Assembly: GCA_028343855.1 (NCBI GenBank)
Contig: JAOLZN010000006.1
Span: forward strand, 1 to 64,000
Direction of reading: 5' to 3'
Source: Candidatus Nitrosopumilus sp.
GTDB taxonomy: Archaea > Thermoproteota > Nitrososphaeria > Nitrososphaerales > Nitrosopumilaceae
Length of the DNA stretch: 64,000 nt
This document shows positions 1 to 64,000 of the stretch, piece after piece (within the stretch, counting starts at the first letter, position 1; the number at the start of each line of letters is the position of its first letter). Both the position numbers and the translations under genes were made by a program. The notes beneath the pieces are model-generated. The model was not told the DNA's origin and did not search any database. It worked only from the letters and a program-made list of their open reading frames with translations.

Positions 1-834
1 TCCTTCTATACAAAATGGACCATTCATGCCTGGAGCCACAACTCTTTTTGCTGCTTCTACAAAATTTTCACCCATTTTATACACCTCATCAAGTAATGAT
101 TCTCTTAACACAAGTGGACTATTTCCAATTACATTGAATGATGGAACTTTTGTTGATTTCATTTGCTGTTCTGCTGGGATTCTTCCAAGACCTTCAATGT
201 CTGATTCATGTCTTTGATCAACTCCAAAGAATTCTAATTCCCCTGATAATGGTGAGTAAAAGAATTGTAAGTATGCTAAAACACCTGCTGCATATTCTTG
301 AATGTATAGGGTTTCATCTTTTGAAAGAATACCTTCAGAAATTAACTGATTTCTTTTTGTATTGTAATCTTCTTCATTGGCTGCCATAAAGTAACCTTTA
401 CCTCCTGCAGCTCCTTGTCTTTTCACAATTACTAATTTTTCAATATCTTTTGGTGTTGCTATTGGTTTTGGCATTGGAAGTGTTGCATCTTTCATTAGTT
501 GCTCCTTCATATTCCTGTCTGATTCCCATCTGAGAATCCATTTGTTTCCAAATACAGGTGTCTTGATGGATTCAATTTCCTCGGAACTCATTTGGGCAAT
601 TAATGTTCCATGGGGAATCAAAACAGCATTGTTTTCTTGAAGAGTTTTTTGACATTTTTCATCTAGTACTTCCTTAAAGGAATCTACAATAATCAATTCA
701 TCAATAAATGGAAATCTGCGATATAATTTTTCACGTTTTTTTTCACAAACTAGGATTGTTTTGAGGCCTTCATCTTTTGCACCTTTTAGAACTTGTAATG
801 AGCAGTGAGATCCAAGAGTTGCTATGGCTGTCAT
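1..834 (-). CDS. purP: PurP-like 5-formaminoimidazole-4-carboxamide ribonucleotide synthetase (ATP-grasp), 3' end truncated by window edge
   Basis: Minus-strand reading frame from ATG at 834 stays open to the window edge: MTAIATLGSHCSLQVLKGAKDEGLKTILVCEKKREKLYRRFPFIDELIIVDSF...KPIATPKDIEKLVIVKRQGAAGGKGYFMA...; typical archaeal PurP N-terminus. Confidence 0.85.
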   Translation of the reverse strand, partial: MTAIATLGSHCSLQVLKGAKDEGLKTILVCEKKREKLYRRFPFIDELIIVDSFKEVLDEKCQKTLQENNAVLIPHGTLIAQMSSEEIESIKTPVFGNKWILRWESDRNMKEQLMKDATLPMPKPIATPKDIEKLVIVKRQGAAGGKGYFMAANEEDYNTKRNQLISEGILSKDETLYIQEYAAGVLAYLQFFYSPLSGELEFFGVDQRHESDIEGLGRIPAEQQMKSTKVPSFNVIGNSPLVLRESLLDEVYKMGENFVEAAKRVVAPGMNGPFCIEG

Positions 835-946
835 TTTCTTACTCTGAGTAAAATTTTGTTATTTATGAACTATAGGAAGTTAATTGAATAATTTCGAGTC
901 CTGAAAAGATATGACGTATCGACGTTCTTTATCTTACCAAGACTAT

Positions 947-1153
947 CTAATGATAGATCGCACTACTATATTTAGATCGCGATTCAATTAATTCTACATT
1001 TAATTCTGATTTAATGTCTGCAGGTATTACTTTGAGAACAAAATCATACATGGTTGTATTTTTTGGTAATTCTTCCCTTTCTTGCAATAGTGAAAATACG
1101 GCTATTCCATTAGATATGATGGCAATCATTTTTTCTTTATTGTTTAATGACAT
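947..1153 (-). CDS. hypothetical small protein
   Basis: 68 aa ORF from track, intergenic placement. Confidence 0.5.
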   Translation of the reverse strand: MSLNNKEKMIAIISNGIAVFSLLQEREELPKNTTMYDFVLKVIPADIKSELNVELIESRSKYSSAIYH

Positions 1154-1198
1154 AGTTATTCTGAAAAATTCTAACTAATTAATCTAAAACTACTTCAA

Positions 1199-1393
1199 TT
1201 AAATTATTGATTGAAATCCTACTTGTTTTTCAATAATTTGTAATAATTTAGGTGATGTTTCTAGAGTTTCTAGATCTATTGAAATACTGTGACCATATGC
1301 ATCATCAGAGTAGTTTTGAGAAGCATGATATCCTACATAGACAGCAGTACTGAGGAACATTACTATCACTAATCCTATCAAGATATTTGCCAT
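1199..1393 (-). CDS. small single-TM protein
   Basis: 64 aa ORF, N-terminal hydrophobic stretch MANILIGLVIVMFLSTAVYVGY. Confidence 0.55.
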   Translation of the reverse strand: MANILIGLVIVMFLSTAVYVGYHASQNYSDDAYGHSISIDLETLETSPKLLQIIEKQVGFQSII

Positions 1394-1504
1394 ATTGTTT
1401 AGAATTCGCCTTTAGGGATGTAAAAACATTATGAAAATTGTGCATTTTTGAGGATCATTTTGAAAAAATTAATTACACCAGAAAATATGGAAATATTATA
1501 AATT

Positions 1505-2815
1505 ATGATTGAAACTGAATTAGGAAAATTACGTAGATCTCACTATTCTGATGAATTAAATGCATCAATGGATGGTTCTGAGGTCACTGTAATGGGGTGG
1601 GTATTGACAGTTAGAGGCCATGGAAATATCAGTTTTGCCACGGTTCATGACAAAAATGGTGATCTTTCAATTGTTGCAAAGAAAGGTGATTGCCCAGATG
1701 AAATACGAGAGAAAATTTCTAATCTAAAAGCACATTCATCCATTGGCATTACTGGAAAGATTAAAGCGTCTGAAAAAGCACCTAGTGGATTTGAAATAAT
1801 TCCTACAGAATTACGTGTATTTTCAGAAGTAACAACTATTCCTCCTTTTGAACCAACTGCAAAAACTGTCAAAAATATTGATACTCGTTTAGAAGTAAGA
1901 CCAATTGATCTAAGACGAAATATCTTACAACATGTTTTCAAAACTAGAAGTTTAGTTTTAAAAACAATTAGAGATTACTTTAATGATCAAAATTTTGTTG
2001 AAATCAACACTCCAAAAATGATTGCAACAGCTACCGAAGGTGGCGCTGCATTGTTTCCAATATTTTATTACAACAAAGAAGCATTTTTAGCTCAAAGCCC
2101 CCAATTGTACAAAGAACAATTGACAATGAGTTTTGAAAAAGTTTTTGAAATTGCACCAATTTTCAGAGCCGAACCATCTCGGACAAACAGACACTTAGCT
2201 GAAGCAATATCTATTGATTTGGAAGAGGCTTTTGTAGATTATAATGATGTGATGAGTAGAATAGAGGACATCATCAAAGTTTCAATCATTGCAGTTAATG
2301 ATTACATTAAAAATAATCCTGATTCAGAATTTACTCCGACCCCTGTACCTGAAAATATTCCAAGATACACCTATGATGATCTTGTAGATAGAATGCAAAA
2401 GGCAGGAGCCAAAACCGAATGGGGCGATGATTTGTATCCTTCAAATCTTAAAAAAATTGGGTTAGATGGATTTTATTTTATTACTGATTGGCCTTTAGGT
2501 CCAAAACCATTTTACGTTAAAGATAGTAAATCTAATCCTAAAATTTCTGAATCATTTGATTTGATGTTTGGAGATTTGGAATTATCTTCGGGTAGTACAA
2601 GAATTGAAAAACGTGATGAATTGGCTCAAAGAATGAGCAATAAAGGCATGAAAACAGACTCATTTGAATACCATCTTAATGCATTTGATTATGGTGTACC
2701 TCCCCACGCAGGATGTGGAATTGGTCTTGAGAGATTAATTATGGCTTTAACGGGTACTGAAAATATTCGTGATACTACATTTTATCCAAGAGATGTGGAC
2801 AGACTTACTCCTTAG
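1505..2815 (+). CDS. aspS: aspartyl-tRNA synthetase, archaeal type
   Basis: 436 aa; OB-fold N-terminus, FRAEPSRTNRHLAEA and GCGIGLERLIMALTG class II motifs. Confidence 0.95.
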   Translation: MIETELGKLRRSHYSDELNASMDGSEVTVMGWVLTVRGHGNISFATVHDKNGDLSIVAKKGDCPDEIREKISNLKAHSSIGITGKIKASEKAPSGFEIIPTELRVFSEVTTIPPFEPTAKTVKNIDTRLEVRPIDLRRNILQHVFKTRSLVLKTIRDYFNDQNFVEINTPKMIATATEGGAALFPIFYYNKEAFLAQSPQLYKEQLTMSFEKVFEIAPIFRAEPSRTNRHLAEAISIDLEEAFVDYNDVMSRIEDIIKVSIIAVNDYIKNNPDSEFTPTPVPENIPRYTYDDLVDRMQKAGAKTEWGDDLYPSNLKKIGLDGFYFITDWPLGPKPFYVKDSKSNPKISESFDLMFGDLELSSGSTRIEKRDELAQRMSNKGMKTDSFEYHLNAFDYGVPPHAGCGIGLERLIMALTGTENIRDTTFYPRDVDRLTP

Positions 2816-2829
2816 AATTTCGTTATAAT

Positions 2830-2922
2830 CTAATTTCCTATTTGATAGCCACAATTGCCACAACGATTAGCTTTTTTATCAAATCTTAATTCATTACATG
2901 CTGGACATCTAGTAAAAGCCAT
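2830..2922 (-). CDS. 30 aa zinc-ribbon microprotein
   Basis: MAFTRCPACNELRFDKKANRCGNCGYQIGN; two CxxC pairs; not in supplied ORF track. Confidence 0.6.
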   Translation of the reverse strand: MAFTRCPACNELRFDKKANRCGNCGYQIGN

Positions 2923-2943
2923 GATTCTGTATTCAATGTATGA

Positions 2944-3054
2944 TTATATGAGTAAATCGACTTTCATTATGCATTTCTTATGATACCAATGACTATTTCT
3001 AATTCTGGGATTCAATCTAATCTCTTTGCTGCATAGAGTACAATGGATTTTCAA
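2944..3054 (-). CDS. 36 aa CxxC/HxxxC microprotein (TTG start)
   Basis: LKIHCTLCSKEIRLNPRIRNSHWYHKKCIMKVDLLI; strong resemblance to the 51928-52059 product. Confidence 0.55.
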   Translation of the reverse strand: MKIHCTLCSKEIRLNPRIRNSHWYHKKCIMKVDLLI

Positions 3055-3198
3055 AGCTTATCTATGATATTTCAAATTCATTTAAGACACATTGGTTATT
3101 ATAAAAAAATGGATGTTGTAATTTATTAAATTTTAATTCATTAATGATATTTTTACAATTAAATAATTTCCTAAATAGCCCTAGAATTAGACAGTATT

Positions 3199-3393
3199 AT
3201 GCCAAATTCTGGAAATTTTCATTCACCAAAATCTAATGCCAAGATATTTTGTGCTTGGTGTCAGAAATGGAAGACGGGATACATAGTTTTAAAATTTACA
3301 AAAGGTGCAAATTGGAAAATTAACAAACATTTCAAAGGAGAGAAATTCTGTAAGGGTTCTAACAAAGTTGTTATGAAGCCCAATTCAGATTAA
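3199..3393 (+). CDS. small CxWC / HKHFKGxxxCKGS protein
   Basis: 64 aa; FCAWCQKW...INKHFKGEKFCKGS, paralogous to 14788-15021. Confidence 0.7.
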   Translation: MPNSGNFHSPKSNAKIFCAWCQKWKTGYIVLKFTKGANWKINKHFKGEKFCKGSNKVVMKPNSD

Positions 3394-3447
3394 TCAAAAT
3401 TCATGAAAAATGTAATTTTTTTATTTGGATGATTTGTAAAATTTGTA

Positions 3448-4086
3448 ATGAGTATCTATATTGAACTTTTACAGGAATATAGGGAAAAATTCGATAGAGA
3501 AATATTCCCATTATTGATTTCTAATCAATTAATTCATAAAAATACGGGTCAAGTATACCATTCTTTTCAAAAAAGAATTGATAGAATAGAACTACAAAAA
3601 AAATCCATTGAAGATAAAGTATCACAATTAAAACAACATATGTCAAATGGGAATAAAGTTGAAGATTTTGATAAATCGACAATGTTTGATTTAATTGCAA
3701 TGTTTGCGCAAGCGACATTATCATACTTTGAGATATACAAATCATGTTTGAAATTCTCTTTAAATTTTGAAAAACTTGAAATAACAAAATCTAATCCGGG
3801 TTATAATGAGATGATTGATCATTTGGGTGACTACAAAAATAATGGAGTATCAGTATTTCATAAAGCAGGTCTTAGAACATTTTTCAATGTAGATTTAAGA
3901 AATGTTTTAACAAATGACTCTTGGTGGATAAATAATAATTTTGAATTTACTTATGAAGAACCTGATGGTACAGAAATCTCCCTAAGTATAGGTGAACTTT
4001 ATGGGGAATTGGCAAGTATCAATTCTGTGGTATTGGGATTCACTGAAAATCATCAAAAAAATTCTGATATTGAGTCTTCAAAATAG
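3448..4086 (+). CDS. hypothetical protein
   Basis: 212 aa ORF. Confidence 0.7.
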   Translation: MSIYIELLQEYREKFDREIFPLLISNQLIHKNTGQVYHSFQKRIDRIELQKKSIEDKVSQLKQHMSNGNKVEDFDKSTMFDLIAMFAQATLSYFEIYKSCLKFSLNFEKLEITKSNPGYNEMIDHLGDYKNNGVSVFHKAGLRTFFNVDLRNVLTNDSWWINNNFEFTYEEPDGTEISLSIGELYGELASINSVVLGFTENHQKNSDIESSK

Positions 4087-4129
4087 TCTTTTGATTTTAA
4101 TACAGTAAAATGATTTTTGAATTTATACC

Positions 4130-5398
4130 TTGAAGGAAACCTTATCAAAAATCATTAAAATTAGTGGACCTGGATTGCTCTTTGCAAGCACTGCAATAGG
4201 TGTATCTCACCTAATTCAGTCTACTAGGGCAGGCGCTGATTTTGGATTAATGATAATTGGATTTGTAGTACTAGTTAGTGTGCTCAAATATCCCTTTTTT
4301 GAGTATGGCTCTAGATATGCAAATTCTACTCAAACAAGCATAATTGATGGATACAAAAAATTAGGAACTCCAATTCTAGTTTTGTATCTCATAATTACAG
4401 TTTGTTCGATGTTTTTTGTTACTGGTGCAGTTGGATTTGTAGCTGCAGGATTTTTTGAGAATTTATTTAATTTAGAATTTTTGGGAGAATGGTCCATAAT
4501 CTTACTATTCATATCATGTGTGATGATTTTGGGAATAGGCAAATTCCATCTATTGGATAATTTGATCAAAGTTATTGTAACTATTTTGGTTATCTCTACA
4601 GTACTTGCGTTCTCACTTACTATAATTAATGGACCAATCGAACCAGTTGAAAATTTTGTTCCAAAAGAATTATGGACTACAACAGGAATCTTCTTTTTAC
4701 TGGCACTGATGGGATGGATGCCTACTGCAATTGATTTATCAAGTTGGAATAGTCTATGGACATTAGAAAAAATAAAGCAATCAAACTATCGACCAAAATT
4801 AAAAGTAACTTTGTTAGAATTTAGAATTTCTTACCTTCTCACTGGAATTCTGGCAATAATGTTTGTTACCCTTGGTACTTTCATCTTTTATGGTTCTGGA
4901 GAAGAACTTCCTAACAATAATTCACAATTTGCCCATACTATCATTACAATGTATAGTAGTGTAATGGGTAATTGGAGCTATATTGTAATTTCGGCATCAG
5001 CATTTACTGTAATGTTTGGAACTATTCTTGCAGTATTTGATGGATATTCTCGTGCACTAAATAGAACGGTTGAACTGCTATTTGGAAAAAATGAGAACGA
5101 TCCGTCTAAAAGTTCAAGAAAACTGTATTCTGTATTTCTTGTTATTTTAGCCTCAGGATCTCTGGTAATAGTACTTCAATTTGGAGATAATCTAAAGGAA
5201 TTAGTTGACTTTGCAACCATTTTGTCATTTGTAATTGCTCCAGTAATTGCTATTTTCAACTATAGACTAGTTACTGGAAAATATTTAGAAAAATCAGATC
5301 AACCCTCAATAATATTGAAAATTTTAAGTGTTGGGGGAATTCTATTTTTATCAGGATTTGCAGTATACTTTATTTTATTAAAATTCGTTTTAAACTAA
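4130..5398 (+). CDS. NRAMP-family divalent metal transporter-like membrane protein
   Basis: 422 aa, many TM segments, GPGLLFASTAIGVSHLIQSTRAGADFG N-terminus typical of the NRAMP superfamily; probable TTG start. Confidence 0.8.
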   Translation: MKETLSKIIKISGPGLLFASTAIGVSHLIQSTRAGADFGLMIIGFVVLVSVLKYPFFEYGSRYANSTQTSIIDGYKKLGTPILVLYLIITVCSMFFVTGAVGFVAAGFFENLFNLEFLGEWSIILLFISCVMILGIGKFHLLDNLIKVIVTILVISTVLAFSLTIINGPIEPVENFVPKELWTTTGIFFLLALMGWMPTAIDLSSWNSLWTLEKIKQSNYRPKLKVTLLEFRISYLLTGILAIMFVTLGTFIFYGSGEELPNNNSQFAHTIITMYSSVMGNWSYIVISASAFTVMFGTILAVFDGYSRALNRTVELLFGKNENDPSKSSRKLYSVFLVILASGSLVIVLQFGDNLKELVDFATILSFVIAPVIAIFNYRLVTGKYLEKSDQPSIILKILSVGGILFLSGFAVYFILLKFVLN

Positions 5399-5428
5399 AT
5401 TTTTATTTGAATTAGATTAACTCCATAC

Positions 5429-5956
5429 ATGCCGTTTGTAAAAGAAGGAGATGAATCAAATCCTGATGTTTCATCACTATACAAAGAAATTGATGATGAA
5501 TTAAAAATTGGTAAGATTCCAAATATATTGAAAACTACCTCAATTGATCCTCAAATTGCCCGATGGTTTTGGGATGGTGTTAAAATTATCTTACTTCGAG
5601 AATCTTCTATTCCAAGAACTTTGAAGGAATCAATTGCAGTGATTGTGTCAAACGCAAATTCTTGCAAATACTGCACACAAGCTCATTCAATGTTATTGCA
5701 GTTAATGGGATTCGATGATGATAAAATTAATGATCTAAAAAATGATTTTGAAAATTTCTCAGATAAAGAAAAAGCTGCATTAAATTATGCATTAAAAATA
5801 AACAACTCTGCAAATAAAACAACTGCTGATGATCATAGAATTTTAAATGAATTTGGTTATGATGATAAACAAATTGTAGAAATTACTTCTGTAGTTGCTG
5901 CCTTTAATTGGGCAAACATAATTGCTGATGCCTTAGGTACAGATATGGAAGCATAG
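5429..5956 (+). CDS. carboxymuconolactone decarboxylase / AhpD-like peroxidase-related protein
   Basis: SCKYCTQAHSMLLQLMG CxxC-x2-H motif. Confidence 0.85.
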   Translation: MPFVKEGDESNPDVSSLYKEIDDELKIGKIPNILKTTSIDPQIARWFWDGVKIILLRESSIPRTLKESIAVIVSNANSCKYCTQAHSMLLQLMGFDDDKINDLKNDFENFSDKEKAALNYALKINNSANKTTADDHRILNEFGYDDKQIVEITSVVAAFNWANIIADALGTDMEA

Positions 5957-6209
5957 TTTTTTGATAATTATTGATCTGCTAATCAAATTTTTCACACTTT
6001 TTTAATTTTAACAAAAATTTATGAGATTAATCAAGCCAAGATTACAAAGGGACATGAAAAGAAGGGGGATTTGAACCAAACCGGAATTCATGTTAATCTA
6101 GGCATAAATTTTGTATAATCAAAACTACTGTTAAGATCAATTTTTTTATTGTTTTTTTTATTTATGAAAAGTTAGTAATAGACAGTGTTGCCATGGGTAA
6201 TGCTGGGTT

Positions 6210-6247
6210 GCGATAATTCAAACTAACGCATCTTTTGGAATTATCGC
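6210..6247. repeat. 10-bp perfect inverted repeat, 18-nt loop
   Basis: gcgataattc (6210-6219) / gaattatcgc (6238-6247), in a 382-bp intergenic region upstream of gatC. Confidence 0.6.
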
Positions 6248-6338
6248 TCTACCACGTGGCTAAACAATCAGATCAAAGTATTTTGTGCCTACCATTTTAT
6301 AGTAAGATTGATAGATTCACCTCATAGGAGTATAGAAA

Positions 6339-6602
6339 ATGGTTACCGTTGAAGAAATTGAACATGTTTCAAAATTAATGAAAATAGATGTAGATGATCA
6401 TAGTGAATATCTTGAAAAAGTTCAAACCATGATTAGTTATTTTGATATTTTGGATTCTGCAGGAGTTGAATCTGAAGAAATATCAATGCCAGAAATTCCA
6501 ATTGAACAATTACGAAATGATGAATACATTCCATTTGATGAAAAATTAATTGAGAAGATGAATCATTACAAAGGAACCTACGTAAGAGCACCAAAGATGT
6601 GA
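6339..6602 (+). CDS. gatC: Asp-tRNA(Asn)/Glu-tRNA(Gln) amidotransferase subunit C
   Basis: 87 aa GatC family, operon with gatA/gatB. Confidence 0.92.
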   Translation: MVTVEEIEHVSKLMKIDVDDHSEYLEKVQTMISYFDILDSAGVESEEISMPEIPIEQLRNDEYIPFDEKLIEKMNHYKGTYVRAPKM

Positions 6603-6603
6603 T

Positions 6604-8049
6604 ATGAATCTAAAAATCTCTGCCCTTGAATTTATTGAAGAAGTAAAAAGTGGAAATATTACTGTAGAGGAATTTACTGCAAAAACAATTGAAAGAATTA
6701 ATCAAGTTGATGATAAACTTCATGCATTTTTATCCGTAAATAATGATGCAATTGATCAGGCCCGTAATATCGATAAGAAAATAAAATCCGGTGAAAATGT
6801 TGGAGCATGTTACGGGATGCCAATTTCAATCAAAGACAACATGTGTATCAAAGATACTAAAACTACATGTGCATCAAAAATGCTTGAAAACTTTGTTGCA
6901 CCATACGATGCAACAGTAATTTCAAAATTAAAAAAACAAGATGCAATTTTTATTGGCAAGGTTAACATGGATGAATTTGCCATGGGGCTAACTACTGAGT
7001 TCAGTGCTTTTGGCCCAAGCAAAAATCCGTGGAATATTGAACATGTCCCAGGAGGTTCATCTGGTGGAAGTGCAGTATCTGTCAGTTCATACGAATGTAT
7101 TGCGTCATTGGGTTCTGATACTGGGGGTTCAGTTAGAAACCCTGCCAGTTTTTGCTCAACTGTAGGATACAAACCAACTTATGGATTAATCAGTAGATTT
7201 GGATTAATTTCATACGCAAATAGTATTGAACAGATAGGCCCTCTAACTAGAACTGTTAAGGACACTGCATTCATGTTAAATCTCATCGCAGGAATTGACC
7301 CAAATGACAATACTACAATTAACAACAATAATGAAGACTATTTGGAAGGAATTGAATCAGGAATAGAAGGCAAAAAAATTGGAATAATTACTGAAATGAT
7401 GGGAGAAGGAATTGATCCTGAAGTACTTTCTGCTACAAAACAGGCTATCTCTAAACTTGAAGGATTAGGTGCTACCTGTGAAGAAGTATCCTTAGATATG
7501 GTAAAATATTCTGTAGCCGCATATTATACAATAACTGCAACAGAAGCTGGTAGTAATCTAGCAAGATATGATAATTTGAGATATGGATATGAAATGCCTG
7601 TTGAAGGTTATGAATTTAATTCCTACATTTCAAAAGCTAGAAAAAACTTTGGACCTGAAGTAACTAGACGAATGATAATTGGAGGATTTGTTCCCTCTGC
7701 AGGTCATGCAGGAAAATATTTCCTCAAAGCTATGAAAGTAAAAAGCAAACTTACAAAACAAATCAATGAAGCATTTAAGAAATTTGATTTGTTGATAGCA
7801 CCAACTGTTCCAATATTGCCATTTAAAATTGGAGAAAAAATCGATGATCCTGTGTCTCTATTTTTAGTAGATATCAATACAGTTACAGCTAATCTAACTG
7901 GTAAACCTGCCATTTCAATTCCGTTTAAAATTGTAAATGGCTTGCCAATTGGAATTCAATTATTGGCAAATTCTATGGAAGATAAACTGCTTTTACAAGC
8001 AGCACATGCATTAGAACAAACAGTTACCTTACCGGAGGTACCAATATGA
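6604..8049 (+). CDS. gatA: Asp/Glu-tRNA amidotransferase subunit A
   Basis: Amidase signature GGSSGGSAVSVSS...GSDTGGSVRNPASFCS. Confidence 0.97.
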   Translation: MNLKISALEFIEEVKSGNITVEEFTAKTIERINQVDDKLHAFLSVNNDAIDQARNIDKKIKSGENVGACYGMPISIKDNMCIKDTKTTCASKMLENFVAPYDATVISKLKKQDAIFIGKVNMDEFAMGLTTEFSAFGPSKNPWNIEHVPGGSSGGSAVSVSSYECIASLGSDTGGSVRNPASFCSTVGYKPTYGLISRFGLISYANSIEQIGPLTRTVKDTAFMLNLIAGIDPNDNTTINNNNEDYLEGIESGIEGKKIGIITEMMGEGIDPEVLSATKQAISKLEGLGATCEEVSLDMVKYSVAAYYTITATEAGSNLARYDNLRYGYEMPVEGYEFNSYISKARKNFGPEVTRRMIIGGFVPSAGHAGKYFLKAMKVKSKLTKQINEAFKKFDLLIAPTVPILPFKIGEKIDDPVSLFLVDINTVTANLTGKPAISIPFKIVNGLPIGIQLLANSMEDKLLLQAAHALEQTVTLPEVPI

Positions 8050-9452
8050 CAAAAATTGGTTTAGAAATTCACTGTCAATTAACAAATTTACAAAGCAAGT
8101 TATTTTGTTCATGTAAGGCAAACTATCGTGAATTTGAACCAAATGAAAACATATGTCCTGTATGTGCAGGAATGCCCGGCAGTTTGCCCAGATTAAACCA
8201 AGAAGCAGTCAAAAAAGCAACCATGATTGCAATGGCATTAAATTGCTCCACTCCGGAAAAAATTGCATTTTTTAGAAAAAATTACTTTTATCCAGATTTA
8301 CCTAAAAATTTTCAAATTACACAATTGAATATTTACGGTGATACCAGTGTTGGTGGTTCTGGAACAATATCTGTAGGAGATAAGAAAATTAGAATTACTA
8401 GAATTCAATTAGAAGAAGATCCTGGAAGATTAATCTATGAAGGTAGTTCTTCAAAAAATCAAATTACATTAGTAGATTACAACCGTGCAGGTACTCCGTT
8501 AGTTGAAATTGTGACTGAACCAGACTTTGAGACCCCCAAAGAAGTGCGTGATTTTCTAAACATTTTGTCAGATTTACTCAAAAACCTAGGAGTTGCAGAC
8601 CCTAGTTTAGAAGGAGCAATGCGTGCAGATGCCAATGTATCCATACATGGTGGAAATAAAGTTGAAATCAAAAACATTGGATCTTTTCATGATTTAGAAA
8701 AAGCAGCTCACTTTGAAATTACCCGACAAGAGAGTTTGCATGACAGGGACATACCAATTGCACAAGAAACAAGACACTGGGACGATAGACGAAAAATTAC
8801 CGTGTCTTCACGTTCAAAAGAGGAAGATATGGATTACAGATATTTTCTTGAAGGAGACATACCTTGGGTAAAGATAAATCCAGAAATTCGTACTGAATTA
8901 AAATCTGAAATGCCTGAAAGCATTAGTTCTAAAAAAGAGAGATATGTTACAAAATATAATATTCCAGAACAAGTTGCTGATGTTTTATCTTCAGATAAAT
9001 ATTATTCTGACATGTTTGAAAAATCACATACTGAATCAAATGCCAAAGAAGTTGCAAATATCATAACAACTGAATTAATGGGGTTAGAAGACACTAGAGA
9101 AAAACGTGAGGCATCAAAACTTACTGCCACTCATTTAAGAGACCTAGCTGATTCCATTCAAACTGGCAAGGTATCAAGAAATTCTTCTAAAAATGCTTTA
9201 CATGAAATTTTAAAAACAGGAAAAAGTGTATCACAGATTATTTCTGATTTAGATTTAGGTAATGTATCTGACGAATCAGAATTACTGAAAATAATTGAAA
9301 AAATAATATCTGACGAATCAGAAGCTGTAGAACAAACAAAATCTAATCCTCAAACAATTAACTATCTTGTAGGCAAAGTAATGCAAGCTACAAAAGGTAA
9401 GGCAGATCCTACATCTACATTAAATTTATTAAAAAAACAGATTGGCATATGA
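8046..9452 (+). CDS. gatB: Asp/Glu-tRNA amidotransferase subunit B
   Basis: KIGLEIHCQLTNLQSKLFCSC, FFRKNYFYPDLPKNFQITQ; 4-bp overlap with gatA. Confidence 0.97.
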   Translation: MTKIGLEIHCQLTNLQSKLFCSCKANYREFEPNENICPVCAGMPGSLPRLNQEAVKKATMIAMALNCSTPEKIAFFRKNYFYPDLPKNFQITQLNIYGDTSVGGSGTISVGDKKIRITRIQLEEDPGRLIYEGSSSKNQITLVDYNRAGTPLVEIVTEPDFETPKEVRDFLNILSDLLKNLGVADPSLEGAMRADANVSIHGGNKVEIKNIGSFHDLEKAAHFEITRQESLHDRDIPIAQETRHWDDRRKITVSSRSKEEDMDYRYFLEGDIPWVKINPEIRTELKSEMPESISSKKERYVTKYNIPEQVADVLSSDKYYSDMFEKSHTESNAKEVANIITTELMGLEDTREKREASKLTATHLRDLADSIQTGKVSRNSSKNALHEILKTGKSVSQIISDLDLGNVSDESELLKIIEKIISDESEAVEQTKSNPQTINYLVGKVMQATKGKADPTSTLNLLKKQIGI

Positions 9453-9712
9453 TGGATTTATCTCTAGAGGATATAGAATTCATCAAAATTCTTGCAACAT
9501 CAGATGCCACAATTTTACAAGCAGGTATGAATGAGGCTACAAAAAAAAGATTAGATGACAGAGTAGGAGTAATTTTGCGCAAATACTATCATGAAAACAC
9601 CAGAAATACAGGCACAGAGTGTACAGATCAGTTATTAAAATTTGGAATTACTGAAGATGATGGCAAAGCAGCAATTGCATGTGCAAGACGTCTCGGTATA
9701 AATATCTCATAA
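9449..9712 (+). CDS. conserved hypothetical protein, in gat operon
   Basis: 87 aa; start overlaps gatB stop by 4 bp. Confidence 0.75.
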   Translation: MMDLSLEDIEFIKILATSDATILQAGMNEATKKRLDDRVGVILRKYYHENTRNTGTECTDQLLKFGITEDDGKAAIACARRLGINIS

Positions 9713-9756
9713 ATTAAAAAATCTTTTTACGGTCAAAGTATTGAAAAAAATGAAAC

Positions 9757-11682
9757 TTGTCAAATTTTGAATTCATTCCTAAACCTGAACAATATCAAAA
9801 ATCCAATATTTACAAATTTATGAAAAAACACAATATTTTATCATTAGAAGAATTATCAGAAAAATCAAAAAATAATTTGGAATGGTTTTGGGAATCAGTA
9901 GAAAAAGATATTGGAATTATTTGGGATGAACCATATACAAAAACATTGGATACTTCAAACGGAATTCCATGGACAAAATGGTTTGTTGATGGAAAAACAA
10001 ATCTGTATAATTCATCAGTAGAAAAATTTACAAAAACAACCCCTGAAAAAATAGCCTATAATTTTATTTCAGAAGATGGTGTTGAAACAAAATTATCATA
10101 TTCTGAATTAAACACAAAGGTATCAAAACTTGCAAACGTTTTCAAATCTTTAGATGTGAAAAAAGGAGATGTAATTGCAATATATTTGCCAATGATTGAA
10201 GAGGCGATTGTATCAATACTTGCTGCAGCAAAAATTGGAGCTGTTCAAACTATTGTTTTTTCAGGATATAGCTCTGAATCATTAAAAACAAGATTGCAGG
10301 ATTGTCATGCAAAAATATTGTTAACTTCAGATGGATTTCATAGAAAAGGTAAGACAATATCTCAAAAGATAACTGTAGATGCAGCAATAATTGATACAGA
10401 TATTGAAAAAATTATTGTTGTTTCTTACAAAGGAATTGATAAATTTGAAAAATCAGATAAAATTCAATTTTATGATGATTTGATTTTACAACAAGATGAC
10501 ACCTGTGATACTGAGATCATGAATTCTGAAGATCCCTTGTTCATTTTGTATACGTCTGGAACTACTGGAAAACCAAAAGGAGTGGTTCATACACATGGTG
10601 GTTTTTCTGTTTTTGCAGGTCATCAGGCATCATATTTGGTGAATATGGGCCAAAATGATAGACTGTTTTGGCCTGCTGATATTGGCTGGATAACTGGTCT
10701 AGTTTGGAACGTGTATGGTCTCTTACTGGTAGGGTCTAGTGCAGTAATTTATGATGGCGCCTTAGATTTTCCAAATTCAGATAGAGTATGGGAAATATTG
10801 TCAAAATATCAAGCAACAATATTTGGAATTTCCCCAACTGCTGTAAGATTATTTAAAAAAATTAATTCAAACCCTCAAAACAAATTTTCTTTAGATTCAT
10901 TACAAAACATTCCTACAACTGGAGAACCATTAGATGAAGACTCATGGTGGTGGTTATTTGAAAATGTTGGAAATAAAAAAATTCCAATAATGAATTTGTC
11001 AGGAGGAACCGAGATTGGTGGTGCCATGTTATCGGTATTTCCTGGAATGAAGTTAAAACCATCAACTGTAGGAATTCCAGTTCCGGGAATGAATCTGGAT
11101 GTTGTTAATGATGATGGCGAATCTGTTAAGGAGGAAAACGGATATTTGGTAATTAAATCACCATGGCCTGGAATGACTAGAGGTTTGTTAAATGATGATC
11201 AAAGATACATTGAGACATACTGGTCTAAATTTGAAAACATCTGGTTTCATGGAGATTATGTCCTAAAAGATGGGGATAACTTGTGGTATATGCAAGGTAG
11301 AACTGATGATGTGATCAATGTCTCAGGTCATAGAATGAGTACTGCAGAAATTGAACATACTGTAATTTCTCATAAAAAAATATCCGATGCAGCATCCATT
11401 GCAATTCCTGATGATATAACAGGGGAAGCAATTGTGGTATTTTTTGTACCTGAAAATAAGGATGACGCAAATTTAGAAAATGAAATTATGGAGTACATTT
11501 CTAAAAAGATTGGTAAGATTGCAAAACCAAGGCTAATTATTCAATTAAGTGACCTTCCAAAAACACGAACAGGAAAAATTATGCGTAGATTATTGAAATC
11601 AAAGGTTTTGGGTAATCCTTTAGGAGATTTGTCATCACTGGAAAATCCTCACATATTAAATGAAATTCAAAAAATCAATTAA
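9757..11682 (+). CDS. AMP-forming acetyl-/acyl-CoA synthetase
   Basis: 641 aa; LYTSGTTGKPKGVVHTHGG, GRTDDVINVSGHRM, KTRTGKIMRRLLK motifs. Confidence 0.93.
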   Translation: MSNFEFIPKPEQYQKSNIYKFMKKHNILSLEELSEKSKNNLEWFWESVEKDIGIIWDEPYTKTLDTSNGIPWTKWFVDGKTNLYNSSVEKFTKTTPEKIAYNFISEDGVETKLSYSELNTKVSKLANVFKSLDVKKGDVIAIYLPMIEEAIVSILAAAKIGAVQTIVFSGYSSESLKTRLQDCHAKILLTSDGFHRKGKTISQKITVDAAIIDTDIEKIIVVSYKGIDKFEKSDKIQFYDDLILQQDDTCDTEIMNSEDPLFILYTSGTTGKPKGVVHTHGGFSVFAGHQASYLVNMGQNDRLFWPADIGWITGLVWNVYGLLLVGSSAVIYDGALDFPNSDRVWEILSKYQATIFGISPTAVRLFKKINSNPQNKFSLDSLQNIPTTGEPLDEDSWWWLFENVGNKKIPIMNLSGGTEIGGAMLSVFPGMKLKPSTVGIPVPGMNLDVVNDDGESVKEENGYLVIKSPWPGMTRGLLNDDQRYIETYWSKFENIWFHGDYVLKDGDNLWYMQGRTDDVINVSGHRMSTAEIEHTVISHKKISDAASIAIPDDITGEAIVVFFVPENKDDANLENEIMEYISKKIGKIAKPRLIIQLSDLPKTRTGKIMRRLLKSKVLGNPLGDLSSLENPHILNEIQKIN

Positions 11683-11723
11683 AAATAAAAAATCTTATAT
11701 CTTTTATTGACTAAAACTATACG

Positions 11724-11876
11724 ATGATTTCATCAACCGCCAATGAAAAGATTATCTCAGATTTTCAAAAGCAAGTGGATTCAATTAATGCACAAAAGCA
11801 ACTGGCATTTGTAGAGAAAAAAGAATTAATTTTGAAAGACAGTGATACTCTAAAACGTCCAAGCTATCATTTGTAA
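11724..11876 (+). CDS. 50 aa hypothetical protein
   Basis: MISSTANEKIISDFQKQVDSINAQKQLAFVEKKELILKDSDTLKRPSYHL; TATA-like AT-rich upstream. Confidence 0.5.
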   Translation: MISSTANEKIISDFQKQVDSINAQKQLAFVEKKELILKDSDTLKRPSYHL

Positions 11877-12018
11877 AAATTATGAGCCATATTCACACAT
11901 GACCATCACTATTGTAAAATGTGGATATTAATTCTCAGTAAGGGGTTTAGAAAATTCACCATTTGATATTTTCTATTTCACATTAACTGAATAAATCAAA
12001 CTACGATAAAATTGATTA

Positions 12019-13338
12019 TTGAAATTCATCGTTGATCAACAAGTTGAAGACATTGAGATGCCAGAAAATCTCAAATTAAATACATTTTTACAGGAATTTC
12101 ACTCAGATTGTCATAAACCTGAATGTGGTTTTGGTTTCTATGGATTTGCATTTGGACAATCACCATTTGCAGTACCAAAAATAATGCAAGAGGCATTAAT
12201 TAAAAATTCCAATAAAGGAGAATATGCAGCAGTTCCAGGAATTCCTGAATTACGAAATGCTATTTCAAAATACAATAAGCATTATTTTCACATGGATGTG
12301 GCTCCTGAACGCATCTATGTGGGTCCTGGAACTAAGGAACTAATCTTCAATCTTTTAGAAATTTTACATGGAACTGTGATTTTACCCACACCTGCATGGC
12401 TAGGATACCTACCGCAAATCAGATTTTTACAAAAAAATTATCACATGTTATCAACTAGAGCAAATAAGAAAATATCTCCCAGTGATTTACGAAAATTAGC
12501 ATTAAGATTACAAGATAGACAAAAAATCTTGATTTTAAACAATCCCAATAATCCTACAGGTTTACTGTATGATCAATTAGAATTAGAAGAAATTGCAGAT
12601 GTATGTCGAGAGCAAAATATTGTAGTAATATCTGATGAGATTTATGCTCAAACTACGTTTAATTTTTCAAAATTTGTCAGTATGGGAAAAATTTACCCTG
12701 AAGGAACTTTTGTAACAAATGGATTATCAAAATCACATGCAGCTGGAGGTTATAGATTGGGTTATGTTGTTTTTCCACAACATACAACAGAACTAAAATC
12801 ACAATTTAAAAAAATACTAGCTACAGAATATACTGCAGTATCAACTCCAATACAGCATGCAGCTGTAGCTGGATTTGAAATAAGTAAAGAAATGGATGAG
12901 TATTTTGAGATTACTCGAAACATACATCACATAATGGGAGAATATACTCATGATGTATTATTAGAAATTGATGGAGTTAAAGCAACAAAACCTGATGCAA
13001 CATTCTATCTTTTAGCTGATTTTAATGCATTTGCTACAGATTTACAAAAAGTAAAAATTTCAACATCACAAAAATTATCAGAATCCTTGATGGTTCATCC
13101 ATATCATACTGCAATAGTAGGGGGAGACAGCTTAGTTTTAGAAAGAACTGACTATAGTGCACGAATCGCATATGTGGATTATGATGGAGCTAAAGTATTT
13201 GAAAATTATAAAAATCAAAAACCGAAAACTCATTCAGAAAGAACTGAATTTGTAATGAATAATGCTCCGAAAACAGTAGGGGGAATCAAGATGATTGCAA
13301 GATTTTTTGAAGATATTAAAAATGCAAAAATTCCTTAA
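12019..13338 (+). CDS. PLP-dependent class I/II aminotransferase
   Basis: NNPNNPTGLLYDQ, ISDEIYAQTTF, NGLSKSHAAGGYRLGY. Confidence 0.9.
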   Translation: MKFIVDQQVEDIEMPENLKLNTFLQEFHSDCHKPECGFGFYGFAFGQSPFAVPKIMQEALIKNSNKGEYAAVPGIPELRNAISKYNKHYFHMDVAPERIYVGPGTKELIFNLLEILHGTVILPTPAWLGYLPQIRFLQKNYHMLSTRANKKISPSDLRKLALRLQDRQKILILNNPNNPTGLLYDQLELEEIADVCREQNIVVISDEIYAQTTFNFSKFVSMGKIYPEGTFVTNGLSKSHAAGGYRLGYVVFPQHTTELKSQFKKILATEYTAVSTPIQHAAVAGFEISKEMDEYFEITRNIHHIMGEYTHDVLLEIDGVKATKPDATFYLLADFNAFATDLQKVKISTSQKLSESLMVHPYHTAIVGGDSLVLERTDYSARIAYVDYDGAKVFENYKNQKPKTHSERTEFVMNNAPKTVGGIKMIARFFEDIKNAKIP

Positions 13339-13439
13339 TTGTTTTACATTTGTGACTAAAATTTCTGAAAAATCTTACATAAACCCAAAATCCACGATCA
13401 GATCTGTTGCAATTGAACATCTAATTAATGATTAATGAA

Positions 13440-14666
13440 TTATTTAGATCTTTTTTTGATTTGTTGAGCAACCATTGGTAAAAATGCACCCACATCAGAT
13501 ACAATTCCAAGTGCTTGCCATGTACCTCTATCCATCAATTTAGTCACTGTTGGCTGACTAATATCCACAACAATTACCTTCACGCTAGCTGGTAGCATAT
13601 TTCCAGTTGCAATAGAGTGAAGCATAGTTGAAATCATGATTACCATATCTGCTCCTTTGAGAACTTTCTTGTATTGTCTTTGAGCTTCTGCAACATCAGT
13701 AATTACATCAGGTAATGGGCCATCATCACGAATTGAACCTGCTAAAACAAACGGAATATTATTTTTCACACATTCATACATTATTCCTTTAGTCAATTTT
13801 TTAGTTTTAACCATATTTGCAATTGACCCTGCCTTGAAAACTGCATTTATGGTATCCATGTGATTTCTATGACCATGATATGCCAATGTGGCATCTTTGA
13901 CATTCATTCCCAGTGAAGTTCCAAGTGTTGCATATTCTATATCATGAACAGCTAATGCATTTCCTGCCAAAACCCCATCAATGTACCCTGATCTAATTAA
14001 TTCAGATACTGAATCATCAGCGCCAGTGTGTACAATTGCAGGACCTCCAACAATTACAATTTTTCCACCTTTCTTCTTTGTATTGTAAATATCATCAGCT
14101 ACCTGTTTTGCAATATGTTGAGTTGGTCTTTCACTAGAGCTAGAACTTCCCATGAATTCAAATACGTTAACACCCTCTCTTGGACGTTCTGGTGGAGTGA
14201 TTTTAACTCCATCTTCACCAACAATAATTTGATCAGCTTTTTTCACATCTCTTACTGGAACACAAAATGCCTTGTTTCCTTTTACGACAATACATTTGTC
14301 CATCATCATATTTTCAACTGTAACCCATTTTCCTTTGAGAAAAACTTGAGTGTGATTATTGGTAGTACTGTAAAAGTTGTCTGGCATGACATAATTTTTT
14401 GGTGATTTTTTTAATTGAATTTCTTTTTGAATTTTTGATACTGCACCTTCACGGTATATTGTTTTTAGAATTTCATCCAAATGAGATTGATCTTTACCTG
14501 TAACTGTTAATCTTGCATAGGAATGATCTTTTTTCTTTGTTCCAATATCAATTTCTTCAACATTAAACTCTCCTTTCAAATCCATAATTTTATCAAAAAT
14601 CTTTGTTAGGATGGATGAATCTATTAAATGTCCACTAACTTCAATTTCTTGGGAGAATTTACTCAT
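13440..14666 (-). CDS. LOR/SDH bifunctional domain protein (TIGR00300-type; ornithine cyclodeaminase-like)
   Basis: 408 aa; IVGGPAIVHTGADDSVSELIRSGYIDGVLAGNALAVHDIE typical of the archaeal family. Confidence 0.8.
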   Translation of the reverse strand: MSKFSQEIEVSGHLIDSSILTKIFDKIMDLKGEFNVEEIDIGTKKKDHSYARLTVTGKDQSHLDEILKTIYREGAVSKIQKEIQLKKSPKNYVMPDNFYSTTNNHTQVFLKGKWVTVENMMMDKCIVVKGNKAFCVPVRDVKKADQIIVGEDGVKITPPERPREGVNVFEFMGSSSSSERPTQHIAKQVADDIYNTKKKGGKIVIVGGPAIVHTGADDSVSELIRSGYIDGVLAGNALAVHDIEYATLGTSLGMNVKDATLAYHGHRNHMDTINAVFKAGSIANMVKTKKLTKGIMYECVKNNIPFVLAGSIRDDGPLPDVITDVAEAQRQYKKVLKGADMVIMISTMLHSIATGNMLPASVKVIVVDISQPTVTKLMDRGTWQALGIVSDVGAFLPMVAQQIKKRSK

Positions 14667-14787
14667 TTTCTTACTATTTCATAATCATAACTAAAGGTTT
14701 TACTCAAGTTTTGTTTACAAAACCCACACCTATGTCCCTTAGGTATCTTAGGTATGATTTTTCATAAATTATTCTGATTTTAAAACA

Positions 14788-15021
14788 TTATTGGTAATGC
14801 ACTTTATTATCGTTGATCTTGTCTTTGGGGGTAGTGATAGTTCTATCTGATCCTTTACAGTAATTTTTTCCCTTGAAATGCTTGTGAATTTTAATTTTAG
14901 CTATCTTAACACTATCGATTCCATATGCTCCATTGTGTTCTGATACTTCTTCACTAACAATGTGACAATTCATGGATACATTACACCACTTACACATTAT
15001 TTTCATTTTATCCTCTTTCAT
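14788..15021 (-). CDS. small CxWC / HKHFKGxxxCKGS protein
   Basis: 77 aa; IMCKWCNV...KIHKHFKGKNYCKGS; paralogue of 3199-3393. Confidence 0.7.
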   Translation of the reverse strand: MKEDKMKIMCKWCNVSMNCHIVSEEVSEHNGAYGIDSVKIAKIKIHKHFKGKNYCKGSDRTITTPKDKINDNKVHYQ

Positions 15022-15122
15022 ACTATTTGTGTAAAAATCGTGCCCTTAAGCCTATTTACCATGTCTAATTTTAAAATAATTTCTGATTTTTAAAATAAAT
15101 AATCCCTCAATTTTTTATTATT

Positions 15123-15248
15123 ATGGATAAAAGAGATATTTTGGTTTTGATTTCAATTATGTTAGGAGCTGGAATTCCTGTATCATTGATGATTTTAGTT
15201 GCTAATGGAATTATCAAATTACCATTAAGTAATCTTGGAACAAACTAA
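15123..15248 (+). CDS. 41 aa single-TM microprotein
   Basis: MDKRDILVLISIMLGAGIPVSLMILVANGIIKLPLSNLGTN; not in ORF track. Confidence 0.55.
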   Translation: MDKRDILVLISIMLGAGIPVSLMILVANGIIKLPLSNLGTN

Positions 15249-15286
15249 TCTAAAAATTATTTTTTAAATTTGAAATATGAAAAATT

Positions 15287-16102
15287 TTATTTTCTTTTTT
15301 TAATTCCAAAAATTACAATAGCTGGAACTGCAAGATACATTCCCAAATTCAATATAATTACTGAAATTCCAATACTCAAAACTTCTGACTCAGACTCTGC
15401 ATTTTCCATTAATGATAGTGTGGAAATCATTGGAGTGATTGCAAGTTTGACTGCTTCTTTGAATAGTGGATTTTCACGTTCATAATCTGCAATTGTTGGA
15501 CTAAATGAGTAATAGATATTGTTGAATGTGCTCATGAAAGCAGATCCTGATTTAGTTTGTAGTAATTGATTATCTCTTAGTTCTCTTAATTGTTGAATTT
15601 GTGGTACTAGTTCACTACCGTATGTAGCTGTTGCAATTAAACAACCACCTCCTTCATCAGTAGATTGTTCATTTGAAACTACTTCAGTTTGAGTTGTTCC
15701 ATCTTCAGACAAGGTAACAGGTTCATTAATTGTAAATGATTCTTGTACACATACATCATATTCAGGTACACAAACTTCTAGATTCCAAGTTCCATAAACC
15801 AAATCATCAGTAGAATCGATTTTATTGTCTACTATGTATGCAGGTTTACTTGTATCTATACTCCCAGGATAATTTCCAGGTGAACTATCGGGTTTTGTAG
15901 TTTTAAATGTAATTTCAGTAGATGCCGGTGCATCGCCAGTTACACGGTATCTAGTATAATCTGCATCTTCATAAATTTCTAAACTGTTAATTGTTAATTG
16001 AGTTATTTCTTCCATATCTTCTTCAGATGCATGTGCTTCTTGCACTAGAATTGTTCCAATCATGGCAACTGCCAGTATTACAATAATGAAGATATGGTTC
16101 AT
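15287..16102 (-). CDS. exported membrane-anchored protein with CFI-box-CTERM-like motif
   Basis: Signal peptide MNHIFIIVILAVAMIGTILVQEAHAS; GGCLIATATYGSELVPQIQQLRELRDNQLL; C-terminal TM ending KKRK. Confidence 0.75.
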   Translation of the reverse strand: MNHIFIIVILAVAMIGTILVQEAHASEEDMEEITQLTINSLEIYEDADYTRYRVTGDAPASTEITFKTTKPDSSPGNYPGSIDTSKPAYIVDNKIDSTDDLVYGTWNLEVCVPEYDVCVQESFTINEPVTLSEDGTTQTEVVSNEQSTDEGGGCLIATATYGSELVPQIQQLRELRDNQLLQTKSGSAFMSTFNNIYYSFSPTIADYERENPLFKEAVKLAITPMISTLSLMENAESESEVLSIGISVIILNLGMYLAVPAIVIFGIKKRK

Positions 16103-16147
16103 TTTATTTTCTAAGAATTACTTCTATTTAGATAATCATTTTTGTGC

Positions 16148-16768
16148 CTAAATTGAAGAATTTAGATGATTTATCACAAATTGATGTTTAAACAAATACA
16201 ATTCAATTGCTTCTTGATTGATTTTTTCTTTTATTGGAATATTTTTTAATTTTTTAATTATTTTTGAATACATATCGAGACATTTTTTATGATCTTCGTC
16301 TGCTTGAGAAATCATATTTTTTGGAATTTTATCCATTGATTTGTAGTATGTAATAAGAAATGAGAGTTGTTGAATTCTGTCTAAAATTAAACTGATACTA
16401 TCAAAAATAGTTTTTCCTTTTTTGCTTAGATCAAGTGGAGTATCTGAATCTATTTTGAATAAATTTGACTGAGTGGATAAATTCCTATAAAATAAAGTCA
16501 AAATTCCGTCAATTCCTTTCAAATAATTTTCCACTTGAGTATGAATTGTTAGATAATTTGTTTCCTCAATAGAATATTGAGCAGGTGTAGTTTCATCATT
16601 TATTAGAATAAATCCTAATGGTTCTGAATTTGTTTTAGTATTCTTTTTAATAATATTTATCAAATCATCATCAGTACATTTAAAAATATTTTTCATTTCA
16701 TCTAATGTTGAAGAAGTGACTTTTGTTAAATGTAGAAATATTTTTTTTTCAAGTTCAGGCTTTGTCAT
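16148..16768 (-). CDS. hypothetical protein, possible N-terminal winged helix
   Basis: 206 aa ORF, helical. Confidence 0.65.
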   Translation of the reverse strand: MTKPELEKKIFLHLTKVTSSTLDEMKNIFKCTDDDLINIIKKNTKTNSEPLGFILINDETTPAQYSIEETNYLTIHTQVENYLKGIDGILTLFYRNLSTQSNLFKIDSDTPLDLSKKGKTIFDSISLILDRIQQLSFLITYYKSMDKIPKNMISQADEDHKKCLDMYSKIIKKLKNIPIKEKINQEAIELYLFKHQFVINHLNSSI

Positions 16769-16822
16769 GTAAATACTTGAAAATCACAGGCTTTAAGGGA
16801 TACAAAAATTATTATTAAAAAT

Positions 16823-17179
16823 TTAAACTGGAAGAATTACTTTACCTTCAAATTTTTGTATATTGTCTTTCTCAAAAACTTTTTCTAAATTTTCTTTTTG
16901 GAGTTTAGTTACACCTTGAACTATAGTTTTTGAGGAACCAGTGCTATCAACTAAAGCTAGAATATATCCACTATTGTCAGTCAAAATGAATCCTGCTGAT
17001 TCGTCAACAAATGCATATAGATTCTCCTCACCCACGGGTTTCCATACATTGGATTTTGTATCAGTAAGTGCCAAAGCAGGCATTGCTTTGCCATCTGTTA
17101 GAGTATTAAGATATTCTCTAGCTTCTGCAACTCTTTTTTGACCTAATTTTAATGCCTGAAAATATTGCATATTCATCAA
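16823..17179 (-). CDS. hypothetical protein
   Basis: 118 aa ORF; 5' end overlaps the divergent ORF 17152-17544. Confidence 0.65.
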   Translation of the reverse strand: MMNMQYFQALKLGQKRVAEAREYLNTLTDGKAMPALALTDTKSNVWKPVGEENLYAFVDESAGFILTDNSGYILALVDSTGSSKTIVQGVTKLQKENLEKVFEKDNIQKFEGKVILPV

Positions 17180-17544
17180 ATTATTTGATTGTTATAAAAA
17201 CATCACAAAAGATAGTTATAGAAACTACCTTCCCAGTAGGTATATTGCCGCTAACAAACCCCGTAATTATCAAATTAAATGAAATTACAACATTTGTTCA
17301 AGATAAATCCAAATTAACAGAAGTAGAAGTTGTTGAAATTAAGAAAATTTTCAAGGAACTTGTTAAAAATGGAGAAAGATACGATGTGGATGAAATTGAA
17401 TTTTGGTTTGAAAATGAAGGAACTTGGAAAGTTAAAGAACCTAGAGTAAGAATTACTAATCTTTCAAGTTATGTTCAAGATAAACATCAGCAAACAGCAC
17501 ATCTTAGACTTATCTCTGATGATGATTGTAGTTGTGGGAATTAA
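17152..17544 (+). CDS. conserved hypothetical protein
   Basis: 130 aa; true start may be downstream of 17152. Confidence 0.65.
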   Translation: MPENIAYSSNYLIVIKTSQKIVIETTFPVGILPLTNPVIIKLNEITTFVQDKSKLTEVEVVEIKKIFKELVKNGERYDVDEIEFWFENEGTWKVKEPRVRITNLSSYVQDKHQQTAHLRLISDDDCSCGN

Positions 17545-17879
17545 ATTTTTGTTTTAATTAAAAGTCTAGAATTAGTTAATTTTTTTCTAGGTTGAAAAAC
17601 TATGTTCCCATTTGTTATAGAATAACTCTCTTTCAAACTTTCATCCTCAGGTAGAAACTCGTAAATGAATTTTCCCGATTTCAAATTATCAAGTAATTTT
17701 AATTTAAAATTATTTGTTTCATCAAGATTAATTATTTTTCTTTTATGAGATATAATTCTAGGATAAAAATCAAATTCAAATGTATCACAAATGTATTTTT
17801 TTAGATATGATTCATTATTTCTGGATTTAACCCACCATGCTGGAGAGATATCCATATAGAATTCAAATTCATCCATCAC
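17541..17879 (-). CDS. hypothetical protein
   Basis: 112 aa ORF, convergent with previous. Confidence 0.6.
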   Translation of the reverse strand: MMDEFEFYMDISPAWWVKSRNNESYLKKYICDTFEFDFYPRIISHKRKIINLDETNNFKLKLLDNLKSGKFIYEFLPEDESLKESYSITNGNIVFQPRKKLTNSRLLIKTKI

Positions 17880-17973
17880 ACTAAATGAGGATCAATAATA
17901 TTTAATAATAATTTGTTAATTTGTGAGGAATTTACCACGATAGTTTTAAGTTCATAGAAAATTTAGAATATTA

Positions 17974-18198
17974 TTGAATAATCGTCGAATTGCCTTATGT
18001 TTGATAGCTGTTTCAGCAATTATTGGAATAGTTGCCGTAAGTTCGGATAGTTTACCCCAAATATTGATCATGCCATTTTTGGCCATTAGTGGTATTGGAT
18101 TTGGTACAGGCATAGTCTTGTTGAATTACAAGGCAAAACATTCCAAACGTGATAGGAGTAAATTCAAAAGAACAAACACTAAATCTTGGGATACGTAA
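17974..18198 (+). CDS. small membrane protein
   Basis: 74 aa, two TM segments. Confidence 0.55.
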   Translation: MNNRRIALCLIAVSAIIGIVAVSSDSLPQILIMPFLAISGIGFGTGIVLLNYKAKHSKRDRSKFKRTNTKSWDT

Positions 18199-18207
18199 TG
18201 TATCATA

Positions 18208-18396
18208 TTGGATAAAGAAGATCAAAATAGATACGAAACAGTATCAATAGAATCAAAAGTTAGAGAAGGGGTTTTTCACAAAGTTGTTAAAGATTTAGAG
18301 ACTGGAAAAGCTGTTTCCTGCTCTTGTAAATGTTGGAGTAAAGGGAACAAACCTTGTTTTGGTATGAAAACAATTGGTTTTTCTGAATCTCATTAA
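18208..18396 (+). CDS. small Cys-containing hypothetical protein
   Basis: 62 aa; SCSCKCWSKGNKPCFG. Confidence 0.5.
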   Translation: MDKEDQNRYETVSIESKVREGVFHKVVKDLETGKAVSCSCKCWSKGNKPCFGMKTIGFSESH

Positions 18397-18635
18397 GTTT
18401 CTAATTGTTCCAATAATCGTCCAACGATTTTAGAATTTTCTTTCCTTTCAATTAAAATTTCATCTATTCTTTTTTTATTTTTAGATGAATCTGAAATTAT
18501 TTGGAAATATTCTTCATCTAGATCATTGTTAGTTTGGAGTCTTTTAATCACTTCAAACAATATTCCAATTACTTGCTTTTGAGCATCAATTAATTCGTCT
18601 TTTTCAGTTTCAGACATTTTTCTATTTATCTTCAA
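18393..18635 (-). CDS. small helical hypothetical protein
   Basis: 80 aa; overlaps HD gene 3' end. Confidence 0.6.
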   Translation of the reverse strand: MKINRKMSETEKDELIDAQKQVIGILFEVIKRLQTNNDLDEEYFQIISDSSKNKKRIDEILIERKENSKIVGRLLEQLET

Positions 18636-19158
18636 TAATCTTTGTAAATAATTCTTTTAATTTTGGATGAGTAATGTCTGCTTTTGCAGTCTCTAAAAAT
18701 GGAGAAATATCTTTTTTAGATAAACTTGATTTTTCATATATTTTTGCCTGTAATGCCATTTCTAACCTATCTATTTGATGGACAATTTGAGATTCACGAG
18801 ATGTTTGTTTTTGGTATTCTTTCCAAATTTCTGCATATTGTAATTTTATGGAATTAGGTAATTTTTCAATTATTTCAGAAAATGCATTATTTTCTATCTG
18901 TTCTTTTTCATCCTTACTAATTTGATCTGGTGTTAAATCACCAATTTTGGATTCAGCTAAATCATGTAATAATACCATTTTCAAAATTTTTTCAGAATTA
19001 TAATTTTCTAAATCAGATATAATCATGGCCATAATAGCCATAGAATAACTATGGTCTGCAACTGATTCTGGATGTTCTATGGATAATTTATCTATCCACC
19101 CTTGCCTAGAAATATTTTTTAAATTTGATGTATTTTTAAAAAAATCTAGAAGCGTCAT
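18622..19158 (-). CDS. HD-domain protein (YfbR/HDDC2-like)
   Basis: VADHSYSMAIMAMIISD...VLLHDLAESKIGDLTPDQIS. Confidence 0.85.
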   Translation of the reverse strand: MTLLDFFKNTSNLKNISRQGWIDKLSIEHPESVADHSYSMAIMAMIISDLENYNSEKILKMVLLHDLAESKIGDLTPDQISKDEKEQIENNAFSEIIEKLPNSIKLQYAEIWKEYQKQTSRESQIVHQIDRLEMALQAKIYEKSSLSKKDISPFLETAKADITHPKLKELFTKIIEDK

Positions 19159-19240
19159 AAATTATCATATTGTTTTAGCCTAATGAATTTTGAGTTTAAT
19201 TTTTCGAATTGTATAATAGGTAAAGAAAAATAAGTAAATT

Positions 19241-19777
19241 ATGAAAATTTATACAAAAACAGGAGATGGAGGAAATACCGGATTACAAGGAGATTTTAGA
19301 ATTGCAAAATCCCATCCACGAATTATGGCTTATGGGACAGTGGATGAAGCAAATGCCACAATTGGAGTTGTATTAACCAACACATTAGATGACGACATTA
19401 CTGAAATTTTAAGTCAGATTCAAAATGATTTATTTGTACTAGGTTCTGATTTATCAAATCAAAATCTAAACGATCTAAAAAATAGAATTTCTATAAAAAA
19501 TGTGGAAACATTAGAAGAAGCGATAGACAAATTTGAATCGGAATTACCTCCAATCACAAATTTCATTTTACCTGGAGGAAATATTGCTGCAGCACAAATA
19601 CATCAAGTTAGAACAATTGTACGTAGAGCAGAAACTTTAGTAGTAAAATTAAGTGATAAAGATGAAATTAATTCAAATTGTATCAAATACCTTAACAGAT
19701 TGTCAGATTTGATGTTTGTAATGGGTCGTTTAATCAACAAACGCAACAATGTTGAAGATATTATTTGGAAGCCGTAA
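19241..19777 (+). CDS. cob(I)yrinic acid a,c-diamide / cob(I)alamin adenosyltransferase, PduO type
   Basis: KIYTKTGDGGNTGLQGDFRIAKSHPRIMAYGTVDEANATIGV. Confidence 0.92.
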   Translation: MKIYTKTGDGGNTGLQGDFRIAKSHPRIMAYGTVDEANATIGVVLTNTLDDDITEILSQIQNDLFVLGSDLSNQNLNDLKNRISIKNVETLEEAIDKFESELPPITNFILPGGNIAAAQIHQVRTIVRRAETLVVKLSDKDEINSNCIKYLNRLSDLMFVMGRLINKRNNVEDIIWKP

Positions 19778-19820
19778 AAAGACAAACTTTAATGCCTCAT
19801 CTGAAGTATTTTTTTTTAGT

Positions 19821-19894
19821 GCCAAGGTAGCTCAGCCTGGAAGAGCACTCGGCTGAAGACCGGGCTGTCGCTTGTTCAAATCATGCCCTTGGCA
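19821..19894 (+). tRNA. tRNA-Phe (anticodon GAA)
   Basis: Cloverleaf: gccaagg/ccttggc acceptor, gctc/gagc D-stem, ctcgg-ctgaaga-ccggg anticodon arm, ttcaaat T-loop; one T:T mismatch in the T-stem; no encoded CCA. Confidence 0.93.
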
Positions 19895-19966
19895 CTCTTG
19901 TTTTACTTCAAATCATAACACAATAACCTGATCTTTTAGGCTCAATATCTCCTAGTTTATGATCTT

Positions 19967-20137
19967 ATGATTTGTAATATTTTAGGTTGTGATACTGAAT
20001 CTTATTTCAAAATACTGTATTCTCACTACCATAATTCAAAAAAACCATTTGCTAAAGAGATTATGAGAGTATGTGAAAATCATGCTAAAATGATTGCAGA
20101 TGAAGATACTAGAATACAAGTTAAGGTACTGAATTGA
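19967..20137 (+). CDS. 56 aa hypothetical protein
   Basis: MICNILGCDTESYFKILYSHYHNSKKPFAKEIMRVCENHAKMIADEDTRIQVKVLN. Confidence 0.5.
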   Translation: MICNILGCDTESYFKILYSHYHNSKKPFAKEIMRVCENHAKMIADEDTRIQVKVLN

Positions 20138-20298
20138 GAAAAATAGAAATCAAATTGAAAGATAAGGATTATTTTGATTTTCTCAGTATTTCCATTGACA
20201 AAGAACTGTCTGTAGAAGATAATTTAAAAAATATTATAAAATACCATCTAATAATTTATCGAAATAAAAATAAAATAAAGAATAAAAAATTATTCTGA
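20134..20298 (+). CDS. 54 aa hypothetical protein (TTG start)
   Basis: LRKIEIKLKDKDYFDFLSISIDKELSVEDN...; overlaps the preceding stop codon. Confidence 0.35.
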   Translation: MRKIEIKLKDKDYFDFLSISIDKELSVEDNLKNIIKYHLIIYRNKNKIKNKKLF

Positions 20299-20312
20299 TA
20301 GATAATTCACAA

Positions 20313-20645
20313 CTATGCATCAATTAAATTAAAAAAGTTTTTGCCAGAAGTGGATTTTTCAAGAACACATTTGACATGAAGTGTTTCAGAACCAGAATTA
20401 ATATCATCTCGGAGTTTTTGATTTGAAAACTTTTTTACAATTGCAACACGAGTAGTGTGAAATTTATTCATTTGATTTCCATCAATTGAAAAATTTTCTT
20501 TCATAGTCAATTTTACACCTTTTGTAACTTCATCACCCTGAGTATAATGGGAATCCTCAATTTGTGTAATTGTGAATGATTGACCATCAATTTTTGCTAA
20601 TGATGCTGAATTGGTAATTGTTTGGTAATCTGCTAATTTTGCTAT
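20313..20645 (-). CDS. hypothetical protein, probably 110 aa with non-canonical ATA start
   Basis: Track gives only 20313-20510; frame is open to ATA at 20645, preceded by gggaggtga (SD) with 6-nt spacing and an in-frame TGA. Confidence 0.55.
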   Translation of the reverse strand: MAKLADYQTITNSASLAKIDGQSFTITQIEDSHYTQGDEVTKGVKLTMKENFSIDGNQMNKFHTTRVAIVKKFSNQKLRDDINSGSETLHVKCVLEKSTSGKNFFNLIDA

Positions 20646-20773
20646 TTTCTTTCACCTCCCATCTTCAAAGATTATGTGATAAATCCAGATAAATTCATTG
20701 AAGAGTCAATTATTGACTATAGTGTAGGCAATTTTCAATTTTAATAAAAACTCCATAGAATCAAATAAAATAA

Positions 20774-21022
20774 ATGAAACAGAGGAATTTTGAAAATATG
20801 ATTGAAAAAGAACTAGAACAATGGGTAAGTGAATTTCATCCTACTGTAGAAAAAGAGATCATAGAAGTATTGAGAGCTAGAGTCCAATATGCAATATTAG
20901 ATGAATTAAACTACATGGTTTCAAATCAAATAGGAACTCCAGATGAAGTAAAAAAGATCGTGTTAGAGGAAATTACTGAAATTACAAAGGAATCCATCGA
21001 ATTAGATGACGATGTTCTCTAA
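20774..21022 (+). CDS. hypothetical helical protein
   Basis: 82 aa ORF. Confidence 0.65.
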   Translation: MKQRNFENMIEKELEQWVSEFHPTVEKEIIEVLRARVQYAILDELNYMVSNQIGTPDEVKKIVLEEITEITKESIELDDDVL

Positions 21023-21081
21023 ACTATGTTAAATAGGACATAATGCTTAAAAGCGACACTATCGCAAGATTTTCGATATTA

Positions 21082-21306
21082 ATGGCTGAAAAAAAAGTAA
21101 CAAAAAAGGCAACTGCTAAGAAAACAACTGGAAAAGCAAAAAAAACCAGTAAAGCAAAATCTAAGAGCAAAAAAGTCAAAAATGAGCCTAGTGGAGATAG
21201 CGGAATTGTCATAGTTGATGACGATATTGTAATCGATCAAGAAAAAGTAAATGAAGAGAGAAGAGCCTATCTAGAAGAAGCAAGATCTCAAGAAGCAACT
21301 GACTAG
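21082..21306 (+). CDS. Lys/Ala-rich basic-tailed protein
   Basis: MAEKKVTKKATAKKTTGKAKKTSKAKSKSKKVKNEPSGD... then acidic C-terminus; internal ATG preferred over track start 21043. Confidence 0.65.
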   Translation: MAEKKVTKKATAKKTTGKAKKTSKAKSKSKKVKNEPSGDSGIVIVDDDIVIDQEKVNEERRAYLEEARSQEATD

Positions 21307-21376
21307 AAACAATTAGTTTTGAGCAGGATTCAATCAAACTAGAAATCTTTATCATATTGGATAGTGTAATAGTTCT

Positions 21377-21616
21377 GTGTATTCATTATGTTTGATAACA
21401 GTAAAACCTGGAAAAGTAGATTCTGTTGTTGAAATAATAAAGAAAAAGAGAAAGATAGTCAAAGAAGTAATGGTGGTTACTGGCAGGGCAGATATCAGCG
21501 TGATATTACAAGGAAATATGGATCAAATCAATCAGATGGTAATTGATTTTAAAAAAATTAAAGATATTGTAACTACTGAAACGTTAATTGAAGTGGAGGT
21601 GGATTTAGGATGGTAA
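21377..21616 (+). CDS. stand-alone Lrp/AsnC ligand-binding (RAM) domain protein
   Basis: 79 aa; LITVKPGKVDSVVEIIKKKRKIVKEVMVVTGRADISVILQG. Confidence 0.8.
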   Translation: MYSLCLITVKPGKVDSVVEIIKKKRKIVKEVMVVTGRADISVILQGNMDQINQMVIDFKKIKDIVTTETLIEVEVDLGW

Positions 21617-21828
21617 GAGCAATAATTCTAGTAAAATCGCCAAAAAAACTAATTGCGGCAAGATTAAGGAAATTAACAAAGGTTTCAAACTCTTTTCCAA
21701 CTAGTGGTCAATTTGATGCAGTTGCAATTATTGATGTGGAGAAATTAATAGAAATAAAAGAAGTTACAAATCAAATACAAAAAATTTCAGGAGTTGAAAG
21801 AACAGAAACAATGGTTGAGGTTCAATAA
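21610..21828 (+). CDS. stand-alone Lrp/AsnC ligand-binding (RAM) domain protein
   Basis: 72 aa; overlaps the previous gene by 7 bp; same fold pattern. Confidence 0.75.
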   Translation: MVRAIILVKSPKKLIAARLRKLTKVSNSFPTSGQFDAVAIIDVEKLIEIKEVTNQIQKISGVERTETMVEVQ

Positions 21829-21905
21829 ATAAAAATAAAACAAACAATTGATTTTTAAAAAATTTACATGGTAATTGATTTAAGTAACTTTAACACATAT
21901 TCTTT

Positions 21906-22319
21906 GTGAACATCAAAAAAGTTGGAAATGTCATCTTGGCTGTCAATGATTTAGAAAAGTCCATACAATTCTATAATGAAATTATTGGACTTCCAATCAA
22001 AAGCCAAAGAAGAACATGGGTGGATTTAGGTACATCAGGAGCTTTGTTGAGTCTACATCCTGCATCGCTAACTGCACAGCATATTGGTAGTTCTATAGAA
22101 AATGGAATAAGTATAGGATTCTTAGTAGGGGATTTGGAATCATCTCTGCAAGAATTAAAGGCACAAGGGGTCACAGTACATCGAGACATTGTCGAAAGAG
22201 ATGCAGGTAAAAATGCAGTGATTTTGGATCCTGACCAATACATGATTTCTTTGTTTGAGCCAATCTATGAAGATAGAGTTCAGCAAACAAGTGGATATCA
22301 AGGATTTACACCCGCATAG
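21906..22319 (+). CDS. VOC-superfamily (glyoxalase/bleomycin resistance) protein
   Basis: NVILAVNDLEKSIQFYNEIIGLPIK...ILDPDQYMISLFEP. Confidence 0.9.
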   Translation: MNIKKVGNVILAVNDLEKSIQFYNEIIGLPIKSQRRTWVDLGTSGALLSLHPASLTAQHIGSSIENGISIGFLVGDLESSLQELKAQGVTVHRDIVERDAGKNAVILDPDQYMISLFEPIYEDRVQQTSGYQGFTPA

Positions 22320-22376
22320 ATTGTCTTTATACAAGACTAATCTCAAAATTTCTTTTTTAAATAATTAATTTGAATA

Positions 22377-22976
22377 TTATTTATTCAATTTTTCAAAATG
22401 AATTTTTCGAGAAACAATAATCTTTATTGATAATACTATAAGCAATCCAGAAATCAATACAATAACCCAGTCACTTTGTTGAAAAGTTAAGAAAGAAGTG
22501 CTAAAAGGTGCAAATAATGGAAATGCAGAGCCATTTCCTATCAATATGTCAAAGGATATGTGAGATATTACGGCTGCAAAAGAAATCACACCCAAAAAAT
22601 AATCTTTTTTGCCAAATAACATCATCATAACAATAATGATTAAAATTGCAAAAACAAAACTATGCCCCATTCTAGCAACATTTTCAATTCCAAAAAATTG
22701 TATTAAATGATCAGCATCAAGTAATATGGCAAATCCTCCTGATGCTATAATATATCGATATGCAAGAGTAGGTAATGCAACAATCATACCAAATCCAATA
22801 TGCCCTAAAACATGTTCAATTGAAGCACTTTGTAGAATTTGGAGTCCAATTTTACTATCTTTTTGAACATCATCAGAAAAAAAATCTAAAGAAATTCCAA
22901 TTACAGAGAAAGATAAAGACAATAGACCATATGCCAAACAGGTCTTAACCCAGAATTTGATATTATGATTTAACAC
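22377..22976 (-). CDS. integral membrane protein, metal-dependent hydrolase (YdjM/DUF457)-like
   Basis: 199 aa, multiple TM, conserved His/Asp (LLDADHLIQFFG, MGHSFVFAI, ISHISFD). Confidence 0.65.
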   Translation of the reverse strand: MLNHNIKFWVKTCLAYGLLSLSFSVIGISLDFFSDDVQKDSKIGLQILQSASIEHVLGHIGFGMIVALPTLAYRYIIASGGFAILLDADHLIQFFGIENVARMGHSFVFAILIIIVMMMLFGKKDYFLGVISFAAVISHISFDILIGNGSAFPLFAPFSTSFLTFQQSDWVIVLISGLLIVLSIKIIVSRKIHFEKLNK

Positions 22977-23029
22977 AAGATATTTTAGAAAACCAGTATT
23001 ATTTAATCTCTAATTATAACATATAAAAT

Positions 23030-23416
23030 TCAGATGATTTTTTTAATTTTAGAGATTATGGGTTCCAAATGTTTTTCTTTTGAATTTATGGATATGTAAA
23101 ATGTAATATCCTTTTTATGTAAAATTACAATGTTAACTTTTGAATGTTTCAAGATAACACTATCTAATTTCCCAACAGAACTATCGTTTACTTGTCTCAT
23201 AGAAATTAATGTTGAAACAATAAAGAATTCATTTTTAACTTCTTCAGGATTAAGAAGGGGTTTAAGATTAGGTTTGATAGTTCCAGTTAATGTTCTACCA
23301 TAAGAATTGATTACACCAGAATATCGGATATTGTTAGATAATTTTAAAATTTGTTGACATTGGATTTTATATTTACCAACAGTATCTCTCCATTTATCTG
23401 AGGGAGTTTTAGCCAT
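23030..23416 (-). CDS. conserved hypothetical protein
   Basis: 128 aa ORF; alpha/beta pattern. Confidence 0.65.
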   Translation of the reverse strand: MAKTPSDKWRDTVGKYKIQCQQILKLSNNIRYSGVINSYGRTLTGTIKPNLKPLLNPEEVKNEFFIVSTLISMRQVNDSSVGKLDSVILKHSKVNIVILHKKDITFYISINSKEKHLEPIISKIKKII

Positions 23417-23479
23417 GCTAAAAAATAAAATTAGATTGTAATAAGGCTTGTTACTTTTTTAAATTTTAAAATTATTTTT

Positions 23480-23860
23480 TTAAGGATTATGCTTATCGTT
23501 AGGTCTATTTTTTAATTTTTTCTTTAATTCTAAATTTTCTTTAATTAATTTATCATTCTCAATTTTCAATGTTTGAATGGAATTTCTACCAGTGAATAGT
23601 GGGTGTCCGTGTGGTACAATTGGAGATTCTGGAGAAATCAAACCTGAAGCATATTGTTGATACAATTTTTGAAAACCTTGAAGTTTTTGATTAAGAGTTT
23701 CATTATGATGAGATAGTTGTGGTTTCATTTGATTGTGATGAGTTGGGGACAATGGATGATTTAGTCCTGGAGGTAGTCTTGGAAATTGAAGTGCCATATG
23801 TGGTGTGTTTGGATTTAATCCATAAAGGTCTTGTAAGTGTCTCATTACCATATTATCCAT
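23480..23860 (-). CDS. His/Pro-rich protein with C-terminal coiled coil
   Basis: 126 aa; FPRLPPGLNHPLSPTHHNQMKPQLSHHNE then TLKIENDKLIKENLELKKKLKN. Confidence 0.6.
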   Translation of the reverse strand: MDNMVMRHLQDLYGLNPNTPHMALQFPRLPPGLNHPLSPTHHNQMKPQLSHHNETLNQKLQGFQKLYQQYASGLISPESPIVPHGHPLFTGRNSIQTLKIENDKLIKENLELKKKLKNRPNDKHNP

Positions 23861-23998
23861 ACTATCTGTCTAAATTTGGCATATTTTACGCTTACTTTCA
23901 GTCATTTGATATACCAATGAGTCTAATTTGAGTCATTTTTGCTCAAATTGAGTTGATCGCAGATCCTTATAGATTCCATACTTTGATCGAATATATTC

Positions 23999-24145
23999 AT
24001 GGCTGAATCACAAAAATCTTGTTTACGTTGTAAAAAAGATATCAAAGAAGAGGAATTACACAAAATTGTAATGTATGTAGTTCAAGAACAATTTACAGAG
24101 CATCACTATGAACATGTGGAATGTCCTGAAAAATTTACAGTTTGA
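23999..24145 (+). CDS. 48 aa CxxC microprotein
   Basis: MAESQKSCLRCKKDIKEEELHKIVMYVVQEQFTEHHYEHVECPEKFTV. Confidence 0.55.
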   Translation: MAESQKSCLRCKKDIKEEELHKIVMYVVQEQFTEHHYEHVECPEKFTV

Positions 24146-24160
24146 TTAATTTTAAACTAT

Positions 24161-24931
24161 TTACCCATTGAATTCAAATACTTGGTATATATCTCCAGTT
24201 AATCGAGAACGATATTTCCATTCATCATTTTTCCAAATTATTTGTTGAAAATCTTTTTGTGAATTTGGATGAAGTCTTTTGCAAACATCTGAACCAATTA
24301 AAATTTGATTAGGTTTTGCCATATTTTGAATTTTTGCTGCAATATTCATTGCAGGTCCCATTAAATCAACATGAGAATTAATTTCATCAGCACCATATCG
24401 TACAACAATGTTTTGTCCAAAATCAACACCAATTTTGACCATCAAATCAGGATAATCATATTGATTTAGTATGGGGTTTATTCCCTTCTGAATGACAGTA
24501 TTCATTGATTTTGCACAATTTACTGCATTATCTGCAGTAAGCAAAGAATTACCTTCAGCCACAAAATATCCAATAACAGCATCACCTACAAATTTCAAAA
24601 CATAACCATGATGTTGTCTAATTACTGCGGCCATTTCTTGTGCAAATGAACTAATGATAATTGCTATTTTTTCGGATGGCATTTCCAAAGCCATGGTAGT
24701 GGAACCTACCAAATCTACATACAAAACTACCATGTCCAATTTAGAAAATACATGTTTTCGAAGATATGCTTCAGATTCATCAACAATTCCTGAATACTCA
24801 TAGCCTTTTTTCAAAGCACCCCAGACTCTTTTTTGAGTCTCCAAAATCATAGATTCTGAATCTACAGCCTCTTCAACATTTCTACTAAGTAACATATCCA
24901 CTACAGTATTTTCATTATTTTCTTCATTCAT
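24161..24931 (-). CDS. class III adenylate/guanylate cyclase domain protein
   Basis: VLYVDLVGSTTMALEMP, LKFVGDAVIGYF, VDLMGPAMNIAAKIQNMAKPNQILIG. Confidence 0.85.
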   Translation of the reverse strand: MNEENNENTVVDMLLSRNVEEAVDSESMILETQKRVWGALKKGYEYSGIVDESEAYLRKHVFSKLDMVVLYVDLVGSTTMALEMPSEKIAIIISSFAQEMAAVIRQHHGYVLKFVGDAVIGYFVAEGNSLLTADNAVNCAKSMNTVIQKGINPILNQYDYPDLMVKIGVDFGQNIVVRYGADEINSHVDLMGPAMNIAAKIQNMAKPNQILIGSDVCKRLHPNSQKDFQQIIWKNDEWKYRSRLTGDIYQVFEFNG

Positions 24932-24940
24932 TTTTTATTA

Positions 24941-25063
24941 TCAATCCAATGGAAAATCAATCATACAGTGGGTACATTTTCCTCTAGTTCCCTTATAGCC
25001 ATCATCATAATACTCTACTATTTGCCTGTTACAATTTTGGCACAATATTTTTGATTTCTCCAT
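24941..25063 (-). CDS. 40 aa zinc-ribbon microprotein
   Basis: MEKSKILCQNCNRQIVEYYDDGYKGTRGKCTHCMIDFPLD; two CxxC. Confidence 0.6.
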   Translation of the reverse strand: MEKSKILCQNCNRQIVEYYDDGYKGTRGKCTHCMIDFPLD

Positions 25064-25172
25064 GCCTAGAACTAGTCATTAATCTATTTAGATATTGTTG
25101 AGATTTAGTGATATGTACCATAATTATGAAATGTAAATTTTATGAATGATGAAGGTTTAAGGATAAGAATTA

Positions 25173-26024
25173 TTGGGTATTTTTGTGCGATTAGGATCAA
25201 GATCACCAGACGAATTCATACAGGTATTAAATAAAAAAAATGAAATTATACAGCAAGAGATTCTATCAAAAATTTTGGAATTAACAAAAACAGTAGATGT
25301 CAAAGTAATGATGGGAGATTCAACGATAACAGAACAAAAAACATTTGATCCTAAACAGATAATCAATTATCTAGAAAAATTAAATCAGCAATTAAATGAT
25401 TGGGAATTACAAGATGTATCAATTACAAATAATGAGGATCTAAGAAGAGTATTTACAAAATTTGAAATTGTTGAAGGGAACTATATAATATCAGGACATA
25501 TTTCATTACAATTTCATGTATTACTATTCTATAAACCACTTCAAAGAGTAATAGATTGTCAAAAAGAATTAGCAGAAATTGTAGATACTACCAAAAACAA
25601 AGAAACAGAATTATCGGATAACAGTGATCAATTTGTTTTGAATAAATTAAAGGAAATGGGATACAAAGATTTTGATCATCAAAAATTATTTGAGGTGTTT
25701 TATGATGATGAAGAATTTAGTAAGAAAATATATTCAGAAATAGAAAAAGAAACAGGAGAAGAATTTAAAAGATTGATTGAAAAGAAAAAAGAATTGTTTA
25801 AGGAACTAGATTCATTGTTAGTTGAAACATATCAAACTAGTTCTGTATTAATTGATGATACAAGATTAGTTTCTGGAGAAGAAGGATGTCTATGTACATT
25901 AGATATTGAATTTATTAAAAATAATAACAGAGAAGGATTGTTTGATCCAAGAAAAATGTCAAACACGGTAAAAGAAAATATTTTAAAAAAATTAGATGAT
26001 TTAGAAATAATAATTAAAAACTAA
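25173..26024 (+). CDS. hypothetical protein
   Basis: 283 aa ORF, probable TTG start. Confidence 0.7.
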   Translation: MGIFVRLGSRSPDEFIQVLNKKNEIIQQEILSKILELTKTVDVKVMMGDSTITEQKTFDPKQIINYLEKLNQQLNDWELQDVSITNNEDLRRVFTKFEIVEGNYIISGHISLQFHVLLFYKPLQRVIDCQKELAEIVDTTKNKETELSDNSDQFVLNKLKEMGYKDFDHQKLFEVFYDDEEFSKKIYSEIEKETGEEFKRLIEKKKELFKELDSLLVETYQTSSVLIDDTRLVSGEEGCLCTLDIEFIKNNNREGLFDPRKMSNTVKENILKKLDDLEIIIKN

Positions 26025-26191
26025 TTCTAAAATAGAATAATTAAAAACAATAATTATTTTCAAATAGTAGTTCCAAACACCAAATAAACTAAATTTTAGA
26101 AAGGATATTGAAATATTGTTTAAAATTACGCATAAAAATTTGAAAATTTATCGATGAACTCAAATACTACAAAAAAGGAGCAACATCTCCA

Positions 26192-27400
26192 ATGAATCCA
26201 TCATATGACGAAATACTAAAGGCAAATGAATTGCGAGGAAATGTAATTAGAAAAACACCTTTAATTCATTCACCCACATTTAGTAATTTAACAAATTCAG
26301 AAATTTATCTAAAAGAAGAATTTAGACAAAAAACAGGTTCATTCAAAATTAGAGGTGCTTATTATAAAATTAAATCATTATCTGAAGAAGAAAAAAAACA
26401 AGGAGTTGTAGCTGCATCTGCAGGAAATCATGCCCAAGGGGTTGCGTTAGCATCATCATTAGAAAATATATCATGTACAATTGTAATGCCAAAAAATGCA
26501 TCTCCTGCAAAAGTTGCTGCAACTAGAGGTTACGGAGCAAATGTAATTTTAGAAGGAGTGAATTATGATGAATCATATTCAAAAGCAAAAGAAATTTCTG
26601 AAAAAACGGGTGCCACATTAATACAAGCTTTTGATGATCCTCAAATAATAGCAGCACAGGGAGTTATTGGATTAGAAATAGTAGAAGACTTACCAGATGT
26701 TGAAGAAATTTATCTACCAATAGGTGGGGGAGGACTAGCTGCAGGTACAGTAATTGCAATAAAAGAAAATAATCCAAATGTAAAAGTGGTTGGGGTACAG
26801 TCAAAATCATTTCCTTCTATGTATGAATCAGTAAAACAAAATACACGAACATTAACTGGTGGGGAGAGAACTATAGCCGATGGTATTTCTGTAAAAATGC
26901 CTGGAGAAATAACTTTTAACATAATCAAGGAATTGATGGATGAAATTGTTTTGGTGGATGATAATGAAATTACAAAAGCTATGTTTCTACTAATGGAAAG
27001 AATGAAGTTTGTTGTTGAACCAGCAGGTGCTGTAGGTCTTGCATATCTATTATCAAAAAAACCATCACCTGGAAAAAAAGTAGTAGCAGTGTTAGCAGGA
27101 GGTAATGTAGACATGTATCTGTTAGGTCAAATTGTGGATAAAGGGTTAGCAGCAATGAGCAGATTATTGAAATTATCCGTTTTGTTGCCAGATAGGCCTG
27201 GTGCATTTAAAGAAATTGTAGACATAATCACTTTAGCCAATGCAAATATTGTTGAAGTCGTTCATGATAGATTAAGTTCAGATGTAAATGCTGGTTCTGC
27301 ATCAGTAACTCTCAATTTAGAAACACAAGGAAAAGCACAAGCTGAATCTTTGATAAAGTCACTTGAAGAAAAGTGTGTTAAATTCAAATTACTAACATAA
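26192..27400 (+). CDS. ilvA: threonine ammonia-lyase with C-terminal ACT domain
   Basis: KEEFRQKTGSFKIRGAYYK, AASAGNHAQGVA, C-terminal ACT-like LSVLLPDRPGAFKEIVDIIT. Confidence 0.93.
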   Translation: MNPSYDEILKANELRGNVIRKTPLIHSPTFSNLTNSEIYLKEEFRQKTGSFKIRGAYYKIKSLSEEEKKQGVVAASAGNHAQGVALASSLENISCTIVMPKNASPAKVAATRGYGANVILEGVNYDESYSKAKEISEKTGATLIQAFDDPQIIAAQGVIGLEIVEDLPDVEEIYLPIGGGGLAAGTVIAIKENNPNVKVVGVQSKSFPSMYESVKQNTRTLTGGERTIADGISVKMPGEITFNIIKELMDEIVLVDDNEITKAMFLLMERMKFVVEPAGAVGLAYLLSKKPSPGKKVVAVLAGGNVDMYLLGQIVDKGLAAMSRLLKLSVLLPDRPGAFKEIVDIITLANANIVEVVHDRLSSDVNAGSASVTLNLETQGKAQAESLIKSLEEKCVKFKLLT

Positions 27401-27414
27401 AATAATTAGAAATT

Positions 27415-27642
27415 ATGCCACTTTTTTGTAAACAATGTAAAGGACGAAGATTGCCCAAAACAACCAAACCCGAAAACATAACTTTATGGTTATGTGAAAA
27501 TTGTAAGAATTTTGTAGATTCTAAGGATTTCATTGTTCGAGAAGCTGAATCTAATGAATATGATAAATCTCAAGAAGACTATCAAAAATGGGTAAAATCA
27601 ATTCCACCAACGGATGGTACTAAAGACTCATTTCGATACTAA
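27415..27642 (+). CDS. small zinc-ribbon hypothetical protein
   Basis: LFCKQCKGRR...LWLCENCKNF. Confidence 0.65.
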   Translation: MPLFCKQCKGRRLPKTTKPENITLWLCENCKNFVDSKDFIVREAESNEYDKSQEDYQKWVKSIPPTDGTKDSFRY

Positions 27643-27648
27643 ATTAAA

Positions 27649-27744
27649 TTAAAATGTTATTTCAATGCCTAAAACAACTAATTGAATAAGAAATACCACA
27701 CCCAATAAAGCAGAACCTAAAAGAATTTTAAGAATTTTAGACAC
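27649..27744 (-). CDS. 31 aa single-TM microprotein (GTG start)
   Basis: [31 protein letters not shown]. Confidence 0.4.
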
Positions 27745-27786
27745 ACTACATTAGATATTTTTAGTGCATTTTAATGAATTCATTAA

Positions 27787-28929
27787 ATGGCAAAAATTTT
27801 GGGAATTATAGGTGGAGGGCAACTTGGAATGATGTTAACTGAAGCAGCAAAAAAAATGCCTGAACATATATCTCAAGTTATAGTATTAGATCCAAATCAA
27901 AATTGTTCTGCTTCATTAGTTGGTGCAAATCAAATAGTCGGAGATTTTAAAGATAAAGATGCGATAATTGAACTATCAAAACAAGTAGACATCATAACAT
28001 ATGAGATAGAATCAGGAGACAGTGATGTTTTAAAATCTGTCGAAAATAACGCTGAAATTAATCCATCACCAGAAACCCTAAAAACAATTCAAGATAAATT
28101 TTTACAAAAAACATTTTTACAAAATAACGGCATACCAGTTCCAGAATTTATCAAAGTGGAAAGTATAGATGAAGTCAAAGAAGGGTTAAAAAAATATGGA
28201 TATCCAGCATTACTAAAAGCTAGAAGAGATGCATATGATGGTAAAGGTAATTTTAAAATTGATTCAGAAAATGAAATTCAAAAAGCATATGATTATTTTA
28301 AAGGACAAAAACTAATGTTAGAAAAATTTGTACCATTTAAGATGGAAGTTTCAGTTATTGCTTCAAGAAATACTAAAGGGCAAATCAAAACATATCCATT
28401 AGTTGAAAATATACATGAAAAAAATATTTTGCGTGAAACAATTGCTCCAGCTAGAACATCAAGTGAAGTTTCAAAGAAAGCTGAAAAAATTGCCAATAAT
28501 ACAATGGATGTATTGAAAGGTGCAGGAGTTTTTGGAATAGAAATGTTTGTTACTCAAGATGATCAAATAGTAATTAACGAGATTGCTCCCAGAGTACATA
28601 ATTCAGGTCATCACACATTACAATCAAGTAAAACATCTCAATTTGAACAACATTTACGAGCAATTTTGGGACTGGAGTTAGGCAGTACCGAATTGATTCA
28701 CAATACCATAATGTACAATATTTTGGGAAATTTGGGTTTTGAAGGAGAGTATAAAAAAATAGAATTTTTACAAAATAATGTATTTCTAAAAATGTATGAA
28801 AAGAAAATTTCAAAACCATTAAGGAAATTAGGTCATTTCAATTTAGTTGGAAATGATAATCAAACAATTGATCAATTATTAGATGAACTTTCTCAAATCA
28901 AAGATAAGATGACAGTCAAATCTATCTGA
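27787..28929 (+). CDS. purK: 5-(carboxyamino)imidazole ribonucleotide synthase
   Basis: ILGIIGGGQLGMMLTEAAKKM, NEIAPRVHNSGHHT. Confidence 0.95.
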   Translation: MAKILGIIGGGQLGMMLTEAAKKMPEHISQVIVLDPNQNCSASLVGANQIVGDFKDKDAIIELSKQVDIITYEIESGDSDVLKSVENNAEINPSPETLKTIQDKFLQKTFLQNNGIPVPEFIKVESIDEVKEGLKKYGYPALLKARRDAYDGKGNFKIDSENEIQKAYDYFKGQKLMLEKFVPFKMEVSVIASRNTKGQIKTYPLVENIHEKNILRETIAPARTSSEVSKKAEKIANNTMDVLKGAGVFGIEMFVTQDDQIVINEIAPRVHNSGHHTLQSSKTSQFEQHLRAILGLELGSTELIHNTIMYNILGNLGFEGEYKKIEFLQNNVFLKMYEKKISKPLRKLGHFNLVGNDNQTIDQLLDELSQIKDKMTVKSI

Positions 28930-28950
28930 TTGGTTTTTATGTTGTGATTA

Positions 28951-29334
28951 GTGACTTCTACTATGGCACTAAAAGCAGCAATGATACTGGCTGGAATATC
29001 CATCGTATTGTTAGTACTGTATGGTGCAGATGTTGCAGTTTCAATGGGAAATCCAGACAAAGAAGGATTTTTGCCCCTAGATGACATGCAACGTGGTATG
29101 GGACTAGGCGGTCCAGCAATAATTTTACCAATTATAGCATTCTTCATTGCCCTTAGAGAAAAATCAAAAGCATTAGGAGGTTTGATCATAGTTTCAGGAA
29201 TTTTAATTATAACTGGCGGATTAGCCATGATTGCAACACCAGCTCCTGAAGGAGTAGAAAGAAATCCTTTGATGTTATTTGCACCAGCAATAATTCAACT
29301 TGCATTGGGTGCAATTAAAATAGTAAAATCCTAA
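28951..29334 (+). CDS. membrane protein, four TM
   Basis: 127 aa hydrophobic ORF. Confidence 0.65.
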   Translation: MTSTMALKAAMILAGISIVLLVLYGADVAVSMGNPDKEGFLPLDDMQRGMGLGGPAIILPIIAFFIALREKSKALGGLIIVSGILIITGGLAMIATPAPEGVERNPLMLFAPAIIQLALGAIKIVKS

Positions 29335-29347
29335 GAGGATTATATTC

Positions 29348-29494
29348 ATGCCAATTTGTGTTAAATGTAGCAATGATGTAAAGAAAGTGTATGATTGTGA
29401 TCATACAAAATTTGAAGATTATTGTGTAGAATGTTATACTGAACTACACTACTACATTACGGAGAATAATAAAGACGAAGATGTTAACTGCTAG
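29348..29494 (+). CDS. 48 aa Cys-rich microprotein
   Basis: MPICVKCSNDVKKVYDCDHTKFEDYCVECYTELHYYITENNKDEDVNC; two CxxC. Confidence 0.6.
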   Translation: MPICVKCSNDVKKVYDCDHTKFEDYCVECYTELHYYITENNKDEDVNC

Positions 29495-29723
29495 AGAAAT
29501 TGCCATCTATGCATTAGGTAAAACTGAAGGAGTCAATTCACTTGCAGAAACTCTTGGAAAAGGTATGGATGATGGAAAATATATCGAATCCTGGAATAAG
29601 ACATTAAAATTATTAGGAATTGAAATGAAGTTAGAAGACCTAGAAACAATCTATAATGAATTTGCTAAGAAAATGGAAGATGTTGTTAATGATAAAGAAA
29701 CTAATGAATTAAAGAAAAAATGA
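29481..29723 (+). CDS. hypothetical protein
   Basis: 80 aa; overlaps the previous microprotein by 14 bp. Confidence 0.6.
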   Translation: MLTAREIAIYALGKTEGVNSLAETLGKGMDDGKYIESWNKTLKLLGIEMKLEDLETIYNEFAKKMEDVVNDKETNELKKK

Positions 29724-29760
29724 GAAAATTTTGATATAGCCGATAAATATTCAATAATTA

Positions 29761-30429
29761 TTGAAAGCAATAATTTTAGCAGGGGGTAGGGGTAAAAGAT
29801 TACGACCAATTACAGATTACGTTCCTAAACCACTAATTCCAATTAAAAATATCCCAATTATAGAATGGCAAATAAAATATTTAAAAAAATATGGTGTTTC
29901 AGAAATAATAATTTGTTCAGGTTATAAATCAGAGATGATAGAAAATTATCTAAATAATAAAAAATTAGGGATTAAAATAACTTATTCTATTGAGAATAGA
30001 CCTCTTGGAACTGGAGGAGCAATTAAGCAAGCAAGTAAAAAAATTAAAGATAATTCATTTCTAGTAATAAATGGAGACATAATAACAAATATTGATTTAA
30101 AAAAACTGCTAAAAAAAGAAAATTCAATTGCAGCAATTCAATTAAAAACAAAATTTGGAATTCTACAAACAGATGGAAATAAAATTATAAAATTTGATGA
30201 AAAAAAAGAAATTAAAGATACCTGGATGAATGCAGGAATTTATTATCTTGGAAAAGAAATTCTAAAAGATTTACCAAAGATTGGTGATATTGAAAAAAGT
30301 TTATTCCCAGATTATGCAAAAAAAGGAAAACTCAATACAGTAAAATTTACAAATTCTGAATGGTATTCAGTTGATTCATTCAAAGATATGGAAGAATGTT
30401 CTGTAAATATAGAAAAAATAATCAAATAA
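29761..30429 (+). CDS. sugar-phosphate nucleotidyltransferase (NTP_transferase)
   Basis: KAIILAGGRGKRLRPITDYVPKPLIPIKNIPIIEWQI. Confidence 0.93.
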   Translation: MKAIILAGGRGKRLRPITDYVPKPLIPIKNIPIIEWQIKYLKKYGVSEIIICSGYKSEMIENYLNNKKLGIKITYSIENRPLGTGGAIKQASKKIKDNSFLVINGDIITNIDLKKLLKKENSIAAIQLKTKFGILQTDGNKIIKFDEKKEIKDTWMNAGIYYLGKEILKDLPKIGDIEKSLFPDYAKKGKLNTVKFTNSEWYSVDSFKDMEECSVNIEKIIK

Positions 30430-30439
30430 TCTAAGAATA

Positions 30440-30586
30440 TTATGCACCAGTTCGATGTAATGTAACCATCATGTATGCAACTTCTTCTACAAATGATTCA
30501 TCATCACTGACAGAAGCATATTTTGTTGCATTTTTCCAAAATGCATCATTATTGATAGATTTTTCAACAACATTCTGTTCTGACAA
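30440..30586 (-). CDS. 48 aa hypothetical protein (TTG start)
   Basis: LSEQNVVEKSINNDAFWKNATKYASVSDDESFVEEVAYMMVTLHRTGA. Confidence 0.45.
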   Translation of the reverse strand: MSEQNVVEKSINNDAFWKNATKYASVSDDESFVEEVAYMMVTLHRTGA

Positions 30587-30687
30587 TATTATTAATTATC
30601 AAATCATTGGATAATGAATAGCCTCAATCAAAATTAACCTATTACTAAAACAGATACACTAGAATATCCATTAATCATAATTATTTC

Positions 30688-31656
30688 ATGCGTATAGCGT
30701 GCAGTTTAGGCTCATTATTGTCCGTAGAAGAGGTACTCCAATGTACCCAATTAGTAGCCAAAACAAAAACTGATTCAATTTGGATTCCTGAAACATGGGG
30801 AATGGAGAATTTTTCAATGTTAGGAGCAGTAGCAAACAATACTGAAACTCAGAAAATAGGCTCGTCAATAATCAATATCTATTCAAGAAGCCCATCAACA
30901 ATAGCCATGGGATCTGCAACCACAGATACTCTGTCAAATGGCCGATTAATTTTAGGACTAGGTACAAGTAGTGTGCCCATAGTTGAGGATTTTCACGGAG
31001 AAAAATTTGAAAACCCTGTTCAAAGAATGAGGGAATATGTAGAAATAATCCGATTATCTTTAGCAAAAAAACAAATCAATTATTCAGGAAAAATATTTGA
31101 TTTAAAAAATTTTACATTATTAATAGATCCAAAAAGACAATTAATTCCAATTTATTTAGCTGCAATAAATCAAAAAATGGTAAATCTTTGTTGGGAAATT
31201 GCAGATGGTGTAATTTTTTATTTACGTCCAATAGATGAAATGAAAAAAACAATTTCTAAAATGCAATCACAAAAAAATATTGATGTTGCCTGTCAAATCA
31301 TCACATGTATTTCAAATGATTCTGATGAAGCAATTCAACGTGCTAAAAAGACACTAGCATTTTATGTATCTGTAGGTAAAATATATCGAGACTTTTTAGC
31401 TAAAAATGGATTTGATAATGAAACAAATAATATTTTTGAGGAATTTAAAAAGTCAGGATTTAAATCCAACCACGAACTTGTTACAGATTCCATGTTAAAT
31501 TCACTTTGTATCTCAGGATCTCCAGAAGAAGCAAAAAAGCAATTAGAAAAATTTAGAAATGCTGGAATTGATTTACCAATAATTCAATTCAATCCAATTG
31601 GGAACACAATAGAATCATTTTCATTATTGAAAAAAACACTTTTGGATGAAGCATAA
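30688..31656 (+). CDS. LLM-class F420-dependent oxidoreductase (methylene-H4MPT reductase-like)
   Basis: 322 aa; TKTDSIWIPETWGMENFSMLGAVANNTETQKIGSSIINIYSRSP. Confidence 0.88.
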   Translation: MRIACSLGSLLSVEEVLQCTQLVAKTKTDSIWIPETWGMENFSMLGAVANNTETQKIGSSIINIYSRSPSTIAMGSATTDTLSNGRLILGLGTSSVPIVEDFHGEKFENPVQRMREYVEIIRLSLAKKQINYSGKIFDLKNFTLLIDPKRQLIPIYLAAINQKMVNLCWEIADGVIFYLRPIDEMKKTISKMQSQKNIDVACQIITCISNDSDEAIQRAKKTLAFYVSVGKIYRDFLAKNGFDNETNNIFEEFKKSGFKSNHELVTDSMLNSLCISGSPEEAKKQLEKFRNAGIDLPIIQFNPIGNTIESFSLLKKTLLDEA

Positions 31657-32765
31657 TGTCAAAGGTAGGAATTGCAGCATATGGAACAACACCATTTACA
31701 AAAGATGATCAAAAAATAGAATCAATATTACACAAATCCACAAATGATCTATTTCAAAAAAATCCCAAAATAGATAAAAAAGAAATTGATGCAGTACTAA
31801 TTTCTACAAATAATAATTCAAAATACTTATCACCAATTTTATCAGAAATGTCAGGAATTCAACCAAAAATAGCTCATTCTATTGAAAGTCTATGCAATTC
31901 AGGCACAAATTCTATCGTTTCGGCATTTTCATACATTTCATCAGGTTTAGCAGACATAGTTTTAGTTTCAGGGGCTGAGAGGTATGATAGTCCAGGTCAA
32001 ATATTGGAATGGGATAATTCCAGAGGAGAATTCAAGCATCCGATATTTTGGGCATCAATTTTTTCAAAATCATACAAAGAAAAATACAATATTTCAGATG
32101 AAGAATTAGCAATAGTTTCTGTAAAAAACCACAAACAAGCAAGTAAAAATCCAAATGCATTATCAAAAAAAACATACACAGTAGAGGATGTTATGAATTC
32201 TAAAAAATTAACAGATGATCTAAAACTATTAGATTGTTCAAGACCATGCACTGGAAGTGCATCAATTTTATTAGCATCTGAGGAAATTGTGAAAAAATAT
32301 ACAGATTCACCAACATGGATTACAGGCATAGGACAAAAAACAACTTCTGCAGGATTTACAAAAAATACTTCGTTATCGTCCATGGAATCTACTAAAATTG
32401 CAGGACAATCAGCATTAAACATGGCAAATCGTAATATTTCAGAAATAGATGTTGCAGAAGTTCATGATGCATTTTCTGTTTGTGAACCAATGATATTAGA
32501 ATCACTAGGATTTACAGATCCTGGAAATGGAATGGATATGATAAAAAATTTACATCAAACAAATAATTTTAAAATTAATCCACGTGGAGGTTTAATTGGA
32601 TGTGGACATCCATTGGGTGCAACAGGAATTTCACAAACTATAGAGATTATTGAACAATTACAAAATAATGCAGAAAGTCGTCAAACAGATAATCCAAAAA
32701 CAGGATTAATTCATAACATGTCTGCAGCTGCCACATCATCCACAGTTTTGGTTTTAGAGAAATGA
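31656..32765 (+). CDS. thiolase-family acetyl-CoA acetyltransferase (SCP-x/archaeal type)
   Basis: SLCNSGTNSIVSAF, NPRGGLIGCGHPLGATG. Confidence 0.9.
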   Translation: MSKVGIAAYGTTPFTKDDQKIESILHKSTNDLFQKNPKIDKKEIDAVLISTNNNSKYLSPILSEMSGIQPKIAHSIESLCNSGTNSIVSAFSYISSGLADIVLVSGAERYDSPGQILEWDNSRGEFKHPIFWASIFSKSYKEKYNISDEELAIVSVKNHKQASKNPNALSKKTYTVEDVMNSKKLTDDLKLLDCSRPCTGSASILLASEEIVKKYTDSPTWITGIGQKTTSAGFTKNTSLSSMESTKIAGQSALNMANRNISEIDVAEVHDAFSVCEPMILESLGFTDPGNGMDMIKNLHQTNNFKINPRGGLIGCGHPLGATGISQTIEIIEQLQNNAESRQTDNPKTGLIHNMSAAATSSTVLVLEK

Positions 32766-33070
32766 GTTTTGAAAAAGAGTTAGAACAAGGACGATTTTAT
32801 ATTCCTGAATGCTTGGCATGTAAAAAATTAGTATGGCCGCCATCAGAATTTTGTGATAATTGTAATGAGGAAACATCATTGAGAAAAGAGGGATGTGAGG
32901 GTAAAATTATCGAATTTTCACGACAAAATGAAGAGTATTTTTGTATGGTAGAATTTGGTGATTCAATTAGAATAATGGCCAAGATGATAGCACTCCCAAA
33001 AAAGGACCAAATTGTAAAAATTTCAAAATGCGGTATTTCTGAAGGAAGTTATTTTTTTCAGGTCATTTAA
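32762..33070 (+). CDS. DUF35 zinc-ribbon/OB-fold protein, thiolase partner
   Basis: YIPECLACKKLVWPPSEFCDNCNEETS; 4-bp overlap with thiolase. Confidence 0.85.
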   Translation: MSFEKELEQGRFYIPECLACKKLVWPPSEFCDNCNEETSLRKEGCEGKIIEFSRQNEEYFCMVEFGDSIRIMAKMIALPKKDQIVKISKCGISEGSYFFQVI

Positions 33071-33890
33071 ATTTTGTAAAAATGTACGGGGTTTCAACCT
33101 TTTGATCAAAAGTCCATACTGTAGGCAATGAAACAGTATCAAGTACATCTAATTGATTTTCGTCAATAAGAGAACTCCAACCACCATTTGATAAATTTCC
33201 AGATAACTGTCTTTTAGTATCACTACCTGCAAAAACAATTCCAGTACTCATTTTCAAATTACTAATAGAATTAATTTTTTTGATAATACTAGTTGCCAAA
33301 ATATCTCCACCCATTTGAGCAAGACCTCCAATGAAAAATACAGGTTTTTTTAAATTTAATTTAGAGTATTCAAATTCCAACGCATCCTCACATTTTGGAT
33401 TAAAATTTTGATTTGTCTGGGAGCATATTGTATTTTGTAAATTTACAAGTACGTCATCAATTTCAATACTATGAGAATCAAAATCTAGTATTTTTCCACA
33501 ATATGCAATACGACCATCGCCTGAACCTATATCTACAAGTTCCAAATAACCTAATTTTTTTGCTACCATAGACAGGACATATGCAGACATAATCCATGTA
33601 GGATAAAATGGCTGACAGCTTGAACCATGTTTAATACTGTTTAACCAATAATCATTGATATCTCCTTCATATACCATACATGGTATATCAAGAATATTTT
33701 TTTCAAAAGAATTTAGATAGATTGGATTTTTTTGTGCAAATGTGTGTAATTGTTTTAAATTTTGTTCTTCAATTGGGAATTCCTTTGAGGGATTTAGGGG
33801 AATAACTTCTTGAATGTGGGCATTTCCATCATAATTTTTTGCAAAATTCTGTTTAATTTTGACTAAATTATCAACTATTTCATTAATCAT
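33063..33890 (-). CDS. SAM-dependent methyltransferase-like protein
   Basis: LELVDIGSGDGRIAYCGKILDFDSHSIEIDD. Confidence 0.65.
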   Translation of the reverse strand: MINEIVDNLVKIKQNFAKNYDGNAHIQEVIPLNPSKEFPIEEQNLKQLHTFAQKNPIYLNSFEKNILDIPCMVYEGDINDYWLNSIKHGSSCQPFYPTWIMSAYVLSMVAKKLGYLELVDIGSGDGRIAYCGKILDFDSHSIEIDDVLVNLQNTICSQTNQNFNPKCEDALEFEYSKLNLKKPVFFIGGLAQMGGDILATSIIKKINSISNLKMSTGIVFAGSDTKRQLSGNLSNGGWSSLIDENQLDVLDTVSLPTVWTFDQKVETPYIFTKFK

Positions 33891-33930
33891 TAAAATTCTA
33901 AAATAATTGGGTATGATAAACTCATTGTAG

Positions 33931-34143
33931 TTAAGAAGGATTTTTAGATATAATTTGAGAGATTTCTTGTTGAATTTTATCTAATTCATTTATTGTGTTT
34001 TTTTCCATTTCTTTAATTTGTTTAATCTCCTCATCAGTTGGTTCCATCATTAATTCAAAACTGAGGTGTTTTAAAATATTAAGATATGAGTCACGCTTTT
34101 CCAATAATTTTTCTAGATCAAATTGAGACATGAAAATTATCAA
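33931..34143 (-). CDS. small coiled-coil protein
   Basis: 70 aa, helical. Confidence 0.5.
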   Translation of the reverse strand: MIIFMSQFDLEKLLEKRDSYLNILKHLSFELMMEPTDEEIKQIKEMEKNTINELDKIQQEISQIISKNPS

Positions 34144-34244
34144 TTAATCATGTATATAGAAATTGAGTCAAAGAAAATTACCAATACATTGAGTTATTGT
34201 GTAATTACCCACTTTACTATATCTAATTTCAAGTAAAAATATCA

Positions 34245-34811
34245 TTGAAAAGGAAATTATCAACAATAACAATTATGAAACAAAAAATTTCAAAAGAAAA
34301 AATTACCAATCATCAAAAAGCAGCTAAAACAAGGAGACAGCGAGGTTATCAGTGGGAAGATACAATTGTAAAAAGATTCAAAAAAACAGAAAATTGGAAA
34401 GCATTTAGGTTAGGCTCCCCAAGTATTGCACTGCCAGATGTATTAGCAGTAAATACAGAAAAAAGTACCATATTTACCATTGAAGCAAAATCTGGAACTA
34501 GCACTTCATTACCCGTACCTGCAGATCAAATTGAGCGATGTTTAGAATGGATTAAGACATTTGATATTTACAAAAAGAAACAAGTTCTGTTAGCATTCAA
34601 ATTTTTATCAAAAAAACGAATTGATGTAGGAGTTTACGAGAATAGAGAATTAAGAGAATTTTTTAAAATTTGGGATGAAAAATTAGAGATCAGTGACTGT
34701 GTTTGTACATATGATGGAAAAATTTATTCTAAAATTAATGGTGTAAAAAAAGAATTAACACTCAAAGAATGCAAAATGCCATTTAAAACAAAACAAAGAT
34801 CTAGTGCCTAA
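34245..34811 (+). CDS. Hjc-like PD-(D/E)XK Holliday junction resolvase family protein
   Basis: RGYQWEDTIVKRF, LGSPSIALPDVLAV, FTIEAKSGTSTSLPVPADQIERC (E..D..ExK); TTG start. Confidence 0.7.
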   Translation: MKRKLSTITIMKQKISKEKITNHQKAAKTRRQRGYQWEDTIVKRFKKTENWKAFRLGSPSIALPDVLAVNTEKSTIFTIEAKSGTSTSLPVPADQIERCLEWIKTFDIYKKKQVLLAFKFLSKKRIDVGVYENRELREFFKIWDEKLEISDCVCTYDGKIYSKINGVKKELTLKECKMPFKTKQRSSA

Positions 34812-34861
34812 CCAAATTTTATTTTCAAATCATTATTAAGGATAGAAAAACATGATAGAGT

Positions 34862-35311
34862 ATGTCAGAAGAGAATTCTAAAGATGAAAAAATTGAAACA
34901 ACTACAGAATCATTATTGGAAACAGTGTCAGATGCTGAAGTAAATTCAAGAATAAGTTTTGAAGAATTTACAGATGAAAGGGCCCTGATTAGCCGCGATG
35001 CTTTTGGTAAAAAACAAATGAAAATTAAAGTTCTAGAGGTATCGGATGAAAATCCTGTATTAAAATGGAAATTTGGAGATCGTGTAAAAGTTACAAAAAT
35101 ACTTGTTACTATCAAACATCTTACCACGCAGGAAGTAGAAGAAGCAGAATTTGACATTGAAGAAATCGAAAGAGAATTATCTGAAAAAAGACACTATACT
35201 TCTACAAACAGATGGATACCAACAGGGGATATCAAAAATGGTTATGTAATTGGAGACAAACATACAAGATTAATCAGTGATGCCGCTGCATTAGATTACA
35301 TTGTATTTTAA
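34862..35311 (+). CDS. hypothetical protein
   Basis: 149 aa ORF, OB/beta-rich centre. Confidence 0.65.
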   Translation: MSEENSKDEKIETTTESLLETVSDAEVNSRISFEEFTDERALISRDAFGKKQMKIKVLEVSDENPVLKWKFGDRVKVTKILVTIKHLTTQEVEEAEFDIEEIERELSEKRHYTSTNRWIPTGDIKNGYVIGDKHTRLISDAAALDYIVF

Positions 35312-35366
35312 TTATTAAGTAATTTACACCTAAATTTTCTCTGAAAAACATTATAAACATCACAAT

Positions 35367-35696
35367 TTGAAAATCATTATGAGTGCAAGAGAATTTGATG
35401 TGAATGGAACAGATTACACAATTACTATTACTGAACAAGTAATTGGGCATGTAAATAATTTAAAAAATCTATACAATGCAGCATATGAAGATCCAGAGAG
35501 TTTTGAAGATGTTAGTTCAGAAATCTCTAGCACTATTACGGATATTGCAAGTACAGTAGAACCAGAAGTAGAAGATAGTGATCTTGATGGATTAATTCAA
35601 GAGATCATAAAAGCAGTAGATAATAAGGCTGCAGAAATAGAAAAAGAATTATCTGCAAAAGAAAAACCTGCAAAAAAATCAAAATCAAAAAAATAA
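35367..35696 (+). CDS. hypothetical protein with Lys-rich C-terminus
   Basis: 109 aa ORF. Confidence 0.65.
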   Translation: MKIIMSAREFDVNGTDYTITITEQVIGHVNNLKNLYNAAYEDPESFEDVSSEISSTITDIASTVEPEVEDSDLDGLIQEIIKAVDNKAAEIEKELSAKEKPAKKSKSKK

Positions 35697-35770
35697 TTCC
35701 AAATTGACCTTAAACTCAGATAAAATTAGGGTAAGGGATAAATTCTAATCAAAATTATACTACTAAGGAT

Positions 35771-35887
35771 ATGTCTAAAAGTTGTGAATGTGGTATTTGT
35801 GATCACCACTATGAAGCAGAGTGCATTAAGAAAGAATGCAAATGTTGTTTAAATTTTCATGAAAGATCTGGACCTAAAAGAAAATAA
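35771..35887 (+). CDS. 38 aa Cys-rich microprotein
   Basis: MSKSCECGICDHHYEAECIKKECKCCLNFHERSGPKRK; 7 Cys. Confidence 0.6.
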   Translation: MSKSCECGICDHHYEAECIKKECKCCLNFHERSGPKRK

Positions 35888-35989
35888 TTAGTCATCATAA
35901 CATGTGCATTTTTTTAAAAGGTGTCTATTACATCCTATTAGCCTGTGATCCTTACAACCACATAAAATACATTTTTTTTCACCAGTCAT
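35888..35989 (-). CDS. 33 aa Cys-rich microprotein
   Basis: MTGEKKCILCGCKDHRLIGCNRHLLKKCTCYDD; 6 Cys; convergent with 35771-35887. Confidence 0.55.
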   Translation of the reverse strand: MTGEKKCILCGCKDHRLIGCNRHLLKKCTCYDD

Positions 35990-36384
35990 AAATTATTCAA
36001 TAATTCCTTTACATTATCAATCATATTTTTATTTTTTAGTGCTTCTAAAATTTTTAGTCTCATATTTTTGATACGAGATACATCATTAGAGTATAATGGT
36101 GCCATTGTTTCAATTTCTTTTTCAAACGAATAATTTTCTAAGTATTGTAAAAATTTTGTTTTTGTGATCTTAAAATCAGAATTAGGAATTTTTTCAATAT
36201 CAATTTTGTTAGATACTACTCTAATGAATCCATTAATTTTTAACATTTCTTTTTGAATTTTAGCAAGATCTCCGGGTTTATCCTCAATGGTCTCAAGAAT
36301 ATGATAAGAATCAACAATATGATTTAAAATATTTTTGAGATGTTCAACGTAGGTTACCACAATTATCTTAAAAATTACATCCAT
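35986..36384 (-). CDS. hypothetical protein
   Basis: 132 aa ORF. Confidence 0.65.
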   Translation of the reverse strand: MDVIFKIIVVTYVEHLKNILNHIVDSYHILETIEDKPGDLAKIQKEMLKINGFIRVVSNKIDIEKIPNSDFKITKTKFLQYLENYSFEKEIETMAPLYSNDVSRIKNMRLKILEALKNKNMIDNVKELLNNL

Positions 36385-36464
36385 CTAAAGTTTAGGAAAT
36401 TAGCTAGACTCGTGTAAATTTTTCACGTTTGCTTTAAATTATTAACAATTTTCAATAATTACAC

Positions 36465-37802
36465 ATGCAAGAAGATGCTTTTCTAAAATGTGTAGATCCA
36501 AATTGTGGTTTAGTATACCCAATTTACAGTACTAATGTACAATGTGAAAATGGACATGTCCTAGATGTAAAATATAAGAATACACCATCAACAAAATTAA
36601 AAGATACATTTTATGAAAGAAGGAATTCAAAAGGCAGTATATTTAATGAAAGTGGTATTTGGCGATTTCGTGAATTATTAAATTTTTGTCAAATAGATAC
36701 TGAAAGTTTAGAAGAATGTTCAAAATTCTTGGTTTCATTAGATGGTGCAGAAGGTAGACAATCTAAACCATATCATATGTCTAAAGCTGCTGAATTTTTA
36801 GGAATTGAAAAGGATGGATTATGGTTACAACCAGAAGGATACAATCCAAGTGGATCATTCAAAGATAATGGAATGGTAACAGCTGTAACTCATGCAAAAT
36901 TAGTAGGTGCAAAAAAAATAGTTTGTGCATCAACTGGAAATACATCAGCTTCTGCTGGCATGTTTGCAGCTAATGAAGGAATTGATTGTGATGTGTATAT
37001 TCCTGCAGGTCAAATTGCACCAGGAAAGTTAAGTCAAGCATATCAGTTTGGAGCGCAAATTGTTCAAGTTGAAGGAAATTTTGATGATGCATTAAAACAA
37101 TCATTGGATGATGCACAGAATCATGATGGGTATACAGTTAATTCAGTCAACCCATTTAGAATTGAAGGACAAAAAACAATCCCATTTAGAGCATTAGAAT
37201 ATTTGAATTGGGATGTACCTGATTGGATTGTTTACCCCGGAGGCGCATTAGGAAATACATCCAGTTGTGGAAAAGCATTAATGGAATTATACGAATGGGG
37301 ATGGATTAAAAAAATTCCAAGAATAGCAGTGATTAATTCAGAAGGAGCAAGTACATTATCTGATTTGTATAATGGTAAATTTGAAAATGAAGAATTGCGT
37401 TGGAATAAAGGGGATCCAAATACAGAATTGATTGAAAGATATTATGATCATTTAGATAAAGAAAAAATTAGACCTAAAACTAAAGCAACTGCAATTCAAA
37501 TTGGAAGACCTGCAAATATTTTGAAAGGTTTACGTGCATTAGAATTTTCTAATGGAGTAGTTACAACTGTTAGTGATTCAGAAATGTTAGATGGTATGTC
37601 AGTTGTTGGACTCAATGGATTTGATTGTGAAATGGCTTCAGGTGCATCAGTAGCAGGAATAAAAAAATTGATGAATGAGGAAATTATTAAAAAAGATGAT
37701 ACGGTGGTAGGAATTCTTACAGGTAGACAAAAAGATGCAATGATACCAGTAGATTATCACAGTAATTCTGAAAATACATTTGCAAACCCACCTAAAAATT
37801 AG
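36465..37802 (+). CDS. thrC: threonine synthase
   Basis: EGYNPSGSFKDNGM, CASTGNTSASAGMFAA, PGGALGNTSSCGKAL. Confidence 0.93.
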   Translation: MQEDAFLKCVDPNCGLVYPIYSTNVQCENGHVLDVKYKNTPSTKLKDTFYERRNSKGSIFNESGIWRFRELLNFCQIDTESLEECSKFLVSLDGAEGRQSKPYHMSKAAEFLGIEKDGLWLQPEGYNPSGSFKDNGMVTAVTHAKLVGAKKIVCASTGNTSASAGMFAANEGIDCDVYIPAGQIAPGKLSQAYQFGAQIVQVEGNFDDALKQSLDDAQNHDGYTVNSVNPFRIEGQKTIPFRALEYLNWDVPDWIVYPGGALGNTSSCGKALMELYEWGWIKKIPRIAVINSEGASTLSDLYNGKFENEELRWNKGDPNTELIERYYDHLDKEKIRPKTKATAIQIGRPANILKGLRALEFSNGVVTTVSDSEMLDGMSVVGLNGFDCEMASGASVAGIKKLMNEEIIKKDDTVVGILTGRQKDAMIPVDYHSNSENTFANPPKN

Positions 37803-37947
37803 CCTCAATTTTAGGCTTAAATTATTATAAAAAATTAAAGAATATGAAGAGTTTAAATCCATGGATTGACAAATTAGTATACCAAAAGATGGTGCAAAAA
37901 AACTAAATGAGTTATACTAGTTATAATAAACTTTCAAGGAGAATATC

Positions 37948-39204
37948 ATGGTAGATTTATGGATTGAAATTTCAGCCTTAGCTGTTTTAATAGGATTGTC
38001 AGGATTCTTTAGCGGATTAGAAGTTGCGTTAGTAGGAGTAAGAAAATCAAAAGTAGTTCAATTATTTAATGAAGGAAAAAAAGGTGCCAAAGCATTACAC
38101 AAATTAAAAATGAATCCAAGTTGGATGATGTCAAGTGTTAATCTTGGAAATAATTTAGTAAATGTTGGTGCATCTGCACTTGCAACTAGCGTAGCAATCA
38201 GAATGTTTGGTAATGATGGATTGGGAATTGCAGTTGGAATTATGACGTTTTTAATTTTAGTGTTTGGAGAGATTACTCCAAAAACATACTGTAATGCAAA
38301 TTCAACAAAAGTTGCATTAAGGTATGCACCAGTATTACTTGGTTTTAGCTATGTATTTTATCCAGTAGTAAAATTCTTTGAAACTATTACTAGAGGAGTT
38401 GTCAAAATTACAGGAAGTAGTTACAATCCTCCTCCAATAACAGAAGAGGAAATTAAAGGAGTTATTGATCAAGGATTAGCAGAAAAAGCATTAGAAAAAG
38501 AAGAAATGGAATTAGTTCATGGTGCATTAAATTTTGATGATACTGTAATTCGTTCTGTGATGACACCAAGAACAAAAATGTTCACACTAAATTCAAAAAT
38601 GTTATTGTTTGAAGCTTTACCACTAATTAATCAAAGTGCACATTCAAGAATTCCAATTTTTGGGGATACCAGTGATGATATTGTAGGATTCATACATGTT
38701 AGAGATGTTTTAAAAAAATTAGAAAAAAATAATGACGAAGTAGTTAGGTTAGAACAAATAGCACGAAAGCCAGTTTTTGCATCACAAGAAAAAATGGTTA
38801 GTTCATTACTAAAAGAAATGAAAGGTAGAAAAACACACATGGCAATTGTGGTAGACGAACATGGGGGAGTAGAAGGATTAGTAACTTTAGAAGATCTTTT
38901 AGAAGAAATTGTGGGTGAAATAGAGGATGAAACAGATCTTAAAAAGGAAAAAGGGTATGAAAGAATTGATCAAGATACGATAATTACAAACGGAGATATC
39001 GAGATAGACATTATCAACGATATTTTTAAAACAAAAATTCCTGAAGGCGATGATTATGCATCACTTAATGGACTACTTCATGAAAGACTTCAAGATATAC
39101 CTCAAGAAGGAGATAAAGTTGAATTAAATGATCTCCGAATTGTTGTTGAAAAAGTATCAAAAAATATTCCACAAAAAATTCGAATTGAGAAAATTAAAAT
39201 CTAA
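37948..39204 (+). CDS. CNNM/CorC (HlyC) family transporter with CBS pair
   Basis: FFSGLEVALVGVRKSKVVQL, VMTPRTKMF, DEHGGVEGLVTLEDLLEEIVGEIEDE. Confidence 0.92.
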   Translation: MVDLWIEISALAVLIGLSGFFSGLEVALVGVRKSKVVQLFNEGKKGAKALHKLKMNPSWMMSSVNLGNNLVNVGASALATSVAIRMFGNDGLGIAVGIMTFLILVFGEITPKTYCNANSTKVALRYAPVLLGFSYVFYPVVKFFETITRGVVKITGSSYNPPPITEEEIKGVIDQGLAEKALEKEEMELVHGALNFDDTVIRSVMTPRTKMFTLNSKMLLFEALPLINQSAHSRIPIFGDTSDDIVGFIHVRDVLKKLEKNNDEVVRLEQIARKPVFASQEKMVSSLLKEMKGRKTHMAIVVDEHGGVEGLVTLEDLLEEIVGEIEDETDLKKEKGYERIDQDTIITNGDIEIDIINDIFKTKIPEGDDYASLNGLLHERLQDIPQEGDKVELNDLRIVVEKVSKNIPQKIRIEKIKI

Positions 39205-40253
39205 TCATTTTTAGCAAAATTTTCTTCTAATTTTTGCTTTTTCTCTTTCATATTAAAAATAGATTCAGTATGGGCAAATGCATCTTCATAAGATTTATCA
39301 AACAACATTGCTTGTAACAACATGTGATTTTCAGGGATTACAATTCCTGTTTGATCATCTGAATACATCATTTGAACAGTATCTCCAATAGATGTAGTCA
39401 TGTTTGCATGAATGTGAATCATATTTGTATCTGTAAAATTAAATCCCATATTCTGAGCATAACTTCTGACATCCTGTGTACCTTTAGCAGTCCACAATGT
39501 TGCTACACCAAATTCATCTGCAAAGAGATCATGTATTTCAGAAGGTTTAGGTGCAACAGTTTTGAATCGAATGTCCATAATATGCAAGTGCATTTGTCTA
39601 GTAGGGACTTTAATTGCACGAACGTATAATGGTGCATCCTTACCAAAATACAATTTAACATCATCACCATGGTGAGGTTTTTCAGTCATCTCTATAGTAT
39701 CTGAAACATCTTTTTCAGTCTGTTCAATATCTGCCCATCTTCTAACCAAAGTCACATCAAATCGAATTAATTCATCCCCAAATTTTTCACGTAAAGGTTC
39801 CAATATTCTTCCCATTCCAGTTACATTGCAACTACCTTGCATTACATGTTTTTTACCTAATGCAAGATCATAGTTTGCACGAGAATTAAAAAGCAAATCT
39901 GAAACAGATTCTGAACCAATTGTGGATTCACCACCTTGATAAATTGCAGGGATATTTTTTGGTTCATACAAAGATTTTTTATTTTTATAACCATGTCCTC
40001 CAGGTGATGCATCAATTACAATATCACATTCATCTAATGCAGATTCAATACTTCCAGATATTTGATAATCTGAAAAATCATTTAATTTTCTTTCTGGGAC
40101 GTATACATTAAGACCACGAGAAATAGCAACATTTACTTTTTCATCGGGAGAATACTTTCCAATACCAATAACAGTAATTTGAGGATCATCTTTTAGAAAT
40201 GAAGTAATTCTACTACCAATTGAGCCATATCCATTGATGAATACTTTTTTCAC
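39201..40253 (-). CDS. gap: archaeal (type II) NAD(P)-dependent glyceraldehyde-3-phosphate dehydrogenase
   Basis: KKVFINGYGSIGSRI, VMQGSCNVTGMGRIL. Confidence 0.92.
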   Translation of the reverse strand: MKKVFINGYGSIGSRITSFLKDDPQITVIGIGKYSPDEKVNVAISRGLNVYVPERKLNDFSDYQISGSIESALDECDIVIDASPGGHGYKNKKSLYEPKNIPAIYQGGESTIGSESVSDLLFNSRANYDLALGKKHVMQGSCNVTGMGRILEPLREKFGDELIRFDVTLVRRWADIEQTEKDVSDTIEMTEKPHHGDDVKLYFGKDAPLYVRAIKVPTRQMHLHIMDIRFKTVAPKPSEIHDLFADEFGVATLWTAKGTQDVRSYAQNMGFNFTDTNMIHIHANMTTSIGDTVQMMYSDDQTGIVIPENHMLLQAMLFDKSYEDAFAHTESIFNMKEKKQKLEENFAKND

Positions 40254-40303
40254 ACATTATCTCAAATTATCTTACTTATTTACGTAATTGAACAAAGGAC
40301 TAA

Positions 40304-41026
40304 ATGTTATTAGAAAAACAAAAGTTATTGATTCACGCTCCATCCCTAGCCATAGGTGCAATTATTGCATCCATTGTAATTACAGGTGTAATTTTTGGTT
40401 TTAACAATACAGCAAATGAGTTAGAAATTTTGCCTACACCGACAATTGGCCCTACAGAACCAAAAGAAATTACAATTAGCACATTTGTGTCAAATGGTTC
40501 ACCAGTTTTAGGAGATATTGATGCCCCAATAACATTAGTAGAATTTGGAGATTATCAATGCCATTACTGTAATGTATTTTTTGATACTATTGAAGAAGAT
40601 ATTATAAAAAATTATGTAGACACTGGAAAAGTAAAGATAATTTTTAAAGACTATAACATAATTGGTTCAGATTCAGTAAATGCTTCACATGGTGCACATT
40701 GTGCAGGAGAACAAGGGTTATTCTGGGAATATCACGATACATTGTATTCAAATTGGACAGGTGAAAATAATGGATGGGCATCACCAAGAAATCTAACAAT
40801 GTTTGCAGAGGAAATTAACGTGAATATGGAACAATGGACTGAATGTATGAATGAAAAACCATATTCTAAAACAATTATTGAAAGTAATAATGATGCTAAA
40901 GCATTAGAACTAACAGGTACACCAGCATTTTTTATTATCACTGAAGAAGGAAAAGTAACAAAACTATTTGGTGCACAGCCATTTGAAATATTTAAAAAAG
41001 TATTTGATGAGCAATTAGGAAAATAA
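40304..41026 (+). CDS. DsbA-like thiol:disulfide oxidoreductase, membrane-anchored
   Basis: N-terminal TM; VEFGDYQCHYCNVFFDTIEEDI; TGTPAFFI. Confidence 0.9.
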   Translation: MLLEKQKLLIHAPSLAIGAIIASIVITGVIFGFNNTANELEILPTPTIGPTEPKEITISTFVSNGSPVLGDIDAPITLVEFGDYQCHYCNVFFDTIEEDIIKNYVDTGKVKIIFKDYNIIGSDSVNASHGAHCAGEQGLFWEYHDTLYSNWTGENNGWASPRNLTMFAEEINVNMEQWTECMNEKPYSKTIIESNNDAKALELTGTPAFFIITEEGKVTKLFGAQPFEIFKKVFDEQLGK

Positions 41027-41128
41027 GCGATCTCATATCATTAAAATAAGAAAATGAATGGAAAACACTGTTCCTAGTTAATCAGAATTTACAACAAATG
41101 CTTAATTACTGCTAGGAAAACGAAGCTT

Positions 41129-42523
41129 ATGACAGCAGGAATAGATGATGTTGCAATATACATACCAAGATTGTATCTAGATGCAGCAGATTTTGCAGAT
41201 GCCAGAGGCTTAGATCCAGTGAAATTACAAAAAGGGTTAGGCGTATCTCAAATGGCAATTGTAGATGCCAATCAAGATCCAGCATGTTTGGCAGCAAATG
41301 CATGTTTGAGAATTATGGAAAAAAATAACTTATCTCCAGATGATATAGGAAGATTATACATTTCAACAGAATCTGCATTTGATGAATCAAAGGCAATGAA
41401 TTCCTATGTAATTGGAATGCTGGAACAAGTTTACGGTCAAGGTTCATTTGAACACTGTGGTGGAGTAGAAACAAAATTTGCATGTGTGAGTGGATCATAT
41501 GCACTTTATGATAATACAAATTGGATAAGAGCAGGGGAAGCTGAAGGAAAAAGTGCACTAGTAGTAGTATCAGATATTGCAAAATACGACATGGGTTCAA
41601 GTGGAGAAATGACACAAGGTGCAGGTTCAGTAGTTATGTTACTAAATGATAATCCAAGATTACTAGAGTTTGATCCAAAAGTTACCTCAACATCAATTAA
41701 AGATGAATATGATTTCTACAGGCCATTTGGTAAGGAAACACCAATTGTACACGGACAGTATTCCAATTTACTATACATGATTCAAGTTAGAAAAGCATTA
41801 GAGGCATACAAGAAAAAAGTGATTAAAACAAACTTAATTGAAATGAAAGAAGGAGAAACAATTTTAGATCATATGGATTACATCAACATGCACTTACCAT
41901 ATAGTAACATGGGAAAGAAAGCATTAGCATATTTAGTTAGACATGAATGGCGTCAACTTCCTAGATGGAAGCAAATTCTAGAACAAATTGGTTTAGAAGA
42001 ACCAATTCCAAAAGATCCACGAGGTACAATTGAATCCGTTTTAGGAGATGAAGAATTCATGGCAAAGGATCATGAATTCACAAAGATGTTTACAAAAACA
42101 CCAGATTATCAAGATGTCTACGAATCAAAGCTTTCTAGTTCACTTATTGCATCAACAATGATTGGTAATTTGTATACAGCATCACTATATCTCGGATTTA
42201 GAAGTAGTCTAGAATTTGAATATCAAAAAGGAGTAGATTTGGAAGGTAAAAGAATAGGATTTGGTTCATACGGCAGCGGTAGTAGTGCCATGGTATTCAG
42301 TGGGGTAGTTCAACCAGAATACAAAGAAATTGTGAAGAGTATGAATCTAGAAGCTGAAATTGGACCAAGAAGAAGATTAACCTGGAATGAATACGAAGAA
42401 CTACACGAAAATAAATTAACTCCAGAAGAATCCAAGATGCATACAAAAAAAGAATTTGTTTTAGTTGATGTAAAAACAGAAACTGAATCTAGAGGCGAAA
42501 GACGATATATCTTTACAGAATAA
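41129..42523 (+). CDS. hydroxymethylglutaryl-CoA synthase
   Basis: GIDDVAIYIPRLYL, FACVSGSYALYD, FGSYGSGSSAMVFSG. Confidence 0.92.
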   Translation: MTAGIDDVAIYIPRLYLDAADFADARGLDPVKLQKGLGVSQMAIVDANQDPACLAANACLRIMEKNNLSPDDIGRLYISTESAFDESKAMNSYVIGMLEQVYGQGSFEHCGGVETKFACVSGSYALYDNTNWIRAGEAEGKSALVVVSDIAKYDMGSSGEMTQGAGSVVMLLNDNPRLLEFDPKVTSTSIKDEYDFYRPFGKETPIVHGQYSNLLYMIQVRKALEAYKKKVIKTNLIEMKEGETILDHMDYINMHLPYSNMGKKALAYLVRHEWRQLPRWKQILEQIGLEEPIPKDPRGTIESVLGDEEFMAKDHEFTKMFTKTPDYQDVYESKLSSSLIASTMIGNLYTASLYLGFRSSLEFEYQKGVDLEGKRIGFGSYGSGSSAMVFSGVVQPEYKEIVKSMNLEAEIGPRRRLTWNEYEELHENKLTPEESKMHTKKEFVLVDVKTETESRGERRYIFTE

Positions 42524-42552
42524 TTTTCAAAATTAAATAATTAAAAAATATT

Positions 42553-42783
42553 TTACTCGGAATCATTCATCTGTTTTCGTAGTTTTTTTTCATTTGCAAT
42601 CCAAATATCTACCATTTTACCATGATATGAGATATCTTTACTTAATTTTTCATCAGATGATTCAAGTTTATTCAATTTTTCTTCCAATTCCTTTTTTGTA
42701 GATTGATGAAATTGAATTTTAAATAAAATTTCATCTAATTTTTGTGCTTGATATTTTTTAATTTTATTCTTAAAAAAATCCAT
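42553..42783 (-). CDS. small coiled-coil protein
   Basis: 76 aa, helical. Confidence 0.5.
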   Translation of the reverse strand: MDFFKNKIKKYQAQKLDEILFKIQFHQSTKKELEEKLNKLESSDEKLSKDISYHGKMVDIWIANEKKLRKQMNDSE

Positions 42784-42852
42784 AACTTATTCACTATAAT
42801 TTGATGACATAAAAATAATTAGATTATAATGAAGAGAGTTTAGATAAAAATT

Positions 42853-43401
42853 GTGTCTGAAGAATCAAATCCAATCAAAGATTACTTGTTTGAGTATATT
42901 AAAAAATCAGATATGATTTCAAAATTGATTTCTGAAAAAAAATTTGATATAATAATTAATGAAATAGTTGAAAATTGCTATGATCAGATAATTTCAATGG
43001 ATAAAAAAGAAGAATCAGTAGGGATTTTAGCCACAGGAATACTTCATTATCTGCTTACCAATGCGCTTCTTAATAGTCAAAGAAAAGTGGAACATAAAGG
43101 ATTAGAATTAGATATTGTAATTCCAGATGTCAAAACATTAGAAAAAGATGCTAAAATGACACTTGTGATTTTAATACCAAAATCCTCAGATAAAAAAATC
43201 ATAAATAAAAAAATTTCTCAATTAAGTAAGATACAACCCATAAAAGAAAATATTTGGATAGTATTATCTGATGAAATTACAACAGATTGTAAATCATTTG
43301 TATTATCTAAAAAAAATAATTCTTTTGCAAAAATAATTTTTGATATAGCACAATTTTCTAATGTAGGAAAATCAAATAAATTTAAAATTTTAAGAATTTA
43401 A
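42853..43401 (+). CDS. hypothetical protein
   Basis: 182 aa ORF, GTG start. Confidence 0.65.
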   Translation: MSEESNPIKDYLFEYIKKSDMISKLISEKKFDIIINEIVENCYDQIISMDKKEESVGILATGILHYLLTNALLNSQRKVEHKGLELDIVIPDVKTLEKDAKMTLVILIPKSSDKKIINKKISQLSKIQPIKENIWIVLSDEITTDCKSFVLSKKNNSFAKIIFDIAQFSNVGKSNKFKILRI

Positions 43402-43409
43402 GTTGTAAA

Positions 43410-44120
43410 TTATTTTAATAATAATTTCATATCAATATTTTTCTTAAAAATACGATAAAGTGATTTATCACTCATGTCCTTAATGAATGGAATTGAACCT
43501 AAAACTTTGATTCCAGTTAAACTTTCTAAATCTTTTTTTAATTGATTAATTGGATAACCCTTATCAAAATTATTAATAATAATTCCTTTGATTGGAATTT
43601 TATATTTTTGACACATCAGTACAGTCATTAAAGTATGATTTACAGTTCCAACTTTACTTCTTGTTACAATTACTGTTGGGATTTTCATATCTTTTATCAA
43701 ATTTGCAACATAGTAATTTTTGAGAATAGGGGTCATAGTACCTCCCATTCCTTCAACTAGCATCATTTCATGTTTATCAGATAATTTTTTGAAGCTAGAA
43801 AGGATTAAAGGTATTTTTGGTTTAATTTTTAATTTTTTCCAAGCAGTGTATGGAGATGCAGATATTGGAAAAAATTGTGGGTTTACTAATGATTCAGGAT
43901 CATTAATTTGTGCCGCATTAGATAAAATTTCAACATCTTCAGATTTGTAACCTTTTTTTTGTTTATCCCCTGCAGCAAATGGTTTCATTATACCAATATC
44001 GACATTCATTTTTCGTAAAGTTATAGCCAATCCTGCAGTGATGTATGTTTTACCTACATCAGTATCAGTTCCAGTAATAAACAATGATTTCAATATTTTA
44101 TCAAATAATACTTCATTCAT
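43410..44120 (-). CDS. bioD: dethiobiotin synthetase
   Basis: SLFITGTDTDVGKTYITAGLA, MMLVEGMGGTMTP. Confidence 0.93.
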   Translation of the reverse strand: MNEVLFDKILKSLFITGTDTDVGKTYITAGLAITLRKMNVDIGIMKPFAAGDKQKKGYKSEDVEILSNAAQINDPESLVNPQFFPISASPYTAWKKLKIKPKIPLILSSFKKLSDKHEMMLVEGMGGTMTPILKNYYVANLIKDMKIPTVIVTRSKVGTVNHTLMTVLMCQKYKIPIKGIIINNFDKGYPINQLKKDLESLTGIKVLGSIPFIKDMSDKSLYRIFKKNIDMKLLLK

Positions 44121-44148
44121 TAACTAATCGGTTAACAGATTAACTAAT
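44119..44148. promoter_or_regulatory. GTTAAC half-site cluster at regulator/bioD junction
   Basis: attaactaat-cggttaacag-attaactaat: exact 10-bp direct repeat (44119-44128 and 44139-44148) flanking ggttaac. Confidence 0.5.
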
Positions 44149-44673
44149 AGAATTTACAAAGATTATTGGTTTTGGGTAACATAGATCGAATTGATCATAA
44201 TTATTTAAAATATGCGGGTGTGTATTTTTTAAAATTAAAAAAATTGAAGGTTTGTCAATAATCTCATAAGTAGAAAAAGGAGCATGATAATTTCTTTTGA
44301 TTAATTTTTTATCTAGTAAATTTCTTAATGCACGAGATATGGAAGGATTTGATTTTTCAGTAATTGCGACTAATTCAATTTGTGATAAAGGCTTTGATTT
44401 TAGCAATATCAAGACCACGGATTTAATTGTAAAGTTTAACATTAATTCATAAAATTCAAGTTCATTATCAGTTAGTTCTGGAGAATATAATATTCTAAAT
44501 TTACTTTTTTTTTGACAAATTTTATTCTCACTAAGATATAACGAAACATATTTTTCAACAGTTTCAGTAGCACATCCACTATATTCAACCAATTTCATAA
44601 AAGTGATAGGTTTTTCTTGTATTATTTTCAAAACTTTATCATGACATGGAATTAATTTTTTACGTACACTCAT
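44140..44673 (-). CDS. winged-helix DNA-binding protein, candidate biotin regulator
   Basis: 177 aa with two wHTH-like segments (KPITFMKLVEYSGCATETVEKYVSLYL; KPLSQIELVAITEKSNPSISRALRNLLDKKLIKR); co-oriented directly upstream of bioD. Confidence 0.7.
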   Translation of the reverse strand: MSVRKKLIPCHDKVLKIIQEKPITFMKLVEYSGCATETVEKYVSLYLSENKICQKKSKFRILYSPELTDNELEFYELMLNFTIKSVVLILLKSKPLSQIELVAITEKSNPSISRALRNLLDKKLIKRNYHAPFSTYEIIDKPSIFLILKNTHPHILNNYDQFDLCYPKPIIFVNSIS

Positions 44674-44806
44674 AATTAATTCATAATTACATTACATATA
44701 ATTTAAATTCTATATTCTACATTTTTAGAACAAGAACTTCTAATTAATTTCTAGTCATAATGAAAAAAAAATATGGTTTTTAAAATAAAAAAATCAGAAT
44801 TAGGTT

Positions 44807-44965
44807 ATGGATTTAGATTTTTTAAATCAATTTAAAAAAGAAAATAAAGAAAAAAGACGTGCTCAAAATCTACGATATAGAGAAAAGTATAGAGAAATTC
44901 TCAATTTAAAAAAGCAAAGAGCATATCATAAAGAGAATTTAGATAAAAAACAAGTAGAAAACTAA
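44807..44965 (+). CDS. 52 aa highly charged protein
   Basis: MDLDFLNQFKKENKEKRRAQNLRYREKYREILNLKKQRAYHKENLDKKQVEN. Confidence 0.5.
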   Translation: MDLDFLNQFKKENKEKRRAQNLRYREKYREILNLKKQRAYHKENLDKKQVEN

Positions 44966-45030
44966 TATTTTAATAATATAGGCATAGAGATGACAAGAGA
45001 TAATTAACTTCTAAGATTTTTGAATATTAC

Positions 45031-46347
45031 TTGAAAAGTTCTGTATGGCATCCCAATACACAAATGAAAGAATGGACATCATTTGATAAAATATCAAAAG
45101 GTAAGGGTATTTGGTTAATTGATAGTAAAGGCAATAAAATAATTGATGCTGTAGGATCAATGTGGTGCAATGTTTGGGGACATTCAAACCCTCAATTAGT
45201 TAAAGCAATAACAAAACAAACCAAACAAATGCAGCATTCATCATTGTTTAACCTTACAAATGAACCAGTAGAAAAATTAGCAAAAAATTTGATAAAAATA
45301 TCACCTGGAATGAATAAGGTATTCTATTCAGATAACGGTTCTTCAGCAATGGAAATTGCAATTAAAATGGCATTGCAGTATTGGAATAACATAGGAGAAA
45401 CAAAAAAGACCAAGATTGCAACAGTAGAAAATGGTTATCATGGAGATACTTTTGGGGCAATGTCTGTAGGTTATGTTCCAGAATTTTTTGGAAAGTTTAA
45501 AAAACAATTATTTTCAACTATGCAATTTCCCGTTCCTAACAAATACAGAGTGCCAAAAGGATTTACTACATCAGATTATCAAAATGATTGTTTAGATAAA
45601 ATTGAAAAAGGATTCTCAAAAAATAACAACATTGCAGCTTTCATAATGGAAAGTGGAGCCCAAATGGCAGGAGGAGTAATAATTTATCCAAAAGATTTTC
45701 AAAGAAAAATTAGGGAGTTATGCAAAAAGTATGACATATTATTTGTATTAGATGAAATTGCAACAGGTTTTGGAAGATTAGGATCAATGGTACAATATCA
45801 AGAACAAAAAAGTAAACCAGATATTGTAGCATATGGGAAAATGTTGACAGGAGGGTACATGACAATGGCAGCTACATTGGCAAATAAAAAAATCTATGAT
45901 TCGTTTTCAGGTGAATTTTATGATTGGAAGCATCTATTTCATGGTCATACGTATACAGGAAATCCAATTGCAGCAGCTGTTGCAAATGAAAATATTCACA
46001 TGTATGAAAAATATAATTTAATTAAAAAAATTCAAAACACCTCAAAAATATTTACAAAATATTATCAAGAAATTTTAGATATTGATATTGTAGGAGATAT
46101 TAGGCATAAGGGAATGTTGATGGGTATTGAATTAGTATCAGATAAAGAAAAGAAGATTCCAATTCGTACAAAAAAATCCATTAACAAAGTATTTTTTGAA
46201 GAAGGTAAAAAACAGGGAATTTATCTTAGGACATTAGGCAATATTGTAATGCTTGTTCCGCCATTGGCGATAAAAGAAAAAGAATTGGAAATGCTCCTGT
46301 CAAGAACTATCAAAACAATTCAGGCAGCAAAATCAAAGATAATTTGA
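45031..46347 (+). CDS. bioA: adenosylmethionine-8-amino-7-oxononanoate aminotransferase
   Basis: SVWHPNTQMKEWTSF, GSMWCNVWGHSNPQL, DEIATGFGRLGSM. Confidence 0.95.
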   Translation: MKSSVWHPNTQMKEWTSFDKISKGKGIWLIDSKGNKIIDAVGSMWCNVWGHSNPQLVKAITKQTKQMQHSSLFNLTNEPVEKLAKNLIKISPGMNKVFYSDNGSSAMEIAIKMALQYWNNIGETKKTKIATVENGYHGDTFGAMSVGYVPEFFGKFKKQLFSTMQFPVPNKYRVPKGFTTSDYQNDCLDKIEKGFSKNNNIAAFIMESGAQMAGGVIIYPKDFQRKIRELCKKYDILFVLDEIATGFGRLGSMVQYQEQKSKPDIVAYGKMLTGGYMTMAATLANKKIYDSFSGEFYDWKHLFHGHTYTGNPIAAAVANENIHMYEKYNLIKKIQNTSKIFTKYYQEILDIDIVGDIRHKGMLMGIELVSDKEKKIPIRTKKSINKVFFEEGKKQGIYLRTLGNIVMLVPPLAIKEKELEMLLSRTIKTIQAAKSKII

Positions 46348-46349
46348 CT

Positions 46350-46377
46350 GTTAACCCCTAAAAATACAGCGGTTAAC
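46350..46377. promoter_or_regulatory. interrupted dyad GTTAACC-N14-GGTTAAC upstream of bioB
   Basis: gttaacc (46350-46356), 14-nt spacer, ggttaac (46371-46377); ends 13 nt before TATA-like ttataaat (46391-46398). Confidence 0.7.
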
Positions 46378-46418
46378 AATTACAATATTTTTATAAATGG
46401 AATAGAAAATGTCTGAAT

Positions 46419-47396
46419 ATGAGTACTTTAGAATTCATTAAAGAATGCCAAGAAAAGGTATTTTCTGGAGAAAGAATTTCAGCAGATGATGCAAAAAATC
46501 TATTCAATGTACCAGATGAAGATCTTAAGGAATTATCTAAATGTGCTAATGAGATAACTAGAGATTATAATGGAAATAAAGTGGATGTAGAACAATTAAA
46601 CAATATTAAAAAAAATGCATGTAGTGAAGATTGCACATTTTGTGGACAATCAGCATTTTTCGATACAGGTATTGAAACATATCAATTACCTACACCCGAA
46701 GAAGTAGTTACAAAAGCAAAAAAAGCTAAAGAAGAAGGAGCCGAATCATATTGTTTAGTTGCAGCATGGAGAGAACCATCACCAAAAGATTTTACAAACG
46801 TATGCAGAATCATATCAGAAATAAATGAAAAAGTTGGAATTAGTGTTGAATGTAGTTTAGGTTTTCTTACAAAGGAGCAAGCAACAAAACTAAAAGAACT
46901 CAAAGTAAAAAGATACAATCATAATTTAGAAACAGCAAAATCTAAATTTCCAGAAATTTGTACAACTCATACGTATCAAGATAGGTTAGATACACTTGAA
47001 ATTGCCAGAGAAGCTGGATTGGAATTATGTACTGGAGGAATTATTGGATTAGGAGAAACCAGAGAACAAAGAATGGAAATGACATTAGAATTAGCAAGAA
47101 TATATCCAGAGGAAGTTACAATAAACATACTAGTTCCAGTACCAGGAACACCTTTAGAATTGCAAGTTAATTTACCTAATTCAGAAATCACCAGAATATT
47201 TTCAGTTATACGCTTTCTATTACCAGAATCAGTAATTAAAATTTCAGGCGGTAGAGAAACCAATTTGGATGATTCAGGGGAAGAACTACTACAAAGTGGA
47301 GCTAACGGAATTATTACTCAAGGGTATCTAACAATGGATGGAAATGATGCTCAAAAAGACCGTAAAATGATTGAAAAAATTGGTCTTGAAGCATAA
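46419..47396 (+). CDS. bioB: biotin synthase (radical SAM)
   Basis: NACSEDCTFCGQSAFF, YNHNLETAKSKFPEICTTHTYQDRLDT. Confidence 0.96.
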   Translation: MSTLEFIKECQEKVFSGERISADDAKNLFNVPDEDLKELSKCANEITRDYNGNKVDVEQLNNIKKNACSEDCTFCGQSAFFDTGIETYQLPTPEEVVTKAKKAKEEGAESYCLVAAWREPSPKDFTNVCRIISEINEKVGISVECSLGFLTKEQATKLKELKVKRYNHNLETAKSKFPEICTTHTYQDRLDTLEIAREAGLELCTGGIIGLGETREQRMEMTLELARIYPEEVTINILVPVPGTPLELQVNLPNSEITRIFSVIRFLLPESVIKISGGRETNLDDSGEELLQSGANGIITQGYLTMDGNDAQKDRKMIEKIGLEA

Positions 47397-48510
47397 ACTA
47401 AATTTTATTGATTTAGAGTTAGATAAAATTAAAGATAATAACTTACACAGAAAATTACAATATGGAAAAGCTCAAGGAGCCCACATTACAATCAAAAATA
47501 AAAAATTAATTAATTTATGCTCAAATGATTACTTGGGAATTCCAATTACAAAAATTCAAACAAATCAACTTCAATCCAGCTCTAGGCTAGTTTCAGGAAA
47601 TGATGAATCCTACAAAAAATTAGAAACAATTCTGGCAAAACACAAATCTCAGCAAAATAGTTTGATTTATCCAACAGGATATATGGCAAATTTAGGATCA
47701 ATATCAGCAGTAGCAAAAAAAGGAGATTTGGTACTTAGTGATGAACTGAATCATGCAAGTATAATAGAATCATGTAAGTTGTCAGGGGCCAAAATAGTAA
47801 TTTACAAACACAATAACATGAAGGATTTATTTCAAAAAATAAAAAAGCATGGAAAAAATAAATTCATAATTACAGAAGGAGTGTTCAGTATGGATGGAGA
47901 TTTTTCAGCATTAAAAGAAATTACAGAGATTTCCCAGAAAAGTAATGCAATTACTATAGTAGATGATGCACATGGGGATTTTGTAGTAGGCAAAGACGGT
48001 AAAGGAACTCCAGAGTATTTCAAAGTAGCAAAAAAAATTGACTTGTATATCAGCAGTTTAAGTAAAGGACTAGGATCATTTGGAGGATATGTTGCATCGC
48101 AAAATAATGTTATTGACGCATGTATAAATAAATCAAAATCATTCATCTACACTTCGGCATTACCATCATTTTTAGTGGAGCATTCAATTAAACGAATCCA
48201 ATCAAAAAGAGACATTCAAAAGAAAAAATTAGAAAACAATATAGAAAAATTATCAAAGGGATTACAATCAATAGGTTATGAAATTAATTCTAAAACACAA
48301 ATTATACCGATAATTATTGGAAATGAAAAAACAGCAATGGAGTTTGGAAAATTCCTGTTTAACAACGGGGTTTTTGCACAACCAATCAGATATCCAACAG
48401 TTCCAAAGAATCAAGCTAGGTTAAGAATATCTGTAACTGCCTGGTTAACAAACTCAGATATTGAGAAATCCTTAAAAATATTTGAAAAAGGATATAAAAA
48501 ATTCTTTTAA
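47371..48510 (+). CDS. bioF: 8-amino-7-oxononanoate synthase
   Basis: LCSNDYLGIPIT, FSMDGDFSAL, DDAHGDFVVGKDGKG, SLSKGLGSFGGYV; start probably slightly downstream (TTG codons near bioB stop). Confidence 0.94.
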   Translation: MKKLVLKHKLNFIDLELDKIKDNNLHRKLQYGKAQGAHITIKNKKLINLCSNDYLGIPITKIQTNQLQSSSRLVSGNDESYKKLETILAKHKSQQNSLIYPTGYMANLGSISAVAKKGDLVLSDELNHASIIESCKLSGAKIVIYKHNNMKDLFQKIKKHGKNKFIITEGVFSMDGDFSALKEITEISQKSNAITIVDDAHGDFVVGKDGKGTPEYFKVAKKIDLYISSLSKGLGSFGGYVASQNNVIDACINKSKSFIYTSALPSFLVEHSIKRIQSKRDIQKKKLENNIEKLSKGLQSIGYEINSKTQIIPIIIGNEKTAMEFGKFLFNNGVFAQPIRYPTVPKNQARLRISVTAWLTNSDIEKSLKIFEKGYKKFF

Positions 48511-48633
48511 TTAGCGAGAAGCATCCATGCCACCAAAGTCCAAACCTAATGGATTTGCTGGAGAACCTATTACTACTGCAAAAGTTATGACAATCGCTAA
48601 AGTAATACCTACTACCACATATCGTGTATTCAT
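48511..48633 (-). CDS. 40 aa single-TM microprotein
   Basis: MNTRYVVVGITLAIVITFAVVIGSPANPLGLDFGGMDASR. Confidence 0.55.
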   Translation of the reverse strand: MNTRYVVVGITLAIVITFAVVIGSPANPLGLDFGGMDASR

Positions 48634-48728
48634 ATCTAATCTAACAAATGCCTAGATAAAAACGGATTGTATCAAAAACATAGAGAAATGGCAACAAGGC
48701 TTTAAAATAAAAATAATAAATTCATCAT

Positions 48729-49463
48729 ATGACAGAACCTACAATAATAATAGCATTTTTTGCAGGATTAATTTCATTTATTGCACCATGTATTTTACCA
48801 ATGATTCCAGCATTTCTGGCATATATTTCAGGAACAACATTAAAAGAAATAAATGTCGATCAAACATCTTCTGCAAGTAAAATAAATAAAATCAATATTG
48901 TAGCAAATACAATATTTTTTGTTCTAGGTTTCTCTATTGTATTTTCGACATTAGGTGTTTTAATTAATAGTGTATTGTCTGAAAGAGTTTATCAATTTAC
49001 AGATAGTCTAAACATAATTGCAGGAATCATCATCATATTATTTGGAATATTTTTACTATTATCAACAAAAATTAATTCTTTAAACAAAGAAAAAAAAATT
49101 CATATCAAGAATTTTAAATCAAGTTATCCAATGTCGTTTGTATTTGGTTTAGCATTTGCAATTGCATGGACACCATGTGTTGGACCAATTTTAGGAACTA
49201 TTTTGACATTAGCTGCAACAACACCATCAATATCATTTAGTTTGTTATTATCATATTCTTTAGGGTTAGGAATTCCATTTATCTTGATGGGGTTATTTTT
49301 TTCAAAGTCAACAAAAATTATTTCATCAATGACAAAACATTTGAAATATTACAATATATTATTAGGCGGACTCATTATCGTATTGGGCATACTAGTATTT
49401 ACAAATCAACTTGCATATATTGCAAATTTTCCACTTCTTAATGAGTTTGTGATGTTAGGATGA
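48729..49463 (+). CDS. CcdA-like cytochrome c biogenesis/thiol-disulfide transmembrane protein
   Basis: FFAGLISFIAPCILPMIPAFLAYISG, FAIAWTPCVGPILGTIL. Confidence 0.93.
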   Translation: MTEPTIIIAFFAGLISFIAPCILPMIPAFLAYISGTTLKEINVDQTSSASKINKINIVANTIFFVLGFSIVFSTLGVLINSVLSERVYQFTDSLNIIAGIIIILFGIFLLLSTKINSLNKEKKIHIKNFKSSYPMSFVFGLAFAIAWTPCVGPILGTILTLAATTPSISFSLLLSYSLGLGIPFILMGLFFSKSTKIISSMTKHLKYYNILLGGLIIVLGILVFTNQLAYIANFPLLNEFVMLG

Positions 49464-50533
49464 ATGCAGAATTAAAAACGGGAGTTGTATTTGGTGGTAT
49501 AATCATAACAAGTGTGATATTTTTAGCCATAATTTTCATTGGATTAGATGAATTCACCTCTTTAAATCCAAATTCAGGAACAAATATGGCTCCAAATTTA
49601 GTCGGAATTGCACATTATCTGAATACATCTCCAGAAGAATTAACAAAAAGGATAGAAGATAAAGTAGTCTTATACGATATATGGACATACAGTTGTGTTA
49701 ATTGTATCAGAACATTACCATTCATTACATCATGGGATGAAAAATATTCAGAACAAGGATTATTGATAATAGGAATACATTCACCAGAATTTGAATTTGA
49801 AAAAAACCCACAAAATGTTAAAGCAGCAATTGAAAAGTATGGAATATCATATCCTGTTGTTATGGATAATGATATGAAAACGTGGAAAGCATTTGAAAAT
49901 AATTACTGGCCAAGAAAGTACATTGCCGATCATGAAGGAAATATAAGATATGATCACATTGGAGAAGGGTCATACCAAGAAACAGAGAAAATTATTCAAC
50001 AATTACTTAATGAAAGATCAATGGCAATGGGACTTGAAAACATATCTGAAAACAAGTTAGTTTCAATAGAAGAATTTGAACATACGTTGTTTAGAACTCC
50101 AGAATTATATTTTGGTTATAAATTTGCACAAAACAGAAATCAATTAGGAAGTGAAGAAGGATTTCAGCCAGAGAAAATTGTAAAATACAGTGAACCAAGT
50201 ATAGTGGAATTAAACAAGTTTTATCCAATTGGGAATTGGAAAAATAATGATGACAGCATGGAGTTAACAGAAGCAACAGGAGTTATCAAAGTATTATTTG
50301 ATGCAAAAGAAGTAAACATTGTTACTGAAAACTATGCACAATTGGAAATACTTCTTGATGGAATACCATTAACTGAAAAATATGCTGGGTCGGATATTAA
50401 ATCCTCGAATAAAATTGAAGTATCTACTCCTGGAATGTACAATATCATAAGCAGTGAAACAAGTATTACTCGTACAATGGAAATAAAGATTGAAGGTAAA
50501 GGGTTCCAAGCATTTACTTTTACATTTGGATAG
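49460..50533 (+). CDS. thioredoxin-like (TlpA/ResA-type) protein with C-terminal extension
   Basis: YDIWTYSCVNCIRTLPFITSWDEKYSEQGLLIIGIHSPEFEFE; 4-bp overlap with ccdA. Confidence 0.9.
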   Translation: MNAELKTGVVFGGIIITSVIFLAIIFIGLDEFTSLNPNSGTNMAPNLVGIAHYLNTSPEELTKRIEDKVVLYDIWTYSCVNCIRTLPFITSWDEKYSEQGLLIIGIHSPEFEFEKNPQNVKAAIEKYGISYPVVMDNDMKTWKAFENNYWPRKYIADHEGNIRYDHIGEGSYQETEKIIQQLLNERSMAMGLENISENKLVSIEEFEHTLFRTPELYFGYKFAQNRNQLGSEEGFQPEKIVKYSEPSIVELNKFYPIGNWKNNDDSMELTEATGVIKVLFDAKEVNIVTENYAQLEILLDGIPLTEKYAGSDIKSSNKIEVSTPGMYNIISSETSITRTMEIKIEGKGFQAFTFTFG

Positions 50534-50542
50534 TTTGTAACT

Positions 50543-51277
50543 GTGAATAGTGTAACTGAAGGTACACTAACAAGAGTTACAAATCTGTTTAAAAGAAAAA
50601 AATTAAGAGAATTTATCGAAATTAAAATGATAAGCAATTCTTGGAACAAAGTAGAGGGAGAAAGTATATCTCAAAAGGTCATAGGCAAAGTAAAGCCAGA
50701 TGAACCACTAAAGAATAGAATAGATTTTGCACAAAAAAAATTACAGGTACAAATTTCTAAATTATCAGGAATTAATGAAAAATTACAAACAAAACATGAT
50801 AAAATATTTGAAAAAATAGTGAATGCACAAAGAAATAACAAACCAGCCTACGCACAAGCATATGCTGGAGAATTAACTCAAGTTAGAAAAATGAAAAATA
50901 TGGTTAGTGGAGCCAAATTATCCATGGAACAAGTTAAACTCAGATTAGATACAGTCTCAGAACTTGGAGACGTAGTTGTAACATTAAGTCCATGTATGTC
51001 AATCATCAAAGGATTGAGTCCATCTCTAAGTGGGATTATGCCAGAAGCTAATGCATCAATGCAAGACTTGTCACAAATACTTGGTGATGTAATGTCTGGT
51101 TCATCAGTAGGAATGGATGATAACTTTACTTCAACTCCTGAAACTAATTCAGATACACTCGCAATTTTAGAAGAAGCACATAATGTAATTGCAGGACAAA
51201 CAAAATCATCAATTCCAGAAGTTCCAACAGAATTAAGACAACAAGTAACTGAAAGAAAATCAGATATTTTTATTTAG
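50543..51277 (+). CDS. CdvB/ESCRT-III (Snf7-fold) family protein
   Basis: 244 aa; KPDEPLKNRIDFAQKKLQVQISKLSGINEKLQTKHDKIFEKIVNAQ; basic N-terminus, acidic C-terminus. Confidence 0.8.
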   Translation: MNSVTEGTLTRVTNLFKRKKLREFIEIKMISNSWNKVEGESISQKVIGKVKPDEPLKNRIDFAQKKLQVQISKLSGINEKLQTKHDKIFEKIVNAQRNNKPAYAQAYAGELTQVRKMKNMVSGAKLSMEQVKLRLDTVSELGDVVVTLSPCMSIIKGLSPSLSGIMPEANASMQDLSQILGDVMSGSSVGMDDNFTSTPETNSDTLAILEEAHNVIAGQTKSSIPEVPTELRQQVTERKSDIFI

Positions 51278-51611
51278 ATTTCTTTTTACTTTTTTGAATG
51301 AGAATTTTTTTAATTCTAGATATAGTTGGGTAGCTGTATCCTCGTCTACGATAATTAGAGATCATCATTTTCCAATTTTTTAATCTCCATTGAGCTTGTT
51401 CAGTAGTTACTGAATGTACTTCTTTTTGGACAATACTTTTTCTTCCAACCTTTAGAGTTCCAGCATCTTTAGCATGCCATCTACTTTTTGCAAATTTAAG
51501 ACCTGTAAGAATTTCATTTACAGGCATTTCCTTAAAATATTCTTTTAATTTCTTTAATTCAAGATCGGTTGGTTTTTTTGAAATCGGGAGTTCTACACTA
51601 AACTTTACCAT
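51270..51611 (-). CDS. conserved basic hypothetical protein
   Basis: 113 aa; 3' end overlaps CdvB-like gene by 8 bp. Confidence 0.65.
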   Translation of the reverse strand: MVKFSVELPISKKPTDLELKKLKEYFKEMPVNEILTGLKFAKSRWHAKDAGTLKVGRKSIVQKEVHSVTTEQAQWRLKNWKMMISNYRRRGYSYPTISRIKKILIQKSKKKSK

Positions 51612-51702
51612 GTGTTTTCTAAAATATCATAGTTTAAGAATTCTATTGATAAGAAACGTCATAGTTTAGTTTAGTCACAAAAATGACATGGAGTATGGAA
51701 GT

Positions 51703-51849
51703 CTAAAGATCATGCTTTTCTTTGATATATTTTTGAAATAGATCCTCTTTGATACAGGTAGAACATACTAACCAACTGTCAGTAGTATCACCAGATATGT
51801 ATTCAACCAATAACTTTGGTTCATTCTCAAAACACTTACCAACTTTCAT
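51703..51849 (-). CDS. 48 aa CxxC microprotein
   Basis: MKVGKCFENEPKLLVEYISGDTTDSWLVCSTCIKEDLFQKYIKEKHDL. Confidence 0.5.
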   Translation of the reverse strand: MKVGKCFENEPKLLVEYISGDTTDSWLVCSTCIKEDLFQKYIKEKHDL

Positions 51850-51927
51850 TGATCCTTATGGTTTCTCAATAATATAGTGATGATCCAATAACCCATCTAT
51901 CTTTAAGCAAATTATCATAGGAATCCT

Positions 51928-52059
51928 ATGTTTGTTCCATGCACTTTGTGTAAGAAGATAATGCCCTTTGAAGAAAGAAGGATAAGAAACCAACATGATT
52001 ATCACAGAAAATGTATTTGGCACGTTGCACACTTGGTACAATTAGAAAATTTCTTTTGA
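51928..52059 (+). CDS. 43 aa CxxC/HxxxC microprotein
   Basis: MFVPCTLCKKIMPFEERRIRNQHDYHRKCIWHVAHLVQLENFF. Confidence 0.6.
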   Translation: MFVPCTLCKKIMPFEERRIRNQHDYHRKCIWHVAHLVQLENFF

Positions 52060-52060
52060 A

Positions 52061-52159
52061 ATGATATGCAAGAAATGTCAAGTTAATTGCGATAAGATAC
52101 CTGATGAAGATGTATGTTATTGGGTATGTCCTAACTGTAAGTTTCATTACTCTATCTAA
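52061..52159 (+). CDS. 32 aa double-CxxC microprotein
   Basis: MICKKCQVNCDKIPDEDVCYWVCPNCKFHYSI. Confidence 0.55.
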   Translation: MICKKCQVNCDKIPDEDVCYWVCPNCKFHYSI

Positions 52160-52271
52160 GATTACGGGACACTTTGTTTAGATTGATAATTATTTGAGAT
52201 AATGACTATCATTATTCAAGTAAATTCGATAGCAATACGTCAGTATATACCAGCGAGAATCATTGGTTGGT

Positions 52272-52385
52272 ATGTTCAAAAAAATTATTTCAAAACTAAG
52301 TTTTGGTTCTTGTAAAACTAAAACTACCAAAGACATAGACGCATGTAAAGAATTTGTAACAAAACATGAAGGTAAAAGTGAATAA
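52272..52385 (+). CDS. 37 aa microprotein
   Basis: MFKKIISKLSFGSCKTKTTKDIDACKEFVTKHEGKSE. Confidence 0.4.
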   Translation: MFKKIISKLSFGSCKTKTTKDIDACKEFVTKHEGKSE

Positions 52386-52386
52386 A

Positions 52387-52494
52387 GTGAATTACAAATG
52401 TAGTAACTGTAATTTCAAATGGAGTGGTTATTCAGATACTTTTCAGAAAGTAATTGCTCATGAAAGAACACACGTAAAAAGAGAGTTAGCATAA
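52387..52494 (+). CDS. 35 aa C2H2 zinc-finger-like microprotein (GTG start)
   Basis: VNYKCSNCNFKWSGYSDTFQKVIAHERTHVKRELA. Confidence 0.5.
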   Translation: MNYKCSNCNFKWSGYSDTFQKVIAHERTHVKRELA

Positions 52495-52592
52495 TGGTCG
52501 TATGCACGAAATGTTCAGATACATACCATCAACAATGTATGGGTAAAGCTGGAATGTTTGACTGTACTTGTAAAATCTGTAAAAAATCCTAG
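52494..52592 (+). CDS. 32 aa Cys-rich microprotein
   Basis: MVVCTKCSDTYHQQCMGKAGMFDCTCKICKKS; PHD/RING-like Cys/His spacing; TAATG overlap with the previous ORF. Confidence 0.5.
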   Translation: MVVCTKCSDTYHQQCMGKAGMFDCTCKICKKS

Positions 52593-52609
52593 AATCATTT
52601 TCTATTTTT

Positions 52610-52855
52610 TCAATACCTGTAAGGTTCCACTTTTTGATTTCTGAATCTTGGTTTACCTTGTTTCTTTTTTGGAAAATTTATAATCTGTCTGTCTGTGATA
52701 ACGTATTTGTCTAATGCACAAGATATACACCAAAAACCAGTCTTAACTTTCTTGGAACGTGTGTATGTAATCTTAACATCTTGAGATAAAGGTCTGTAAC
52801 AAAAATCACATTCAACATGGTTATAGTAGAAATTAATAAGATCACGTTTGATCAC
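52610..52855 (-). CDS. zinc-finger-like hypothetical protein
   Basis: 81 aa; CDFCYRPL...FWCISCALDKYV. Confidence 0.6.
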   Translation of the reverse strand: MIKRDLINFYYNHVECDFCYRPLSQDVKITYTRSKKVKTGFWCISCALDKYVITDRQIINFPKKKQGKPRFRNQKVEPYRY

Positions 52856-53019
52856 AGAAATAATCTAATCCTGAATTTAAAACCCGTGAGGTCTTCTCAC
52901 AGCTAATTCATTCTAGTAGCTTTTCTTGATACAAAATAAGAATTCTATTGATAAAATATTTCATAATTAGAATTATTCATAAAAAATAGTCATTATATGT
53001 TTAAATTTAATTTCATTAG

Positions 53020-53217
53020 TTGCTATCTATGAAAATCAAAATGTGTGATCATATTGATGTGTCAGGTATAAGAATAGAAGCATCACAATCTGTATTCACA
53101 ATTTGTAATGTGAACGAGGATCAGTTTGTCACATATTCATGTAAAAAATGCTATAATGAAATAAAAGAATTGGAACATAAAATTATTTCAAAAGAGGAAT
53201 TTGAAAAATATCTATAA
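53020..53217 (+). CDS. small Cys/His hypothetical protein
   Basis: 65 aa; MCDHIDVSG...TYSCKKCYNEIKELEH. Confidence 0.55.
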   Translation: MLSMKIKMCDHIDVSGIRIEASQSVFTICNVNEDQFVTYSCKKCYNEIKELEHKIISKEEFEKYL

Positions 53218-53243
53218 GAAAATAGTTAGATTTAGGAATAAAA

Positions 53244-53357
53244 TTAACGATTATCAATTAGAGTTTCCAAAGATAATCCAAAATATTCACTGTTTGAACT
53301 ATTCATAGATTTCATCAATTCTATTTTTAATGATCTCAATTCTTTTTGACTTTTCAT
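53244..53357 (-). CDS. 37 aa hypothetical microprotein
   Basis: MKSQKELRSLKIELMKSMNSSNSEYFGLSLETLIDNR. Confidence 0.35.
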   Translation of the reverse strand: MKSQKELRSLKIELMKSMNSSNSEYFGLSLETLIDNR

Positions 53358-53490
53358 AATTAGATAATAAGAGTATTCAAGATAATATTGTCCTTTTAAT
53401 CCAAGTAAACCAATAGCTTGTGGTTATTCAACAATAATTACAAATAATTAAAAAATCCTTTTATGAGAAAAAAAAATTAAGGCAAGAGAG

Positions 53491-56157
53491 ATGAAGTTCT
53501 GCCCTAATTGTGAAACAAAACTTTCAAAGAATTTGAAAGATTTAGCAGGACCAGGAATTTGTCCAAAATGCAATCCAGAAATGATAACCATTAGAAAACC
53601 AACTTACGGTGTAAATTATTCAGGAAGAACAAAACAATGCTCAAAAGGTTGTGGATCAGAGATTTATTGGGATGAAGAATTTAAATCAGATAGCGGAAAA
53701 TTCATTCCACTCGATGCAAGAACAGATGAACCTCATAGTTGTAATGGTCCCGAAAATTCACAACCTTATTTCCCGGATGAAATAAAAAATATTAATAAAA
53801 AAATAACACCTAAAAAAATCACAACAGAGTTAAAAATTGCATTACCAGAAAATATTTTATTTGATGTAAATAAAATACCAAAATTAGAAATTAATAATGA
53901 TATAATCATACATGACTTAGTAGAAGGGCATAGAAATCAAACACTTGCAATAATACATTATGAAAAATTAGTTTCATTAGAACCAGAAAAAATTCCTATA
54001 GAAAAGCTAAAGGATATTTTATCAATAAAGATCATAGATGGATTAAAAAAATATGGATTTTCAGGAGTACTACCATTTCAAAATGAATCAATTAGGTCGA
54101 TACTAAAAGGAAACAATTCCATTATTTCAGCACCAACAGGTTCAGGAAAAACTGAAGCGTTCATCATACCAATTTTACAAAAAATATTAGAAAATCCAAT
54201 TAAAGGAGTTTTTGTATTACTTGTGTATCCACTAAATGCACTAATTGATGATCAAGTGTCAAAAATTTCAGATCTAATTGAAAAATGTCAATTAGAAGAC
54301 ATAATTTCCACATATTCTATTCATGGAGGACAAAGTTCTCAATACAAGGATAAAATAATTACAGAATCACATAAAAAATCAATAATTCTTGCAACAAATT
54401 TTGATTTCATTAATTATCATTTAATTTTACAAGATAAAAAATGGAATCAATTATTCAAAAATGCAAAAATAATTGTCATGGATGAAGCACATTCATACAC
54501 AAGCTTTCACGGGTCAAATGTTTACCAGGTATTAAAAAGAATGAAAAATTATATGAAAAACTTTCAGATAATAGGATCATCAGCCACATTAGATAACTCA
54601 AAAGAATTTTTTTCAAATATGTACGATTTACCTGAAAATTCCTTTTCACATATCAAAAGTGAATTTAAAAGAAAACAAAACATGCATCAATTTTTTATTA
54701 TGCCCAGAAAATTTGGACAAAGAACTACAATGGAAATGATTACATCAATTTGTCATAAAAAGAATTCAAAACAATTAGTTTTTAGTAATACTCACAATGA
54801 TGCAGAATTTTTAGCATCAAATGTAGAAACAATGAATGAAAAAATGAGAATACAAATTCATCGTGGAGGATTAGAACAAAAAGATAGAAAGATGTACGAA
54901 TCACAAATGAAAGAAGGGGAATTAGACATTCTATCTTGCACACCCACATTAGAATTAGGGATAGATATTGGAAATGTGGATGTAGTAATTTCTGCATTCA
55001 AAAATGAGTATGATTCATTTATTCAAAGAATCGGTCGTGCAGGAAGAAAAGGTCAGAAATCATATGCAATTTGTGTGTTTGATCCAGAAGATGCTGCATG
55101 TCATTATTTTGCACGAAATGTTCCAGCATATCTTAATCAAAAACACTATGTTGAAATCAATAAAAATAATTCCATTATTTCAGAAAAACATGAGGTGTCA
55201 ATTGGAATGGAAAAACATGCTGCAATTGAATCAGATAAATCAAAATTTTTTGAATTTGCAAACAGTATTAATCTCAGAGGAGCATCAGGAGAGATTACAA
55301 TTTTTCACGGTTCAAAAAAAATTGGAACAAGAGATACGCCTGCAGGGTATTATCAACTTCATCAAAATGGAATATATCATTTTAATAAACAAAATTATCA
55401 AGTTGAATCAATAGTTAAAACTGCAAATGGGGCAAATGCATTTTTAAAAAAATCTAATGAAATGCAGAAAAGAACAATCCCAGTTGTAAAAACATCACTT
55501 AAGCAAATATCAGAAAAGAAATCAATTAAAAAAGAAATTAATTTTAAAATGAAAAAAATCTCATTACGTTATGGATTAATTGATATGAATAGAACCATAA
55601 CAGGATATCTAAAAGGGAATTATAACGACACAGCAGATAAATTTCAAACATTTGATGGTAATTCAATAGCAGATTGGAATAATTTTAGTTGGAATTCAAA
55701 GCATTATTGCACAAGTATTTCAATCCCATCTGAATTCATGTCAAAAATTAAAGTAGATTTAAAAAATTCAATTATCTCAGATTCAAAAATTCATACTATA
55801 ACTCATGTTTTAGTTAATGCAAGTAAAATTTTAACAAAATCAGAATCAAATGATATTGATGCATATTATGAGAGTGGAATAATTCATTTATTTGATAACA
55901 CATCAGATGGCTACAACGGTTGCAGTAAAATAATTTATGAAAATTTTGAAAATATTTTAGAAACCTGCTTTGATTTAGTTAATCAATGTGATTGTAAGGG
56001 AGATCATAGACAAAATGAATCAACTTCATCATCAGAAAACTGGGGTGGATGTCCAAAATGTACATTTACAACAAATTATTGTCAAACAAAAAATAAAAAA
56101 TTATCAAAAAAAGAAGCATTAGATTTCTTCACTATTTTTCATAGAGAAATAAAATGA
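53491..56157 (+). CDS. SF2 DEAD/DEAH-box helicase with N-terminal zinc ribbon(s) and C-terminal Cys-rich DUF1998/MZB-like region
   Basis: 888 aa; APTGSGKTEAFIIPIL, VMDEAHSYTSFHGS, GSSATLDN, QRIGRAGRKGQKSYAI; C-term NQCDCKGDHRQNESTSSSENWGGCPKCTFTTNYC. Confidence 0.9.
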   Translation: MKFCPNCETKLSKNLKDLAGPGICPKCNPEMITIRKPTYGVNYSGRTKQCSKGCGSEIYWDEEFKSDSGKFIPLDARTDEPHSCNGPENSQPYFPDEIKNINKKITPKKITTELKIALPENILFDVNKIPKLEINNDIIIHDLVEGHRNQTLAIIHYEKLVSLEPEKIPIEKLKDILSIKIIDGLKKYGFSGVLPFQNESIRSILKGNNSIISAPTGSGKTEAFIIPILQKILENPIKGVFVLLVYPLNALIDDQVSKISDLIEKCQLEDIISTYSIHGGQSSQYKDKIITESHKKSIILATNFDFINYHLILQDKKWNQLFKNAKIIVMDEAHSYTSFHGSNVYQVLKRMKNYMKNFQIIGSSATLDNSKEFFSNMYDLPENSFSHIKSEFKRKQNMHQFFIMPRKFGQRTTMEMITSICHKKNSKQLVFSNTHNDAEFLASNVETMNEKMRIQIHRGGLEQKDRKMYESQMKEGELDILSCTPTLELGIDIGNVDVVISAFKNEYDSFIQRIGRAGRKGQKSYAICVFDPEDAACHYFARNVPAYLNQKHYVEINKNNSIISEKHEVSIGMEKHAAIESDKSKFFEFANSINLRGASGEITIFHGSKKIGTRDTPAGYYQLHQNGIYHFNKQNYQVESIVKTANGANAFLKKSNEMQKRTIPVVKTSLKQISEKKSIKKEINFKMKKISLRYGLIDMNRTITGYLKGNYNDTADKFQTFDGNSIADWNNFSWNSKHYCTSISIPSEFMSKIKVDLKNSIISDSKIHTITHVLVNASKILTKSESNDIDAYYESGIIHLFDNTSDGYNGCSKIIYENFENILETCFDLVNQCDCKGDHRQNESTSSSENWGGCPKCTFTTNYCQTKNKKLSKKEALDFFTIFHREIK

Positions 56158-56768
56158 CCCCATTAGAGAATGCAGAATTATTTGCAAAGTCAAAGCATGC
56201 AGGAGAATTAAATGAAAGTGGAGTATCATATTCAAATCATTTAGAAAATGTTGTCAGTAGGCTCAAAAGCTTAGGAGTAGTTGATGAAGAAGTGCTTTGT
56301 GCAGGATGGTTAAAAGATATTTTAGAACATACAGATACAAGTTTTGACGAGCTTTTTGAAAAGTGCGGTAGAAGAATTTCAACGTTGATTCTATCATTAA
56401 CTAAAACAAAATTGGTTATAGATACCAGCGATGAATCAACGTTATCATTAACAAAAAAAAGAACAGTGTCAAAAAAACAGAGGCAAAAAGAATATGGAGT
56501 TAAAATTAGTGAAGGGGAATTAGATGCAAAATTAATTAAATTGTGTGAGATTTCTGCAAATTTAGGAGATTTAAAAAATCAAATAATATCTAAAACAAAA
56601 AAAAGACGTACTCTAAAAGAATTAAGATTTTATCTAACAATAATAGAAAAAGATCTAATTACAAATACAAAATATCCAAAAGCAACTATTCTGTTAGATA
56701 CTATTAATCAAAATCTAAAAATTCAAACTCAAAATATGAATAAAATTAAAAAAAATAAATCAATATAG
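56154..56768 (+). CDS. RelA/SpoT-HD-like protein with degenerate HD motif
   Basis: 204 aa; SKHAGELNESGVSYSNHLENVVSRLKSLGVVDEEVLCAGWLKDILEHTDTSFDELFEKCGRRISTLILSLTKTK; 4-bp overlap with helicase. Confidence 0.7.
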   Translation: MTPLENAELFAKSKHAGELNESGVSYSNHLENVVSRLKSLGVVDEEVLCAGWLKDILEHTDTSFDELFEKCGRRISTLILSLTKTKLVIDTSDESTLSLTKKRTVSKKQRQKEYGVKISEGELDAKLIKLCEISANLGDLKNQIISKTKKRRTLKELRFYLTIIEKDLITNTKYPKATILLDTINQNLKIQTQNMNKIKKNKSI

Positions 56769-56844
56769 GCACAAAATTATTTTGAAATAGTAATTAAAAG
56801 ATCATAAAAACTAGAATTAAATACTATAGAATTATCAAACAATT

Positions 56845-56925
56845 ATGAATTTGAAGAAAAGTCTTGCAAAGTTTTGTATTATGAAGAAAGTACGAGATAA
56901 GGCAAACGAAACTGATGATGAATAA
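56845..56925 (+). CDS. 26 aa microprotein
   Basis: MNLKKSLAKFCIMKKVRDKANETDDE. Confidence 0.3.
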   Translation: MNLKKSLAKFCIMKKVRDKANETDDE

Positions 56926-56943
56926 ATAATCTTTATTTTATAA

Positions 56944-57063
56944 TTAACATCCTAACGGAATGTTTGAATTTTTACATAAAGTATTGTATATTCCGAATCC
57001 AAAAATTATTGATGCAAATACTACCAATGGAATCAAAAGGAAAACATTTGTTTTACGTCCCAT
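56944..57063 (-). CDS. 39 aa single-TM microprotein
   Basis: MGRKTNVFLLIPLVVFASIIFGFGIYNTLCKNSNIPLGC. Confidence 0.5.
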   Translation of the reverse strand: MGRKTNVFLLIPLVVFASIIFGFGIYNTLCKNSNIPLGC

Positions 57064-57103
57064 GACTATTGTAAACAAACACGACTAAAAAGTTATGACA
57101 TTC

Positions 57104-57520
57104 TTAATCAACTGTGATAATAAAAAGTCCTTTTGTTTCTGGATTTTGTAACTTAGAAACCATTTCTCTAGGCACTAAATCAGAGGCCTTATCACAATTC
57201 ACAGATATTGTTCTAGGACAAATGAAGTTGCTTTTTCTTAATACAATATCTTCATCATGAGTCAAAGTTAAATCAGAATGACCCTTTCCTTCTAAGATAA
57301 ATTCATCATTGTCTACTTTAATTATAAAACTAACATTAGTATCAGGATTTTTTAATTTATTTTTTAATTCTTCTGGTAAATCAGCGCAAGATGAATTAGC
57401 ACTGACACCGATGATACAGTCACCTCGAGGCGTCAGATGAGATTCCTTTGTAATCTCTATTGTTTTTTTGTGATTTGATCTAATATTTTTATGACCAAAA
57501 AATTCAATTTCATATCTCAC
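57104..57520 (-). CDS. DUF371 family protein
   Basis: YEIEFFGHKNIRSNHKKTIEITKESHLTPRGDCIIGVSANSSCADLPEELK. Confidence 0.8.
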   Translation of the reverse strand: MRYEIEFFGHKNIRSNHKKTIEITKESHLTPRGDCIIGVSANSSCADLPEELKNKLKNPDTNVSFIIKVDNDEFILEGKGHSDLTLTHDEDIVLRKSNFICPRTISVNCDKASDLVPREMVSKLQNPETKGLFIITVD

Positions 57521-57571
57521 GCTTCAGGTATAGGCTAGACTTAAATTAATCCTTCACGGCATTTTGATCAA

Positions 57572-58309
57572 ATGCTTCCTGCACAACAAGGTTATGATCG
57601 AGCAATTACTGTGTTTTCACCAGATGGTAGATTGTATCAAGTAGAATATGCCATTGAAACAGTAAGAAGAGGAACAATAGCAGTTGGAGTAAAATGCAAA
57701 GATGGAATCATCATTGCAGTAGAAGAAAAACCTAGAAAATTACAAATTTCTGAAACAGCACAAAAGATTTTTCAAATTGATGATCATGTTGGTGTTGCAG
57801 CAGCAGGGTATATTCCAGATGCAAGAAGTCAAGTAGACAATGCAAGATTCTTTTCTCAAAGTAACAAAATGATTTATGATGAATCAGTTGAAGTAGAAAC
57901 CATTGCAAAACATTTAGCTGATCAATGTCAGCAATATACTCAATATGCAGGAGTTAGACCATACGGAGTAGCTTTAATTTTAGGAGGAGTTGTAAATAAA
58001 ACACCTCAACTTTATCTAACAGATCCTAGTGGAACATACATTTCATATGATGCAATAGCAATTGGTTCTGGTTCAGATACTGTCACAGACTTTTTAGAAA
58101 AAACATACAAAGACGAACTAACATTAGACGAAGCATCAGTATTAGCAGCTGCAGGAATTTATCTATCTAGTGAAGATAAAGAAGGAACAGGTCATATCAG
58201 AATGGCACATATTAAAACAGAAACTGGTTTGTACGAATTAGTTTCAGATGAACAAATTGTAAGTTATGCAAATACTGCAAAAGAAAAATATCCACACGAT
58301 AAGAACTAA
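57572..58309 (+). CDS. psmA: proteasome alpha subunit
   Basis: GYDRAITVFSPDGRLYQVEYAIETVRRGTIAVGVKCKDG. Confidence 0.97.
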   Translation: MLPAQQGYDRAITVFSPDGRLYQVEYAIETVRRGTIAVGVKCKDGIIIAVEEKPRKLQISETAQKIFQIDDHVGVAAAGYIPDARSQVDNARFFSQSNKMIYDESVEVETIAKHLADQCQQYTQYAGVRPYGVALILGGVVNKTPQLYLTDPSGTYISYDAIAIGSGSDTVTDFLEKTYKDELTLDEASVLAAAGIYLSSEDKEGTGHIRMAHIKTETGLYELVSDEQIVSYANTAKEKYPHDKN

Positions 58310-58341
58310 TTAATTATAACTACTTGTGAGATTAAATTACA

Positions 58342-59145
58342 TTGAAAATATCTGTTGCAATTCCCACATCTTCATTACAAGATGAATCACTAAAAATAGA
58401 TAAAACTAGAAAAATTTCAGTTTTAGCTCGAGCATGTGCAATTTTTAAAATCGATACAATCTATGTTTACCAAGAAGGGAATAATGGTTCTGAAGGAAAT
58501 TTGATATCAATGATTTTAAGATATTTAGAAACACCACAATTTCTAAGAAGAAGACTATTTCAAAAAGTGAATGATCTTAAATTTGCAGGAGTTTTACATC
58601 CATTAAAAATTCCAAGTCATAACACACCAACAAATGCAAAAAAAATAGTTGCAGGCGACATAAGAGAAGGAATCATTGTAACAGTCAAAGGTAAAAAATT
58701 TGTGGATGTAGGAATAAATCAATTAATTCAATTCTATGGTAAAACACCAACAGGTAAAAGAATAACAATTCAATTCAAAGAAGGTTATCCAAGATTATCT
58801 GTAAAAGAAATCAACAATTCAGAATCTAAAGAATATTGGGGATATGACGTAAAAGAAAGATCAAATTTATTTTCTTTATTATCAGAATGGAAAGGAAACA
58901 TAATCATCACATCTAGAAAAGGCAAAGTTGCAACTAAAGATCAACTTGAGAAATATGCAAAATCAGATGAGTCATTACTCGTGGTTTTTGGCTCTCCAGA
59001 GAAAGGAGTACATGAAATTATTGGCGGTAGAATGAACAAAGTACAAAATTCAAAATCATTGAATTTCTTTCCCAATCAAGCAACAGAAACAGTACGACTT
59101 GAGGAAGCATTACTGGGCACATTAGCAATATTGAATATGTCATAA
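58342..59145 (+). CDS. SPOUT-type putative RNA methyltransferase
   Basis: ISVAIPTSSLQDESLKIDKTRKISVLARACAIFKIDTIYVY...FLRRRLF. Confidence 0.85.
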   Translation: MKISVAIPTSSLQDESLKIDKTRKISVLARACAIFKIDTIYVYQEGNNGSEGNLISMILRYLETPQFLRRRLFQKVNDLKFAGVLHPLKIPSHNTPTNAKKIVAGDIREGIIVTVKGKKFVDVGINQLIQFYGKTPTGKRITIQFKEGYPRLSVKEINNSESKEYWGYDVKERSNLFSLLSEWKGNIIITSRKGKVATKDQLEKYAKSDESLLVVFGSPEKGVHEIIGGRMNKVQNSKSLNFFPNQATETVRLEEALLGTLAILNMS

Positions 59146-59146
59146 G

Positions 59147-59254
59147 ATGGCTGAAAAGAAAAATTTTTTGGTATTTGCAATAGGAATAGGAGTTATGGGA
59201 GTAGTAATTGGAGGAATAACAATATGGAACATGATTTCAGATATTCTAAAATGA
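59147..59254 (+). CDS. 35 aa single-TM microprotein
   Basis: MAEKKNFLVFAIGIGVMGVVIGGITIWNMISDILK. Confidence 0.6.
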   Translation: MAEKKNFLVFAIGIGVMGVVIGGITIWNMISDILK

Positions 59255-59272
59255 GAAATTGTATCTATGTTC

Positions 59273-59300
59273 GTTAACCAAAAAAATTTTTGTGGTTAAC
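59273..59300. promoter_or_regulatory. interrupted dyad GTTAACC-N14-GGTTAAC upstream of rpl3
   Basis: gttaacc (59273-59279), 14-nt spacer, ggttaac (59294-59300); ends 14 nt before TATA-like tttaata (59315-59321). Confidence 0.7.
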
Positions 59301-59347
59301 CATAACTAACAGGGTTTAATAGAGGGAATTCAAGAGTCGATTTAACA

Positions 59348-60340
59348 ATGGGAGCTCGAAAAAGACATCAACCACGTAGAGGAAGTCTTGCATACTATCC
59401 AAGAATTCGTGCAAAAAGCATGGAAGCAAGAATCAAAGCATGGCCAAAAGTTAATTCTGAAGAACCAAAAATTTTAGCTCATTGTGGTTTCAAAGCTGGT
59501 TGTGTACAAATTGTAAGTATTGATGATCGTGATAAAGTTCCAAATGCAGGAAAACAATTAGTTAGTTTAGGTACAGTATTAGTAACTCCACCAGTTTTAA
59601 TTTTAGGAATTAGAGGATATTCAAAAGATTACGATGGAAGACATTCTGAATTTGATGTATATGCAGAAGACATTCCAAAATATATTTCAAAAGAAATGAC
59701 ATTCAAAAATAAAGAAGGTGCATTAGATAATGCAGAAAAAAGATTAAAGAAAATTAAAGAAATCTATGCAATTGTTGCAGTGTCTCCAAGAGCTGCAGGA
59801 CTTGAGCAGAAGAAACCATATATTTTTGAAGCTGCAGTCAAAGGCGGAGATATTCAAAAACAATTTACTCATGTTAAAGAATTGTTAGGAAAAGAAATTA
59901 AAATTGATCAAATTTTTGAAACAGGTTCAACTGTGGATGTTGCAGCAATTACAAAAGGTAAAGGTTGGCAAGGAGTAATTTACAGAATGGGTGTTAAAAA
60001 GAAACAACATAAATCTAGAAAAACAGTTAGAGAAGTTGGTTCATTAGGTCCAATTTCACCACAAAGTGTAATGTGGACAGTACCAAGAGCAGGACAAACA
60101 GGTTTTCATCAAAGAACTGAATACGATAAAAGAATTATGGTTATGGGTAATGCAGATGATGAAAAATTAAAAATTAATCCAGAAGGAGGTTTCAAACATT
60201 TCGGTTTAGTAAAAGGTGATTTTATTATTTTGAAAGGTTCAGTTCCAGGAACATATAGAAGATTAATCAAATTAAGAGCACAAATAAGAAATGAACCAGC
60301 TAAAGTTAACAAACCAAATATTTTGGAGGTTGTAGTATAA
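59348..60340 (+). CDS. rpl3: 50S ribosomal protein L3
   Basis: GARKRHQPRRGSLAYYPRIRAKS. Confidence 0.97.
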   Translation: MGARKRHQPRRGSLAYYPRIRAKSMEARIKAWPKVNSEEPKILAHCGFKAGCVQIVSIDDRDKVPNAGKQLVSLGTVLVTPPVLILGIRGYSKDYDGRHSEFDVYAEDIPKYISKEMTFKNKEGALDNAEKRLKKIKEIYAIVAVSPRAAGLEQKKPYIFEAAVKGGDIQKQFTHVKELLGKEIKIDQIFETGSTVDVAAITKGKGWQGVIYRMGVKKKQHKSRKTVREVGSLGPISPQSVMWTVPRAGQTGFHQRTEYDKRIMVMGNADDEKLKINPEGGFKHFGLVKGDFIILKGSVPGTYRRLIKLRAQIRNEPAKVNKPNILEVVV

Positions 60341-61152
60341 TGAAAATAACAACATACACAACTACTGGAACTAAAGAAGGAGAAATAGAACTTCCATTAA
60401 TATTCTCAACTCCATTTAGAAGAGAGTTAATTCACAAAGTTTGGACAAATCTTACATCACATAAATTCCAACCACAAGGTAGACATCCAAGTGCAGGACA
60501 AGATGTAGTTGCAGATTCAAACGATCCACCAACAGGTCAAGGTGTATCTCGTGTTGCTAGAGCTCAAGGTGGCGGCGGTGGAAGACAAGGTCAAGGTGCA
60601 GAAGTTGCATCAACCAGAGGGGGAAGACAAGCACATCCACCAATAGTAGGTAAAGTAATTTACAAAAAATTAAACAAAAAAGAAAATAAACTTGCATTAT
60701 GTTCAGCCATTGCAGCTACTGCATCAAAAGATCTCATAGAAGCCAGAGGTCACAAAGTTGAAGGTATTGAAACATTCCCAATTGTAGTATCAAATGATAT
60801 TGAATCAATTTCTAAAGCAAGTGAAATTACAAAAGTATTGGATTCATTAAAACTAACACAAGATACAGAAAGATTGGAATCAAGAAAATCACGTTCAGGT
60901 CAATCAAGACTTAGAGGAAGAAGTAAAAAAGTAGGAAAGAGTGTACTATTTGTTACAAAAGATTCTACAGAAATTTCAAAAGCTATTGGAGCATTACCCG
61001 GAGTAGAAGTTAAAAATACAAAAGACTTGAGTGTCCTAGACTTAGCCCCAGGATCACATCCAATTAGACTAACAGTTTATTCAAAATCTGCAATTGAAGA
61101 AATTGCAAAGATTAAATCAACACATCTAGAATTAATGGTGAAAACACAATGA
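60340..61152 (+). CDS. rpl4: 50S ribosomal protein L4
   Basis: archaeal L4e, RVARAQGGGGGRQGQGAEVASTRGGRQAHPP. Confidence 0.96.
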   Translation: MKITTYTTTGTKEGEIELPLIFSTPFRRELIHKVWTNLTSHKFQPQGRHPSAGQDVVADSNDPPTGQGVSRVARAQGGGGGRQGQGAEVASTRGGRQAHPPIVGKVIYKKLNKKENKLALCSAIAATASKDLIEARGHKVEGIETFPIVVSNDIESISKASEITKVLDSLKLTQDTERLESRKSRSGQSRLRGRSKKVGKSVLFVTKDSTEISKAIGALPGVEVKNTKDLSVLDLAPGSHPIRLTVYSKSAIEEIAKIKSTHLELMVKTQ

Positions 61153-61415
61153 ATGTAGAACAAGCAATGAAAATAATTGTGAAACCATATATCACAGAAA
61201 AAACATTTGCCATGATTGAAAATGAAAATAAAATTTGTTTTATTGTAGAATTATCTGCAAAGAAACCAGAAATAGCAGAAGCAGTAAATACACTATACAA
61301 ACAAAAAGTACTCAAAGTTAACACTGCAAGAACAATTTATGGTAAAAAGGCATTTGTACAATTTGAAAGTACTGAAAAAGCCAGAGATCTCGCAACGCAG
61401 ATAGGAATGCTCTAA
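61149..61415 (+). CDS. rpl23: 50S ribosomal protein L23
   Basis: IIVKPYITEKTFAMIENENKICFIVE. Confidence 0.95.
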   Translation: MNVEQAMKIIVKPYITEKTFAMIENENKICFIVELSAKKPEIAEAVNTLYKQKVLKVNTARTIYGKKAFVQFESTEKARDLATQIGML

Positions 61416-61459
61416 TATGGACCATAAAACTCGAAGTACATTAACAATGGAGAAAAAAA

Positions 61460-61855
61460 ATGGTTAAAGAGTTTCAATATAGAGGACTAACAAAAGAGGA
61501 TCTAGACAACACATCATTAGAAAAATTATTCTTATTATTTAATTCCAGACAAAGAAGATCACTCACAAGAGGAATTACAGATGGAAAAAGAAAATTAATT
61601 GAAGAAATAAAATCTGCAAAAGCAGGAAAATCAAAAAATCCTATCAAAACTCACTTAAGAGATTTGATAATTCTACCATACATGGTTGGTGTTACAGTAA
61701 ATGTTTTCTCAGGAAAAGAATTTCGTCCAGTAAATATTACAACAGAAATGGTTGGTCGATATTTGGGAGAATATGTCATAACAAACAAGAAGGTTCAACA
61801 TGGAGCACCAGGAGTAGGTGCATCAAGATCCAGCCTTTACGTACCATTGAAGTGA
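61460..61855 (+). CDS. rps19: 30S ribosomal protein S19
   Basis: IKTHLRDLIILPYMVGVTVNVFSGKEFRPVNITTEMVGRYLGEY. Confidence 0.96.
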   Translation: MVKEFQYRGLTKEDLDNTSLEKLFLLFNSRQRRSLTRGITDGKRKLIEEIKSAKAGKSKNPIKTHLRDLIILPYMVGVTVNVFSGKEFRPVNITTEMVGRYLGEYVITNKKVQHGAPGVGASRSSLYVPLK

Positions 61856-62319
61856 TTATTATGGGTAGATTCGATTACGCTTTCCAAAATTATGATGCAA
61901 CTAGACATGTTAGATCATCAGTAAGAGAAAAAGACATGTCACATAAACATGCAAGAGAAGTTGCAGTTGCAATCAAAGGTTTGTCAATTGAAAAAGCAAG
62001 AGATTTCTTACTTGCAGTAATTAATAAAAAAAGAGCTGTTCCATTTAGAAGATATAAAAATCAAGTTGGACACAAAGCAGACCCAGGAGTAATGTCAGGT
62101 CGTTATCCACAAAAAACAGCAAAAGAATTCATCAAAGTATTAGATAACTTAGAATCAAACGCAGAATACAAGGGAATGGATTTAGATAGATTAAGAATTG
62201 TAAATGCAACAGTACACAAGGGAGTTGTCGTTAAAAGATTTATTCCAAGAGCAATGGGAAGAGCAACTCCAAAAAATAATGTATTAACACATGTAGAATT
62301 GGTGGCCCAGGAGATTTAG
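61852..62319 (+). CDS. rpl22: 50S ribosomal protein L22
   Basis: L22 signature region [15 protein letters not shown]. Confidence 0.95.
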
Positions 62320-62321
62320 AT

Positions 62322-63119
62322 ATGTCAGCAGTAAAAAATGTAATCAGAGATAACTACAACATGATGTTGTTAAAAGATTATTTGAGAAATGCAATTAAGG
62401 ATGCAGGATTCTCACATGCAGAAATATCAAAAACACCAACAGGTACTAGAGTAGCATTACATGTTACAAGACCAGGAATTGTAATAGGAAGAAAAGGTTC
62501 AGGTATTAGAGATCTTACAGAGAAACTTGCAACTGACTTTGGATTAAAGAATCCACAAATATCAGTTAATGAAATTGAAAAACCAGATTTATCACCAAGT
62601 GTTATGTGTAATAGAATGGCTTCCCACTTAGAAAGAGGTACAGCATTTAGAAGGGCAACCATGTGGACAATGAAACAAATCATGGAAAGTGGTGCAATGG
62701 GTGTTCAAATTACAATTTCAGGAAAACTCAGAGGTGACCGTTCAGCATTTGAGAAACATGTAGCAGGAATTTTGCCAAGAGCAGGACACCATGCAGAAGT
62801 AATAGTAGATGAAGATATTGCACACGTAAAAACTGCAATGGGTCTAATTGGAATCAGAATTAGAATTGCAATTAAAGAAAAACTAATCCCAGAATTTGAA
62901 TTAAAGAAAGAAAAAGAAGAAAAGAAAAAGAAACCAGAGAAAGAAGTCCCAGTTAAAAAAGTTGAAGAAATTAAAGTTGAAGGAGATGTAAAGGTAGAGG
63001 TGGTCAAAGTTGAAGGAGATGGAAATAAAGCTAAATCAGAGTCTGAACAAATTGCAATAGAAGCAGAAAAGATGAAAACGATTGAAACATTAGAAGAAGA
63101 TGAGGCAAGTATGAAATGA
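62322..63119 (+). CDS. rps3: 30S ribosomal protein S3 with charged C-terminal tail
   Basis: KH domain [21 protein letters not shown]; Lys/Glu/Val-rich tail. Confidence 0.96.
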
Positions 63120-63322
63120 CCAAAATTAGTATGAAAACAATAAGAAATCTAAATGAAAAGGATCTTAGAAGTAAAATGCTAGATAATAGAACAGATTTAG
63201 CAAAACTAAGAGTAGATTCCTCAAAAGGAACATTAAGAAAAGAAAGCGGAAAACTCAAACCCATTCGTAAAAACATTGCAAGAATGCTAACTAGACTAAA
63301 CGAAATGGAGAAAAAGAAATGA
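63116..63322 (+). CDS. rpl29: 50S ribosomal protein L29
   Basis: 68 aa in S10 cluster order. Confidence 0.93.
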
Positions 63323-63585
63323 TAACTGTAGATACAATTGCAAGACACGAATTCATAGGCCTAGATACAAAAATAATCAATTCAAATAATCTAGAAGTAG
63401 TAGGATTAAATGGAACAGTGATTAATGAAACAAAATCGATGTTTACAATAAATACACAAAAAGGTATGAAAATGATTCCAAAATCAACAAATGATTGGGG
63501 ATTTACCATTAATGGTAAGAATATGACAGTAAAAGGATCAACAATTGCAAAAAGACCATTTGAAAGAATAGGAGCAAAAGCATGA
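63319..63585 (+). CDS. rnp1: ribonuclease P protein component 1 (Rpp29)
   Basis: HEFIGLDTKIINSNNLEVVGLNGTVINETKSMF; conserved position between L29 and S17. Confidence 0.92.
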   Translation: MITVDTIARHEFIGLDTKIINSNNLEVVGLNGTVINETKSMFTINTQKGMKMIPKSTNDWGFTINGKNMTVKGSTIAKRPFERIGAKA

Positions 63586-63911
63586 CCAGAAATATAGGAA
63601 TCAAAGTAAATGCACCTAAAGATGAACCAGTAGCAGGAGATACAAAAAATCCATTTAATGGAACACTTTCAATTCGAGGTAAACTATTCGAGGGTAAGAT
63701 CATAAAATCAAAAGCAAAGAATACTGTCGTAATTCAAAAAGAGTCACCTGTTTACTTTAATAAATTCAAAAGATATGCAAGAGGTAAAAGTACAATTCAT
63801 GCACACGTACCATCAAACTTACAAGTGAAAGAAGGAGATGTAGTTGTCGCTGCAGAGTGCAGACCAATAGCAAAATCAGTTTCATATGTAGTAATTGAGG
63901 TAAAAGCATAA
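63582..63911 (+). CDS. rps17: 30S ribosomal protein S17
   Basis: PFNGTLSIRGKLFEGKIIKSKAKNTVVIQKE. Confidence 0.95.
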   Translation: MTRNIGIKVNAPKDEPVAGDTKNPFNGTLSIRGKLFEGKIIKSKAKNTVVIQKESPVYFNKFKRYARGKSTIHAHVPSNLQVKEGDVVVAAECRPIAKSVSYVVIEVKA

Positions 63912-64000
63912 TGGCAAAGCAAGCAGGAAAAGGAGTAGAAGAATTCCGTCCTTATGTTACAAGATCAATACCTGTTGGAGCAAATATTGTATGTGCAGAT
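63911..64000 (+). CDS. rpl14: 50S ribosomal protein L14, truncated by window edge
   Basis: MAKQAGKGVEEFRPYVTRSIPVGANIVCAD. Confidence 0.92.
   Translation, partial: MAKQAGKGVEEFRPYVTRSIPVGANIVCAD

Follow-up and report, generated by a model that had tools for sequence, protein, structure and literature searches.

A predicted BirA operator at the ribosomal L3 operon of Nitrosopumilus and two sister genera

The closest described system to the locus reported here is the bacterial BirA box, or bioO, with its regulon (PMC545781, PMC4016012). The BirA consensus reads TTGTAAACC-N14/15-GGTTTACAA (PMC545781). BirA dimerises on biotinyl-5'-AMP, which builds up once all acceptor protein is biotinylated, and repression by BirA hence depends on both biotin and unbiotinylated carrier protein (PMC4016012). 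Archaea also place bacterial-type regulators on a eukaryote-like promoter: TrmBL1 and Tgr, whose regulatory sign depends on position, bind palindromes near the BRE/TATA (PMC4158304). The group II biotin protein ligases, such as BirA of E. coli, B. subtilis and S. aureus, combine an N-terminal HTH_11 winged helix, a ligase core and a C-terminal domain. The BirA targets known to us serve biotin synthesis, transport and the like, and a ribosomal target is unusual.

The archaeal locus shares with the bacterial system the core palindrome GTWAACC-N14/15-GGTTWAC at bioB and a bifunctional BirA encoded in the genome. It differs in having a second target, the ribosomal L3 operon, in its archaeal BRE/TATA promoter, and in that one sister genus has a detectable box at the ribosomal target only. 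The ligase aligns over nearly its full length with the group II enzymes, from which it is set apart by its archaeal host and by the proposed control of ribosomal genes. Compared with TrmBL1 and Tgr, which share its promoter setting and have sugar genes as targets, the protein family, the half-sites and the spacing are different. The BirA box at biotin genes is known, and the predicted recruitment of a BirA operator to a ribosomal operon appears to be new. Our search for literature linking BirA to archaeal ribosomal genes, or for an earlier description of the rpl3 box, found none, which is weak evidence as it covered open-access literature only.

The window, a 64-kb stretch of a Candidatus Nitrosopumilus sp. 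genome, contains the dyad GTTAACC-N14-GGTTAAC twice. One copy (59273..59300, no strand assigned; gttaacc-aaaaaaatttttgt-ggttaac) precedes the gene for ribosomal protein L3, and the other (46350..46377, no strand assigned; gttaacc-cctaaaaatacagc-ggttaac) precedes bioB. Both half-sites are exact at both sites, as the original prediction had it. The "identical" spacer that it described is identical in length and not in sequence. The promoter geometry, said to match, does so in half-sites and spacer length; dyad and TATA-like element are separated by 14 nt at rpl3 and by 13 nt at bioB. The distances from dyad to ATG are 47 nt at rpl3 and 41 nt at bioB, each one less than the 48 and 42 nt first given.

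The rpl3 core promoter (59308..59321, plus strand), delimited from conserved columns, comprises a BRE-like stretch (59308-59314) and the TATA box tttaata (59315-59321). It is followed on the plus strand by rpl3 (59348..60340; PF00297, E 3.8e-69), the first gene of the operon, and by the genes for L4, L23, S19, L22 and S3 (60340..63119; Pfam matches), whose start and stop codons overlap or nearly adjoin. RNase P p29 and S17 (rps17) come after S3 (63319-63911; Pfam matches). The TATA box lies 26 nt before the ATG, which points to a probably leaderless rpl3 transcript that would not include the dyad. The bioB dyad is located between bioA and bioB-bioF, all on the plus strand. bioA (45031..46347; TIGR00508, 462 bits, above cut-off) ends 2 nt before the bioB operator. 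The bioB TATA box ttataaa (46391..46397, plus strand) begins 13 nt after the dyad, a gap found in nearly all congeners scored, and precedes bioB (46419-47396; TIGR00433 match) and bioF (47371-48510), for which TIGR00858 is the best family with a score below its curated cut-off.

Several other features of the neighbourhood were recorded. A 35-codon ORF (59147-59254, plus strand), probably a single-pass membrane peptide, lies between an RNA methyltransferase gene and rpl3; it has no Pfam match, and a similar ORF seems to be present at the same place in genus g2. Beside bioD is the gene for an HTH protein, P0001 (44140-44673, minus strand), with weak similarity to MsvR/ArsR. In most family genomes compared, the bio genes and the rpl3 operon lie within ~8-17 kb of each other (45031-59348 in the window; L252-L259), with Snf7/CdvB-like, proteasome and methyltransferase genes between them.

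To place the two sites in the genome, the dyad was searched for at increasing numbers of mismatches. The window holds no third N14 pair even at up to three mismatches, which extends the original by-eye observation. In the whole genome (1,204,134 bases, ~1.2 Mb), two dyads were found at up to one mismatch, those at bioB and rpl3, both exact. A first-order Markov model predicts 7.7e-5 exact copies for the window and 0.0015 for the whole genome; the dyad is far above chance. The N14 genome scan at up to two mismatches found no dyad at bioA, bioD or birA. It gave one 2-mismatch match elsewhere (C1:159274), within a CdvB-like coding sequence. This match was rejected as a third site on account of its coding location; 1-mismatch variants of it turn up in several congeners, as would be expected from conservation of the coding sequence. 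Many unrelated intragenic copies, or a lack of conservation in sister species, had been named as observations that would speak against the original prediction. No unrelated intragenic exact copies were found, and the dyad proved to be conserved at rpl3 in sister species, as described below.

A dyad with at most one mismatch occurs somewhere in the genome in 83 of 95 genomes of the genus. At the rpl3 promoter itself, it is present at this quality in 75 of the 80 congeners with a readable promoter (61 exact and 14 with one mismatch), in a sample of mutually related genomes, many of them metagenome-assembled. The remaining five are G028 with two mismatches (GTAAACC-N14-AGTTAAC), G047, G051 and G064 with degenerate sites, and G079 with none. 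Among the 75 sites, 12 of 14 half-site positions are invariant and there are 70 distinct spacers. The outermost palindromic T (-1) and A (+30) are conserved at 97% and 99%, respectively. The rpl3 dyad also occurs in two sister genera, g3 and g4, the latter Nitrosarchaeum-type. The gap between dyad and TATA box is 14 nt in 78 of 79 rpl3 promoters of the genus and these two sister genera in which a TATA pattern was found. In a second, named set that partly overlaps the first and is not independent of it, the dyad was found at 74 of 80 rpl3 loci, including all records titled Nitrosarchaeum; it was absent from Nitrosopelagicus and three marine group I records of that set. The predicted recruitment to rpl3 thus extends over Nitrosopumilus, g3 and g4. 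The identity of rpl3 declines from g1 through g3-g4 to the others, and the simplest reading of this order is a single gain of the dyad before the split of g1, g3 and g4.

Where sister genera lack the upstream dyad, a single half-site, GGTTAAC, immediately follows the rpl3 TATA box (GGTTTAC in g5 and GGTTAGC in L366/L368). It was seen at L366, L368, L370, L372 and L373 and in the rpl3 promoters of g2, g5, g6, g9 and g10 (L069-L078), and is perhaps a remnant of, or a precursor to, an operator straddling the TATA box. A complete straddling box at rpl3 in these genera was considered and rejected. Only g2 has a left half, a poor one (GTTAYCY-N15-GGTTAAC), and g5, g6, g9, g10, Nitrosopelagicus and one marine group I genome (AG-464-N14) have the right half alone. 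Separately, four genomes, those of L202/L203/L204 (G047, G051, G064) and G029:C44, have an insertion in L3 in common, at which the alignment splits at residue 273, with ~26-44 extra codons.

The factor left nameless in the original prediction is predicted here to be BirA. The dyad core matches the BirA box core GTAAACC-N14/15-GGTTTAC, with W allowed at the fourth position, and does so exactly at both sites. Across the order, bioB promoters carry GTWAACC-N14/15-GGTTWAC, so the bioB box is kept order-wide with N14 or N15. In f2, f3 and part of f7, the bioB box reads GTAAACC...GTTTAC and straddles the TATA box. Of the outer TT...AA of the nine-base half-sites, the outermost T and A are largely conserved at rpl3 (see above), where the neighbouring base is G or C in place of the T of the bacterial consensus; at bioB of this genus the outer half-site bases differ. 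Behind the bioB site lies a biotin gene, and behind the rpl3 site lies the ribosomal operon, not a gene of biotin synthesis or transport. The rpl3 site is therefore a predicted BirA operator outside the classical biotin regulon.

The genome encodes a single biotin protein ligase (C2:12854-13858, outside the window). Its HTH_11 (E 4.6e-14), BPL_LplA_LipB (E 6e-23) and BPL_C (E 1.8e-7) domains all score above the Pfam cut-offs. The protein matches S. aureus BirA (6apw, 5.2e-38) and E. coli BirA (1bia, 9.5e-28) through the HTH and over nearly the full length. Its TIGR00122 (birA_repr_reg) score of 57.1 bits (E 1.7e-15) falls short of the 70-bit cut-off, which just 2 of 14 control genomes pass. 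By its sequence, the ligase is a bifunctional, group II biotin protein ligase with a winged helix. In one other genome (G223:C1:1008515-1009506), birA reads as two overlapping pieces (residues 1-196 and 187-331), reflecting a frameshift or an assembly error.

We then compared the occurrence of the box with that of the winged helix in 68 genomes, taking HTH status from the start of the ligase alignment; HTH-negative ligases were checked by eye and a subset by Pfam. The bioB box was found in 54 of 60 genomes with the ligase winged helix and in none of the 8 in which it is missing or degenerate (Fisher 4e-7, a value that ignores shared ancestry). In G161 (L216), the winged helix region is kept, the recognition helix reads AREQLAKEI instead of SRxAVWK (HTH_11 E 0.011), and the bioB promoter is without a box. 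Six genomes have the HTH and no bioB box, five of them in g4 and the sixth G015. All six keep the rpl3 box, which shows that it is maintained independently of the bioB box. This leaves g4 with the rpl3 operon as its one detectable target. In G015 (L257), bioB runs opposite to bioA and bioF, and its box is gone.

The predicted regulon has two targets. The exact sites of 22 family genomes are all located at bioB or rpl3, which disfavours the broader growth regulator that the original prediction had offered as an alternative. Its other suggestion, one factor connecting biotin supply with ribosome synthesis, is favoured by the shared BirA-type dyad, the BirA-type ligase and the fixed, conserved positions. 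In a scan of 25 genomes, the exact degenerate pattern was found only at bioB and rpl3, except for one isolated match in the distant relative G145; a reversed control pattern gave 0 or 1 matches.

Collectively, motif identity, conservation, the two-target regulon and the co-occurrence of bioB box and winged helix support a reading to which we give a probability of roughly 0.8: that the dyad is a BirA operator, through which BirA loaded with biotinyl-5'-AMP would control the L3-L4-L23-S19-L22-S3 operon. From these comparisons, we infer on good grounds that BirA would bind at rpl3; its dependence on the ligand is predicted. In these autotrophs, the acetyl/propionyl-CoA carboxylase that serves in the CO2-fixation cycle is a main acceptor of biotin. 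At bioB and rpl3 alike, a BirA dimer carrying biotinyl-5'-AMP would occupy the two half-sites. Biotinyl-AMP-BirA would accumulate only after all biotin carboxyl carrier protein is biotinylated, so that the operator would report the demand for new acetyl/propionyl-CoA carboxylase. When growth slows and carrier protein synthesis stops, BirA would dimerise, and biotin synthesis and the L3 operon would be lowered together. New apo-carrier protein would use up biotinyl-AMP and release both promoters.

Repression is our preferred sign, by a modest margin. The box straddling the bioB TATA in f2, f3 and f7 is in a repressor position. As it would make no sense for the end product to activate bioB, the 13-14 nt geometry presumably represses at bioB, and we extend this to rpl3. 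Against repression counts the finding that archaeal sites upstream of the BRE/TATA are more often activating (PMC4158304). Activation is a possible, less probable reading, in which biotinyl-AMP-BirA beside the BRE would contact TFB/TBP and, once biotinylation of the carboxylase is complete, raise transcription of the ribosomal genes. The position of the rpl3 box immediately upstream of the BRE/TATA, with its rigid 14-nt gap, would suit such a contact, and sites so placed activate in the TrmBL1, Tgr and Ptr2 systems (PMC4158304). The distance from box to TATA at bioB is looser (2 to 51 nt, or straddling), as if under weaker constraint. However, the geometry at bioB of these genomes is almost identical (13 nt), and activation by the end product would there amount to runaway feedback; BirA is known to us solely as a repressor.

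It is unlikely that BirA acts at bioB alone and that rpl3 is bound by another winged-helix factor recognising the same half-sites. Such a factor would accommodate the g4 genomes and G015 with their rpl3 box and no bioB box, the intact BirA HTH of congeners G047 and G051 beside degenerate rpl3 sites, and a spacer that is strictly N14 at rpl3 and N14 or N15 at bioB. However, the half-sites are identical within the same genomes, G079 lacks both the ligase HTH and the rpl3 box, and no other HTH in the window's genome matches the BirA repressor model at E better than 0.01. The nearby P0001 was rejected as the dyad's regulator, with a clear orthologue in just 1 of 34 genomes searched. Very improbable is an RNA element, either a hairpin or a terminator of the upstream genes. 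The site is an inverted repeat with a T-rich loop behind a small ORF, but its position ahead of the rpl3 TATA box would place it outside the rpl3 transcript, its half-sites are invariant rather than covarying, and the same sequence is at the same place relative to the TATA at bioB. Chance or shared ancestry without function has a negligible probability. The genomes are all related and the promoter is short, but the contrast between the varied spacers and the invariant half-sites refutes this explanation in practice; the low genomic expectation also speaks against it, and only 1 of 29,200 shuffled rpl3 promoters matched the real quality.

Ammonia-oxidising archaea are among the most abundant marine cells, and to our knowledge it is poorly understood how archaea match ribosome production to growth. 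We see about even odds for a wider role, in which BirA of Nitrosopumilus and Nitrosarchaeum would be a growth regulator that reads the charge of the carboxylase via biotinyl-5'-AMP and directly sets transcription of the L3 operon, its sole detectable target in the Nitrosarchaeum-type genomes where the bioB box was lost. The sequence comparisons suggest a coupling of ribosome production to the condition of a biotin-dependent, CO2-fixing enzyme. If true, this would connect the capacity for carbon fixation with ribosome synthesis by a direct molecular route.
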